From a virus: a stretch of 45,250 nucleotides of DNA. Below are positions 1 to 45,250 of the stretch, piece by piece (position 1 is the stretch's first letter; every line of letters begins with the position of its first letter). The notes beneath the pieces were generated by a model, which worked only from the letters and a program-made list of their open reading frames with translations, ran no database searches and was not told the origin of the DNA. A program made the position numbers and the translations under genes. The DNA is taken from positions 1 to 45,250 of IMG/VR virus record IMGVR_UViG_3300017730_000019; one strand, given 5' to 3'.

Positions 1-2556
1 CCTAAAAAATTGGTTACACTAAGAATTTTAGCACCAAGAAAATTATTTGGTCAAGAAGTACCTGTGAGATTTCAAACACTTAGAAGAGGCCCTTTTCTTA
101 AAACCGATACGGGTAAAACAGAGACTTTTAGTTTTGACGGAACAATCCCATCACCAAGTAGAAAAATGGTAAAAAAGATGAAGAAGAAAGGGAACACTTC
201 AGTTCCTTATGGTAGTGGTTATGAAAAAATAAAAGAGGACAGAACTAAAATCAAAAAAGTAGTTGGTATCTATGGTGGTAGATTTCAACCATTTGGCCCT
301 CATCATAAAAAAACCTATGATTGGTTGAAGTCAAGAGTAGATGATGCTTACATCACTACATCAAATATAAAACAACCACCAAGACATCCTATGAACTTTA
401 AAGAAAAAGTTCGTCATATGGTAAAGATGGGTATACCAAAAAATCGTATCATACAAGAAAAGTCACCTTATGTAGCTAACAATGTATTAAAAAAGTATGA
501 CGAGAAAACAACAGCTGTTATCTACATATTTGGTGCTAAAGACGCGGGTAGGTTAAAGGGTGGAAAGTATTTTAAAGATTATGATAAGAACAGAGGTAAT
601 ATATTAGGATATAAAGAACACGGTTATATTCTCACAGCTCCTCACGTATCTATTAAAGTGGGTGGTAAGGAAATAAGTGGAACTGTGATGAGACAGTTAC
701 TTGGTTCACCAGATTATGAAAAAGATAGAGAAAAATTATTTAAACAAGCTTTTGGATACTTTGACAAGGGTATCTATAATATGATGACAAATAAGTTTAA
801 AAAATTATTTGAAAATATAGATGCTTTTTTGGTAGGTCATAAAATATCAAAAATATTAAAAGAAGCTTCTTCAAGTGCTTTATCACCAACCGATGATGGG
901 CCACCTACATTTTATCGTGGTTTCTCAGATTACAAAAAATATTCTAAATCATGGTTGGATGATATGTACGCAGGTCAAGGGTGGGAAGTGATAAATTATA
1001 TTTTATCAAAACATGCAATTAATCCTGATTACGATTATACACTTAGTTATTCAACTGTACCAGCAGTAGCTTATGGTAAAACCCAATCAGGTGATTATGG
1101 TTCAAGGTTTGGTGTTAATAGTCCGATAGACTCGTATAAGGCTTACATAAACGATGTGGTATTAAGCAATCTTGGATATGAATTAATAAAGTGGATGGGA
1201 ATAACACCTGACGGAAAATCATATACAGGTGTCGAAGTAGAAACACCAGTTGTTGGTGGTGTTGGTAAAGATAATGTTGCTAATACCGAAGTTGATAAGT
1301 TAGATTTAAAAGAAGAAGTCAAGTTAATCATTGAGGGTGGAGCATACGGACATATGAATCATCCCTTTGATGATAAAAATCTTAAGTTTTCAGATTTAAA
1401 ACAGATAGTTATTAATGGACTCGGTGGTAATTTAAGCCGAGAAGATAATGTTACAGAGAAACTTGATGGTCAAAACCTAATGGTTTCTTGGGTAAATGGG
1501 AAATTGGTTACAGCTAGAAACAAAGGACAACTTAAAAATTTTGGAGCAACAGCGATGGATACGGCTGGTGTAGCATCTAAATTCGCTGGTAGAGGTGACA
1601 TAAGAAACGCTTTTGTTTTCGCTATGAAAGACCTAAGTAAAGCAGTAGGTAAATTATCCGACCCACAAAAAGAAAAAGTTTTTAGTAATGGTAAAAGATG
1701 GATGAACTTAGAAGTTATATATCCTGCTTCGGCTAACGTAATAGATTATGATAAATCACAAATTATTTTTCATGGGACTTTAGAGTACAATGAAAGTGGT
1801 AAAGCAATAGGACAACCTAAAGATTCTGCTCGTATGTTAGCAGGTATGATAAAACAGGTAAATCAAAATATTCAAAAGCATTTTAAAATAGGCAAACCAC
1901 AATTCTTATCAGTACCAAAAACACAAAACTTTGGTACAAAGAAAAAAACTTATTTAGCTAGGTTAGATAAATTAAAAAAACAATATGCCCTAAAAGATAA
2001 TGATACATTAGCACTTTATCATCAAAGATTTTGGGAAGAATTTATTTTTAACGCTGCAAAACAATATCGTTATAAGATACCTAATACTATATTAGTAAAT
2101 TTAACAAAAAGATGGGCATTTATTGATAAATCATATTCTGTTCAAACAATGAGAAAAGATATAGACAATAAAAAGTTTCTTGATTGGGCATTATCATTCG
2201 ATAAAACAGACCACGCAAAGTATGTAAAGCAAAACATGAAACCATTTGAAGTTTTATTTTTTGACGTGGGTGCAGAAATACTAAAAAACATTAGTGGATA
2301 TTTAGTTGCATCGCCAGACAAAGCAGTACAGAAAATAAGAAAAGATGTAATAAAAGCGATAAAGACAGTAAAGAGTGGAGGTGATATCAAAAAAATTGAA
2401 ACACTTAGACATCAACTCAGTAAGTTAGAAAAGATTGGCGGACTATCATCAATAGTTCCTACTGAGGGAATAGTGTTTAAATATAAAGGAAATACATATA
2501 AGTTTACAGGCGCTTTTGCACCTGTTAATCAAATATTAGGATTATTAAATTTTTAG
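1..2556 (+). CDS. Nucleotidylyltransferase and polynucleotide ligase-like fusion protein (5' end outside window)
   Basis: The frame is open to the left edge, so the true start probably lies upstream; residues here are counted from the TTG at position 10. An N-terminal domain carries the HIGH-type motif of the nucleotidylyltransferase (cytidylyltransferase/NMNAT) superfamily, GRFQPFGPHH at 90-99, and its partner ISGTVMR at 222-228. A C-terminal domain carries covalent-nucleotidyltransferase (ligase) motifs: EKLDGQN at 483-489 with K484 as the predicted adenylated lysine, ARNKG near 502-506, NLEV around E568 (motif III) and EGIVFK at 819-824 (motif IV). The middle part (about 285-450) is not recognised. 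Related cytidylyltransferase-like proteins occur in marine T4-like phages. Substrate is unknown: NAD-linked metabolism or RNA/DNA end repair are both possible. It lies 8 bases upstream of the next gene, in the packaging cluster. Confidence 0.72.
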   Translation, partial: PKKLVTLRILAPRKLFGQEVPVRFQTLRRGPFLKTDTGKTETFSFDGTIPSPSRKMVKKMKKKGNTSVPYGSGYEKIKEDRTKIKKVVGIYGGRFQPFGPHHKKTYDWLKSRVDDAYITTSNIKQPPRHPMNFKEKVRHMVKMGIPKNRIIQEKSPYVANNVLKKYDEKTTAVIYIFGAKDAGRLKGGKYFKDYDKNRGNILGYKEHGYILTAPHVSIKVGGKEISGTVMRQLLGSPDYEKDREKLFKQAFGYFDKGIYNMMTNKFKKLFENIDAFLVGHKISKILKEASSSALSPTDDGPPTFYRGFSDYKKYSKSWLDDMYAGQGWEVINYILSKHAINPDYDYTLSYSTVPAVAYGKTQSGDYGSRFGVNSPIDSYKAYINDVVLSNLGYELIKWMGITPDGKSYTGVEVETPVVGGVGKDNVANTEVDKLDLKEEVKLIIEGGAYGHMNHPFDDKNLKFSDLKQIVINGLGGNLSREDNVTEKLDGQNLMVSWVNGKLVTARNKGQLKNFGATAMDTAGVASKFAGRGDIRNAFVFAMKDLSKAVGKLSDPQKEKVFSNGKRWMNLEVIYPASANVIDYDKSQIIFHGTLEYNESGKAIGQPKDSARMLAGMIKQVNQNIQKHFKIGKPQFLSVPKTQNFGTKKKTYLARLDKLKKQYALKDNDTLALYHQRFWEEFIFNAAKQYRYKIPNTILVNLTKRWAFIDKSYSVQTMRKDIDNKKFLDWALSFDKTDHAKYVKQNMKPFEVLFFDVGAEILKNISGYLVASPDKAVQKIRKDVIKAIKTVKSGGDIKKIETLRHQLSKLEKIGGLSSIVPTEGIVFKYKGNTYKFTGAFAPVNQILGLLNF

Positions 2557-2564
2557 AGGTTATT

Positions 2565-3086
2565 ATGGGAAAAAGTAGGGAAGAAGTTCGACAAGATAAA
2601 GCTATGCGTGCTATATTAAGAGGTGAAGCACCTGAAAAAAGAGTCATGGTTGGATATGATACAAAAGATGAAACAACTGGTGACCAGATAGATAGACTAT
2701 CTGATATTATGAAAGAAGCCAGAATGCCTTGGTTTTGTCCAAGTTGTAATCGGGTGATGAAAAAAAGATTAGATAACAAAATGTGGGTTCTTTACAATCA
2801 TTGTTTTGAGTGTCAGATACAAGCAGAACATAAGATGAGAGTTAACGGAACATATGATGAATGGATTAAAAGTAAAGAAAAAGAAAATAGGATAGCTTGG
2901 ATACAAGAACAACGAGAATCTATTGAAGAGTGGAGAGGTCAAAAAGCACCATCGGTATATAATCAAATAAATCCTGATGGACAGCAGTTATCAAAAGAAA
3001 AGTGGTTAAATGATAGTGAAGAGTTGAATAAAAAAGCAGATGAGGCTCTTGAATACTTAGAAGAAATGGAAAAAAATTTACAATAA
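2565..3086 (+). CDS. Zinc-ribbon protein of unknown function upstream of terminase
   Basis: A 173-residue protein with a four-cysteine zinc ribbon: C58-x2-C61 and C80-x2-C83. The N-terminal part is charged, and the C-terminal 60 residues are rich in E and K and likely helical or coiled coil. The start follows AGAGG at a normal distance. It ends directly against the next start codon (TAA then ATG). Its position just before the terminase genes suggests a role in packaging or head completion, but I do not recognise the family. A divergent terminase small subunit is possible and unproven. Confidence 0.75.
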   Translation: MGKSREEVRQDKAMRAILRGEAPEKRVMVGYDTKDETTGDQIDRLSDIMKEARMPWFCPSCNRVMKKRLDNKMWVLYNHCFECQIQAEHKMRVNGTYDEWIKSKEKENRIAWIQEQRESIEEWRGQKAPSVYNQINPDGQQLSKEKWLNDSEELNKKADEALEYLEEMEKNLQ

Positions 3087-3368
3087 ATGTTTGATAAACA
3101 TAAATCATACGTAATTAGTGGAACTAAAATAATCAGATTGTTAGAGCTGATTGAGGATTTACAAGACATAGCAGGTGATTATGCAGATGAGACAGGCGTG
3201 GGTTATGAAATTGAAGAGGATTTTGAAACTTTAGTAGAGGATGTTTTGAAATCAGATATATTTTCTGAAATGGATTTATGTGAAGTGACAGGCAGATACA
3301 CTTTGAGTGATATAATGGAAAGGGTTGGATTGAAATATTCAACAAAAGGAAGTAATGGACAGAAATAA
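3087..3368 (+). CDS. Small acidic protein, candidate terminase small subunit by position only
   Basis: This is a 93-residue acidic protein, probably mostly helical. The ATG immediately follows the upstream stop codon, which suggests translational coupling, and the 3' end overlaps gp17 by 14 bases. In T4 the small terminase subunit gp16 precedes gp17, so this is a positional candidate. It is much shorter than T4 gp16, and I see no clear helix-turn-helix. Function is therefore unassigned. Confidence 0.65.
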   Translation: MFDKHKSYVISGTKIIRLLELIEDLQDIAGDYADETGVGYEIEEDFETLVEDVLKSDIFSEMDLCEVTGRYTLSDIMERVGLKYSTKGSNGQK

Positions 3369-4938
3369 AAAAGGGCAATTAAAAGATGTAATAAAGCAGG
3401 AGTACGTAAAATGTGCAGCTGATCCTGTATACTTTTTAAAAAAGTATTGTGTCATACAACACCCTATGCATGGAAAAATACCATTCCATCTTTATGACTT
3501 TCAAGAAAATACAGTATCCGATTTTGTACAACATAGGTTTAATATTATTTTAAAAGCTCGTCAGTTAGGTATATCTACATTGACAGCTGGATATTCGTTA
3601 TGGATGATGACGTTTCATCAAGATAAAAATATCTTGGTAATTGCTACAAAACAAGAGGTAGCTAAAAACTTGGTAACAAAGGTACGTGTTATGCACGCGA
3701 GTTTACCTGGTTGGTTAAAACAAAAGTGTGTTGAAGATAACAAATTGAGTTTGAGATACAAGAATGGTTCTCAGATAAAAGCTGTATCGAGTGGAGAAGA
3801 TAGTGGTCGTTCTGAAGCTCTGTCTTTATTGATACTTGATGAGGCAGCTTTTATTGACAAGATAGATGGCATATGGGCAGCGGCATCACAAACGTTATCA
3901 ACTGGTGGACAATGTATCGCATTATCTACACCAAATGGTGTTGGTAATTGGTTTCACAGAACTTGGATGGATGCAGAAGATGGTTTGAATGATTTTAATT
4001 TTACAAGACTCCATTGGACTGTACATCCAGATAGAGCTGAAGATTGGAGAGAGGAACAAGATAAATTACTTGGCCCATCACTAGCGGCTCAAGAATGTGA
4101 TTGTGACTTCATTACTTCTGGTCAAAGTGTGGTTGATGGTGTAATATTAGAAGAATATAGACAAAAACATTTAAGAGAGCCAATTGAAAAAAGAGGCATT
4201 GATAGTAATGTTTGGATATGGGAACCACCAAACTACACAAAAGATTACATAGTATGTGCTGACGTTAGTAGAGGAGATAGTACAGACTACTCAGCTTTTC
4301 ATATTTTGGATATAGAAACATTAGAGCAAGTCGCAGAATATAAAGGTAGAATGTCCACACGAGATTATGGTAATTTATTAGTGAACATCGCAACCGAGTA
4401 TAATAATGCACTGCTGGTGATTGAGAACAACAATATTGGTTGGGCTACAATACAACAAACAATTGATAGGGGATACGAAAACCTTTTTTATATGAGTAAA
4501 GATTTACAGGTGGTTGATGTGCACAGACAGGTAAATAATAAAATAAATAGGTTGGAAAAGGGTTTAGTACCAGGTTTTACCCTAACATCTAAGACAAGAC
4601 CATTAGTAATCGCTAAATTAGAAGAATTTTTTAGAGAAAAGTCCGTCATAGTACATTCACAGCGATTAATTGATGAGTTGTTTGTATTTATATATAACGG
4701 AAGTAGAGCAGAGGCTATGAGAGGATATAACGATGACCTCGTTATGTCATTTTCAATGGGTCTTTGGATAAGAGAGACTGCCCTCAGATTAAGAGCAGAA
4801 GGAATTGAATTACAAAAAACAGCAATAACAAATATAAATTCACATAAAGGAATTTATACAAACGAAACCCAAAAAAATGATTCTTGGACAATGAGTGTTA
4901 ACAAGCAAGAAGAATCATTAGAGTGGTTAATTAAGTGA
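3355..4938 (+). CDS. gp17: Terminase large subunit (gp17), packaging ATPase-nuclease
   Basis: A 527-residue DNA packaging motor and headful nuclease. The N-terminal ATPase has a deviant Walker A, KARQLGIST (67-75), in which the lysine lies at the front of the loop and isoleucine replaces the lysine of T4's GKT. Walker B is LILDEAAF with D162 and catalytic E163, followed by the coupling motif ALSTPNG. The C-terminal RNase H-like nuclease has its acidic residues in ADVSRGD (D303), LLVIENNN (E357) and YNDDLVMS (D460/D461), as in T4 gp17. It docks on the portal, encoded next with an 8-base gap. It overlaps the preceding small gene by 14 bases. Confidence 0.96.
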   Translation: MDRNKKGQLKDVIKQEYVKCAADPVYFLKKYCVIQHPMHGKIPFHLYDFQENTVSDFVQHRFNIILKARQLGISTLTAGYSLWMMTFHQDKNILVIATKQEVAKNLVTKVRVMHASLPGWLKQKCVEDNKLSLRYKNGSQIKAVSSGEDSGRSEALSLLILDEAAFIDKIDGIWAAASQTLSTGGQCIALSTPNGVGNWFHRTWMDAEDGLNDFNFTRLHWTVHPDRAEDWREEQDKLLGPSLAAQECDCDFITSGQSVVDGVILEEYRQKHLREPIEKRGIDSNVWIWEPPNYTKDYIVCADVSRGDSTDYSAFHILDIETLEQVAEYKGRMSTRDYGNLLVNIATEYNNALLVIENNNIGWATIQQTIDRGYENLFYMSKDLQVVDVHRQVNNKINRLEKGLVPGFTLTSKTRPLVIAKLEEFFREKSVIVHSQRLIDELFVFIYNGSRAEAMRGYNDDLVMSFSMGLWIRETALRLRAEGIELQKTAITNINSHKGIYTNETQKNDSWTMSVNKQEESLEWLIK

Positions 4939-4946
4939 GGTAAAAA

Positions 4947-6761
4947 ATGGCAGATACAAGTTTATTTGCAAGACTACAAAGATTATTTTCTACAAATGTA
5001 ATTGTTAGGAATGTCGGAGGTAAACAACTTCGTGTTGCAGATACAAGTAGAACACAATCCTATTCTAGAAGTAATCTAGTTGATAGGTATCAAAAAATTT
5101 ATGCTGGTGCAGGATTGAGTGGATATTCAGACAGCCTAACAACGAAATCGATGAGATTAAATCTTTTTCAAGACTATGAGGCTATGGATGCTGATGCTAT
5201 AATTTCTTCAGCTTTGGATATCTATTCAGATGAGTCAACCATGAAATCAGAATATGGTGAGGTACTAACAATCAATTCTAGTAATGACCAAATAAAGAAA
5301 ATTCTACATAATCTTTTTTATGATATATTGAATATAGAATTTAATCTATGGCCATGGATTCGTAATATGTGTAAGTATGGTGATTTCTTTTTAAAGTTAG
5401 ATATTGACGAAAAATATGGTATTACAAATGTAGTTCCCTTACCAGTTTATGATGTGACGAGATTAGAGGGTTTAGACCCGGAAAATCCTGAGTTTGTCAA
5501 GTTTGTTATAGAATCAAACAGTCAACCATCAAGATATAAAAAACAAAACTCCTCTACAAAAGAAGAATTAGAAAATTTCCAAGTAGCACACTTTAGATTG
5601 TTATCAGATTCTAATTACTTACCATATGGTAAATCACAAATTGAAGGTGGTAGAAAAATCTATAAACAATTGACACTTATGGAAGATGCTATGTTAATAC
5701 ATCGTATTATGAGAGCACCTGAAAAAAGAGTATTTAAATTAGATATTGGTAATATTCCACCAGCAGAGGTTGATAATTACATGCAACAAGTTATTAATAA
5801 AATGAAAAAGACACCCATTATTGATGAGACAACGGGTGATTACAACTTAAGATATAATATGCAGAATATAACTGAGGACTTTTTCTTACCTGTACGAGGA
5901 GGTGATAGTGGTACAAGTATAGATTCATTACCTGGTTTAACCTATGAAGCTACTGAGGACATTGAATATCTTAAAAATAAATTACTATCTTCATTGAGAA
6001 TACCAAAAGCATTCTTGGGATTTGAAGAAAATGTTGGTTCGAAAGCTACTTTAGCAGCTGAAGACGTAAGATTTGCTCGTACAATAGAACGTATACAAAG
6101 AATATCTGTAAGTGAATTGACTAAGATAGCTATTGTACATTTATATGCACAAGGATATACAGACTCAGATTTAATTGACTTTGATTTAAAATTAACAAGT
6201 CCATCCACAATATACGAACAAGAAAAGATAGAACTTTGGGATTCTAAGACAAGATTAGCTTCCTCAATGATTCAAGATGGTTTATTATCATCAGAATGGA
6301 TATACAAAAATATATTTAATTTTACTGATGAAGAAATCAAAAGTGAAGACGAGGGTATAGTAGATGACTTTAAACAAAAATTCAGACGTTCACAGATAGA
6401 AAATGAAGGAAACGATCCTGAGGAGAGTGGTGAAGCTACAGGCACACCATCCGATATGGCTATGGGAAGAACAGGACATGAGTTAGATGACAAGGGTGGT
6501 TCACCTAAAGGTGGTTTTGAGGGTGCTGGTCGTCCAAAAGAAACACCAAAGTATGGAAAAGATTTTAGTGCAAGAGGTAGAGACCCCTTGGGTAATGTAG
6601 ATAGAAAAAATGCTACAAAATCTTCAAGGACTTTGGCACTAGCACACTTCGATAAATTGAAGAAATCAATGAAATTGGATAACGAAACTAAAATTTTAAC
6701 TGAAACAAATGAATTACAACAAGAATATATTGAAGAAGTTGACTCCTTAACAAATGAATAA
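4947..6761 (+). CDS. gp20: Portal vertex protein (gp20)
   Basis: A 604-residue portal protein, the dodecameric ring at the unique capsid vertex through which DNA passes and on which the head assembles. Recognised by overall similarity to T4-type gp20, including the N-terminal part with AMDADAIISSALDIYSDEST and the central stretch RIMRAPEKRVFKLDIGN that is typical of this family and used in marine gp20 surveys. The C-terminus is a low-complexity G/E/K-rich tail (about 490-560). Start is supported by GAGGT upstream. Placed directly after gp17 rather than after gp19 as in T4. Confidence 0.96.
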   Translation: MADTSLFARLQRLFSTNVIVRNVGGKQLRVADTSRTQSYSRSNLVDRYQKIYAGAGLSGYSDSLTTKSMRLNLFQDYEAMDADAIISSALDIYSDESTMKSEYGEVLTINSSNDQIKKILHNLFYDILNIEFNLWPWIRNMCKYGDFFLKLDIDEKYGITNVVPLPVYDVTRLEGLDPENPEFVKFVIESNSQPSRYKKQNSSTKEELENFQVAHFRLLSDSNYLPYGKSQIEGGRKIYKQLTLMEDAMLIHRIMRAPEKRVFKLDIGNIPPAEVDNYMQQVINKMKKTPIIDETTGDYNLRYNMQNITEDFFLPVRGGDSGTSIDSLPGLTYEATEDIEYLKNKLLSSLRIPKAFLGFEENVGSKATLAAEDVRFARTIERIQRISVSELTKIAIVHLYAQGYTDSDLIDFDLKLTSPSTIYEQEKIELWDSKTRLASSMIQDGLLSSEWIYKNIFNFTDEEIKSEDEGIVDDFKQKFRRSQIENEGNDPEESGEATGTPSDMAMGRTGHELDDKGGSPKGGFEGAGRPKETPKYGKDFSARGRDPLGNVDRKNATKSSRTLALAHFDKLKKSMKLDNETKILTETNELQQEYIEEVDSLTNE

Positions 6762-6775
6762 AATCACTTTACTTT

Positions 6776-6783
6776 ATATTTAT
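6776..6783 (+). promoter_or_regulatory. Late promoter-like motif ATATTTAT
   Basis: Exact copy of the recurring 8-mer, in the 57-base gap between gp20 and the next gene, 35 bases before the preferred ATG at 6819. It is read as a candidate -10-type late element because of its position and recurrence; the strand of action is inferred. Confidence 0.5.
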
Positions 6784-6818
6784 AATTAACCATATATACT
6801 AAAATGGAGCTTTTTACA

Positions 6819-7694
6819 ATGGGTAAAAAATTAAAGCACTCGAAGATAAAAAATACGGGAATTCTTTACGAATTACTTACCAGACAAATCACCGTCGACG
6901 TTTTGAATGGAAAAGATTCTAAAGCCGTAGACATAGTTAAAGATACATTCAACGAAAACACTTGTTTAGGTAGAGAATTACAATTATACAAGTTGTTAAC
7001 AGAAAAAAATTATAAATCAGAAAATAAGGCTAATCACCTAATAGAGATTGTTGTAAATTCAAGAAAAAGAATTTCAAATGCTAAGATTAAGAATGAGAAG
7101 TATAATCTTATCAAAAAAATCAATGAGTCTTTTGACACTAAAGATTTTTTCAATGGTAGAATACCTAACTATAAATTATTAGCATCAATCTACAATGTAT
7201 TTCAAAGTGAATCGTCACGAGAAGAGTACAATGCGGAACAGGTTTTAAATTCTAAGTTTACTGTACTCGAGCACATTACTAATACTAACATGAATACTAA
7301 TGATAAGCAGGATAAAATTATTAAGGAATATAGTCAAAACGATAAAGACTTAAGACTATTAACTTATAAAATCTTAGTTGATAAATTCAACAAGAAATAT
7401 AAATCATTAGATGAATCTCAAAAAGGGCTGCTTAAAAATTACATTAATAATATAAGCAATACTAATCAGATGAGACAATTCGTTAATGAAGAAGTAAAAT
7501 CTGTTCGTAAAGAATTACAATATCACCTACCAAGAGTTAAGGATAAAGTAACTAAGATAAAACTTTATGAGGCGATAAAGCAAATAGTCAACTTAACAAA
7601 GGGTAGAGTAATAGAAGAAAAACAAGTTTTAAGTTTAATGAGATATTACGAGTTAGTTAAGGAGATTAATAATGTCCACAAACGACAAGATTAA
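6819..7694 (+). CDS. Conserved head-cluster protein between portal and protease genes
   Basis: A 291-residue basic, largely helical protein beginning MGKKLKHSKIKNTG. An in-frame ATG lies at 6804, but the ATG at 6819 is preceded by GGAG (6806-6809) at 9-base spacing, while nothing like a ribosome site precedes 6804, so I choose 6819. The phrase NTGILYELLTRQ looks like a conserved protein found between gp20 and gp21 in marine T4-like phages. In T4 this interval holds prohead core proteins (gp67, gp68), so a prohead or virion role is plausible from position only. It overlaps the next gene by 23 bases. Confidence 0.78.
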   Translation: MGKKLKHSKIKNTGILYELLTRQITVDVLNGKDSKAVDIVKDTFNENTCLGRELQLYKLLTEKNYKSENKANHLIEIVVNSRKRISNAKIKNEKYNLIKKINESFDTKDFFNGRIPNYKLLASIYNVFQSESSREEYNAEQVLNSKFTVLEHITNTNMNTNDKQDKIIKEYSQNDKDLRLLTYKILVDKFNKKYKSLDESQKGLLKNYINNISNTNQMRQFVNEEVKSVRKELQYHLPRVKDKVTKIKLYEAIKQIVNLTKGRVIEEKQVLSLMRYYELVKEINNVHKRQD

Positions 7695-8295
7695 AGAAAT
7701 TATCAGAAGGCTGATTCGTAAAGAAATTGAAGAAGCCTCTATGACAGGTAACCTTGATGGCGGTGAAGGGCCACCTAAAACACCATACGCTTTTCAGACT
7801 AAACCCAAGTCTAAGAAAGATAAAAAGAAAGAAAAGGCTATCACAACAGCTGGTGGATATTCTAAAGTGGATGAAGCTAAATTTCATGTTAAAGTCGATG
7901 GTTTAGGTAGTGTTATAGTTGATGCTGGTTCTAAGGCTGAAGCTAAAATGATTGTTGCAAAACAAATAAAGAAACGTGGAGATATTGTAAGCGTAACCAG
8001 AGTTCAACCAAGTAAAGCAAAACAGGTTGATAAGAGACTTGAAAGTGTAAACGAGGGGCAATACCACAATTATCGTAACGATGACACAATGACCCCAAGA
8101 CAAAAAATAGGTTGGTCAATGAGAGAAGTTCGTGATAAATTAAATGAGCTTGATAAACTTGTTAAGATAAATGTAAGACTTAAAAACGAACTTAATGTGG
8201 ATTCTAAAACCTATTGGAAAAGAACCCATGCGGCTATGAAAAAAATAAGTGAAAGATTAGTGAAATTAGCCAATAAAGTTGGACAACTATACTAA
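7672..8295 (+). CDS. Putative prohead-associated protein, possible gp21 substrate
   Basis: A 207-residue basic protein. Start ATG is preceded by AAGGAG (7659-7664). After a charged N-terminal helix (about 5-20) there is I-E-E followed by A at 19-22, matching the T4 prohead protease consensus (I/L-x-E, cut before A or G). A GGEGPPKTPYAF stretch follows, then a K-rich segment and a compact alpha/beta-looking region (about 60-115). The C-terminal third is helical. Directly upstream of the protease gene. Function unassigned; a cleaved core or internal head protein fits the context. Confidence 0.72.
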   Translation: MSTNDKIKEIIRRLIRKEIEEASMTGNLDGGEGPPKTPYAFQTKPKSKKDKKKEKAITTAGGYSKVDEAKFHVKVDGLGSVIVDAGSKAEAKMIVAKQIKKRGDIVSVTRVQPSKAKQVDKRLESVNEGQYHNYRNDDTMTPRQKIGWSMREVRDKLNELDKLVKINVRLKNELNVDSKTYWKRTHAAMKKISERLVKLANKVGQLY

Positions 8296-8306
8296 AGGAG
8301 TTAGGT

Positions 8307-8924
8307 GTGAATAAGCAACTAATAGTAGATTATCTACCATTTGAAATAGAACCAGACCAGATTAATGAATCCATAAAAGAAAACAATGGTAAATTAGTGG
8401 TTAGAGGTGTTTTACAAAGAGCTGAATCAAAAAATCAGAATGGTAGAGTATACCCAAAAGATATATTGATGAGAGAAGCTAAAAAATATACTGAAGAATT
8501 TATAGACCAAAGAAGAGCTATGGGTGAATTAGACCATCCAGAGTCTTCGGTTGTAAATCTACAAAATGTATCTCACAATGTAAAGAAGATGCACTTTGAG
8601 GGTGACAACCTTATGGGTGAAGTTGAGGTTTTAGGTACACCAAGTGGTAATATTTTAAAAGAATTATTTAAATCAGGTATTAAGTTAGGTATATCCTCAA
8701 GGGGTATGGGTTCAGTTGAGACTGTAAATGAGAATGGTTCAGAAGCACAAGAAGTTCAACCCGACTTTGAATTAATCGCTTTTGACTTTGTATCCAATCC
8801 GTCAACACATGGAGCTTTTATGTATCCTGTAAACGAGTCGGTAAATAAAGAAATACCATCTGGTAGAACTTGTGGTGAATATTGTAAAGTAGAATCAATT
8901 ATTAACGATATAATGAGAGGTTAG
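8307..8924 (+). CDS. gp21: Prohead core protease (gp21)
   Basis: A 205-residue serine protease of the T4 gp21/herpes assemblin-like fold, similar in size to T4 gp21. It begins with GTG at 8307, set 6 bases after AAAGGAG. Expected active-site regions are visible: GELDHP with H77, and GISSRGMG with S130/S131, together with the early NGRVYP and later FDFVSNPSTHG segments of the family. It digests the scaffold and trims capsid and internal proteins during maturation, usually after (I/L)-x-E. Likely substrates are neighbours: gp22, gp23 and the small leader-bearing proteins. Confidence 0.93.
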   Translation: MNKQLIVDYLPFEIEPDQINESIKENNGKLVVRGVLQRAESKNQNGRVYPKDILMREAKKYTEEFIDQRRAMGELDHPESSVVNLQNVSHNVKKMHFEGDNLMGEVEVLGTPSGNILKELFKSGIKLGISSRGMGSVETVNENGSEAQEVQPDFELIAFDFVSNPSTHGAFMYPVNESVNKEIPSGRTCGEYCKVESIINDIMRG

Positions 8925-9209
8925 ATGTCACAAGAATCAATAAAAATATGGAAAAAGTGGAGAGATTGGAGACTTGAAGAAGAAAAAATTCCAATGGGCT
9001 TTGCTGGATACAAAAATTACTTCGACACCATTGAAAAAGCTATGGAGAGAGTTGAAAGAAATATGAAAACTCTTATCAAAGATTTAGCAAGAGACAAAGA
9101 TGGTGATTACAAAAAAGAAGTATTAGAATTACAAAAAATATACAAAAGAAACTTGATAGAATTGAAAGTAAAATTTGCGGACTTCAAAAGAAAGAATACT
9201 GATGATTAA
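8925..9209 (+). CDS. Small helical protein of unknown function
   Basis: A 94-residue, highly charged protein with W-rich N-terminus (KIWKKWRDWR) and long amphipathic helices, probably coiled coil. The ATG abuts the stop codon of gp21 (TAG then ATG), so it is likely translationally coupled. The 3' end overlaps the next gene by 8 bases. No family recognised. Position in the head cluster suggests a virion or prohead role, as inference only. Confidence 0.7.
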   Translation: MSQESIKIWKKWRDWRLEEEKIPMGFAGYKNYFDTIEKAMERVERNMKTLIKDLARDKDGDYKKEVLELQKIYKRNLIELKVKFADFKRKNTDD

Positions 9210-9486
9210 GTTAAAAGAGTTAATGAAAGATGGATGTGAATGTGGTGGAGGATGCTGCTCTATAACAGAAGGGCCTGATGAACAGAGACCTGCTGATAAA
9301 GAAGTTCAACGTATCGTAAAAAGAGAGGGTGAACTTCGTAAAAGAATGTTTGCATTAGAGCAAGTGTTCTTAAGAGATGCACGACCTGAAAACGTAAAAT
9401 TAGCTAAACAATTAACAAAGACATATAAAGATACAGTTACTAAATTTATGAGAGAGATGATTAAACTTAGAAAGAAACTAAAATGA
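9202..9486 (+). CDS. Leader-bearing small protein with cysteine cluster
   Basis: A 94-residue protein. I place the start at ATG 9202, not the in-frame TTG at 9175, because it gives MIKLKELMKD, the same leader as three neighbouring genes. Right after the leader comes a cysteine cluster (C12, C14, C18, C19, with glycines). It is followed by I-T-E at 21-23 and then G, a good gp21-type cleavage consensus. The rest is charged helix. Probably a capsid-internal protein by leader and context. Metal binding by the cysteines is possible, not shown. Confidence 0.68.
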   Translation: MIKLKELMKDGCECGGGCCSITEGPDEQRPADKEVQRIVKREGELRKRMFALEQVFLRDARPENVKLAKQLTKTYKDTVTKFMREMIKLRKKLK

Positions 9487-9965
9487 TTAAGTTAAAAAAT
9501 ATAATGAATGAAAATTATTGGACTGGTCGTAAGTTTGGTGAAGCATTACCAACACTAAGATTGGAACAAGATGAACCAGAACATTTCGGTGGTGGTGAAA
9601 ACATAAAAATTTTAGATTATCAAACAGAACATTTTGATATATGTCGTTCAGCAGTTATTCTTTACGAAAGATTAGTAAAAGATGTCGATAACACCGACGC
9701 ACAAGATTTAATTATTAGTTCTGCTAAACAACTTGACCACCTATTCGAAATGGAAAAACAAGTCGTTAAGGGTGAAGAGATTGACCACGACCCAATCGAC
9801 CATGGAGTGGAGATTGTAAATATAGTTTCTTATCAGTTAGGTCGTATCGGTGGTATGATTAATGATGACTTTGAAAGAGATACAAACTTTATAAAACTAC
9901 ATTTGATGGAAATCATAAACAGAAAAGATAGTATTAAGATAGCTGATAAACAAGAAGAAGAATAG
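9483..9965 (+). CDS. Leader-bearing small protein
   Basis: A 160-residue acidic protein starting MIKLKNIMNE, one of four with this leader. Start and upstream stop share ATGA (4-base overlap). The body is helical, with a histidine/aspartate-rich patch (EIDHDPIDHG, about 101-110). No family recognised. The leader, the length to glutamate 10 and the location between gp21 and gp22 suggest an internal head protein trimmed by gp21. Confidence 0.68.
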   Translation: MIKLKNIMNENYWTGRKFGEALPTLRLEQDEPEHFGGGENIKILDYQTEHFDICRSAVILYERLVKDVDNTDAQDLIISSAKQLDHLFEMEKQVVKGEEIDHDPIDHGVEIVNIVSYQLGRIGGMINDDFERDTNFIKLHLMEIINRKDSIKIADKQEEE

Positions 9966-10774
9966 TGCCCTCAGTATCTAAAGCACAACAAAGATTTATG
10001 GGATTGGTTCACGCTTACAAAAAGGGTGAGGTTCCAGCGAGTCAAGTCACACAAGCAGTTAAGGACGCGGCTAAATCAATGAAGAAGAAGTCAACTAAAA
10101 AGTTTGCTTCTACAAAACACGATGATTTACCTAATAAAGTTAGGAGTGAAAACATGAATGAAGATGGACACACAGACGTAGCATCAGCTGAGAGAAAACT
10201 CAAACTGATTATAAAAGATGCTATGGATACTATAAACGCACTTCGTGGTATGTCTAACGAAGATTCATTACCAAGTTGGTGGACTGATAAGATTACATTA
10301 GCTAAAGATTACGTTGGTAAGTCTCGTGATTACATCATGAATCCCGCAGAATCCGTAGATGAAATCTTTCCTAAAGGTGCTGGAAGAAAAATAAGTAAAG
10401 CTATGCAAAAAGGATATACACTTTACACAACTGATAAAAGAGGTAAAAAAGTAAAGAAAATAAAAACTTATGATTCAAGACAAGCAGCTGCTGTAGCGAT
10501 GGGTAAACTAATGAAAAACTTAGATACAAATTATTTTCCTAAAAATGTTGATGGATTTATGTACGTACAAGAATCCGTAAATGAAGTTAGTGGTGTTGAT
10601 GTGGCTAAAAAGGTTCTTAAAAATAAACAACACGAAAAAGGTATTGATTTACAGACCGCTAACCTAATAGTAACGATAGATAAAGCCTATGATAAAAATC
10701 CAAGATTACAGAAAAAATTTAGAGCTCTACAGTTACCTAAAATGAAACAATTAATTTTAAAGTATTACGGATAA
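9965..10774 (+). CDS. DUF3008-type N-terminal domain protein
   Basis: A 269-residue basic protein starting with GTG at 9965, sharing one base with the upstream TAG. The first 40 residues (SKAQQRFMGLVHAYKKGEVP) match the DUF3008 pattern, found in small proteins of phages and bacteria. A long K-rich linker follows. A middle part (about 130-180) has a repeated-looking K/G/Y segment (KGYTLYTTDKRGKKVKKIKTY), and the C-terminal 55 residues form a separate helical part. Two stretches, ESVDEIF and QESVNEV, look like spacer-plus-leader fragments. Function unknown; virion-associated by context. Confidence 0.7.
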   Translation: MPSVSKAQQRFMGLVHAYKKGEVPASQVTQAVKDAAKSMKKKSTKKFASTKHDDLPNKVRSENMNEDGHTDVASAERKLKLIIKDAMDTINALRGMSNEDSLPSWWTDKITLAKDYVGKSRDYIMNPAESVDEIFPKGAGRKISKAMQKGYTLYTTDKRGKKVKKIKTYDSRQAAAVAMGKLMKNLDTNYFPKNVDGFMYVQESVNEVSGVDVAKKVLKNKQHEKGIDLQTANLIVTIDKAYDKNPRLQKKFRALQLPKMKQLILKYYG

Positions 10775-10778
10775 GAAT

Positions 10779-11072
10779 ATGATAAAATTAAAAAATATAC
10801 TAACAGAAAAAAAAGAATTATCCAAATCTATCGTAAATGACATAGCTAAAATGACCGATAGAAATGACCATAATGGAGCACGGATGGAATTAGCTAAAGC
10901 TATGAACAATCTCAAATATCAAAACATTTATCAAGGTATAAAAATGATTGCGGATAGAGAGGGAAGTATGCCAAGAGGGTTGATGAAGTATAGAGATGAC
11001 GTTGATAAGAAGTTTTTCCAATTAGCTAAGAGAACATACGATAATTATAATGATATCCATGGAGCATTTTAG
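10779..11072 (+). CDS. Leader-bearing small protein
   Basis: A 97-residue protein beginning MIKLKNILTE, the cleanest copy of the shared leader: L8-T9-E10 fits the gp21 (I/L)-x-E cleavage rule. The mature part would be about 87 residues, charged and helical (HNGARMELAKAMNNLKYQN and a C-terminal FQLAKRTYDNYND). It ends in a TAG that shares its G with the next GTG start. No family recognised. Confidence 0.68.
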   Translation: MIKLKNILTEKKELSKSIVNDIAKMTDRNDHNGARMELAKAMNNLKYQNIYQGIKMIADREGSMPRGLMKYRDDVDKKFFQLAKRTYDNYNDIHGAF

Positions 11073-11398
11073 TGATTAAGTTAAAAGATTTACTGAGTGA
11101 ACAATCTGTAGAAGTAGGAAGCGCTTACGATAATAATGGTGAGATAGAGTTGGTGATAGATAAACACTTTGTAAAAGGTAAGTGGAAAGTTGTTGATTTT
11201 GATTTGAAACAAGACTTTTATAAGGGTGGAGGTACATCATCAGAAAATATATTAAAAAAACAGAAAAAAGTAAAATTAAAACCATCTCAGATTAATAAAA
11301 TAAAAAAAATTATCAAGAATCCTGAGGATAAACACTATCTTGAAAAAGATAATTTTAGAGTAAATGATGTTATAGCAGCGCTAAAGAGAAACAAATAA
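11072..11398 (+). CDS. Leader-bearing small protein
   Basis: A 108-residue protein starting with GTG at 11072 and the leader MIKLKDLLSE; L8-S9-E10 fits gp21 cleavage. The remainder alternates beta-like and K-rich segments (ELVIDKHFVKGKWKVVDFD) and has a basic C-terminal half, pI clearly high. It shares one base with the upstream stop codon and overlaps the next start codon by one base, so the run 9202-11739 is one coupled unit. Function unknown; a DNA-associated internal head protein is a reasonable guess. Confidence 0.68.
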   Translation: MIKLKDLLSEQSVEVGSAYDNNGEIELVIDKHFVKGKWKVVDFDLKQDFYKGGGTSSENILKKQKKVKLKPSQINKIKKIIKNPEDKHYLEKDNFRVNDVIAALKRNK

Positions 11399-11739
11399 TG
11401 AAAAACAAAACATCCTATAAAAGATTAATGGAAATAAATGAAGCTCCTCTAAGCTCACCATCTCAATTACCATTCAGCTCAATAGAAGCACAAAAAATGG
11501 TAGAAAAAGACGTGATAAAGATTGGAAAAATAATCGGTAAAGCATCAGCACAATCAATAAAGGTTATGATGGATGGTGTTAAGGGTGGAAGATACGACGC
11601 ATTAGATTTACAAAGAGCAATTGTTAGTGGCTCAGTCAGAGATACTGGTACAGGTCAAAGAGATTTGATGAGAACCCTTTGGAATAGGGTAAGGGATGGA
11701 TTTCGTAGGTACACAAAACGCGGAAAACTTAGAAAGTAA
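11398..11739 (+). CDS. Small basic protein, possible gp21 substrate
   Basis: A 113-residue basic protein; ATG at 11398 overlaps the upstream TAA. It begins MKNKTSYKRLMEINEA, in which I13-N14-E15 followed by A16 matches the prohead protease cleavage consensus, so the first 15 residues may be a variant targeting leader. The C-terminus is strongly basic (RFRRYTKRGKLRK-like). Virion-internal, DNA-binding function is plausible but inferred. Confidence 0.68.
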   Translation: MKNKTSYKRLMEINEAPLSSPSQLPFSSIEAQKMVEKDVIKIGKIIGKASAQSIKVMMDGVKGGRYDALDLQRAIVSGSVRDTGTGQRDLMRTLWNRVRDGFRRYTKRGKLRK

Positions 11740-11747
11740 ATATTTAT
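11740..11747 (+). promoter_or_regulatory. Late promoter-like motif ATATTTAT
   Basis: Exact 8-mer immediately after the stop codon of the preceding gene and 21 bases before the ATG at 11769. The spacing leaves room for a short leader with TTGAGGA as ribosome site. Confidence 0.5.
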
Positions 11748-11768
11748 ATTTGAATTGAGGAAACTATC

Positions 11769-12437
11769 ATGAAAAAGAAAAGTTTATTTAAAGAACATTT
11801 TAACTCTATAATTGGTGGAGTCGTTACGGCTAAACCATTTGCAGATAATATTAGTCTTGCTAAATTAGTTAAAGAGAAATATGGAAATGTTGATGAAGAA
11901 AAGGTTGACGTTAAGGGTCTAACAAATGAGTTATCTAGCTTTGGTAACTTAGGAGAAACAATTTTTGGTACATCAAATATTAAAAAGATTGCTGAAAAAC
12001 TCAGTTGGATTGCTAATCAGGCTAAAAATCACACATTAAGTGAGACAGAGGATTGGTTTGATAAGATTACTGTGAATCGTAACATGAAAGAATTAACAAA
12101 CCTTTCTAAGTCTTTTACAAAGATTTCAGATGAAGCTAACGCCCTTCAGCAAAGAATGGGAGCTCTATATGAAGATATGGGTAACATTCTTGGTAGATAT
12201 TATGACATGAGTGAGGGTCACGTGGATGGTCATGATACAGACGATGATATGACACCTGAAAAAGAAGATGATAGTGAAACTAAATTCACAATAGAACAAG
12301 GTGATTATGATAAATTTTTTCAAGGCGCAATGAAGAAGTTTGGTATTGACTCACCAGCTGACTTAGATGATGATGAAAAGAAAAAGTTTTTTAACTATGT
12401 CGATGCAAATTATAAAGCAGAGAAAGAAACAGATTAG
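11769..12437 (+). CDS. Hypothetical head-cluster protein
   Basis: A 222-residue protein with basic N-terminus (MKKKSLFKEHF), a helical body with S/T- and N-rich turns and an acidic C-terminal third (DGHDTDDDMTPEKEDD region, then ADLDDDEKKKFFNYVDANYK). Ribosome site TTGAGGA precedes the ATG. Own candidate promoter at 11740. It lies two genes before the scaffold. I do not recognise the family; marine T4-like phages commonly carry a structural protein of this kind here. Confidence 0.7.
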   Translation: MKKKSLFKEHFNSIIGGVVTAKPFADNISLAKLVKEKYGNVDEEKVDVKGLTNELSSFGNLGETIFGTSNIKKIAEKLSWIANQAKNHTLSETEDWFDKITVNRNMKELTNLSKSFTKISDEANALQQRMGALYEDMGNILGRYYDMSEGHVDGHDTDDDMTPEKEDDSETKFTIEQGDYDKFFQGAMKKFGIDSPADLDDDEKKKFFNYVDANYKAEKETD

Positions 12438-12445
12438 AGGTAATA

Positions 12446-12634
12446 TTGTTATACGTAAAACTCCGTAAAGGACAGTCTATAGATAAGGCTCTCAGTATAT
12501 TAAAGAAAAAAGTCAAAGAATCGAAGTTAATGTTAGAGCTAAAAGAAAGAGAACATTATACGAAACCGTCGGCTAAAAAAAGATTAGCGAGAGCAAAAGC
12601 TAAAATGAGACATAAAAAAAGTCTAAAAAGCTAA
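12446..12634 (+). CDS. rpsU: Ribosomal protein bS21 homologue
   Basis: A 62-residue, very basic protein matching small-subunit protein bS21: an opening beta-like stretch (YVKLRKGQSIDKALSILKKK), then a central LKEREHYTKPSAKKRL that corresponds to the RRREFYEKP region of bacterial S21, and a basic tail (KAKMRHKK). Start is TTG at 12446, 5 bases after AGAGG; no ATG gives the full conserved N-terminus. Phage-encoded bS21 is known in marine phages, including T4-like ones. bS21 sits near the mRNA-rRNA helix at initiation, so the phage copy may bias 30S subunits towards phage messages. It lies between head genes, so it is probably made late. Confidence 0.85.
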   Translation: MLYVKLRKGQSIDKALSILKKKVKESKLMLELKEREHYTKPSAKKRLARAKAKMRHKKSLKS

Positions 12635-12652
12635 CGTTTTTTTTGTAACTAT

Positions 12653-12660
12653 ATATTTAT
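12653..12660 (+). promoter_or_regulatory. Late promoter-like motif ATATTTAT upstream of the scaffold leader
   Basis: Exact 8-mer in an AT-rich run 18 bases after the bS21 gene. If active, transcripts would start near 12667 and carry a leader of about 125 bases with three hairpins before gp22. Confidence 0.5.
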
Positions 12661-12677
12661 ATATATAAAAAACAAAT

Positions 12678-12785
12678 ACACTGCGAACATCCGTTCATCA
12701 TGCAGTGTAACCGAAGAAAATTCACATTATAGTTCCCAATAACTATATTAATTCCTAAACCAAGGATTATTCGTAATCCGAGGAG
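12678..12785 (+). ncRNA. Structured 5' leader of the scaffold gene (three hairpins)
   Basis: Three perfect inverted repeats lie in tandem. First, ACACTGC (12678-12684) pairs with GCAGTGT (12702-12708) and encloses a second stem GAAC/GTTC with loop ATCC, leaving a five-base bulge. Second, ATAGTT (12729-12734) pairs with AACTAT (12741-12746) around a six-base loop. Third, GGATTA (12764-12769) pairs with TAATCC (12774-12779) around a TTCG tetraloop and ends one base before AGGAG (12781-12785). The last hairpin abuts the gp22 ribosome site, so it may control or protect translation. No known riboswitch class is recognised. Confidence 0.55.
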
Positions 12786-12792
12786 AAACATA

Positions 12793-13893
12793 ATGGATGA
12801 CTTATTAAAAGAAGCCATCGCAGATGCAAAAGCAGTTCGTGAAACAGCTCTTGAAAATGCTAAAATCGCTTTAGAAGAAGCTTTCACTCCACGTTTACAA
12901 TCTATGCTTTCTAAGAAGATTCAATCTGAAATAGAAGTTGAAGAAGGTGAACACGAAGACGAAGAAGAAGTCGATGAGAGAATGAAAGATGAAGACGAAG
13001 ATGAAGTTGAAGAAATGAGATTAAAAGCTCAAGACGAAGACCCATCTGACGAAGATTCTAAAGATGAAGCTATGCATGATGAAGATGAAGACGAAGTCGA
13101 AGAAAAAATGCATGATGAAGACGAAGATGAAGTCGAAGAAAGAATGCATGATGAAGATGAAGACGAAGTCGAAGAGGGTGAAGATGAAGATGAAGATGAC
13201 GTAGACGAAGACCTCGACCTTGAAAGTGTACTTAAAGAGCTTGAAGACAGCATCGAAGAAGACGAAGAAGTTGAAGAAGGCGCACATGAAGAAGATGAAG
13301 AAGATAAAGTTGATGAAAACGACGTATCTTCAGACATTGGTGCAGCTGATAACAAAGTTAACAAAAAAGCTGGCGATTCAACCGACATCGGTAACGCTGA
13401 TAAAGCAAAACACACAGAGTCAGTAGATGAAGACATCGACCTTGACGAAGTGTTAAAAGCTTTAACTGAAGAAGATGAAGAAGAAGAAGTAGCAGAAGAA
13501 GTTAATGAAGTTACTCAACTTAAGTCTGAATTAGATGAACATCGCGAAGTAGTTAAGTATCTACGTGGTAAATTAAATGAAGTTAACTTGCTTAACGCAA
13601 AGTTGTTATTCACAAACAAATTATTCCGTGGATTTGGTTTATCCAATGACCAGAAAATGAAAGTTGTGGAAACATTTGATAGAGCAACTAACTTAAGAGA
13701 GGTTAAATTAGTCTACTCAACATTAGTTGAGTCATTTAAGACTAACCAGCCTGAAAAAATCAAAGAATCCAAAGGTTCAGCTTCTAAGCCTGTAGCCTCA
13801 ACAAAATCTGAAAAACAAGAAATTATTTCTGAAGGTTCAGAGTTGAGAAACAGATTCAAGAAGTTAGCCGGGATTACTAAATTTAACAGTTAA
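12793..13893 (+). CDS. gp22: Prohead core scaffold protein (gp22)
   Basis: A 366-residue scaffold with the T4 gp22 layout: helical N-terminus (MDDLLKEAIADAKAVRETAL), a long acidic middle, a coiled-coil region (LKSELDEHREVVKYLRGKLNE, about 245-265) and C-terminal RNRFKKLAGI as in other gp22 proteins. It directs gp23 assembly and is then destroyed by gp21; L-x-E sites are abundant. The acidic middle (about 50-230) is expanded and contains near-perfect 12-residue repeats. GAGGAG precedes ATG 12793. Placed just before gp23, as in T4. Confidence 0.9.
   Translation: MDDLLKEAIADAKAVRETALENAKIALEEAFTPRLQSMLSKKIQSEIEVEEGEHEDEEEVDERMKDEDEDEVEEMRLKAQDEDPSDEDSKDEAMHDEDEDEVEEKMHDEDEDEVEERMHDEDEDEVEEGEDEDEDDVDEDLDLESVLKELEDSIEEDEEVEEGAHEEDEEDKVDENDVSSDIGAADNKVNKKAGDSTDIGNADKAKHTESVDEDIDLDEVLKALTEEDEEEEVAEEVNEVTQLKSELDEHREVVKYLRGKLNEVNLLNAKLLFTNKLFRGFGLSNDQKMKVVETFDRATNLREVKLVYSTLVESFKTNQPEKIKESKGSASKPVASTKSEKQEIISEGSELRNRFKKLAGITKFNS
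13072..13179 (+). repeat. Tandem 36-base repeat in scaffold gene
   Basis: Three consecutive 36-base units begin at ATG 13072, 13108 and 13144, each coding MHDEDEDEVEE plus K, R or G. A related unit, MKDEDEDEVEE, starts at 12982. Units differ by synonymous GAT/GAC changes, so the array is not a very recent slippage product. Confidence 0.9.
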
Positions 13894-13916
13894 CATATTT
13901 CATTTGGAGAAATATA

Positions 13917-15560
13917 ATGTCAAATAAATTAGGCACTATCGAAAAGTTGATGGACGGATACAATCCTGTTCGTCAGCGCATGGAGGAAACTAAAGGCTTA
14001 GTAAAAAAGTGGGAAGCCACCGGCCTTTTAGAAGGACTCCAAGATGAGCAGAAAACTCACGGTATGGCAGTTCTACTTGAGAACCAAGCACGTCAGTTAA
14101 TCGACGAAGCATCTCAAGCAGGAACCAATAGTGATTCAGAACAGTGGTCAGGCGTTGCTTTACCATTGGTCAGAAAAATCTTTGGTGAATTAGCCGCACA
14201 AGAGTTTGTTTCTGTTCAGCCAATGAACCTACCATCTGGTCTTATCTTCTATCTTGATTTCAAGTATGGAAGTGCACAGGCTGGATTTACAAGTGGTAAC
14301 GATGTATTCGGTATTACTTCAGGTTCTGGCGACCCAACTGCTGGATTATATGGCGCAGGTCGTTTCGCTTACTCAGCAAATGACAATGCATCATCAGCTC
14401 AATCAAAAGGAACATCTGTATCAGATGGTACTTATACAACTGGCTCAGTAACATTTTCTGATGTTGATTTTGAACCAGACCTATCCGCATCTGTATCAAC
14501 TGGTGCTGATGCTGACAATGGATTAATGAAGATTAATGTTGCAACTGCAGCATTGAGTGGATATGATCCTGAAGGTATAAGAGCATTTAACATTTCTGGT
14601 TCAAACTTTGATGAGTTCTTCCCAGCACATACTAAATTAAACGCTGCTGAGACTGAAATCTCATTTATCGTTAAGAAAGACAGAGCTCAAACACTTGTTG
14701 GTAACGTCGTTGTTGATTATCATAAGCAACCAACTGACGCAACAAGAGGTGACTTTGAAGCAACTGCAAGTGGTACTGGCGCAGAATCAGACGCAGGAAT
14801 ACCAGAGATTGATATTCAAATGCGTTCTATTCCAATAGTTGCAAAAACACGTAAATTGAAAGCTGTTTGGACTCCTGAGCTTGCTCAAGACCTTAACGCT
14901 TATCATAGTGTTGATGCTGAAGCAGAATTAACTGCATTACTTTCTGAGTACGTATCAATGGAAATCGATTTAGAAATCTTAGATATGTTAAGAACTAACG
15001 CATCTGCTAAGACAGAAAACTATTCTGCAAAAGTTGGATTTGAGTTTAACTCAGCTACCAACCTGTTTGAAGAAACTTCTGCAAACTCAAATGCATACAC
15101 AAAAGGTGAGTGGTTCCAGACTCTTGGTAACAAGATACAGTCTGTTTCCAACGCAATTCACCAGAAAACCCTACGTGGTGGAGCTAACTTCATCGTTGTA
15201 AGTCCTGAAACTGCAACTATCTTGGAATCAATTCCTGGATATGCAACTTCATCTGACGGCGATGCATCAGCTAACCAGTACGCTATGGGTGTTCAAAAAG
15301 CTGGTCTTTTGAATAACAGATATACTGTTTACAAAAACCCATACCAGTTTGAGAACGTAATTCTTGTTGGTTTCAGAGGAAGTAACTTCCTAGAAACTGG
15401 CGCGGTGTACGCTCCTTACGTACCGATGATTATGACACCATTAGTATACGACCCAACCAACTTTACTCCACGTAAAGGTGTGATGACTCGTTACGCTAAG
15501 AAAATGGTTCGTTCAGAGTTCTACGGATTAGTAAGAATAGCAGATATTGATAAAGTCTAA
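13917..15560 (+). CDS. gp23: Major capsid protein (gp23)
   Basis: A 547-residue HK97-fold capsid protein of the T4 gp23 family. The N-terminal propeptide ends at L-I-D-E64 followed by A65, the expected gp21 cleavage site and nearly the same position as T4 (residue 65). The conserved block from ALPLVRKIFGELAAQEFVSVQ onward is typical of gp23, as is the end (TPRKGVMTRYAKKM, then SEFYGLVRI). TTGGAGA precedes the ATG. No gp24-like vertex gene is visible nearby. It is followed by the strongest terminator in the window, as expected for the most abundant virion protein. Confidence 0.97.
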   Translation: MSNKLGTIEKLMDGYNPVRQRMEETKGLVKKWEATGLLEGLQDEQKTHGMAVLLENQARQLIDEASQAGTNSDSEQWSGVALPLVRKIFGELAAQEFVSVQPMNLPSGLIFYLDFKYGSAQAGFTSGNDVFGITSGSGDPTAGLYGAGRFAYSANDNASSAQSKGTSVSDGTYTTGSVTFSDVDFEPDLSASVSTGADADNGLMKINVATAALSGYDPEGIRAFNISGSNFDEFFPAHTKLNAAETEISFIVKKDRAQTLVGNVVVDYHKQPTDATRGDFEATASGTGAESDAGIPEIDIQMRSIPIVAKTRKLKAVWTPELAQDLNAYHSVDAEAELTALLSEYVSMEIDLEILDMLRTNASAKTENYSAKVGFEFNSATNLFEETSANSNAYTKGEWFQTLGNKIQSVSNAIHQKTLRGGANFIVVSPETATILESIPGYATSSDGDASANQYAMGVQKAGLLNNRYTVYKNPYQFENVILVGFRGSNFLETGAVYAPYVPMIMTPLVYDPTNFTPRKGVMTRYAKKMVRSEFYGLVRIADIDKV

Positions 15561-15587
15561 ATTTAGACCTTTATATATCATGTAACT

Positions 15588-15617
15588 AAAAGGGGAGGCT
15601 TCGGTCTCCCCTTTTTT
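15588..15617 (+). terminator. Intrinsic terminator after gp23
   Basis: AAAAGGGGAG (15588-15597) pairs with CTCCCCTTTT (15606-15615). Inside it, G-C closes on a TTCG loop (15600-15603), giving a very stable C(UUCG)G hairpin, and a T-run ends at 15617. Confidence 0.93.
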
Positions 15618-15626
15618 GTTTGGGTT

Positions 15627-15634
15627 ATATTTAT
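15627..15634 (+). promoter_or_regulatory. Late promoter-like motif ATATTTAT
   Basis: Exact 8-mer just after the gp23 terminator, 32 bases before the gp13-like start. A one-base variant, GTATTTAT, lies at 15647-15654, only 12 bases before the ATG. The first copy is better placed for a transcript that includes TTTGGAG. Confidence 0.5.
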
Positions 15635-15666
15635 TAATGAATAATAGTATTTATTTGGAGATTTAA

Positions 15667-16821
15667 ATGGCTCAACAACCAATATGGCCAGGTAGTGGTT
15701 CGGCAGTAAGTGGCTCAACACCTTTCGGATTTTATGACGAGGACTCAGATTTTCAGACAGAAGCACCGCAATTTGCTACATGGTGTGCACGGAGATTAGG
15801 TTTTCCTATAATGTCTGTAGAATTACAAGATACTCAGTTTTACGCTGTTTTTGAAGAGAGTGTATCTGAGTATTCAGCACAAGTCAATCAGTTTAACATT
15901 GTAGACAATCTTTTAAGTTTAAGGGGACAATCAACAGGTTCTAACTTTACACACAAAAGAATAACACCAACTTTAGCTAATACGATTAGAATATCAGGAG
16001 AATATGGTACGGAAGCACAAGTCGGAGGAAATGTGGACTTGAAAAAAGGTTCAATTTCAGTTAACAGTGGTTCACAAGAATATGACCTCGACGCTTTATA
16101 TGCTAACGTTTCAGAAAGTGGACAAGCGATAGAAGTAAAACGAGTATATTACGAATCAACACCAGCAATACAAAGATATTTTGACCCATATGCTACAACG
16201 GGCTATGGAACTATAAATTTAGTGCAAGGTTTCGGTTTTGGTGATTACTCACCAGCGGTATCATTTACATTGATGCCAATATTCGAAGACTTATTAAGAG
16301 TACAAGCAATCGAGATGAATGACCAGATTAGAAAATCGGCTTACTCTTTTACGTTGACAAACAATAAATTAAGAGTTTTTCCCGATCCTGAGACTAATCG
16401 TACTTTATTCTTTGATTACGTTGTTAAGTCTGATAGGGATAACCCTCTTAAAACCGAGATGAGCGGTTCCGCAAATGTCGTTTCAGATTATTCTAACGTT
16501 AAATACGATAATATGCAATTTACTCATATAAATGATGTAGGTAAACAATGGATTAGAAAATATGGTTTGGCATTATCAAAAGAATTGTTAGGTATAATTC
16601 GTTCTAAATACGGAACAGTACCGATACCAAACGCGGATACGACTCTTGATGGTGATACTCTTAGGAGTGAAGCAGCTGCTGAAAAAGAAGCTCTTATTAC
16701 ACAATTACGTGAAATTTTAGAACAAACAAGTCGTAAGGCTTTATTAGAGGCAGATAAAGACGAAGCTGAATTTTTACAAGAGAAGTTGCAAAAAGTACCT
16801 TACCCAATTTACATAGGATAA
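15667..16821 (+). CDS. gp13: Neck protein (gp13-like)
   Basis: A 384-residue protein. The segment FATWCARRLGFPIMSVELQDTQ, followed by an acidic helix (VFEESVSEYS), resembles the start of gp13-type neck proteins (residues about 36-85). Position directly before gp14 and gp15 supports the call. Gp13 and gp14 close the filled head and form the site for tail joining. It is longer than T4 gp13 (309 residues): the C-terminus has an acidic helical extension (SEAAAEKEALITQLREILEQ onward) that may reach into the tail joint. TTTGGAG precedes the ATG. Confidence 0.72.
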   Translation: MAQQPIWPGSGSAVSGSTPFGFYDEDSDFQTEAPQFATWCARRLGFPIMSVELQDTQFYAVFEESVSEYSAQVNQFNIVDNLLSLRGQSTGSNFTHKRITPTLANTIRISGEYGTEAQVGGNVDLKKGSISVNSGSQEYDLDALYANVSESGQAIEVKRVYYESTPAIQRYFDPYATTGYGTINLVQGFGFGDYSPAVSFTLMPIFEDLLRVQAIEMNDQIRKSAYSFTLTNNKLRVFPDPETNRTLFFDYVVKSDRDNPLKTEMSGSANVVSDYSNVKYDNMQFTHINDVGKQWIRKYGLALSKELLGIIRSKYGTVPIPNADTTLDGDTLRSEAAAEKEALITQLREILEQTSRKALLEADKDEAEFLQEKLQKVPYPIYIG

Positions 16822-16825
16822 TAAA

Positions 16826-17317
16826 ATGGCACAACGTTTTTACTCACAGTTGGATTTGGATACATTCGACAGATTCAATAGAGAACTTGTTGGGGATGTT
16901 GTAAACGAAAAAGATGGTATAATATTTCAACAAGTTGAGGTCTATAAAATATCAGCGAAAGATACAAAAACTAATATCTATGGTGAGACTGTAGGTGGTA
17001 AGGTATATGAAGCTGGTGTACAAATAGCATCATTGGTGGACGCAGAAGACCAAACCACTAATACGGATGAATTCGGACCTGATAGAGTTCAGAACGTATC
17101 ATTCTCATTTTTACGCAAAACTCTTAGAGATATTGAATTTGTTGTTGATGTTGGTGATATTGTAAATTGGAATGATGGTTTTTGGGAGATTACTTCTAAA
17201 AATGAGAATCAATTAATTGGTGGTCAAACTGATGCTAATTATATACACTCTGTTGTATGTAGTGCTTACCTAACAAGAATATCACATCTTAATATAGAGA
17301 GAGTGAGAAGTATATAA
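16826..17317 (+). CDS. gp14: Neck protein (gp14-like)
   Basis: A 163-residue protein. The central pattern TKTNIYGE...KVYEAGVQIASLV, then FGPDRVQNVSFSFLR and VGDIVNWNDGFWEI, aligns by eye with T4 gp14 (IFGEDLKNKF..., EGDLIYFPMDNSLFEI). It is clearly shorter than T4 gp14 (256 residues), lacking the C-terminal part, as in other marine relatives. It lies 4 bases after gp13 and overlaps gp15 by one base, so the three neck/tail-completion genes are coupled. Confidence 0.82.
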   Translation: MAQRFYSQLDLDTFDRFNRELVGDVVNEKDGIIFQQVEVYKISAKDTKTNIYGETVGGKVYEAGVQIASLVDAEDQTTNTDEFGPDRVQNVSFSFLRKTLRDIEFVVDVGDIVNWNDGFWEITSKNENQLIGGQTDANYIHSVVCSAYLTRISHLNIERVRSI

Positions 17318-19002
17318 TGCCAACGACAAAACCGTTACCAAGAAAGAAAAGAGTTCTAAATAGGGGTTATCTATACTCAAGAGCTAAAGATGATGTAAAA
17401 AATCCTGAAGTTACCTTACTTGATATAGATAGCGCCATTACCTTTTATTTTGAAAATGTTATTAAACCATCGGTAGAAGATAACGGAGAAAATATAAAAG
17501 TTCCAATTATGTATGCTTCACCTGAACGTTGGAGTGCCATACGAAAAAATGGTTTTATGAGGGACAAAAAAGACCAAATCATAACACCTGTCATAACGTA
17601 CAAACGAACATCAATAGATAAAAACGATACGCTCCCTCAAGATAAATTAGATGCAAATAATCCAAATCTTTTTTATACTTTTCAAAAGAAATTTTCTCAA
17701 GAGAATAGATATGATAATTTTTCTATACAGATAGGAAATCAACCAACTAGAGAATACTATAATGTGACAATGCCCGACTATGTAACAGTATCATATGATT
17801 TTATTGTGTGGACAAGTTACATTGAACAAATGAATAAAATACTAGAGAGAATAGTTTATTCAGATGGTGCATATTGGGGTGAGCCAGATAAGATGAGGTT
17901 TCATTCTACTGTCGATAGTATTACTGATGCTACTGAGGTAAGTGATTCTGAAAGGATTGTCCGTTCCAACTTTTCTGTTACGTTGAAAGGATATTTATTA
18001 CCTAAAGCAAATTTTGACCATAGGTCAACAACACAAAAATATTTGTCACCAAAATCAGTTGTATTTGGTTCCGAGCTAGCACAGGTTAATAATACCACAG
18101 GCAGAGCTGGACAATTTACAGAGGGAGAAGCAGACTCTATAACCAGCGCACCTCAACCGGCAGCTACAACCGACTTTCAAGTAACAACTACAAACACTTT
18201 AACATTATTACAAGGAACAGGTGTAACACTAACACCAAATAACGTAAGTTTTAATGGAAGTAGCACTGTAACCACGACTTTTGCAATAGGACAGGCAGTA
18301 GCTACCGATAGTAATGTTGTTTTTAATTCTGTATCTGCAAGTTCAGTAGTAGTTGGGGATACAACATTTAATGATTCATCAATCACATCAACCAATCTAA
18401 CTGTAACAGGTTCTGTTACAAATACTGGAAATCTAACAGTAAGAGGAGATGCTACAGTTTTTGGAACAATTACCGCTCAAGAATTTCATACAGAGGTAGT
18501 CTCGGCATCTATAGTCTTTACAAGTGGTTCAACTAAATTTGGTGATAGCACAGACGATATACATAATTTTACAGGTAGTTTAGCAACATCTGGCTCATTA
18601 ATTTTGAATTCTTACTCAGTAAATGAGGTGTCAAATGACACATCCCTCACCGATGGTAGTGCTACAGCTTTGATTACGGAAAACGCAGCAAAAACATTTG
18701 TTGATAATGCTACTGACACCCAACAATCTTTTTTGAGAAAGCAATTTGTAAAAACCTCATCTTCAATTACAATACCAGCGACAGCGAGTTTTAGTGCTGT
18801 AACCGCTTCAGCACCTGATGGATTATCAGCCGTAACAGAAAACGATTTCGTATTCTTTATTAATGGTCAGTATATGGAACATGACGCTATTGAGATTCAA
18901 CAAAGTGCAACAAACTTTTTACTTAAGGTGAATAATGATAGTATTGGATACGATTTAGAAACAGATGATGAAATTTTAGTAATTGGTAAATTTAATAGTT
19001 AG
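17317..19002 (+). CDS. gp15: Tail completion/sheath stabiliser gp15 fused to a fibre-like extension
   Basis: Residues about 1-265 match gp15, the hexameric ring capping the tail: VPIMYASPERW parallels T4 VPITYASKEHF, and MPDYVTVSYDFIVWTSYIEQMNKI parallels the T4 region IYELSIFTRYEDDMFQI. T4 gp15 is 272 residues; this protein is 561. From about 288 onward it is a fibre-like extension with VTGSVTNTGNLTV, the ITAQEFHTE/FTSGST module and an ending IGKFNS. That extension is paralogous along its whole length to the next gene (19011-19835). There is no stop codon or frameshift between the parts, so the fusion appears genuine. Confidence 0.85.
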   Translation: MPTTKPLPRKKRVLNRGYLYSRAKDDVKNPEVTLLDIDSAITFYFENVIKPSVEDNGENIKVPIMYASPERWSAIRKNGFMRDKKDQIITPVITYKRTSIDKNDTLPQDKLDANNPNLFYTFQKKFSQENRYDNFSIQIGNQPTREYYNVTMPDYVTVSYDFIVWTSYIEQMNKILERIVYSDGAYWGEPDKMRFHSTVDSITDATEVSDSERIVRSNFSVTLKGYLLPKANFDHRSTTQKYLSPKSVVFGSELAQVNNTTGRAGQFTEGEADSITSAPQPAATTDFQVTTTNTLTLLQGTGVTLTPNNVSFNGSSTVTTTFAIGQAVATDSNVVFNSVSASSVVVGDTTFNDSSITSTNLTVTGSVTNTGNLTVRGDATVFGTITAQEFHTEVVSASIVFTSGSTKFGDSTDDIHNFTGSLATSGSLILNSYSVNEVSNDTSLTDGSATALITENAAKTFVDNATDTQQSFLRKQFVKTSSSITIPATASFSAVTASAPDGLSAVTENDFVFFINGQYMEHDAIEIQQSATNFLLKVNNDSIGYDLETDDEILVIGKFNS

Positions 19003-19010
19003 GTAAATTA

Positions 19011-19835
19011 ATGGCTCGTTTTATTTTAAAGCAACCAATTAGATTTAATGATGGTACTGGTTTTACCATAAATAATGGTAATGAAAATATCACATTGACT
19101 GATAATAAAAATGTCACATTTAATATTGGTCAAGATGTGTCCACAGATGCTAATGTTGAATTTAACCAAGTTACAAGTCCTACGATAAATATTGATGATT
19201 CAACCACGACGATTACCAGTCAATTGATATCAGGTGTCACAACGATAGACAGCAATTTCCAAGTTACAAACAATTTAAATATTAATCAAAATTTAGATGT
19301 ACAAGGCTCTTTTACAGCTAAAGAATTTATAACAGAACTTAATGAACGAACCATAATATTTAAGAGTGGTTCAACTGCATTTGGTGACACGATAGACGAT
19401 ACACATGGTGTAACAGGTAGTCTTCAAACAAGTGGTTCACTTATTTTAAATGATTATACTTTTGATGAAATAGCAAACACAATTAATGATACTGACTCCA
19501 CTGCGATTGTGACTGAAAATGCGCTAAAAAGTTATGTAGAAGACCAAGTTGATGCTGCGCAAGGATACATAAGAAAAAGTTTCGCACATACTGGTAGTTT
19601 TGTAAGCGCCACAACACAGAGTTTTACGGCAGTAACAGCTTCGGCACCAACAAGTTTTACTGCGACAAGTAAAGAAGATTTTATGTTTTTTAATAATGGT
19701 GCTTTTATGGAAACCGATGCTTTGAATATAAAACAGAGTGGTAATCAATTATTTTTATTTATAAATTCTGACTCGATAGGGTATGATTTAACTGCCGAAG
19801 ACGAAATTGTAGCTTTTGGTAAATTTAATTCGTAA
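19011..19835 (+). CDS. Fibre-like virion protein, paralogue of gp15 extension
   Basis: A 274-residue protein corresponding to the C-terminal half of the upstream gp15 fusion: similar N-terminal VTFNIGQDVSTDANVEFNQV (cf. FAIGQAVATDSNVVFNSV) and similar ending (SDSIGYDL, then DEIVAFGKFNS). It holds a diverged copy of the recurring module (FTAKEFITE, then FKSGSTAFGDTIDDTH). It begins 8 bases after gp15. Probably a tail- or collar-attached decoration or whisker-like protein. Tandem duplication of the extension is the simplest origin, inferred from the alignment. Confidence 0.75.
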   Translation: MARFILKQPIRFNDGTGFTINNGNENITLTDNKNVTFNIGQDVSTDANVEFNQVTSPTINIDDSTTTITSQLISGVTTIDSNFQVTNNLNINQNLDVQGSFTAKEFITELNERTIIFKSGSTAFGDTIDDTHGVTGSLQTSGSLILNDYTFDEIANTINDTDSTAIVTENALKSYVEDQVDAAQGYIRKSFAHTGSFVSATTQSFTAVTASAPTSFTATSKEDFMFFNNGAFMETDALNIKQSGNQLFLFINSDSIGYDLTAEDEIVAFGKFNS

Positions 19836-19861
19836 TACCACATTGGAATTACCATTGTTAG

Positions 19862-19869
19862 ATATTTAT
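19862..19869 (+). promoter_or_regulatory. Late promoter-like motif ATATTTAT
   Basis: Exact 8-mer only 4 bases before ATG 19874. If it is a -10 element, the transcript would start at or inside that gene, so it could instead serve the giant fibre gene at 20133. Confidence 0.4.
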
Positions 19870-19873
19870 AAGT

Positions 19874-20167
19874 ATGAGAAAAAGACATTGGAGTAATAGA
19901 AAGAATCGCCCTTGTCCTGATTGTGGGAAGATGTTGACCTACACTCGTAAGGATTCTTTCGATAGAGCGGTTGGTAACAATAGTGTTTGTAAATCTTGTG
20001 CACAACAAGATAGAAAATTTACACTTGAAACTATTGAAAAAATGAAACAACCTAAAACAGTTGAACACAAAAAGAAAATTTCGAAATCAATTACAAATTG
20101 GTGGGAAGACAGAAAACAACAAGAAGTAGAGTATGGCTTTATTAGACAGCAAACAACTAAATCCTAA
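19874..20167 (+). CDS. Zinc-finger protein with NUMOD3-like motif
   Basis: A 97-residue basic protein. A four-cysteine finger (C14-x2-C17, C39-x2-C42) is followed by TLETIEKMKQPKTVEHKKKI (about 48-68), which resembles the NUMOD3 DNA-binding motif of phage homing endonucleases. No HNH or GIY-YIG catalytic part is present, so it is either a small stand-alone DNA-binding protein or the remnant of a homing endonuclease. No ribosome site is obvious. Its last 35 bases overlap the giant fibre gene. It is the only gene in the fibre block that does not look structural. Confidence 0.62.
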   Translation: MRKRHWSNRKNRPCPDCGKMLTYTRKDSFDRAVGNNSVCKSCAQQDRKFTLETIEKMKQPKTVEHKKKISKSITNWWEDRKQQEVEYGFIRQQTTKS

Positions 20168-23100
20168 ATTAACTGGTTCATTTATACTGTCTGGTTCAAC
20201 TCAGACATTTATAGGTGAATCAGAATTTACAGGTAGTGTCAATGTAAACGATAATCTTAATGTATCACAATACATCGTTCATAAAGGTGATTCTAACACT
20301 TATCTTAATTTTACAGATGATAGACTTAGATTTAATATTGGTGGTATATCATACATAGATTTAAACGATGCTACGAGTGCTCCACATGATATTACATTCA
20401 ATGATGGTGCTAATAATGTAGATTTAACCATAAAAGGTAGTTCTAATAATCCTTTATTTAAAACAGACGCTTCTACAAATAGAATAGGAACACATGGTAA
20501 AGGTACACCAGAAGTTGCTTTCCATATAGGTGGTTCTGAGTTAAGGGTTGATGGAACCATAAGTGGTTCTGATTATGGTGGAAATGTAAGTGGTTCATCA
20601 ACATCAACTGGTTCTTTTGGTGAATTAGAAGTTGACACTAATACCACAATAGGTGGGGATTTATTTGTTAAAGAATACATCAAACATACAGGTGATGTAA
20701 ATACAGCAATCAGATTTACTGATAATAAGATTTCCTTTGATGCTGGTGGTATGACTTTCTTTGCGGTTCACGACGATGATAGTGCTCCGTTTACTGCTAC
20801 GATTAATGGTGGCGGAAATAAAATTAACTTTAGAGCTTTCGATGAAAATCAAGATTTACTTTTAAAAACTGATTCTGAAGCATTCAGCGTTGAACTATAT
20901 CATGCAGGTAACAAAAAATTAGAAACAACATCAACTGGTATTGATGTAACAGGACAAATAACTGCAAGTGGAAACGTAAGTAGTTCCGCAACTTCAACTT
21001 TTTCTGCTGGAACTTTTACGGGTACATTTAGTGGAGCATTATCAAGTTCGGCTCAAATAGCTGAAGATATTAGTGGTTCATTTTCAAAGGAACATTTAGG
21101 AGCAAAAGTAGCTAATGTGGTTACAAGCTCTGCACAATTAGCAGCTGATATAAGCGGTTCATTTGGAAATCAGAGGGTTGGAACCACCGATTCACCAACA
21201 TTTGCTGGTGGTACTGTCACTGGTAATTTTGTGGTTGGTGGTAAATTAACTGCTCAAGAAATTCATACTGAAATAGAGAGCTCTTCAATCTTATTCACGA
21301 GTGGTTCTACTAAATTTGGTGACACGATAGATGATATCCATAGTATGACAGGCTCGCTTGTTATTAGTGGTAGTGTCAACGCATCATCCTTTGTAGGTTT
21401 ACTATCTCAGTCTGCACAAATTGCAGATGATATAAGTGGTTCGTTTTCAAAGGAACACTTAGCAGAAAAAGTAGCCAACGTGGTTACAAGTTCAGCTCAA
21501 ATAGCTGCTGACATTAGTGGTTCTCTTGGGGATAATGCTGATGTTATCAGAAGTTTAGATAGAACCACAATAAGTGGTTCATTTACCGCAGTTTCAGCAA
21601 GTCTGGCATCAAGAATCACCTCGGAGGAGGGTGAAGCTGAGGGCTCTGTGGTAAGTTCTTCAGCTCAAATAGCTGCAGATATAAGCGGTTCCTTTTCAAA
21701 AGAACATTTAGGAACAAAAGTACCGAATGTTGTATCTAGCTCTGCGCAAATAGCGGACGATATAAGTGGGTCGTTTGCGGAACCGAGTGGTAATGTTAGT
21801 GGTTCATCAACTTCTACTGGCTCTTTTGGTAGGGTTGAAGCGGCTGGTGATATAAGTGTAGGTGGTAGTATTAGACATGGTGGTGATAGTGATACTAGAA
21901 TTTTATTTACTGATGATGACATAAATATTGCAGCTGGTGGTAAGAATTTCGTTGACTTTACTGAAGATACCGTAAGTGAAGCAACCTTTAATGAAGAGGG
22001 TGTTGATATAGATTTTAGAGTCGAATCAGAAAATGATAATAAAGCAATCTTTGTTGACGCTAGTCAAGACTCGATTCAATTAGGAAGCGCAGCAGCGACA
22101 GATGTGACTATTAGTGGTGACATAAGTGGTTCATCATCTTCGACAGGTTCATTTGGTAGGGTTGAAGCGGCTGGTGTTATGTTCGCAGACTCTTTTGTAT
22201 CATCAACTGGTGGAGCAACTATTGATTTTAATGATGATGTTAGTCTAGCTGGTTCCCTAACAACCACAGGTAAAATAGAGTTAGGTAGAGAACCAGTACA
22301 AGGTTTCAATTATTTAGCCAGACAATCTGAGGGTGAGGTGAGTGCCTCATCAAAAGCACATACATTCACCGCTCTAGCAGCTTCAAAGACATCTAATCAC
22401 CCTTATAAAAATTTAGGTTCAGGTCAAGGTTACGTTATTGATGGTGTGGAAAGTCCTTTCTTATATTTGACCGAAGGACATTACAAGTTTGATTACAGTG
22501 GTGCTAGTTCACATCCAGTAAGATTTTACTTTGACGCTGCTAAAACCACACAATATAATCCTAGTAGTCACGTATCGGTTGATGGAAATGTAATCACACT
22601 AAAAATTGATAAGGATAGTCCACAGATTATTTATTATCAATGTTCTTCTCACGGTTACATGGGATGGGCGATACATACTGGTCAAAACTCACAAGGTCAA
22701 GATGAAAATGGAATGAGGACTTTAATAAGTGGTTCGGCTCAGATAGCATCAGATATTAGTGGTTCGTTTACATCTGTCTCATCAAGTTTAGCCGCTAGAC
22801 TTACTTCTGAAGAAAGTGAAGCTGAAGGTTTGGTTGTAAGTTCATCTGCTCAGATAGCTACCGATATAAGTGGTTCATCAACCGCTCTAAGTGCATCACT
22901 ATCCACCCGATTGACAACTTTTGATATAACCCAAATTGACATAGATGGTGCGGATGATATTGGTGCGGCAATTACTGATGCCGATTTAATTATTTTAGAT
23001 GACGGAGCTGGTGGTACAAATAGAAAAGCCACGATGTCAAGATTAAAATCTTATATGGGTGATATATCTGGTGGTTCTACTTTAGGTAATATACAGGTAG

Positions 23101-24899
23101 GTGTTACAGCGGCTGGTGAGTTGGATACATCAACTGGTAATCTTACATTAGATTCCGCTGGTGGGACAGTCGTAATTGATGATAACCTACAAGTTGCTGG
23201 TGACACCACACTTGTAGATGTTACTGTAACAGGCACCTTAACTGCACAAGAGATACACACCACATTCGAATCTGCATCAATAATATCCACAAGTGGTTCT
23301 ACTAAGTTTGGTAATAGTATGGATGATGTTCATAATATTACTGGTTCTGTAAACACCACAGGTAGCATATCAGCGGATAGCTTTAGTGGTACATTCGATG
23401 GGGCACTTTCAAGTTCAGCACAGATAGCAGGTGATATCAGCGGTTCTTTTGCAAACCCAAGTGGGAACGTTAGTGGTTCGTCAATATCAACTGGCTCGTT
23501 CGGTAAATTAATCGGTGATGGTAGCGACATAACAAACTTACCATCAGCCGCTATAACATCTTATGGTAGTACAGGTGATAACAGAATTATTACATCTGTA
23601 AACTCAACCAATGTTCAAGGTGAAGCTAATTTAACATTTGATGGAACATCCCTAACCCTAACAGGTCAGTTAACAAGTAGTGGTGATATTAGTGGTTCAT
23701 CTACATCAACTGGTTCTTTTGGAATTATCGAGGTAGGTGGTGGTCAGTTTACATCAGCAAGTCTAGCAGCTGGTGGTAGTGTAGATATAGATTCCGATGC
23801 AGTAAGTGGTTCATTTAATAAAGGGTTTGAATTTACAGGCACGATTAGTGGTTCTTCAACATCTACTGGCTCCTTTGGGCAGATTGTAGTTGGTGGTGGA
23901 GTATTCACATCAGCAAGTCTAGCAGCTGGTGGTAGTGGTGGTGATAGTTCATTCACAGCCGCTGGTATAAGTGGTTCATTTAATAAAGGATTTGAATTTT
24001 CAGGTGAAATTAGTGGTTCATCAACATCAACTGGCTCATTTGGTTTAGTTGTAGGAGATGGTAGTGGACTATCAAATGTAGCAGCTAGTATTACTGTAAA
24101 AGAAGAAGGAACTAACCTAACCACAGCTGTTAGTAGTATAAATTTTGTTGGGGATGGTATAACCGCTACAACAAGTGGTAATGACGTAACGGTCACGCAA
24201 TTATTAACACGAGGAGCTGGAGATGCATCGGTGGTTGATGTTAGCACAGCATCAACGACATGGGCGGTAACACACTCCTTAGATAACAGATATCCAACTG
24301 TAACGATTTATGACGAAAGTAACCAGGTTATTATACCAGAGAGTATAACAGCTGATACAGCAAATACGGCAACAATTACGTTTGAACAGGCGGTAAGTGG
24401 AAAAGCATCATTTACATTGGGTATTCCAACAAGTTCACTATTTATTAGTGAATCTGCACAATTATTGAGTGAAATAGCTGATTCAACTGTAGATGGTGAT
24501 TTAACTATTACTGGAAAGTTAACCGCTCAAGAAATACACACAGAAATTGAATCAGCATCAATAATTTTTACAAGTGGTTCGACGATATTTGGTGACTCAA
24601 TAGACGATACACACTTTTTTACAGGTTCATTACTTATTAGTGGTAGTGTTGACGCATCAACAATATCTGGTTCTTTTGATAAATCAGACATCAAAACAAG
24701 TTTACCAGATAACACGGTGAGTAGTTCAGCACAATTAGCTGACGATATTTCAGGTTCATTAGGTAGTAATGCATCAGTAATACGAACCCTAACTGCTGAC
24801 GCAATATCAGGTTCATTTACAGCAGTTTCAAGTTCGGTAGCATCAAGACTAGATAGTTTAAGCGGTGATATAATCGCATTATCAATCGCATTAGGATAA
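20133..24899 (+). CDS. Giant repetitive tail fibre protein with cupredoxin-like insert
   Basis: A 1588-residue fibre. About ten copies of SSAQ(I/L)A-x-DISGS and several of SGSSTSTGSFG are spread along it. Three LTAQEIHT/FTSGST modules lie near residues 370, 1035 and 1463. A second repeat family (H-x-GD...FTDD...GG) occurs near 50, 185 and 590. Around 740-850 lies a different domain: H794, C837, H840 and M843 in SSHP and YYQCSSHGYMG, a type 1 copper-like pattern. There is no S74 domain. The C-terminus repeats GSFTAVSSSVASRL. Start is ATG 20133 inside the preceding gene, with only a weak ribosome site. Likely the long fibre shaft. Confidence 0.85.
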   Translation: MALLDSKQLNPKLTGSFILSGSTQTFIGESEFTGSVNVNDNLNVSQYIVHKGDSNTYLNFTDDRLRFNIGGISYIDLNDATSAPHDITFNDGANNVDLTIKGSSNNPLFKTDASTNRIGTHGKGTPEVAFHIGGSELRVDGTISGSDYGGNVSGSSTSTGSFGELEVDTNTTIGGDLFVKEYIKHTGDVNTAIRFTDNKISFDAGGMTFFAVHDDDSAPFTATINGGGNKINFRAFDENQDLLLKTDSEAFSVELYHAGNKKLETTSTGIDVTGQITASGNVSSSATSTFSAGTFTGTFSGALSSSAQIAEDISGSFSKEHLGAKVANVVTSSAQLAADISGSFGNQRVGTTDSPTFAGGTVTGNFVVGGKLTAQEIHTEIESSSILFTSGSTKFGDTIDDIHSMTGSLVISGSVNASSFVGLLSQSAQIADDISGSFSKEHLAEKVANVVTSSAQIAADISGSLGDNADVIRSLDRTTISGSFTAVSASLASRITSEEGEAEGSVVSSSAQIAADISGSFSKEHLGTKVPNVVSSSAQIADDISGSFAEPSGNVSGSSTSTGSFGRVEAAGDISVGGSIRHGGDSDTRILFTDDDINIAAGGKNFVDFTEDTVSEATFNEEGVDIDFRVESENDNKAIFVDASQDSIQLGSAAATDVTISGDISGSSSSTGSFGRVEAAGVMFADSFVSSTGGATIDFNDDVSLAGSLTTTGKIELGREPVQGFNYLARQSEGEVSASSKAHTFTALAASKTSNHPYKNLGSGQGYVIDGVESPFLYLTEGHYKFDYSGASSHPVRFYFDAAKTTQYNPSSHVSVDGNVITLKIDKDSPQIIYYQCSSHGYMGWAIHTGQNSQGQDENGMRTLISGSAQIASDISGSFTSVSSSLAARLTSEESEAEGLVVSSSAQIATDISGSSTALSASLSTRLTTFDITQIDIDGADDIGAAITDADLIILDDGAGGTNRKATMSRLKSYMGDISGGSTLGNIQVGVTAAGELDTSTGNLTLDSAGGTVVIDDNLQVAGDTTLVDVTVTGTLTAQEIHTTFESASIISTSGSTKFGNSMDDVHNITGSVNTTGSISADSFSGTFDGALSSSAQIAGDISGSFANPSGNVSGSSISTGSFGKLIGDGSDITNLPSAAITSYGSTGDNRIITSVNSTNVQGEANLTFDGTSLTLTGQLTSSGDISGSSTSTGSFGIIEVGGGQFTSASLAAGGSVDIDSDAVSGSFNKGFEFTGTISGSSTSTGSFGQIVVGGGVFTSASLAAGGSGGDSSFTAAGISGSFNKGFEFSGEISGSSTSTGSFGLVVGDGSGLSNVAASITVKEEGTNLTTAVSSINFVGDGITATTSGNDVTVTQLLTRGAGDASVVDVSTASTTWAVTHSLDNRYPTVTIYDESNQVIIPESITADTANTATITFEQAVSGKASFTLGIPTSSLFISESAQLLSEIADSTVDGDLTITGKLTAQEIHTEIESASIIFTSGSTIFGDSIDDTHFFTGSLLISGSVDASTISGSFDKSDIKTSLPDNTVSSSAQLADDISGSLGSNASVIRTLTADAISGSFTAVSSSVASRLDSLSGDIIALSIALG

Positions 24900-24910
24900 A
24901 GAGGTAAAAA

Positions 24911-27217
24911 ATGGGATACGTAGGAAGAGGATTAAATCAAGACGGAGGTCAATACAGAAAGTTAGATAGTATTGAATCAAGCTTTGATGGAAGCGAAGTA
25001 AACTTCACTCTAAAAATAGATGGTTTAGAGGTATCACCCACTGCGCAAAATCTTATGATATCGCTTGGTGGTGTTGTTCAAGAACCAGGCACAGCTTTTT
25101 CTGTAAGTGGAGCTACAATAACATTTGCGACAGCACCAGATGAGGATGCAACTTTCTTTGGTGTCTTAATGGGTGAGGCTTCTTTTATAGCTGCTAATAC
25201 TGTGGGTAGTAATGAAATGGGTGTAACCGCTGGCGCAGTGACTGGTAGTAAGGGAATTGTGGTTGATACTGCAAAAAATATTATCGGACTAAACAACGTA
25301 TCAGCTAGCAAGTTTGAAGGAACATTCGATGGAGCATTATCAAGTTCGGCTCAAATAGCTGCAAATATTAGTGGCTCCTTTTCCAAAGAGCATTTAGGAG
25401 CAAAGGTAGCTAACGTTGTAACAAGCTCAGCTCAGATAGCTGCAGATATAAGCGGTTCATTTGGAAATCAAAGAGTTGGAACGAGTGATTCACCAACTTT
25501 CGCCGGTGGTACTATAACTGGAGATTTCTCGGTTGGTGGTACGATAACCGCACAAGAGGTTCATACAGAATTTGAGAGTGCATCAATTTTATTCACGAGT
25601 GGTTCAACTAAGTTTGGTGATACAAGTAATGATACTCATAGTATGACTGGTTCATTATTAGTATCAGGTAGTATAACGATGGCAGATGGTGATTTGAGTG
25701 TTACAGACGATGTTGTTTTTGGAGCAACAGCTACAGTAGAAACGGGTTTAAATCTTGAAAGTGGTACATTTACAATAAAAAATGCTACGGGTGATACTAA
25801 TGGTTTAAAGATTTCACAAGGTGGTTCAGATGCGTCAAATATTCTTAATCATTATAATGGTACTTTAAATCTTGGTGTTGCTAACTCTGTTGATATGACA
25901 CTTAAAAGTGGCAGAGTGGGTATCGGCGACACTTCTCCAGGTAGTCCTCTTGATGTAAAAAGTGGTGAAGCTGCGAATACAGCTAATTTTAATTCTACAA
26001 GTGGGGCTACAAATATAACACTTGAATCTAATGGTTCACTAATAGGTCAAATGGAATTTTCAGGAGCCGGCCCATCTCAAATCGTTACAAGAACATCTGC
26101 AAGTTTGGCACTTGGTTCTAATAATGTTAAAACACTTTACATTACTGATGATGATAGGGTTGGTATAGGCGTTGCAAGCCCAGCGTATACATTTGACCTC
26201 GCTTCTGGAGATGCTATTGTTTCTCAATTTACAGGAACTAGTGGAGAAACCATATTATCTTTAGACAATACTTCAACCAATGGTGATAAGTGGTACTTAA
26301 TATCTGGTGGTAGTGGTGGAAGTTTTGCTGGTGGTAAATTTGGTATATACAATGCTGATACTACAACAGCAGTAGCAACTTTTACTAATGACGGCAACGT
26401 AAGCATAGGAACTACAGGAATAAACTCTAATGCTAAAGTGCATATTAGAGGAGGAGATAGTGGACAAACAGCTTCAAGCAACAATACACAGCTTACTATA
26501 GAAAGTAATGCTGCAGCGGGTATTCAGCTTTTAACAGGTACAACGAGTGTTGGTGGTATATGGGTTGGAGATTCTAATGGTGCAGAAGCAGGAGGAAAAC
26601 TTTATTATAGCAACAATAATGATAGATGGTCATTTTATAACGCATCAAGTACACTTGGATTATCTATTAGCACTACTGGTATCGGTATAGGTGAAGAAGC
26701 CCCTTATAGTAAAGTTACAGCTGTAGAAACAGAAAGTAAGGCTGCTGCGACTTTCTATAATACAAGAAATCCTTCAAGCTCACCCCCTCATTGTCTGGAT
26801 TTGAATTTTGCTTACACTCCTGACAACACAACATCTTATTTTATAAAGGGTTCAGATAATCTTGGTTCTTCAGCTACTGCTGAATTTCATGTTTATTCAG
26901 ATGGTTCTTTTGTACAGTCATCTGATAGAAGGAAAAAAGAAAATATCGTTGATTCAGAAAATCAACTTGATAAAATAAATCAATTAAAAGTTAGAGATTA
27001 TAATAAAATAAATGATTCATCTAAAAAGAAACATATTGGATTTATAGCTCAAGAACTACAAGAGGTATTCCCACATCTTGTTATTGAAGCTGAAGATGAA
27101 GCAAAAACTTTGCAAGTTTACAAGATTGGTATTGTGCCATTACTTGTTAAAGCAGTACAAGAACTATCAGCACAAAACGAGGCACTAACAGCAAGGATAG
27201 AAGCCTTAGAAAAATAA
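24911..27217 (+). CDS. Tail fibre with C-terminal S74 chaperone domain
   Basis: A 768-residue fibre. The N-terminus (MGYVGRGL, then FTLKIDGLEVSPTAQN and GGVVQEPGTAFSV) looks like a baseplate-attachment domain and is paralogous to the 37092 gene. Next come two SSAQIA-x-ISGS repeats, one LTAQEVHTE/FTSGST module (about 213-245), and a variable region of VGIG/VSIG repeats. The C-terminal peptidase S74 (intramolecular chaperone) has S671-DRRK-K676 with the S-x4-K dyad, followed by KHIGFIAQE. The end is a coiled coil (VQELSAQNEALTARIEALEK). In S74 fibres this part drives trimer folding and then cuts itself off. Confidence 0.9.
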   Translation: MGYVGRGLNQDGGQYRKLDSIESSFDGSEVNFTLKIDGLEVSPTAQNLMISLGGVVQEPGTAFSVSGATITFATAPDEDATFFGVLMGEASFIAANTVGSNEMGVTAGAVTGSKGIVVDTAKNIIGLNNVSASKFEGTFDGALSSSAQIAANISGSFSKEHLGAKVANVVTSSAQIAADISGSFGNQRVGTSDSPTFAGGTITGDFSVGGTITAQEVHTEFESASILFTSGSTKFGDTSNDTHSMTGSLLVSGSITMADGDLSVTDDVVFGATATVETGLNLESGTFTIKNATGDTNGLKISQGGSDASNILNHYNGTLNLGVANSVDMTLKSGRVGIGDTSPGSPLDVKSGEAANTANFNSTSGATNITLESNGSLIGQMEFSGAGPSQIVTRTSASLALGSNNVKTLYITDDDRVGIGVASPAYTFDLASGDAIVSQFTGTSGETILSLDNTSTNGDKWYLISGGSGGSFAGGKFGIYNADTTTAVATFTNDGNVSIGTTGINSNAKVHIRGGDSGQTASSNNTQLTIESNAAAGIQLLTGTTSVGGIWVGDSNGAEAGGKLYYSNNNDRWSFYNASSTLGLSISTTGIGIGEEAPYSKVTAVETESKAAATFYNTRNPSSSPPHCLDLNFAYTPDNTTSYFIKGSDNLGSSATAEFHVYSDGSFVQSSDRRKKENIVDSENQLDKINQLKVRDYNKINDSSKKKHIGFIAQELQEVFPHLVIEAEDEAKTLQVYKIGIVPLLVKAVQELSAQNEALTARIEALEK
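27156..27172 (+). repeat. Exact 17-base repeat at fibre gene 3' ends
   Basis: tacaagaactatcagca, coding the VQELSA part of the C-terminal coiled coil, occurs exactly here and at 29149, 31671 and 39769. Similarity continues through the stop codon into the ATATTTAT motif. The 33805 and 37066 gene ends carry diverged versions. Confidence 0.85.
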
Positions 27218-27224
27218 TATTTAT
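27217..27224 (+). promoter_or_regulatory. Late promoter-like motif ATATTTAT
   Basis: Exact 8-mer whose first base is the last base of the upstream stop codon; 18 bases before ATG 27243. The stretch from here to the ATG nearly repeats the one at 37066. Confidence 0.55.
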
Positions 27225-27242
27225 AATGAAAAGAGAGAGTAA

Positions 27243-29189
27243 ATGTCATTAACTAAAGTACAAATAAATTTAGGAACAACTGGTAATTTATCAGGTAGCC
27301 GTAGTTTAGCTAGTGCTAGTTTCGCATCAAGGGTAAGCTTGGTTGAGGATGGTACAACAAGCAAGACGCTTGTATCTGGCTCTGCACAATTAGCAGCTGA
27401 CATTAGTGGCTCATTTGGAAATCAAAGGGTTGGTACAACCGACTCACCTGTGTTCAACGCTGTTACTGTAGGGACAGCGACTGTTACTGGTACATTGACA
27501 GCTCAAGAGGTTCACACAGAATTTGAATCCGCATCAATTTTGTTTACAAGCGGTTCAACTCAGTTTGGTAACTCAAGTGACGATGTTCACGATTTCTTAG
27601 GTAACACCATAAGCGGTTCAGCCACCTCGACTGGTTCGTTTGGTTCAATTGTGACTAAAGGCACTGGTGTAAGTTCTTTTACATCCAATGTTACAATGGC
27701 TAATAACCTCGATGTGGATGGCACAACCAATCTCGATGTGGTGGATATAGATGGCGCCGTAAATATTTCAAGTGATTCTGTTCCACAACTAACAATAGGT
27801 GGAGGTACTCCTACAATTTATTTAGGTGATAGTGGAGCAGAAGATACAAAATTAGTATTTAGAGGAAATGCTACTGATGTTTATTTAGCTTTAGACGATT
27901 CTGTTGATAGATTTTTAATTGGTCAAGGAACTACAGTTGGTGGAGACGCAAGAATATACATAAACCCTGCTGATGGTGAGGTCACTGCAAGTGGTAATTT
28001 TGCAATAACCGATAGATTGACTGTCGGTGCTTGGGACAATAGTAATAGTCATGGACACGCTAACATAAATATATCGGCTGATGCTAATGAGGGAGCTGAT
28101 TCATCTCTTAATTTTGCAGCAGGGACAACTATAAAAGGTTACATAGCTTATGACCATAATGCAACAGCAGGTTCTCAGGCTCTGAGATTTGTAGTTGGTG
28201 ATGCCGCTGTAACTGCTATGAATATAAATGGTGATGGGCGAGTAATAATAAGAAATGGGTTATTAGAAGTAGGTGAGCATGGAGTTGCAGGAGGTCAAAT
28301 AGTTAGTGATGGTAGCTTAACTTTTAACGCTGGTTATAATGATTCATCTACTGGGAATGGCGATTTTATATTTCAAAGATACGGTGAAAGCACTACCGCT
28401 GCTACAGTAGCTCAAATATTTTCTACAGGTAATGCATATTTTGGTGGAGTTGCATCAGCAGTAAATTCATCACATTTCCAATACGCTTCTACATTTGGAG
28501 ATACAAGTGCAGCAAGGGTAGGTTTCTTTAATGCAGCGTCTGGAAATTCAAGTACAGATAAAACTATGCACTTAAATATTGGTTGTATGGGGCATGGTAC
28601 AAGTGCTTATCATCCAACTAATATGGTTATTGCTTCTATTAACTTTTTAGGTCAAGCAAATGATGCTACTTACGCAGGTGGTGGTATTGATATGCTTGTT
28701 TCAACAGGTGGGAATATTGGAAGAACTTCTGTTGGAACAGATATGTTATTTAGAACAATGGATACATCAGGTAATGGTGGTGAAGAAAGAATGCGTATCA
28801 CATCTAATGGACATTTAGAACCTGGCGGTAATAATGCCTATAATCTTGGAAGTGCCAGTCTTAGATGGTCAGTTGTATTCACATCCAATTCAGTAAATGT
28901 GTCAGATGAAACGCTAAAAACAGATATACAGGATTGTGATTTAGGTATTGATTTTATTAATACATTAAAACCTAAATCTTTTAAGATGAAAGACTTAGAA
29001 GAAAAACACAGTGATTACGATAAAAAACATTATGGATTAATAGCTCAAGACCTAAAAGATGGAAAGTTTAAGGATTCAGTTTATGGTGATAAAGATGGTG
29101 AATATGGTTTAGCTTATAATGATTTAATTGCACCAATGATAAAAGCAGTACAAGAACTATCAGCAAAGGTAGAAGCTTTAGAAAGTTAA
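27243..29189 (+). CDS. Tail fibre with C-terminal S74 chaperone domain
   Basis: A 648-residue fibre with a short, distinct N-terminus (MSLTKVQINLGTTGNLSGS). Then come one LAADISGSFGNQRVG repeat, the module starting at codon 86 with the 50-residue identical core, and a NLDVDGTTNLDVVDIDGAV linker shared with the 29552 gene. The variable tip region (about 190-530) is unlike its neighbours. The S74 domain has S554-DETL-K559 and HYGLIAQDL. It ends in a coiled coil (VQELSAKVEALES). The candidate promoter sits in the 25-base gap upstream. Confidence 0.9.
   Translation: MSLTKVQINLGTTGNLSGSRSLASASFASRVSLVEDGTTSKTLVSGSAQLAADISGSFGNQRVGTTDSPVFNAVTVGTATVTGTLTAQEVHTEFESASILFTSGSTQFGNSSDDVHDFLGNTISGSATSTGSFGSIVTKGTGVSSFTSNVTMANNLDVDGTTNLDVVDIDGAVNISSDSVPQLTIGGGTPTIYLGDSGAEDTKLVFRGNATDVYLALDDSVDRFLIGQGTTVGGDARIYINPADGEVTASGNFAITDRLTVGAWDNSNSHGHANINISADANEGADSSLNFAAGTTIKGYIAYDHNATAGSQALRFVVGDAAVTAMNINGDGRVIIRNGLLEVGEHGVAGGQIVSDGSLTFNAGYNDSSTGNGDFIFQRYGESTTAATVAQIFSTGNAYFGGVASAVNSSHFQYASTFGDTSAARVGFFNAASGNSSTDKTMHLNIGCMGHGTSAYHPTNMVIASINFLGQANDATYAGGGIDMLVSTGGNIGRTSVGTDMLFRTMDTSGNGGEERMRITSNGHLEPGGNNAYNLGSASLRWSVVFTSNSVNVSDETLKTDIQDCDLGIDFINTLKPKSFKMKDLEEKHSDYDKKHYGLIAQDLKDGKFKDSVYGDKDGEYGLAYNDLIAPMIKAVQELSAKVEALES
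27498..27647 (+). repeat. Fifty-codon fibre module, copy A
   Basis: Codes TAQEVHTEF... through SATSTGSFGS. The protein is identical to copies B (29966) and C (31967), but against B 30 of the 50 codons differ, all synonymously (counted by eye). Confidence 0.9.
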
Positions 29190-29196
29190 TATTTAT
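29189..29196 (+). promoter_or_regulatory. Late promoter-like motif ATATTTAT
   Basis: Exact 8-mer starting on the last base of the upstream stop codon; 17 bases before ATG 29214. Confidence 0.55.
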
Positions 29197-29213
29197 ATAG
29201 AAAGAGAAAATAT

Positions 29214-29552
29214 ATGGCAAACACATTTAAATCAGTAACAACAGGTAGTATCGGAACTTCATTAAGGGATACCTATACCTGTCCATCCTCAACAACAACA
29301 ATAGTGTTAGGTGCTAGTATGGCTAACACACATTCATCACCGATAGGTGGCTCTATAAAAGTAGCAAAGAATGGAACCGCTGCTGGACAAGATGATGTTT
29401 TTGTTGTAAAAGCGGCACCAGTTCCAGTAGGTTCAAGTGTTGAGGTTATGGCTGGTAACAAAGTCGTACTACAAGCCTCAGACAAATTACAATTTCAAAG
29501 TGACACCGCTGGTTCTTTAGATGTGGTGGTTAGTTTATTGGAGATTACTTAA
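29214..29552 (+). CDS. Small beta-rich virion protein (paralogue of 34165 gene)
   Basis: A 112-residue protein predicted to be mostly beta strand. A conserved core reads A(P/I)PVGSSVEVMAGNKVVLQASDKLQ. The 34165-34494 protein has the same layout (NAPIPAGGSLELIDGGSKVVMLNGDVLKAQ), ending in SIDALVSFI versus SLDVVVSLL. Both pairs are followed directly by a fibre beginning M(P/G)YIG, which suggests a fibre-attachment or tip-adaptor role. Stop and next start overlap by one base. Small proteins of this shape are common next to marine phage fibres; function is inferred. Confidence 0.72.
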   Translation: MANTFKSVTTGSIGTSLRDTYTCPSSTTTIVLGASMANTHSSPIGGSIKVAKNGTAAGQDDVFVVKAAPVPVGSSVEVMAGNKVVLQASDKLQFQSDTAGSLDVVVSLLEIT

Positions 29553-31711
29553 TGCCTTACATTGGTAAACCACAAAGTGCAGACCCCATAACGGTAAACG
29601 CCTCTAATATAGAAGATGGTAGCATATTAGCCGCTGATATATCTTCTAGTCTTGGTGATGCTATAAGTGGGTCATTTACCACGGTAAGTTCATCTTTCTC
29701 CACAAGAGTTTCTGATGTCGAAGCGGGTAGTACCTCAAAAACATTAGTGTCAAGCTCAGCTCAAATAGCCGATGATATAAGTGGTTCACTAGGTTCAAAT
29801 GCATCTGTAATCCGTTCTCTCGATAGAACAACCATTAGTGGTTCAATCACCACAGTAAGTTCATCGCTCGCGTCAAGAGTAACTGTAAACGAGGGTAGAG
29901 TAAATCAAGGTGTTAAGACGACCGACTCACCAACTTTTGCGGCTGCTACAATTACTGGTACTCTAACTGCGCAGGAGGTTCATACTGAGTTTGAGTCAGC
30001 CTCTATCTTATTCACTTCTGGTTCTACTCAATTTGGAAACTCTTCGGATGACGTTCATGATTTCTTAGGTAACACAATAAGTGGCTCAGCAACCTCAACT
30101 GGCTCTTTTGGTTCAATTGTGGTGCCTGGTAATGTAGATTTTAACGCAAATTTAGACGTGGATGGTACAACCAACTTAGATGTTGTTGACATAGATGGAG
30201 CAGTAACACAAGATGGTGGTAATATTGTATTTAACGAGGATAGTGCCAATCAAGATTTTAGGGTGGAGAGTAATGGTCAAACACATATGTTGTTTGTTGA
30301 TGGTGATGATAAAATAGGTATAGCAGAAAGTTCACCATCAACGACTTTACACATAACTAGACCTGGTAGTTCTTATACAGCTGCTAATCTAGCAGAGGCT
30401 ACTACTGGTGCTGCATTTTTAAGAATAGTACCAGACGGAACAGATGCAAACTCATTATTCGCATCTTCAGTATCAGGATATAGAGTGGCACTTCAAGTAT
30501 CAGGTAGTGCTAATAATGATTTATTGTTACAACCATTTTCAGGCAACGTGGGTATTGGCACAAATAATCCCGTTTCAAAAATTGATGTAAGAGGTGCTTC
30601 TAGCACAATAGCTCTTAATACATCAGCGACTGCTGTATTTACACTAGACCCACCTGATGTATCAAATGGCACTTATTTATTTGGAGATGGTTCAGGTGGA
30701 GGTGACCAAGTACAAATATTAGCAGTTAATGATAGTGCCGCTAATCAAAATGAATACGCTGGTATTGGTTTTGCTATGAAAACATCTGGGAATACAGTTA
30801 CAACTCTCGCTGGTATAGCAGGTATAAAAGAGAATGATACTGATGGTAGTGGTGGTGATGTTGGAGCTTTAGCGTTTGGTTGTAGGACAACTGGTGATTA
30901 TGTAAAAGAAAGAATGCGTATCACATCCGATGGTGAGCTTTTACTTAAATGCACTTCATTAGCTAATGACTTTGGCGCTGAAAGAGGACAGCTTTGCATA
31001 TCCTCAACAAACCACGCCAGTAATAATAATTATGCTGTTTTACAATTACAAGGGCACAGTAATTCAAATAGCGTAGGAACAGGTGGTATTTATTTTTATG
31101 ACCATTCAAACAATGTTGCACTTATACAAGCAAACAGAGCTTCAAGTGAATCAACTTCAAATTTATTGTTTTATACAAATGGTGGTAGTTTAACTGAAAA
31201 AATGCGTATTACATCTGATGGCAGAATTGGTATAAATCAAAACTCTCCAAACGCAAAGCTACATATTCACGAAACAACTAATGGACAAGAATTAATCTTC
31301 CTTAATCATTCTGTAACTGGTGCAAATCAAACTTTTATCCAGTTTAGACATGATGGTACGCAAAGGGGGAATATCCAAGTTAATGATTCTAATGACCAAA
31401 TTGTCTATAACACGAGTGTTTCTGATAAAAGATTAAAGAAAGATTTTGAGGATTGGGATGAATCTATACTACCTGCTTTCAAATCTTTAAAACCACAATT
31501 ATTTAATTTTATAAATTCTGAAAATAAAAGTGGCAAAACTAAAGGTTATATAGCTCAAGACAATGTTGAAGATTTTCCAGAAGCATATACAACGTCTAAA
31601 GTTTTAGATGATGATACAGAATATTATTCATTTAATCCTTCTGGTATGGTCACATATTTAATGAAGGCTGTACAAGAACTATCAGCAAAAGTAGAAGAGT
31701 TAGAAAAATAA
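29552..31711 (+). CDS. Tail fibre with C-terminal S74 chaperone domain
   Basis: A 719-residue fibre beginning MPYIGKPQSADP, the short M(G/P)Y(I/V/L)G start shared by four fibres here. SSAQIADDISGSLG repeats follow, then the recurrent module from codon 139, then the NLDVDGTTNLDVVDIDGAV linker. The tip region has IGIA/VGIG and MRITSDG repeats typical of phage fibre shafts. The S74 domain has S624-DKRL-K629 and KGYIAQDNV, and the protein ends with VQELSAKVEELEK coiled coil. It shares one base with the upstream small gene, so the two are probably co-translated. Confidence 0.9.
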   Translation: MPYIGKPQSADPITVNASNIEDGSILAADISSSLGDAISGSFTTVSSSFSTRVSDVEAGSTSKTLVSSSAQIADDISGSLGSNASVIRSLDRTTISGSITTVSSSLASRVTVNEGRVNQGVKTTDSPTFAAATITGTLTAQEVHTEFESASILFTSGSTQFGNSSDDVHDFLGNTISGSATSTGSFGSIVVPGNVDFNANLDVDGTTNLDVVDIDGAVTQDGGNIVFNEDSANQDFRVESNGQTHMLFVDGDDKIGIAESSPSTTLHITRPGSSYTAANLAEATTGAAFLRIVPDGTDANSLFASSVSGYRVALQVSGSANNDLLLQPFSGNVGIGTNNPVSKIDVRGASSTIALNTSATAVFTLDPPDVSNGTYLFGDGSGGGDQVQILAVNDSAANQNEYAGIGFAMKTSGNTVTTLAGIAGIKENDTDGSGGDVGALAFGCRTTGDYVKERMRITSDGELLLKCTSLANDFGAERGQLCISSTNHASNNNYAVLQLQGHSNSNSVGTGGIYFYDHSNNVALIQANRASSESTSNLLFYTNGGSLTEKMRITSDGRIGINQNSPNAKLHIHETTNGQELIFLNHSVTGANQTFIQFRHDGTQRGNIQVNDSNDQIVYNTSVSDKRLKKDFEDWDESILPAFKSLKPQLFNFINSENKSGKTKGYIAQDNVEDFPEAYTTSKVLDDDTEYYSFNPSGMVTYLMKAVQELSAKVEELEK
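29966..30115 (+). repeat. Fifty-codon fibre module, copy B
   Basis: Same 50 residues as copy A (27498) and copy C (31967), encoded with largely different synonymous codons. Confidence 0.9.
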
Positions 31712-31718
31712 TATTTAT
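31711..31718 (+). promoter_or_regulatory. Late promoter-like motif ATATTTAT
   Basis: Exact 8-mer overlapping the last base of the upstream stop codon; 17 bases before ATG 31736. AAGGAAAGAG follows as the ribosome site region. Confidence 0.55.
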
Positions 31719-31735
31719 AAGGAAAGAGAAATAGA

Positions 31736-33805
31736 ATGGCATTAACAAAATTCACAGAAAAACTTATATCAGACGGCTTTAAGGCTTCGATTAGTGGTTC
31801 TGATACCGTCGAGAGTTCATCTTTTTCTACAAGGATAACAGACCTTGTTACTGCAAGTTCCTCTTTTTCAGGTAGTATAGCAACTCTTAGGGGTGCAGGT
31901 AGTTTACAAGGGGTTGGTACTTCAGATTCACCTACTTTCGCAGGCGCTACTATCACTGGTACGCTCACTGCTCAAGAGGTTCACACAGAGTTTGAAAGTG
32001 CATCCATTTTATTCACGAGTGGTTCAACACAATTTGGTAACAGTAGTGATGACGTTCATGATTTCTTAGGTAACACAATAAGCGGTTCAGCAACGTCTAC
32101 TGGTTCGTTTGGTTCGGCTCATTTTAGAGGTGTAGGTGGGGTAGGTATCGGCACAGTTAATCCAGCTAGTATGCTTCATTTACATGGTACTGACCCGATT
32201 TTAAGATTTCAAGATAGTGCCGGTGGTGATGTATTTGGAATTTACAATTCAGATAGTCTTGGTTTAGGGTTTTATAATTTTACAGATAGTAGACAAGATT
32301 TAACCATAGATGGTTCTGGTAACATAGGCATTGGCAATACAGCTGCATCTACAATAAATTCTGCAAATAATGGTGGAAGATTAGTCGTTGGAGATGGTAG
32401 TGGTAATGAAGGTATGACTATTTATAGTGGTAATGGTAGTGGTGAGTATGGTATACTTTATTTTGCTGATGGTACAAGCGGGGCATCTACATATCAAGGA
32501 TGGCTAGCATATTTACAAGATGTAAATGCGTTAACCTTCGCTACATCAGGTTCTGAAAAAATGCGTATTACACCTGCTGGCAACGTAGGTATTGGCGATA
32601 CTTCACCAACATCAGAAAGTGGATTTGGTTCACCTATTGTAAGGATTAAAGGTTCTACTAATCCGTCTTTTGTAATAAAAAATACATCAAGTGGTGGTGA
32701 AGGACTTATGTCTTGTGGTGATGAAGTAGGTTTGCAATTTGCTATAGCAGGAAATGCTACTGCAAGTCATAATGTAATAAAATTTAGAACTGGCAATACA
32801 AATAGTAATTTTAATTCTACTGAAAGAATGCGTATAACATCTGCTGGCAACGTAGGTATTGGACACACGACACCCCAATATGGATTAACAATGGCACAAG
32901 GTAATGCAGATGCTCAGAAAATTGGTTGGGAAGATGGTAGTAATAATAAAAGAGGTGCAATTCTTGTAAATAGTGACAATGATGCTATGGAGTTTATGAC
33001 AGGAACTTCTGATGCCGTTAGGATGACTATTACATCTGGTGGAAATGTATTTATTGGCGATACTGCAAATGCAAAAGCTACTATAGGTCTTACAATAAAT
33101 CAGGGTGCAAATGATGACGAAATTCTGGCTTTAAAATCAAGTGATGTTGCTCATGGAATGACCGATTTAGCAGAAACAGATACATATTTTAGTTTACAAA
33201 AAGCAAGTGCATCACAAGGTGGTGTAAACGCACAAGCCTTTTCAGATAATACAGAATACGCATGGTATATGCAAGGAGCTACTTTAGCTTCAGCAAATAC
33301 TGCAAAAAGCACAAGTGCTGTGGGTGTTATTACTATGGCAGCAGCTACTAAATCAGGAACTGGTAGAACAGCCGTCACTACTAATGGAAATTTAGTTGTA
33401 ATGAAAAATGACGGAACTACAAGATTTATTTTTGATGGTGAAGGTTCTGGTCATGCAGATGTAGAATGGACAACTTACTCTGATGAAAGATTAAAAAAGA
33501 ATGTTGAAGATATTCCTTATGGTTTAAATGAACTAAATAAACTTGAACCTAAAATATATGATAGATATTCTGGTAAGATTGAAGATGGTAAAGTAGAATT
33601 AGAAGATAACTCATTTAGACAAATTGGTTTTATTGCTCAAGATGTTAAAAAGATAATACCAGAATTAATTAAAGATATTGATGAATCAGAATCTTTTTAT
33701 TCTCTTGATGATGGTAAACTTGTTTCAGTTCTTGTAAAAGCAGTTCAAGAGTTATCTTCACAGGTAACAGACCTTAAAAAAGAAATCGAAGAATTAAAAA
33801 GTTAA
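31736..33805 (+). CDS. Tail fibre with C-terminal S74 chaperone domain
   Basis: A 689-residue fibre with its own N-terminus (MALTKFTEKLISDGFKASIS). The module follows from codon 78. The shaft has repeated RMRITSAGNVGIG-type units (about 280-440) with GNIGIGN and GNVFIGDT variants. A tip-proximal segment (about 450-560) has no repeats. The S74 domain has S582-DERL-K587 and QIGFIAQDV. The C-terminal coiled coil is VQELSSQVTDLKKEIEELKS. Its gene end is more diverged in DNA than those of the 27243 and 29552 genes. Confidence 0.9.
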   Translation: MALTKFTEKLISDGFKASISGSDTVESSSFSTRITDLVTASSSFSGSIATLRGAGSLQGVGTSDSPTFAGATITGTLTAQEVHTEFESASILFTSGSTQFGNSSDDVHDFLGNTISGSATSTGSFGSAHFRGVGGVGIGTVNPASMLHLHGTDPILRFQDSAGGDVFGIYNSDSLGLGFYNFTDSRQDLTIDGSGNIGIGNTAASTINSANNGGRLVVGDGSGNEGMTIYSGNGSGEYGILYFADGTSGASTYQGWLAYLQDVNALTFATSGSEKMRITPAGNVGIGDTSPTSESGFGSPIVRIKGSTNPSFVIKNTSSGGEGLMSCGDEVGLQFAIAGNATASHNVIKFRTGNTNSNFNSTERMRITSAGNVGIGHTTPQYGLTMAQGNADAQKIGWEDGSNNKRGAILVNSDNDAMEFMTGTSDAVRMTITSGGNVFIGDTANAKATIGLTINQGANDDEILALKSSDVAHGMTDLAETDTYFSLQKASASQGGVNAQAFSDNTEYAWYMQGATLASANTAKSTSAVGVITMAAATKSGTGRTAVTTNGNLVVMKNDGTTRFIFDGEGSGHADVEWTTYSDERLKKNVEDIPYGLNELNKLEPKIYDRYSGKIEDGKVELEDNSFRQIGFIAQDVKKIIPELIKDIDESESFYSLDDGKLVSVLVKAVQELSSQVTDLKKEIEELKS
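31967..32116 (+). repeat. Fifty-codon fibre module, copy C
   Basis: Same 50 residues as copies A and B, again with many synonymous changes, for example AGT or TCC where A has TCA or TCC. Confidence 0.9.
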
Positions 33806-33812
33806 TATTTAT
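33805..33812 (+). promoter_or_regulatory. Late promoter-like motif ATATTTAT
   Basis: Exact 8-mer overlapping the upstream stop codon; 18 bases before ATG 33831. Confidence 0.55.
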
Positions 33813-33830
33813 TAAAAAGAAAGAAAGTAG

Positions 33831-34154
33831 ATGAGAATACATAATCCATTCATAACTGGCAGTTTGACTGTTAGTGGTAGTAAGGCGGTAGATTTTACTG
33901 ATGCTACTGGTGGTGTATCTGGTTCTTTTTCAGGTTCATTTAAAGGCTCTATCACAGCTGGTAGTGTTACTGAAGTATTACCAAGTGGAACTGTTAGTAG
34001 TTCAGCTCAATTAGCTAGTGATATTTCAGGCTCATTTACATCGGTAAGTTCTTCTATTTCAAGCAGAGAGACGACACTTGAGGCTGCAAGTGCAAGTTTT
34101 GAAACAAATAAAGCGACAAAGGGATTTACAATCGCAATGTCGGTAGCATTATAA
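33831..34154 (+). CDS. Short fibre-like protein
   Basis: A 107-residue protein made of fibre shaft motifs only: GSLTVSGSKAVDF, GSFSGSFKGS, VSSSAQLASDISGSFTSVSS and a short helical end (SSRETTLEAASASFE). It ends in FTIAMSVAL, much as the giant fibre ends in DIIALSIALG. It may be a truncated fibre N-terminal/shaft piece left after recombination, or a real short spike. It has its own candidate promoter, and AAGAAAGTAG precedes the ATG. Confidence 0.7.
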   Translation: MRIHNPFITGSLTVSGSKAVDFTDATGGVSGSFSGSFKGSITAGSVTEVLPSGTVSSSAQLASDISGSFTSVSSSISSRETTLEAASASFETNKATKGFTIAMSVAL

Positions 34155-34164
34155 AGGATAAGTA

Positions 34165-34494
34165 ATGGCACAAGATTTCGAATCATTATTTGAAACAAAA
34201 ATTACGAGTGGTAGTTTTACAAACCTCATGACAAGTAATAGTGATGATGCGGTGATAGGCATAAGGTTTGCTAATTTACATTCTGGTAGTGTGTCTGTTG
34301 ACGCAAAAATAACCAGAAGTGCAAAAGATTTTCACCTAATTAAAAACGCACCAATACCAGCAGGAGGTTCATTAGAATTAATCGATGGTGGTAGTAAGGT
34401 TGTCATGTTAAATGGAGATGTTTTAAAAGCACAAGCAAGTAAAACAGGCTCAATTGACGCATTGGTAAGTTTCATTGACACAATAAGCGAGTAA
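34165..34494 (+). CDS. Small beta-rich virion protein (paralogue of 29214 gene)
   Basis: A 109-residue paralogue of the 29214 gene: N-terminal ITSGSFTNLMTSN, then GSVSVDAKITRS, the core NAPIPAGGSLELIDGGSKVVM and a SIDALVSFI end. AAGGATAAG lies ahead of the ATG. It is followed 4 bases later by a fibre starting MGYIG, repeating the arrangement at 29214-29552. A fibre-associated adaptor role is inferred. Confidence 0.72.
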   Translation: MAQDFESLFETKITSGSFTNLMTSNSDDAVIGIRFANLHSGSVSVDAKITRSAKDFHLIKNAPIPAGGSLELIDGGSKVVMLNGDVLKAQASKTGSIDALVSFIDTISE

Positions 34495-34498
34495 TAAT

Positions 34499-37066
34499 AT
34501 GGGATATATTGGTAGTGACCCAAAAACAAATCAATCGGTAAGTACCTCACAACTTGTAAACGATTCTGTAACAAACGAAAAGATTGTTGATGATGTTCAA
34601 TTCAATTCGGTTACGGCTAGTTTTGTAAGTTCAAGTACAGAGATTGTTGGTAAGACATTTACCGGCACGTTTAGTGGTGCGTTAAGCTCATCCGCACAAA
34701 TAGCAAGTACGATAAGCGGTTCATTTACCGCTGATAGCTCATCCTTTAGTACAAGGGTGTCCGATGTTGAGGCGGGTAGTACATCAAAAACTCTTGTTTC
34801 AAGTTCGGTTTTGAGTAGTCCATCACAAGGTACAATCAGACTAGCAACTAATGGTGTAAATACTGATGTTGACAGCGGACTTCAAACTGGTGACTCACCA
34901 ACATTTACAGCTATTACCGTAAATACAGCTACAGTTACAGGAACACTAACAGCTCAAGAGATTCACACAGAGTTTGAAAGTGCTTCTATCCTATTCACGA
35001 GTGGTTCAACGCAGTTCGGTAACAGTAGTGATGATGTACATGAGTTTAAAGGTAACACGATAAGTGGGTCATCAACTTCAACTGGTTCATTTGGAACAAT
35101 ACAAGCAAGTGGAGTAAGTTTAAGTAACAACGACGCAGGAACTTCAAACACTATCTTTGGTAAGAGTGCTGGAGATGCTATTGCAAGTGGTGGTAATTAT
35201 AATGTTGTTATAGGTGAAGAAGCTGGTGGAGCCCTCACAAGTGGCCAAAAAAATACAGCGGTAGGTTTTGAATCACTAAAAACATCAGCAGAAAATGATT
35301 TTAGTACAGCAATAGGATATCAAGCCTTAAAAACTCTCAATGAGGCTAACGAGGGTGAAAACACAGCAGTTGGATATCTCGCTGGAACTTTAGCTACAAC
35401 TACAAAAAGAAGCACTTTGATAGGAAATCAAGCTATGGGCGGAGCTACATTAGTTGGTACAGATAATACTGTAGTTGGATATCAAGCTGGATATGATGCA
35501 ACATCAGCGTCAAGTTCAGTCTTTATTGGTAGAGACGCCGGTGCAAATATAACAACTGGAAATGAAAATATAGGGATTGGAAAAACTGCGATGGGTTCAT
35601 CCGCAGTAACTGGTGACCAGAACATCGCAATCGGAGCACGAGCTGGAGACCACATAACAAGTGGAAAAAGAAATGTGGCTGTAGGTACTATTTCTCTTGG
35701 AGGAAATACCGATACCACTTTTACTGGTACTGAGAACGTTGCTATCGGACACAGAGCTGGTGGTAATCTACAATCACAAGGTGATTTCAACACAATAGTT
35801 GGTGCTTACGCTGGAGATGAAATAACCGTTGGTGATAATAATACTTTAATGGGTTACGAAGCTGGAACTTCTATTAACTCAACGGATGCTAATGGTTCTG
35901 TTGCATTTGGATTTGAAGCTTTAAAACAATGTACAAGTGGTCAAAAAAATACGGCGATTGGTTATCAGGTGATGGCGGGTGCGATGGATGTCGGTGATTT
36001 GAATACCGGAGTTGGTTATGAAGCTCTGTATAGTCTTGACCCAGGCACCGATGGACACGGTTCAAATACTGCAGTCGGATATAGGGCTGGTTACTCTGTC
36101 ACAACTTCAGAAAATAATACTTTCATAGGAACCAGTGCTGGTGGAGCTATGACAGGTGCAAACAACGTTGCCATTGGTAGGGAATGTGGAAATGGTGGTG
36201 GAGCTGGTTCAAATAATGTATTTATAGGACACGGAGTTGCCGCTGCTTCTAACTCAAGAGATGGTCTTGTGATAATCGGTGCTGAAGCTGGAGCATCATT
36301 ACAAAGTGGAGATACCAATACATTTGTAGGATACCAATGTGGTACGAGTGTATCCTCAGGTGACCACAACACTTTATTTGGTTATCAAGCTGGTAAAGGT
36401 TTACATTCCGCCGGCTCACATAACACACTAATCGGAAAACAAGCTGGTATCAATGTAAACTCTTCTGGTGATGGTAATAATACTTGTTTAGGAAGTGAGA
36501 CTGGTGATACATTGACAAGTGGAATTGATAACACGATTATTGGTGCTAATGCGGATTCTGAAGGTACAGGTACAAATAGAGCCATAGGTCTTGGTAAGAG
36601 TATTACAGCGGTACAAGATTATTTCACTGTAGGAAATGGAACTGACGATATAAGAAATTCTCATGGTAGTACAACTTGGGCAACTGTATCAGATAAAAGA
36701 TTTAAAAAGAATATAGAGACCTCAACCGCTGGTTTAAGCTTTATAGAGGATTTAAGACCAGTCACTTACAACTGGAAAAATAAAGGTGAAATACCGAATT
36801 GGTCAAAGGCATATCAAGAGGGTTCGGAGGAACAATATAGAAATTCTAAACATAATCATGGTTTTATTGCTCAAGAGGTTAAGGAAGCGATAGACAATCA
36901 TCCAGAAATCAAAGATGGTTTTGATATGTGGTATGAATTAGAAGGAAGTAATGGTCAACAAGAAGTTGGAGAAACAGCCTTAATACCGATATTAGTAAAA
37001 GCAGTCCAAGAGTTATCCTCCGAGATTGAAGATATTAAAAAAACTTGTAAGTGTATGAACGAGTAA
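34499..37066 (+). CDS. Tail fibre with beta-roll (YadA-head-like) repeats and S74 domain
   Basis: An 855-residue fibre beginning MGYIGSDPKTNQ. A shaft repeat (SSAQIASTISGSF) and a module copy (LTAQEIHTEF, from codon 150, with VHEFKGNTISGSSTSTGSFG) lead into about 20 copies of a 14-to-25-residue unit with core N(T/V)(A/V)(V/I)G(Y/x)(Q/x)AG between about residues 215 and 700. This matches the left-handed beta-roll seen in YadA-type adhesin heads and some phage fibres. The S74 domain has S731-DKRF-K736 and HGFIAQEV. It ends VQELSSEIEDIKKTCKCMNE, with two cysteines in the coiled coil. Confidence 0.9.
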   Translation: MGYIGSDPKTNQSVSTSQLVNDSVTNEKIVDDVQFNSVTASFVSSSTEIVGKTFTGTFSGALSSSAQIASTISGSFTADSSSFSTRVSDVEAGSTSKTLVSSSVLSSPSQGTIRLATNGVNTDVDSGLQTGDSPTFTAITVNTATVTGTLTAQEIHTEFESASILFTSGSTQFGNSSDDVHEFKGNTISGSSTSTGSFGTIQASGVSLSNNDAGTSNTIFGKSAGDAIASGGNYNVVIGEEAGGALTSGQKNTAVGFESLKTSAENDFSTAIGYQALKTLNEANEGENTAVGYLAGTLATTTKRSTLIGNQAMGGATLVGTDNTVVGYQAGYDATSASSSVFIGRDAGANITTGNENIGIGKTAMGSSAVTGDQNIAIGARAGDHITSGKRNVAVGTISLGGNTDTTFTGTENVAIGHRAGGNLQSQGDFNTIVGAYAGDEITVGDNNTLMGYEAGTSINSTDANGSVAFGFEALKQCTSGQKNTAIGYQVMAGAMDVGDLNTGVGYEALYSLDPGTDGHGSNTAVGYRAGYSVTTSENNTFIGTSAGGAMTGANNVAIGRECGNGGGAGSNNVFIGHGVAAASNSRDGLVIIGAEAGASLQSGDTNTFVGYQCGTSVSSGDHNTLFGYQAGKGLHSAGSHNTLIGKQAGINVNSSGDGNNTCLGSETGDTLTSGIDNTIIGANADSEGTGTNRAIGLGKSITAVQDYFTVGNGTDDIRNSHGSTTWATVSDKRFKKNIETSTAGLSFIEDLRPVTYNWKNKGEIPNWSKAYQEGSEEQYRNSKHNHGFIAQEVKEAIDNHPEIKDGFDMWYELEGSNGQQEVGETALIPILVKAVQELSSEIEDIKKTCKCMNE
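35146..36606 (+). repeat. Beta-roll repeat region of fibre gene
   Basis: About 20 degenerate units of the type NTAVGYQAG with variable spacers fill this stretch; protein similarity is strong and DNA similarity moderate. Confidence 0.85.
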
Positions 37067-37073
37067 TATTTAT
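37066..37073 (+). promoter_or_regulatory. Late promoter-like motif ATATTTAT
   Basis: Exact 8-mer on the end of the upstream stop codon, 18 bases before ATG 37092; nearly the same gap sequence as at 27217. Confidence 0.55.
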
Positions 37074-37091
37074 AATGAAAAGAGAGAATAG

Positions 37092-39830
37092 ATGCCATAT
37101 TTAGGAAGACCAGTAACAAATGCAGGTCAATTTGAAATAATTGACGATATCAGCTCAGGCTTTGATGGAAGTGATGTTTCATTTACCCTACAGGTTGGTG
37201 GAACCGATATATTACCTGATGCGTCAAATGTGACGATTGTGCTTGATGGTGTTGTTCAGATACCATCTTCTGCCTATTCGATTACTGGTTCTACTCTTAA
37301 TTTTTCAGAAGCACCAGCTGATGGAGTTGAGTTTCATGGTGTTCTAGCTGGTCAATCACAATTTATAGAGAGTGGTTTCATAACCAACACACACATTAGT
37401 GATTCCGCTAATATTAGTGGTAGTAAGATAAATACAGACTTTAGTGCACAGACGGTAAAGGCTGCCATATTTGATGGGATGGTTAGTGGTTCCGCACAAC
37501 TAGCCGATGATATTAGTGGTTCATTCTCAAAGGAACATTTAGGAGCAAAAGTAGCTAACGTTGTAACAAGCTCAGCTCAGATAGCTGCAGATATTAGTGG
37601 TTCTTTCGGAAACCAAAGAGTAGGGACAAGTGATTCTCCGACATTCGCTGGTGGGACAGTCACAGGAGATTTTGCCGTAGGAGGAACACTAACAGCTCAA
37701 GAGGTTCATACAGAGTTCGAGTCAGCCTCTATCTTATTTACAAGTGGTTCCACAATCTTCGGTAATAGTAGTGATGACGTTCATAATATGACTGGTTCTC
37801 TAAACATATCTGGTTCATTTGGTGTAAATGATGGTAACGTACACATCGCTGATAAAATGATAGCTGGTTCTGGTTCTGGTTTTGGTTTTGGTGATACAAA
37901 TCATTCATTTACTGTTAAGTCAACTGGTAATAACGCTGGTTTTTCAGTCTTGAGTTCGGCAGGTAGTGAACTACTTAGATTTATTCAAGAGAGCAATGAT
38001 GCGGGTAAACTCGATATTTATGATGGTGGTTCTTTAAAATTAAGATTATCAAGTCACGCTAATGAAAATAATTACATTAACAATGGTGGCAAGCTTGGTA
38101 TCGGCACAAATAATCCAGTAGAAATGCTTGAAGTCTATAATGCTACATCACCAGCTATACAATTAAACGATGGTGGTGATTATAAAGGTATATTTAGACT
38201 CGCTGGAAACGATTTAGAGGTTCGTGGTAGTAGTGGGGCTTTAGAGTTTTATAATGGTTCAGCTGATGGTGATTCTTCAACTCTTGCTATGACTATAGAC
38301 AGTTCACAACGAGTTGCTGTAGGGAACACAAGTCCAGCCGCTGTAGGAGGATATTACGCTCCAAAGTTTAGTGTTGAAGGTGATGATTATAAAGGTGTAA
38401 TCTCAGTTATTGAACATCAAAATGGTATAAGTGGTGGTATAGTATCAATAGGAAAATCAAGAGGTACAAGTGCTGGAGCAGTAACGATTCTACAAACGGA
38501 TGATATTACAGGTAGATTGTTGTTTAGTTCTGCAGATGGTGTAGACTTTAGAGTTATTTCAGCAGAGATAAGAACATTAGTTGGTGCTTCACCTGCTGCA
38601 AATGACGTACCTGGTCATTTATTATTTATGACAAATGATGGTAGTGGTGTTGACTCTACTGAAAGAATGCGTATTGACTCTGCAGGTGTCTTAACAACAA
38701 CAAGTGGTAGTGCGGTTTCAACTTTTACAAATCAACAAAAATATTACGAATCAAGTCCAGATGCAACACATCTTATAGTAAATAGTCCAGAGGAACACAC
38801 AGTAACAGATAGCAACGCTAACTACAAAAGGATGAAAACCTTTATAGCTAATAGAAGTGGTAGAATTAGAGTAAAATGGGAAGGCAAAAATCAAAGTGGT
38901 ACTTATTACTGGTCGTGGAGATTCTCAAAAAATAATGGTTCTACAACCGATACACAATATCCAACTTTAATGACACACCCTAATGGAGATAATGCACAAG
39001 GGTCTTTTGCAGCGGGAGTAGCTGAAGGTGTATCATCATCTACTCATGAGTACACAGAATTTGACGTAGCGTTGGATGGTGTAGTAGCGGGTGACCAAAT
39101 AGAATTATGGCATAGGTCTGCTGATGGTAGTGGTGGACAAGTTACTGGTAATGGTCAGACTTTATATGCTAAAAACTTCGAAGTGTATTCAGATGTACCC
39201 AATGCACCAAAACACGTAGCACATCAGTATGGATTTACTTTAGAAGATGGTAACGCTCTCTTTGGTACTAGGTCAGTAACTACTACAAATGTTGGTGGTG
39301 CTACTTTTGCTCCTAACTCAGTAGGTAGAACAGTTTTAAATCTTGGTTCTGTAAACTACACATCAGAAATTGACGTTGTACGACTTTTTAATCAAAACGG
39401 TGAAGTAGGTGATATAAGAACAAATGGTAGTGGAGCTTCATTTAATAGTGCTTCTGATTATCGTTTAAAAGAAAACGAAGTTACTTTATCTAACGCATTA
39501 ACAAGGTTAAATAACTTAAAACCTTATAGATTTAATTTTAAAGCAGACTCTGATACCACCTTAGATGGGTTTTTTGCACACGAAGTACAAGATGTAGTAC
39601 CAGAAGCAGTATCAGGTACAAAAGACCAGATGAAACCAATACAATATCAACCTGGTGATGATATACCTGAAGGTAAACAAGTATATGATGTAAAAGAATA
39701 CTCAACAACCGAAATAGACCCACAAAAACTGGATGCTTCAAAACTTGTACCTTTAATGGTAGCGGCTATACAAGAACTATCAGCACAAAACGAGGTACTA
39801 ACAACAAAAGTAGAAGCTTTGGAAAAATAA
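37092..39830 (+). CDS. Tail fibre with lectin-like insert and S74 domain
   Basis: A 912-residue fibre. The N-terminal attachment domain (MPYLGRPV, SSGFDGSDVSFTLQVGG, LDGVVQIPSSAYSI) is paralogous to that of the 24911 gene, as is the SFSKEHLGAKVANVV region. The module starts near codon 200. Between about 545 and 715 lies a non-repetitive, aromatic-rich segment (YYWSWRFSKNNG, GDQIELWHRSADGSGG) that looks like a beta-sandwich of the carbohydrate- or receptor-binding type. S74: S788-DYRL-K793 and DGFFAHEV. Coiled-coil end VQ/IQELSAQNEVLTTKVEALEK, almost the same as in the 24911 gene. Confidence 0.9.
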   Translation: MPYLGRPVTNAGQFEIIDDISSGFDGSDVSFTLQVGGTDILPDASNVTIVLDGVVQIPSSAYSITGSTLNFSEAPADGVEFHGVLAGQSQFIESGFITNTHISDSANISGSKINTDFSAQTVKAAIFDGMVSGSAQLADDISGSFSKEHLGAKVANVVTSSAQIAADISGSFGNQRVGTSDSPTFAGGTVTGDFAVGGTLTAQEVHTEFESASILFTSGSTIFGNSSDDVHNMTGSLNISGSFGVNDGNVHIADKMIAGSGSGFGFGDTNHSFTVKSTGNNAGFSVLSSAGSELLRFIQESNDAGKLDIYDGGSLKLRLSSHANENNYINNGGKLGIGTNNPVEMLEVYNATSPAIQLNDGGDYKGIFRLAGNDLEVRGSSGALEFYNGSADGDSSTLAMTIDSSQRVAVGNTSPAAVGGYYAPKFSVEGDDYKGVISVIEHQNGISGGIVSIGKSRGTSAGAVTILQTDDITGRLLFSSADGVDFRVISAEIRTLVGASPAANDVPGHLLFMTNDGSGVDSTERMRIDSAGVLTTTSGSAVSTFTNQQKYYESSPDATHLIVNSPEEHTVTDSNANYKRMKTFIANRSGRIRVKWEGKNQSGTYYWSWRFSKNNGSTTDTQYPTLMTHPNGDNAQGSFAAGVAEGVSSSTHEYTEFDVALDGVVAGDQIELWHRSADGSGGQVTGNGQTLYAKNFEVYSDVPNAPKHVAHQYGFTLEDGNALFGTRSVTTTNVGGATFAPNSVGRTVLNLGSVNYTSEIDVVRLFNQNGEVGDIRTNGSGASFNSASDYRLKENEVTLSNALTRLNNLKPYRFNFKADSDTTLDGFFAHEVQDVVPEAVSGTKDQMKPIQYQPGDDIPEGKQVYDVKEYSTTEIDPQKLDASKLVPLMVAAIQELSAQNEVLTTKVEALEK

Positions 39831-39833
39831 GTA

Positions 39834-39841
39834 ATATTTAT
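39834..39841 (+). promoter_or_regulatory. Late promoter-like motif ATATTTAT
   Basis: Exact 8-mer three bases after the stop codon, 14 bases before ATG 39856; AAAAGAGG follows as ribosome site. Confidence 0.5.
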
Positions 39842-39855
39842 TTAAAAGAGGTTTT

Positions 39856-40491
39856 ATGAAATACGCTTTTCTCATTCCCATATACAATACCATAAGTGGT
39901 AGATTGTTACCACAATTCTTACATCTTCAAGATTGGTGTCGTAGTTTAGATGGAGAGATATTTACCGTTGTTGGTAGGACGCATGTGGATGCTAGAAATT
40001 GGTTATGTACGAATGGTGGTGGTTATGCGAACCCAACAAAATTAATTGACAATTTCGATAATTTGGTGTGGATAGACGCAGACCAACAATTTAACTATCA
40101 ACAACTCTGTACACTATTAGAGAGTGGTGATGATTTTTGTAGTGGTTGGTACATAAAAGAAATGAGTGGACTTGCGATGGTAGCAGATTGGGATGAGGAC
40201 TACTTTGAATCTAATTTACATATGAAGTTTTATCATCAAGATGAGATTAGACAAAGGGAAGAACCATTTGAAGCAAGTTATTGTGGTTTTGGATTCACAA
40301 AGGTCGCATCAAACATCATAAGAGAGTTAGAATATCCTTATTTCAGACAAAGAATGGTAACCATCGGTGACCATAGTGAGAATTGTAGTGAGGATGTCTC
40401 ATTCTGTCTTGATGTTTGGGAAAAATGTGGTATAAAACCAACAATTTTACCACAATTAAGGGTAAATCATTTAAAAGAAATGTATATTTAA
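39856..40491 (+). CDS. Glycosyltransferase-like protein (GT-A type)
   Basis: A 211-residue protein resembling small GT-A glycosyltransferases of T4-like phages. It starts MKYAFLIPIYNT, a typical first strand of the nucleotide-sugar fold, and has a DxD motif D74-A-D76 in VWIDADQQF for metal and sugar-nucleotide binding. A later S-E179-D180-V-S-F resembles the acceptor-side ED region. The segment ASYCGFGFTKVAS also fits the family. It lies directly after the last fibre gene, so it may glycosylate fibre or other virion proteins. Substrate is unknown. Confidence 0.75.
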   Translation: MKYAFLIPIYNTISGRLLPQFLHLQDWCRSLDGEIFTVVGRTHVDARNWLCTNGGGYANPTKLIDNFDNLVWIDADQQFNYQQLCTLLESGDDFCSGWYIKEMSGLAMVADWDEDYFESNLHMKFYHQDEIRQREEPFEASYCGFGFTKVASNIIRELEYPYFRQRMVTIGDHSENCSEDVSFCLDVWEKCGIKPTILPQLRVNHLKEMYI

Positions 40492-40492
40492 T

Positions 40493-40500
40493 ATATTTAT
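40493..40500 (+). promoter_or_regulatory. Late promoter-like motif ATATTTAT
   Basis: Exact 8-mer within an AT-rich run right after the glycosyltransferase stop codon, 18 bases before ATG 40519. Confidence 0.5.
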
Positions 40501-40518
40501 ATAAAATAGGAAAAAATT

Positions 40519-40725
40519 ATGTATCGTATAGTAAAACAACTTCATCCAGCACCAAGTTCAAGTGCAGACCCATATTGGGCATCAAGAGATGTATACGTTG
40601 CAAAGTTGAGTGGTAGCGCAGAGCAGGTTTGGGAGTACAGTACTCAAGCAGCGGCTACCGCTAAAATGAATGAATTAGAAGCGGCTGATTCAACCGAAAG
40701 AAAATATAAAGTTATTTTAGTCTAA
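40519..40725 (+). CDS. Small protein of unknown function
   Basis: A 68-residue protein (MYRIVKQLHPAPSSSADPYW) with a compact alpha/beta look: a first strand, the WASRDVYVAKL strand, a helix around QAAATAKMNELEAAD, and a last strand YKVILV. This resembles small phage proteins with a RRM- or WGR-like size, but no family can be named. TAGGAAAAAA precedes the ATG, and it has its own candidate promoter. Confidence 0.65.
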   Translation: MYRIVKQLHPAPSSSADPYWASRDVYVAKLSGSAEQVWEYSTQAAATAKMNELEAADSTERKYKVILV

Positions 40726-40732
40726 CAAGTAT

Positions 40733-40740
40733 ATACTTAT
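40733..40740 (+). promoter_or_regulatory. Variant late promoter-like motif ATACTTAT
   Basis: One-base variant of the 8-mer, 35 bases before ATG 40776. It overlaps a perfect 12-base palindrome AAGTATATACTT (40727-40738). Confidence 0.35.
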
Positions 40741-40775
40741 ATATTAGTAAACAGAAACAGTTATAGGAGAATAAT

Positions 40776-41045
40776 ATGTCAGAAGACGTAAATATAAAAG
40801 AAACACCTTTGTCTGAAAGTGAAAAAGAACAACTATCTGAAGTGGTTCAACTTAGTCAACAACTACAGAGTGCCTTTGGTAATCTATCGATAAGAAAAAT
40901 CCAAATTGAATCAGAGGAAGAAGTTTTAAAACAAGAACTTTCTAAGAAAAATCAAAAAGAAGCCGAAATTTCACGTAAAATAAATGAAAAGTATGGTGTC
41001 GGTTCGGTTGATTTACAAAAAGGTGTTTTTATAAAACAAGATTAA
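40776..41045 (+). CDS. Small coiled-coil protein (paralogue of next gene)
   Basis: An 89-residue protein. After a short acidic start, residues about 15-72 form a long coiled coil (KEQLSEVVQLSQQLQ, EEEVLKQELSKKNQKE). It ends in INEKYGVGSVDLQKGVFIKQD. The next protein has the same layout and the matching end LNEKYGAGQLDPETGVFTPTK. Small proteins with this ending occur before the sheath gene in marine T4-like phages. Likely virion or tail-assembly related. TAGGAG precedes the ATG. Confidence 0.75.
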   Translation: MSEDVNIKETPLSESEKEQLSEVVQLSQQLQSAFGNLSIRKIQIESEEEVLKQELSKKNQKEAEISRKINEKYGVGSVDLQKGVFIKQD

Positions 41046-41047
41046 TT

Positions 41048-41323
41048 ATGGCAGAAAAAATAAAATTTAATGACGAAGAGTTAAAACAACTAGAATCATT
41101 ACAGAACGACTACTCACAAAAACAGGTGGAGTTAGGTCAAATTCACGTACAAAGATTGTTACTTAACCAACAATTAGCAGAATTACAAAACCGTCAATCA
41201 GAGATAGAACAGCAGTATATAGAAATACAAGGTAGAGAAAAACAAATGGTTGATGTACTTAACGAAAAGTATGGTGCAGGTCAATTAGATCCTGAGACTG
41301 GTGTTTTTACCCCTACAAAATAA
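41048..41323 (+). CDS. Small coiled-coil protein (paralogue of previous gene)
   Basis: A 91-residue protein nearly wholly coiled coil (DYSQKQVELGQIHVQRLLLN, then NRQSEIEQQYIEIQGREKQM) with the EKYGAG C-terminal motif. It starts 2 bases after the previous gene, so the two form a tandem-duplicated, co-translated pair, and it is followed by an intrinsic terminator. Possibly a heteromeric coiled-coil partner of its neighbour; function unknown. Confidence 0.75.
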   Translation: MAEKIKFNDEELKQLESLQNDYSQKQVELGQIHVQRLLLNQQLAELQNRQSEIEQQYIEIQGREKQMVDVLNEKYGAGQLDPETGVFTPTK

Positions 41324-41332
41324 AAAAAAGTG

Positions 41333-41361
41333 TCCTAAAAGGTGTTTTTAGGATATTTTTT
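41333..41361 (+). terminator. Intrinsic terminator upstream of sheath gene
   Basis: TCCTAAAA (41333-41340) pairs with TTTTAGGA (41346-41353) around GGTGT and is followed by TATTTTTT. The stem is AU-rich but perfect over 8 bp. Confidence 0.82.
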
Positions 41362-41362
41362 A

Positions 41363-41370
41363 ATATTTAT
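41363..41370 (+). promoter_or_regulatory. Late promoter-like motif ATATTTAT upstream of gp18
   Basis: Exact 8-mer just after the terminator T-run, 42 bases before the sheath ATG, so the sheath gene would start a new transcript. Confidence 0.55.
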
Positions 41371-41412
41371 TGTAGACATTTACTTTAATATCAACTAATT
41401 AGGAGATTACCG

Positions 41413-43872
41413 ATGGCTGAAAGAATCGTCTCGCCAGGTGTATTTACAAGAGAAAAGGATTTATCCTTTCTACCACAAGGCATAAGTGAAATAGGTGCAG
41501 CTATCATCGGGCCAACCGAGAAAGGCCCTGCATTCACACCAACACAAATAACAAGTTTTCAAGAGTTTGAAGAAATTTTTGGAAACTTAGACCCAAGATT
41601 TTACACACCATACGCTGCTGAGGCATATCTTAAAAGCGCTGGTGTAGTTACAATCGTTAGAGTTTTAGGAATCGGCGGATATCTAGCTGATACTATAGAG
41701 CTTAGAATACAAAGTAGTGGTTCTGGTTATTCAGAATTCACACAATCAATCGCCGTATTAGCACCATCACTTGGTTCAAGCGGTGGTGGTGACTTATCAA
41801 AGTCAAAACTTGTCTCATCAACATCATCCGCTACATCATTTGATTTGGTTGTAAGTGGTAGTAACGTGACTGAAAGAACCTATTCTTTATCATTCGATAC
41901 AGGTAGTTCAACGCATATAAGTAAGGTATTCAGTTCAAGTCCTTTATCGACCAAAGCTAACGGAGCAGCTGGTGAGGTATACGTATACAAGAATTATAAA
42001 ACTAGACCATTTGATGTAGTAGGTGAGACAGGTGTCGCACTCGCAACTATGTCAGCTTCCATTTCGGTTACTGACAATGGTTTAGATTTTAAGAGTGGAA
42101 CAAATACTGTCGACGATGGTGGTGATGCTTCAGATACAACATGGACTGGTAATAAGGACTTCCAATTTGCAAGAACACCTTATATTCAATCCCAAAACTT
42201 ATCTGGCGCTAGAGAAGATTTATTCAGAGTATACTCAAGAAGTCATGGAACTGACGTAAATTCTAAATTTAAAATAGCTATTTTAGATATTGTTAGAGCA
42301 GATGATGTTGCTGGTTCAGACTTTGGTACATTTGCTATACAGGTTAGAGTACATAATCCAGATGGAATTGATGATGACACAATCTTAGAGACCTTTAATA
42401 AGTTAACATTTGACCCATTATCACCAAACTTCTTTGCTAGAAGAATCGGTGATAGATATTCAGTCATTGATGATAATGGTAAAAAGACAGAATATGGAAC
42501 ATTTCCAAATGTAAGTAAACATATTAGGGTCGCAGACTTTAAAAACCTCGTAAAAGATGGTCAATTTAAGTTAGATAAAGCTTTAGTACCTATGGGACAT
42601 GGTAAATTACAAAACCCAACACCAGGTGGTACTACAGTTCCAACTGCAGTAACTCAATCTAATCAGTTAACAACTGGCGGTATTTATGACCAAAATATTT
42701 TCTACGGATTTAATTTCGCAAATGAAATCTCAAGACAATATCTTGCTCCAATTCCATCATCAGCAACACCAGGTAGTAACGTTACCATGAGTCTTGAAGA
42801 CCAATTTGGAACAGACGAGGCTACAGAATTAGGTGTATCAACATTTGCAGATGCTACAGAACAGATTTCGTTGACAAACTCAGCTTTACAACAAAGAAAG
42901 TTCATAGTACCTCTACAATTTGGTTTTGATGGAAAAAATCCAGCAATAGATTCAAAAACCGCAACAGATATAGTAAATACAAATACGCAAGGATTTGATT
43001 TATCATCAACAACTGCTAGTGGTTCTGTCGCATTTAAAAGAGCGATTAACACCATTTCAAATCCAGATGAGGTTGATATAAATCTATTGGCTATACCTGG
43101 TGTGATTCACGGATTACACTCGACTGTAACAAACCATGCTATATCAAAGATGGAAGCAAGGGCAGATGCGTTTTACATAATGGACGCAGCTGGATGGAGT
43201 GATACAATCGAAACTGTCAAAAATACAATAGTAAACCTTGATACTAATTACGCAGCTGTTTACTACCCATGGGTACAAGTTGTTGATTCAAGCACAGATA
43301 GTCCAGTATGGGTTCCCCCATCAACTGTATTACCAGGTGTTTATAGTTTCAATGATAGTGTCGCACATGAGTGGTTTGCACCAGCCGGTTTGACAAGAGG
43401 TGGTTTGACGGATGTATTACAAGCTAATGGAAAATTGACACACGCTGAAAGAGATGATTTATATGAGGCAAGAATAAACCCAATCGCTTCATTCCCAAAT
43501 CAGAACGTGGTGGTATTCGGACAGAAGACACTTCAATCAAAACCATCAGCGTTAGATAGAATCAATATTAGAAGATTGTTGATTAGACTTAGAAAGTTTA
43601 TCGCATCATCTTCAAGATTCTTGGTGTTCGAACAAAATACACAGGCAACAAGAAACAGATTCCTAAATATTGTGAATCCTTTCTTAGAGTCAGTACAATC
43701 CAATAGTGGATTAAGTGCTTTCAGAGTTGTCATGGATGATTCGAATAACACACCAGATGTTGTTGATAGAAATCAGTTGGTAGGTCAGATATTTATCCAA
43801 CCTACAAGAACCGCAGAGTTTATAGTGTTAGACTTTGTTGTTCAACCAACAGGCGCTTCATTTCCTGAGTAA
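41413..43872 (+). CDS. gp18: Tail sheath protein (gp18)
   Basis: An 819-residue contractile sheath protein. The opening SPGVFTREKD, then GAAIIGPTEKGPAF and FGNLDPRFYTPYAAEAYLKS, match the gp18 family (T4: SPGIELKET..., FGQP). The C-terminal conserved domain is clear: LDRINIRRLLIRLRKFIASS, then FEQNTQATRNRFLNIVNPFLE and the final FIQPTRTAEFIVLDFVVQPTG, which forms the inner sheath. It is longer than T4 gp18 (659), the extra length lying in the variable outer domains (about 110-420). TAGGAG precedes the ATG. Confidence 0.96.
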   Translation: MAERIVSPGVFTREKDLSFLPQGISEIGAAIIGPTEKGPAFTPTQITSFQEFEEIFGNLDPRFYTPYAAEAYLKSAGVVTIVRVLGIGGYLADTIELRIQSSGSGYSEFTQSIAVLAPSLGSSGGGDLSKSKLVSSTSSATSFDLVVSGSNVTERTYSLSFDTGSSTHISKVFSSSPLSTKANGAAGEVYVYKNYKTRPFDVVGETGVALATMSASISVTDNGLDFKSGTNTVDDGGDASDTTWTGNKDFQFARTPYIQSQNLSGAREDLFRVYSRSHGTDVNSKFKIAILDIVRADDVAGSDFGTFAIQVRVHNPDGIDDDTILETFNKLTFDPLSPNFFARRIGDRYSVIDDNGKKTEYGTFPNVSKHIRVADFKNLVKDGQFKLDKALVPMGHGKLQNPTPGGTTVPTAVTQSNQLTTGGIYDQNIFYGFNFANEISRQYLAPIPSSATPGSNVTMSLEDQFGTDEATELGVSTFADATEQISLTNSALQQRKFIVPLQFGFDGKNPAIDSKTATDIVNTNTQGFDLSSTTASGSVAFKRAINTISNPDEVDINLLAIPGVIHGLHSTVTNHAISKMEARADAFYIMDAAGWSDTIETVKNTIVNLDTNYAAVYYPWVQVVDSSTDSPVWVPPSTVLPGVYSFNDSVAHEWFAPAGLTRGGLTDVLQANGKLTHAERDDLYEARINPIASFPNQNVVVFGQKTLQSKPSALDRINIRRLLIRLRKFIASSSRFLVFEQNTQATRNRFLNIVNPFLESVQSNSGLSAFRVVMDDSNNTPDVVDRNQLVGQIFIQPTRTAEFIVLDFVVQPTGASFPE

Positions 43873-43898
43873 TTCAGTAACATAAATCGAAAAACATT

Positions 43899-43926
43899 AA
43901 GCCCCATTTAACGATGGGGTTTTTTG
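43899..43926 (+). terminator. Intrinsic terminator after gp18
   Basis: CCCCAT (43902-43907) pairs with ATGGGG (43914-43919) around TTAACG, extended by weak outer pairs, and is followed by a run of six or more T. Classic rho-independent form. Confidence 0.9.
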
Positions 43927-43958
43927 TTTGACGTTTTTGTCGAAAATATTTTAACATG

Positions 43959-43966
43959 ATATTTAT
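43959..43966 (+). promoter_or_regulatory. Late promoter-like motif ATATTTAT upstream of gp19
   Basis: Exact 8-mer between the gp18 terminator and the tube gene, 38 bases before ATG 44005. Confidence 0.55.
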
Positions 43967-44004
43967 TAATGAGTATCAAAGAAATGACTTTTTGGAGACA
44001 ATGA

Positions 44005-44490
44005 ATGGCTACATTAGACCCTAATGAAATAATGTTTACCCCTTTCGAACCGAAAACTAAAAATCGGTTCATTATGTATATTGATGGAATACCAGCGTAT
44101 CTAATAAGGGCAATGAACAGACCACAACTTCAATTTGAAGAGATAGTTTTAGACCATATTAATGTGAAAAGATATGTCAAAGGTAAAGCTGCATGGCAAC
44201 CTATTGATATCACATTATACGACCCGGTTGTACCAAGTGGGGCGCAATCAGTTTTAGAGTGGATTCGTTTAGGTCACGAATCTGTAACAGGTCGTGATGG
44301 TTATTCAGATTTTTATAAAAAAGATATAACCTTTAATTTGTTAGGGCCAGTTGGTGACGTTGTTGAGGAATGGTTACTAAAAGGAACCTATATTGAGAAC
44401 GCTAACTTTGGTGATTTAGATTATGCATCAAGTGACCCAGCTGAAATTACCCTAACACTTAAATATGACTACGCAGTCTTACAATTCTAA
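44005..44490 (+). CDS. gp19: Tail tube protein (gp19)
   Basis: A 161-residue tube protein, almost the length of T4 gp19 (163). The start (FTPFEPKTKNRFIMYIDGIP), YLIRAMNRPQLQFEEIVLDH, the KGKAAWQPIDITLYDP stretch and the C-terminal ITLTLKYDYAVLQF are characteristic. It stacks as hexamers on the baseplate to form the DNA channel inside the sheath. It follows gp18 with its own terminator-promoter unit, allowing separate dosage. TTTTGGAGA precedes the ATG. Confidence 0.95.
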   Translation: MATLDPNEIMFTPFEPKTKNRFIMYIDGIPAYLIRAMNRPQLQFEEIVLDHINVKRYVKGKAAWQPIDITLYDPVVPSGAQSVLEWIRLGHESVTGRDGYSDFYKKDITFNLLGPVGDVVEEWLLKGTYIENANFGDLDYASSDPAEITLTLKYDYAVLQF

Positions 44491-44502
44491 TAGGAGAATA
44501 AA

Positions 44503-44655
44503 ATGAGTGAATGGATAGCAGCAAATTGGGAGTATGTTTTAGTAGCATTCTACGCAATTGAAAAGATTGTAAAACTTACACCAACAAAATATGATGATAT
44601 CTTATTTGATGCGGTTCTTAAACCAATCAAAGAAAAAATGATGCCATCAAAATAA
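44503..44655 (+). CDS. Small membrane-associated protein, possibly holin-like
   Basis: A 50-residue protein (MSEWIAANWEYVLVAFYAIE, then KIVKLTPTKYDD). TAGGAG at 44491-44496 with 6-base spacing and a clean stop codon support it. Residues about 8-24 form one hydrophobic, partly aromatic helix, followed by a polar amphipathic tail. The EKIVKLTPTKYDDI pattern is familiar from small phage membrane proteins sometimes called holin-like; I cannot confirm a lysis role. It sits between tube and baseplate hub genes. Confidence 0.72.
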   Translation: MSEWIAANWEYVLVAFYAIEKIVKLTPTKYDDILFDAVLKPIKEKMMPSK

Positions 44656-44723
44656 AATAGTTTTTCAGAATAAAAGGTTATAATTATAATTGGTTTTAAA
44701 ATTATTCAAAGGAGTAAAAATAA

Positions 44724-45250
44724 ATGTCTGAGTACAAGTTCCCTACTGAAATAGTAGAGCTTCCGTCAAAAGGTCATTTTTACGTTAATGGACACCCCCT
44801 ATCATCAGGTAAGGTAGAGATAAAATATATGACAGCGAAAGAAGAAGATATCTTATCGTCAGAAAATTTAATCCGTCAAGGTGTAGTAATAGACAAACTA
44901 TTGGAAGCATTAATAGTAGACAAGTCAATAAAAGTAAATGATTTATTAACAGGTGATAAAAACGCTATCATGGTAGCCACTAGAATATTAGCTTATGGAA
45001 AAGAGTATAATTTTGAGTATGGTGGTGTAGAACAATCAGTTGATTTAACAGAATTATCAAATAAAGAGGTAGACCTAAGTAAACATACTAAAGGCATCAA
45101 TGAGTTTGATTTTAAGTTACCCAACTCAAAAAGAGAGGTAAAGTTTAAATTACCAAATGGTCACGACGAAGCTGCGATTGATGAAGAGGTTAAAGCCATG
45201 AAAAAAGTTAATGAGACTGTTTCAACAGACTTAACGACCAGATTCAAAAA
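44724..45250 (+). CDS. Baseplate hub protein (gp26-like), 3' end outside window
   Basis: 175 codons are present before the window ends. ATG 44724 follows AAAGGAG at 9-base spacing. The pattern ELPSKGHFY, then PLSSGKVEIKYMTAKEEDIL, then NLIRQGVVIDKLLEALI and ATRILAYGKEY matches the hub protein annotated gp26 in marine T4-like phages (T4 gp26 is 208 residues). This would be a baseplate hub assembly protein. Order after gp19 is typical of the marine phages rather than T4. Call rests on memory of family patterns, not on a search. Confidence 0.7.
   Translation, partial: MSEYKFPTEIVELPSKGHFYVNGHPLSSGKVEIKYMTAKEEDILSSENLIRQGVVIDKLLEALIVDKSIKVNDLLTGDKNAIMVATRILAYGKEYNFEYGGVEQSVDLTELSNKEVDLSKHTKGINEFDFKLPNSKREVKFKLPNGHDEAAIDEEVKAMKKVNETVSTDLTTRFK

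Follow-up and report, generated by a model that had tools for sequence, protein, structure and literature searches.

Four genes in the head cluster of the virus analysed here, an uncultured phage of the T4 type, encode proteins with a common ten-residue N-terminal leader, MIKLKxxLxE, very probably a T4-type capsid-targeting sequence that gp21 cuts, with the bodies of the proteins retained in the head. The window, i.e., the whole stretch of DNA analysed, comprises 45,250 nucleotides (IMG/VR record IMGVR_UViG_3300017730_000019); its genes are named by their start positions, and the head-cluster genes described below lie on the + strand. Most likely, the leader directs the four proteins to the head while this is being built and is removed afterwards. 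The analysis shows the motif itself and how constrained it is, that it is concentrated in T4-like loci, and that it occurs on enzymes of cyanophage virions; docking, cutting and injection we infer for the phage of the window.

During head assembly, hydrophobic residues 4, 7 and 8 of the leader would attach the protein to the prohead core. The gp21 protease (gene 8307) would cleave behind (L/I/M)-x-E; this places the cut at residue 10 of the products of genes 10779 (LTE) and 11072 (LSE), and probably of gene 9483 (MNE) as well. Once freed, the proteins would remain inside the head and may pass into the host along with the DNA.

Leader-bearing genes of the head cluster

Leader protein 1 (94 aa, 9202..9486) starts with MIKLKELMKD (9202-9231) from an ATG, with a TTG upstream at 9175. 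Leader protein 2 (160 aa, 9483..9965, ATG) starts with MIKLKNIMNE (9483-9512), leader protein 3 (97 aa, 10779..11072, ATG) with MIKLKNILTE (10779-10808) followed by KKEL, and leader protein 4 (108 aa, 11072..11398, GTG) with MIKLKDLLSE (11072-11101). All four leaders, noticed in the preliminary description of this DNA, are present beyond chance: 0.006 MIKLK starts are expected in the window from residue composition (Poisson P of at least four, 6e-11), or 0.014 with the position-specific background of related ORFs. The complete divergence of the proteins behind the leader, also claimed there, holds within the window, but leader proteins of relatives often possess a second conserved module, e.g., NVWDRKFGEPLPTL, and gene 9483 retains it as W..GRKFGEALPTL (9519-9557). 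In the AlphaFold2 model of the latter protein, residues 1-35 have pLDDT below 50 and most of the remainder 80-96, with a helical domain predicted at approximately residues 36-156. This fold had no PDB match with E below 0.001, and its top viral match, an uncharacterised phage protein (E 0.002), was not convincing.

The neighbouring gp21 was confirmed at 8307..8924 (Peptidase_S77, E 4e-28; phrog_207, E 2e-54), so that the genome encodes the prohead protease of S77 type that the T4 capsid-targeting system requires. The cultured phages nearest to it in gp21 have Microcystis and Flavobacterium as hosts. Other hallmarks identified with Pfam are gp20 (4947), the major capsid protein gp23 (13917..15560; PF07068, E 8.8e-79, match from residue 75), a T4-type terminase (3355) and the tail sheath (41413). 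Gene 12793 (12793..13893) is probably the scaffold gp22, judged from position and acidic composition alone (no Pfam match).

The set of leaders and pro-regions in the window is probably larger than four, as the products of genes 7672, 8925, 11398 and 11769 begin with short stretches of other kinds that end in (L/I/M)-x-E and would serve as pro-regions with the same kind of site. These candidates end in EIEE↓ASMTG (7672-7734, gene 7672..8295; the arrow marks the predicted cut) and WRDWRLEE↓EKIP (8925-8981, gene 8925..9209), or read MKNKTSYKRLMEINE↓APLSS (11398-11442, gene 11398..11739) and MKKKSLFKE↓HFN (11769-11795, gene 11769..12437).

Constraint and distribution of the leader

Constraint was assessed on 85 distinct leaders retrieved by a pattern that specified M[IVL]K[LF]K and nothing else; Leu or Phe at position 4 is thus imposed by the search pattern, while positions 7, 8 and 10 were free. 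Positions 7 and 8 are hydrophobic in all 85. According to the account of T4 in PMC9026906, hydrophobic residues 4 and 7 of the capsid-targeting sequence serve targeting and (I/L)8 with Glu10 serve cutting; positions 7, 8 and 10 of IPIII are functional, hydrophobic and Glu10 as here, and Asp at position 10 of IPIII blocks cutting and leaves targeting intact. As with T4 capsid-targeting sequences, an N-terminal peptide of about ten residues is common to otherwise unrelated proteins. Exceptions at the cutting positions in the window are gene 9202 (Met8, Asp10) and gene 9483 (Met8). Having Asp10, the product of gene 9202 probably relies on the leader for targeting and is cleaved at a later stage, behind SITE (residue 23). 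The same Asp10 would suit packaged proteins that are targeted and simply keep their leader; this is quite improbable, given Glu10 in 78 of the 85 leaders and homologous domains that begin right behind (L/I/V/M)-x-E whatever the length of the pro-region.

Loci selected by gp21 contained 82 leaders in 795 kb and those selected by gp23 72 in 995 kb, all on the strand of the hallmark gene, with no mirrored motif. Peptidase_S77 was found in 20 of 44 leader-bearing records, of which 39 are shorter than 100 kb and most are incomplete. The leaders had been expected to cluster near gp21: this is the case in 12 of 19 records with both, where they lie within about 5 kb, but in the other seven they are 10-29 kb away. 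Such distances, together with biased leader codons (AAA for Lys5 in 88/89, TTA for Leu4 in 75/89), could be taken to mean that the leader is unrelated to heads and is a translation-start or gene-shuffling signature of late genes. We consider this highly improbable, as the codons vary all the same (ATG, GTG and TTG starts; AAA/AAG; TTA/CTN) and no leader occurred in 80 loci (679 kb) of one other lineage, marine podoviruses of similar GC.

Scans of IMG/VR revealed at least 415 proteins in at least 170 families with MIK[LF]K or MKxFKEF leaders, and at least eight of these families mix both forms; the MKxFKEF pattern recovered a true IpIII, that of phage JS98. With bodies that are not conserved, internal head proteins tend to escape detection; a tag of ten readable residues would turn these families into a list of what marine T4-like phages bring into the cell, with SAM lyase, zeta-toxin-like, NUDIX and nucleotidyltransferase proteins among them. 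These enzymes, together with a leader-bearing exonuclease, also bear on the possibility that the leader binds the core on assembly factors like T4 gp67/gp68, which are cut up and lost, so that no cargo is carried. The location of all four window genes between gp21 and the probable gp22, their small size and the lack of recognised domains would agree with such factors; the leader-bearing enzymes do not, and we regard this explanation as rather unlikely. The leader was also found on tRNA nucleotidyltransferase and Mom-like proteins, which are not obvious virion proteins. An ART-rich cargo, as in Alt, is not claimed, since among ten leader proteins chosen by eye Pfam confirmed ART in one (L348, ART-PolyVal, E 1e-23; L420 was below the cut-off, E 0.013).

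Among cultured phages, no MIKLK cluster was found. A hand-written 41-residue consensus gave 17 weak tblastn matches, all with E of at least 4, and gene 9483 had no match at E 1. No MIKLK leader was present among genes translated between gp20 and gp23 of the closest cultured relatives, Mel-JY01 and immuto, or around gp20-gp23 of Melnitz and C48C1. Six leader strings had no match in the open-licence PMC literature, preprints excluded, and earlier mention elsewhere is possible; by term search, internal head proteins are not mentioned in PMC3037559 or PMC2993671.

Candidate cut sites and the linkers of gene 9965

Cut sites were predicted from conservation of an N-terminal (L/I/M/V)-x-E across aligned homologs. 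Such a site is conserved in 9 of 13 head-region families versus 1 of 10 others, by a test that is not specific, as it also flags sites at residues 39 and 55 of gp23 and in gene 6804, which are not necessarily cut. The predicted cut of gp23, LIDE↓AS at residue 64, has Glu64 in 98% of 90 aligned homologs and Ile at P3 in 40 of 41 distinct sites, which suggests an (L/I)-x-E specificity of the protease in this lineage. Conserved sites are also present in gp21, near its own N-terminus (INE↓SIKEN), and in gene 12793 (AVRE↓T and ALEE↓AF).

The probable second cut site of leader protein 1, SITE↓GPDEQ (residues 20-23, 9259-9270), corresponds to a (V/I/L)-x-E before the conserved domain with Glu in 54/54 aligned homologs and a hydrophobic P3 in 93%; in homolog L013, MIKLKDFLNE is fused straight to GPDEQRP. 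Homologs of gene 10779 have Glu10 and hydrophobic P3 in 23/23 aligned, and three of them (L092, L587 and L592) carry pro-regions of 36-44 residues with (L/I)-x-E still just ahead of KKEL, so this domain starts after the site with pro-regions of 10, 36, 40 or 44 residues. Some mature domains begin directly after (L/I/V/M)-x-E at a variable distance from the leader. Homologs of gene 11072 show MIKLKELLKE↓QK and the internal sites GLNE↓QK and ESVNE↓MVKPGDV.

Genes 7672 and 11398 had been proposed as variants, and both proposals held up. For the former, Glu21 is present in 98% of 61 aligned homologs with a hydrophobic P3 in 93%, and P3 is L, I or M in 67/68 (with Glu required by the pattern itself); for the latter, 5 of 43 homologs bear a MIKLK-type leader. 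Such a leader also occurs in 10 of 80 homologs of gene 11769, where (L/I/M/V)-x-E at residue 9 is kept in 91% of 67 aligned, and gene 8925 shows a conserved Glu19 that is preceded by a hydrophobic P3 in 90% of its 21 aligned homologs. The conservation test was not passed by genes 9483, 9965, 11072 and 11398.

Gene 9965 (9965..10774) encodes a DUF3008-type protein (Pfam, E 1.3e-9) without MIKLK leader; its residues 1-58 are 63% identical to SSCSM1_93, an annotated virion protein. Four segments are delimited by the linkers ENMNE (10148-10162), ESVDE (10349-10363) and ESVNE (10571-10585), and the protein looks like a series of small domains with ESVNE-type linkers in between, although the AlphaFold2 model (pLDDT 50) is too poor to confirm domains. 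Relatives reach 1133 aa and eight segments, and some of these domains also occur singly after MIKLK leaders. We counted 110 linker sites against one for the reversed motif and none in podovirus proteins; the linkers were nearly missing from the cultured phages examined. Of 55 distinct domain starts behind a linker, a raw count gives 13 that line up, to within four residues, with position 11 in a leader protein, and as four of these represent one domain (RMDKRQAGE), about ten domains are shared; the remaining 42 showed no such alignment.

The linkers may also be cut, with Val at P3 in 117/155 versus Ile in 40/41 gp23 sites. Their DNA is unusually uniform: 48 of the 85 exact ESVNE sites contain GAATCCGTAAATGAA, and the Ser codon is TCC in 60% versus 5% across the set. 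The linkers may therefore be recombination seams, instead of or besides cut sites. Tentatively, and with less than an even chance, we envisage a cargo polyprotein whose linkers gp21 would cut in the prohead, giving several small host-acting proteins, with recombination at the linkers swapping cargo.

Virion proteins of cyanophages and comparison with known systems

Published mass spectrometry places five tagged proteins of S-CREM2 and another two, NMNAT-like proteins, in virions, all of cyanophages, and supports the MKxFxxFLxE form of the leader in cyanophages, not the MIKLK form used by the window genes. In S-CREM2 the ten-residue motif is present in 7 of 219 annotated proteins, five of them in the virion (Fisher P 0.009 for all proteins, or 0.0007 once the 24 canonical structural ones are set aside). 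None of these 24 has the motif; this absence and its enrichment in non-canonical virion proteins argue against a mere signature of late genes. The detection of the tagged enzymes in CsCl-purified virions argues against assembly factors that are lost. Twenty-three of 28 non-canonical virion proteins lack the motif, including the non-structural endolysins gp208 and gp209. Five virion enzymes of S-CREM2, S-SCSM1 and S-SZBM1 start with the tag: a SAM hydrolase, a kinase and three NMNAT-like proteins, the latter with MKNFSSFLTE, MKSFLQFLKE and MRFRQFIIE, one leader being a residue shorter. When all ORFs were scanned with a loose motif, it did not outdo its mirror image in either of the other two phages: S-SCSM1 gave seven matches (one virion protein; mirror image nine) and S-SZBM1 eight (none; mirror image five). 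SSCSM1_30, SSZBM1_191 and SSZBM1_192 are tagged and neither flagged nor listed as belonging to the virion, and the virion-flagged translational repressor SSCSM1_70 lacks the motif.

In their discussion of these enzymes, the authors of S-CREM2 and S-SCSM1 suggest that they could be carry-over in CsCl preparations, and the S-CREM2 text holds, one reference apart, no terms for N-terminal, targeting or cleavage signals. The tag would offer a simple route into cyanophage virions for SAM hydrolase, kinase and NMNAT, whose presence these accounts leave unexplained.

The equivalence with T4 capsid targeting, suggested in the preliminary description, is strengthened by this wider, T4-type leader on non-structural proteins of cyanophage virions. 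Shared with the sequences of IPI, IPII, IPIII and Alt are the length of about ten residues, hydrophobic positions 4, 7 and 8, acidic position 10, the gp21 site (L/I)-x-E and unrelated cargo proteins; JS98 IpIII, which starts with MKTYKEFIAEA, is an example of the T4 type. In contrast, the core is of Leu type here (MIKLK..LxE) and Tyr/Phe in T4, many members have a second conserved module behind the leader, cargo families are far more numerous, and cargo genes often adjoin gp21.

Gene 9965 would resemble the polyvalent proteins described in PMC5512222, with 2-15 distinct domains per polypeptide and proposed injection with DNA, in its many small domains and proposed injection and processing. It would differ in its uniform ESVNE linkers and in the proposed cutter, gp21 acting in trans, whereas the polyvalent proteins of that account often contain a peptidase domain (zincin or assemblin-like) within the polypeptide. 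Inner-head proteins of SPN3US and phiKZ, as presented in PMC5694885, have N-terminal propeptides cut by the prohead protease after x-E, an arrangement like the one predicted here. However, several of those propeptides exceed 100 residues, the site is A-x-E or S-x-E, and the first 15 residues are common to two paralogs only, gp53 and gp54.

Head region and leader shape

The window, a virus record of 45,250 bases, holds a T4-type head region with terminase (3355), portal gp20 (4947), prohead protease gp21 (8307), a probable scaffold gp22 (12793) and major capsid protein gp23 (13917). Genes 9202, 9483, 10779 and 11072, named by start position, open with the leaders MIKLKELMKD, MIKLKNIMNE, MIKLKNILTE and MIKLKDLLSE, respectively. 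These four shared starts, reported in the preliminary description, were confirmed, with 0.006 MIKLK starts expected by chance. A homolog of ribosomal protein S21 (12446-12634, + strand, TTG start, PF01165, E 7e-13) sits between the cargo cluster and gp22; in Mel-JY01, an annotated RpsU is located between gp21 and gp23. The + strand at 24911-39830 encodes a run of long proteins, several with alike coiled-coil-like C-termini (..ARIEALEK at 24911, ..AKVEALES at 27243, ..AKVEELEK at 29552 and ..KVEALEK at 37092), which are probably repeated tail or fibre genes.

When M[IVL]K[LF]K alone is required, the 85 distinct leaders of the window and its relatives are all hydrophobic at positions 7 and 8, and residue 10 is Glu in 78 and Asp in two (background Glu 7.6%). 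As a review of T4 head work describes it (PMC9026906), the first ten residues of IPIII are enough for packaging, residues 4 and 7 serving targeting and 8 and 10 processing; gp21 cuts after (L/I)-x-E, and Asp at position 10 blocks processing, not targeting. The leaders of 10779 and 11072 agree fully with this rule; departures are Met8 in 9483 and Met8 with Asp10 in 9202. A second leader clade on proteins L170, L172, L177 and L192, MIK(L/F)KN(I/L)L(A/Q)ENM(R/F)(R/S)FGTKN(L/I), combines the leader with a different second module.

Leaders in related loci and controls

The best 80 of 591 IMG/VR loci selected by gp21 contain 87 leader-like starts in 45 loci, every one on the gp21 strand; five are 44-residue ORFs (MLKLKIKMVE), probably not genes. 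Counted more strictly, the gp21-selected loci carry 82 leaders in 795 kb and 79 gp23-selected loci carry 72 in 995 kb; the two sets have some contigs in common, and the mirrored motif was found in neither. Eighty podovirus loci, selected by the terminase of pelagiphage HTVC010P (GC 0.327 vs 0.320-0.337 in the T4-like sets), yielded no leaders. Relaxed to M..[FYLIM]..[FYLI][ILMVF].[ED], the ten-residue motif occurs 12.3, 11.4 and 3.1 times per 100 kb in the gp21, gp23 and podovirus sets, respectively, the last value revealing its background.

Three DNA patterns scanned over IMG/VR, whose counts are lower bounds, retrieved at least 415 distinct leader proteins (at least 45 residues) in at least 170 families grouped by body comparison: at least 116 of MIK[LF]K form, at least 62 of MKxFKEF form and at least eight of both. 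Grouping was by single linkage, and the largest family (55 members) may be chained. As a positive control, the annotated IpIII of phage JS98 was retrieved by the MKxFKEF pattern; among the matches listed for one scan, all but one (L156) open a reading frame.

Peptidase_S77 was detected in 20 of 44 leader-bearing records searched (longer than 15 kb, from 80 listed loci); a record without it means little, because 39 of the 44 are shorter than 100 kb. Across 30 records (22 selected for having leaders, eight by gp21) there are 84 occurrences of the leader pattern and none of its reverse. Clustering near gp21, anticipated in the preliminary description, was borne out in most records: among 19 records with both, a leader lies within ~5 kb in 12 and at 10-29 kb in seven, two of which (G016 and G033) look like one phage.

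Candidate cut sites and linkers

A conserved (L/I/M/V)-x-E lies within the first 70 residues in 9/13 head-region families vs 1/10 others, one additional family having too few homologs; genes 9483, 9965, 11072 and 11398 fell short in this conservation test. Relatives of gp23 keep Glu64 in 98% of 90 aligned, upstream of the Pfam match, which begins at residue 75. Its 41 distinct sites, from a pattern that demands the Glu, have Ile at the hydrophobic P3 position in 40 and Ala or Ser next in all 41. In the 7672 family, 98% of 61 aligned sequences retain Glu21. The T4 portal gp20 is described as unprocessed (PMC5694885), and the window gp20 has no Glu among its first 70 residues.

Homologs of 9202 keep (V/I/L)-x-E directly ahead of the conserved domain (SITE/GPDEQ in the window, the slash marking the predicted cut), and in L013 and L017 the domain directly follows MIKLKDFLNE or MIKLVDFLNE. 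The 10779 domain begins, at KKEL, right behind (L/I)-x-E at pro-region lengths of 10 (window), 36 (L092), 40 (L587) and 44 (L592), with L535 as an exception. The structure model of 9483 has residues 1-35 disordered, then a helical domain, as a removable pro-region plus cargo would give. This modelled domain has a weak viral fold match (E 0.07, rank 4) to a portion of a cytidyltransferase-like phage protein of 924 residues; cytidyltransferases occur among tagged virion proteins. A further pro-region type, W..W(K/R)(D/E)(F/Y/W)RLxE, is present on gene 8925 and on 11398 homologs such as L564, L538, L584 and L570, where it replaces the YK.LM.E and MIKLK types.

Gene 9965 lacks a leader. ENMNE, ESVDE and ESVNE link its four segments; its relatives have up to eight, in differing order. 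Residues 1-58 share 63% identity with SSCSM1_93 of cyanophage S-SCSM1, annotated as a virion protein. This 69-residue, virion-flagged DUF3008-like protein (L438, 42627-42836) ends in a leader-like RTFKEFLEYIE. In the T4-like set, 59 of 1409 proteins contain the linker motif [ED][SA][VIL]NE, with 110 occurrences in all against one for the reversed motif; none of 859 podovirus proteins contains it. Some of the segments also stand singly after a MIKLK leader, their starts almost coinciding (13/55 within four residues). The ESVNE linker is conserved at the DNA as well as the protein level: one 15-base version accounts for 48 of 85 sites, and Ser is encoded by the rare TCC in 60%. The linkers may be cut sites, with recombination seams as an alternative reading in view of this uniformity; the structure prediction for 9965 favoured neither.

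Tagged cyanophage virion proteins and predicted cargo

In the T4-like cyanophage S-CREM2, with 52 proteins reported by MS (PMC10665884), the ten-residue motif stands at the annotated start of seven of 219 annotated proteins (mirrored motif, one). Five are reported virion proteins: SAM hydrolase gp6 (MKDFDSFLEE), gp13 (MKDLHSFLTE), kinase gp14 (MKRFDAFLTE), gp136 (MQTFSMFFSE) and cytidylyltransferase gp154 (MKNFSSFLTE); the remaining two are ORFs, 66 and 55 residues long. None of the 24 canonical structural proteins carries it. The motif, fixed from T4 positions though after the S-CREM2 N-termini had been listed, is linked to virion status at Fisher P 0.009 for all proteins and 0.0007 minus the 24; an earlier, looser pattern gave eight matches, five of them virion proteins (P 0.02 and 0.0018). 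The virion Cas9 (gp12; L432, 7704-10313, - strand) has a leader-like LRFASFMAE/A at residues 17-25. Wording on N-terminal, cleavage or targeting signals appears in the S-CREM2 text (PMC10665884) in a reference and nowhere else.

Over all ORFs, matches, reported virion proteins among them and mirrored controls number 10, five and zero in S-CREM2, seven, one and nine in S-SCSM1, and eight, zero and five in S-SZBM1. The loose motif is by itself no predictor, since matches in the latter two phages do not beat the mirrored control overall; the support from cyanophages is that unexpected virion enzymes carry it. The reported virion NMNAT of S-SCSM1 begins MKSFLQFLKE (PMC9602691), and the virion cytidylyltransferase of S-SZBM1 begins MRFRQFIIE, shorter by one residue (PMC9146016). 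Virion status in S-SCSM1 follows GenBank notes (48 proteins, vs 45 in the paper, PMC9602691). SSCSM1_30, SSZBM1_191 and SSZBM1_192 are tagged yet not among the reported virion proteins, and the S-CREM2 endolysins gp208 and gp209 and SSCSM1_70 are listed as non-structural virion proteins without the motif.

Pfam searches with 119 leader proteins, chiefly representatives of families with the MIK[LF]K form, gave matches to 45 families at E values of no more than 0.01. Proteins scanned singly included S-AdoMet lyase (L400), Zeta_toxin/AAA_33 (L137), NUDIX (L153), PolyA_pol with HD (L184) and RNase_T (L127), and five of ten had no Pfam match.

The mechanism put forward in the preliminary description, capsid targeting and cleavage, holds as far as sequence can show: the leader's predicted targeting to the capsid is well supported, and its putative cutting is supported by conservation and domain junctions. 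Injection and host action of the leader proteins are inferred. Judged from its sequence features, the leader system represents the T4 capsid-targeting system in a Leu-type variant, with a far longer list of cargo than T4 is known to have.
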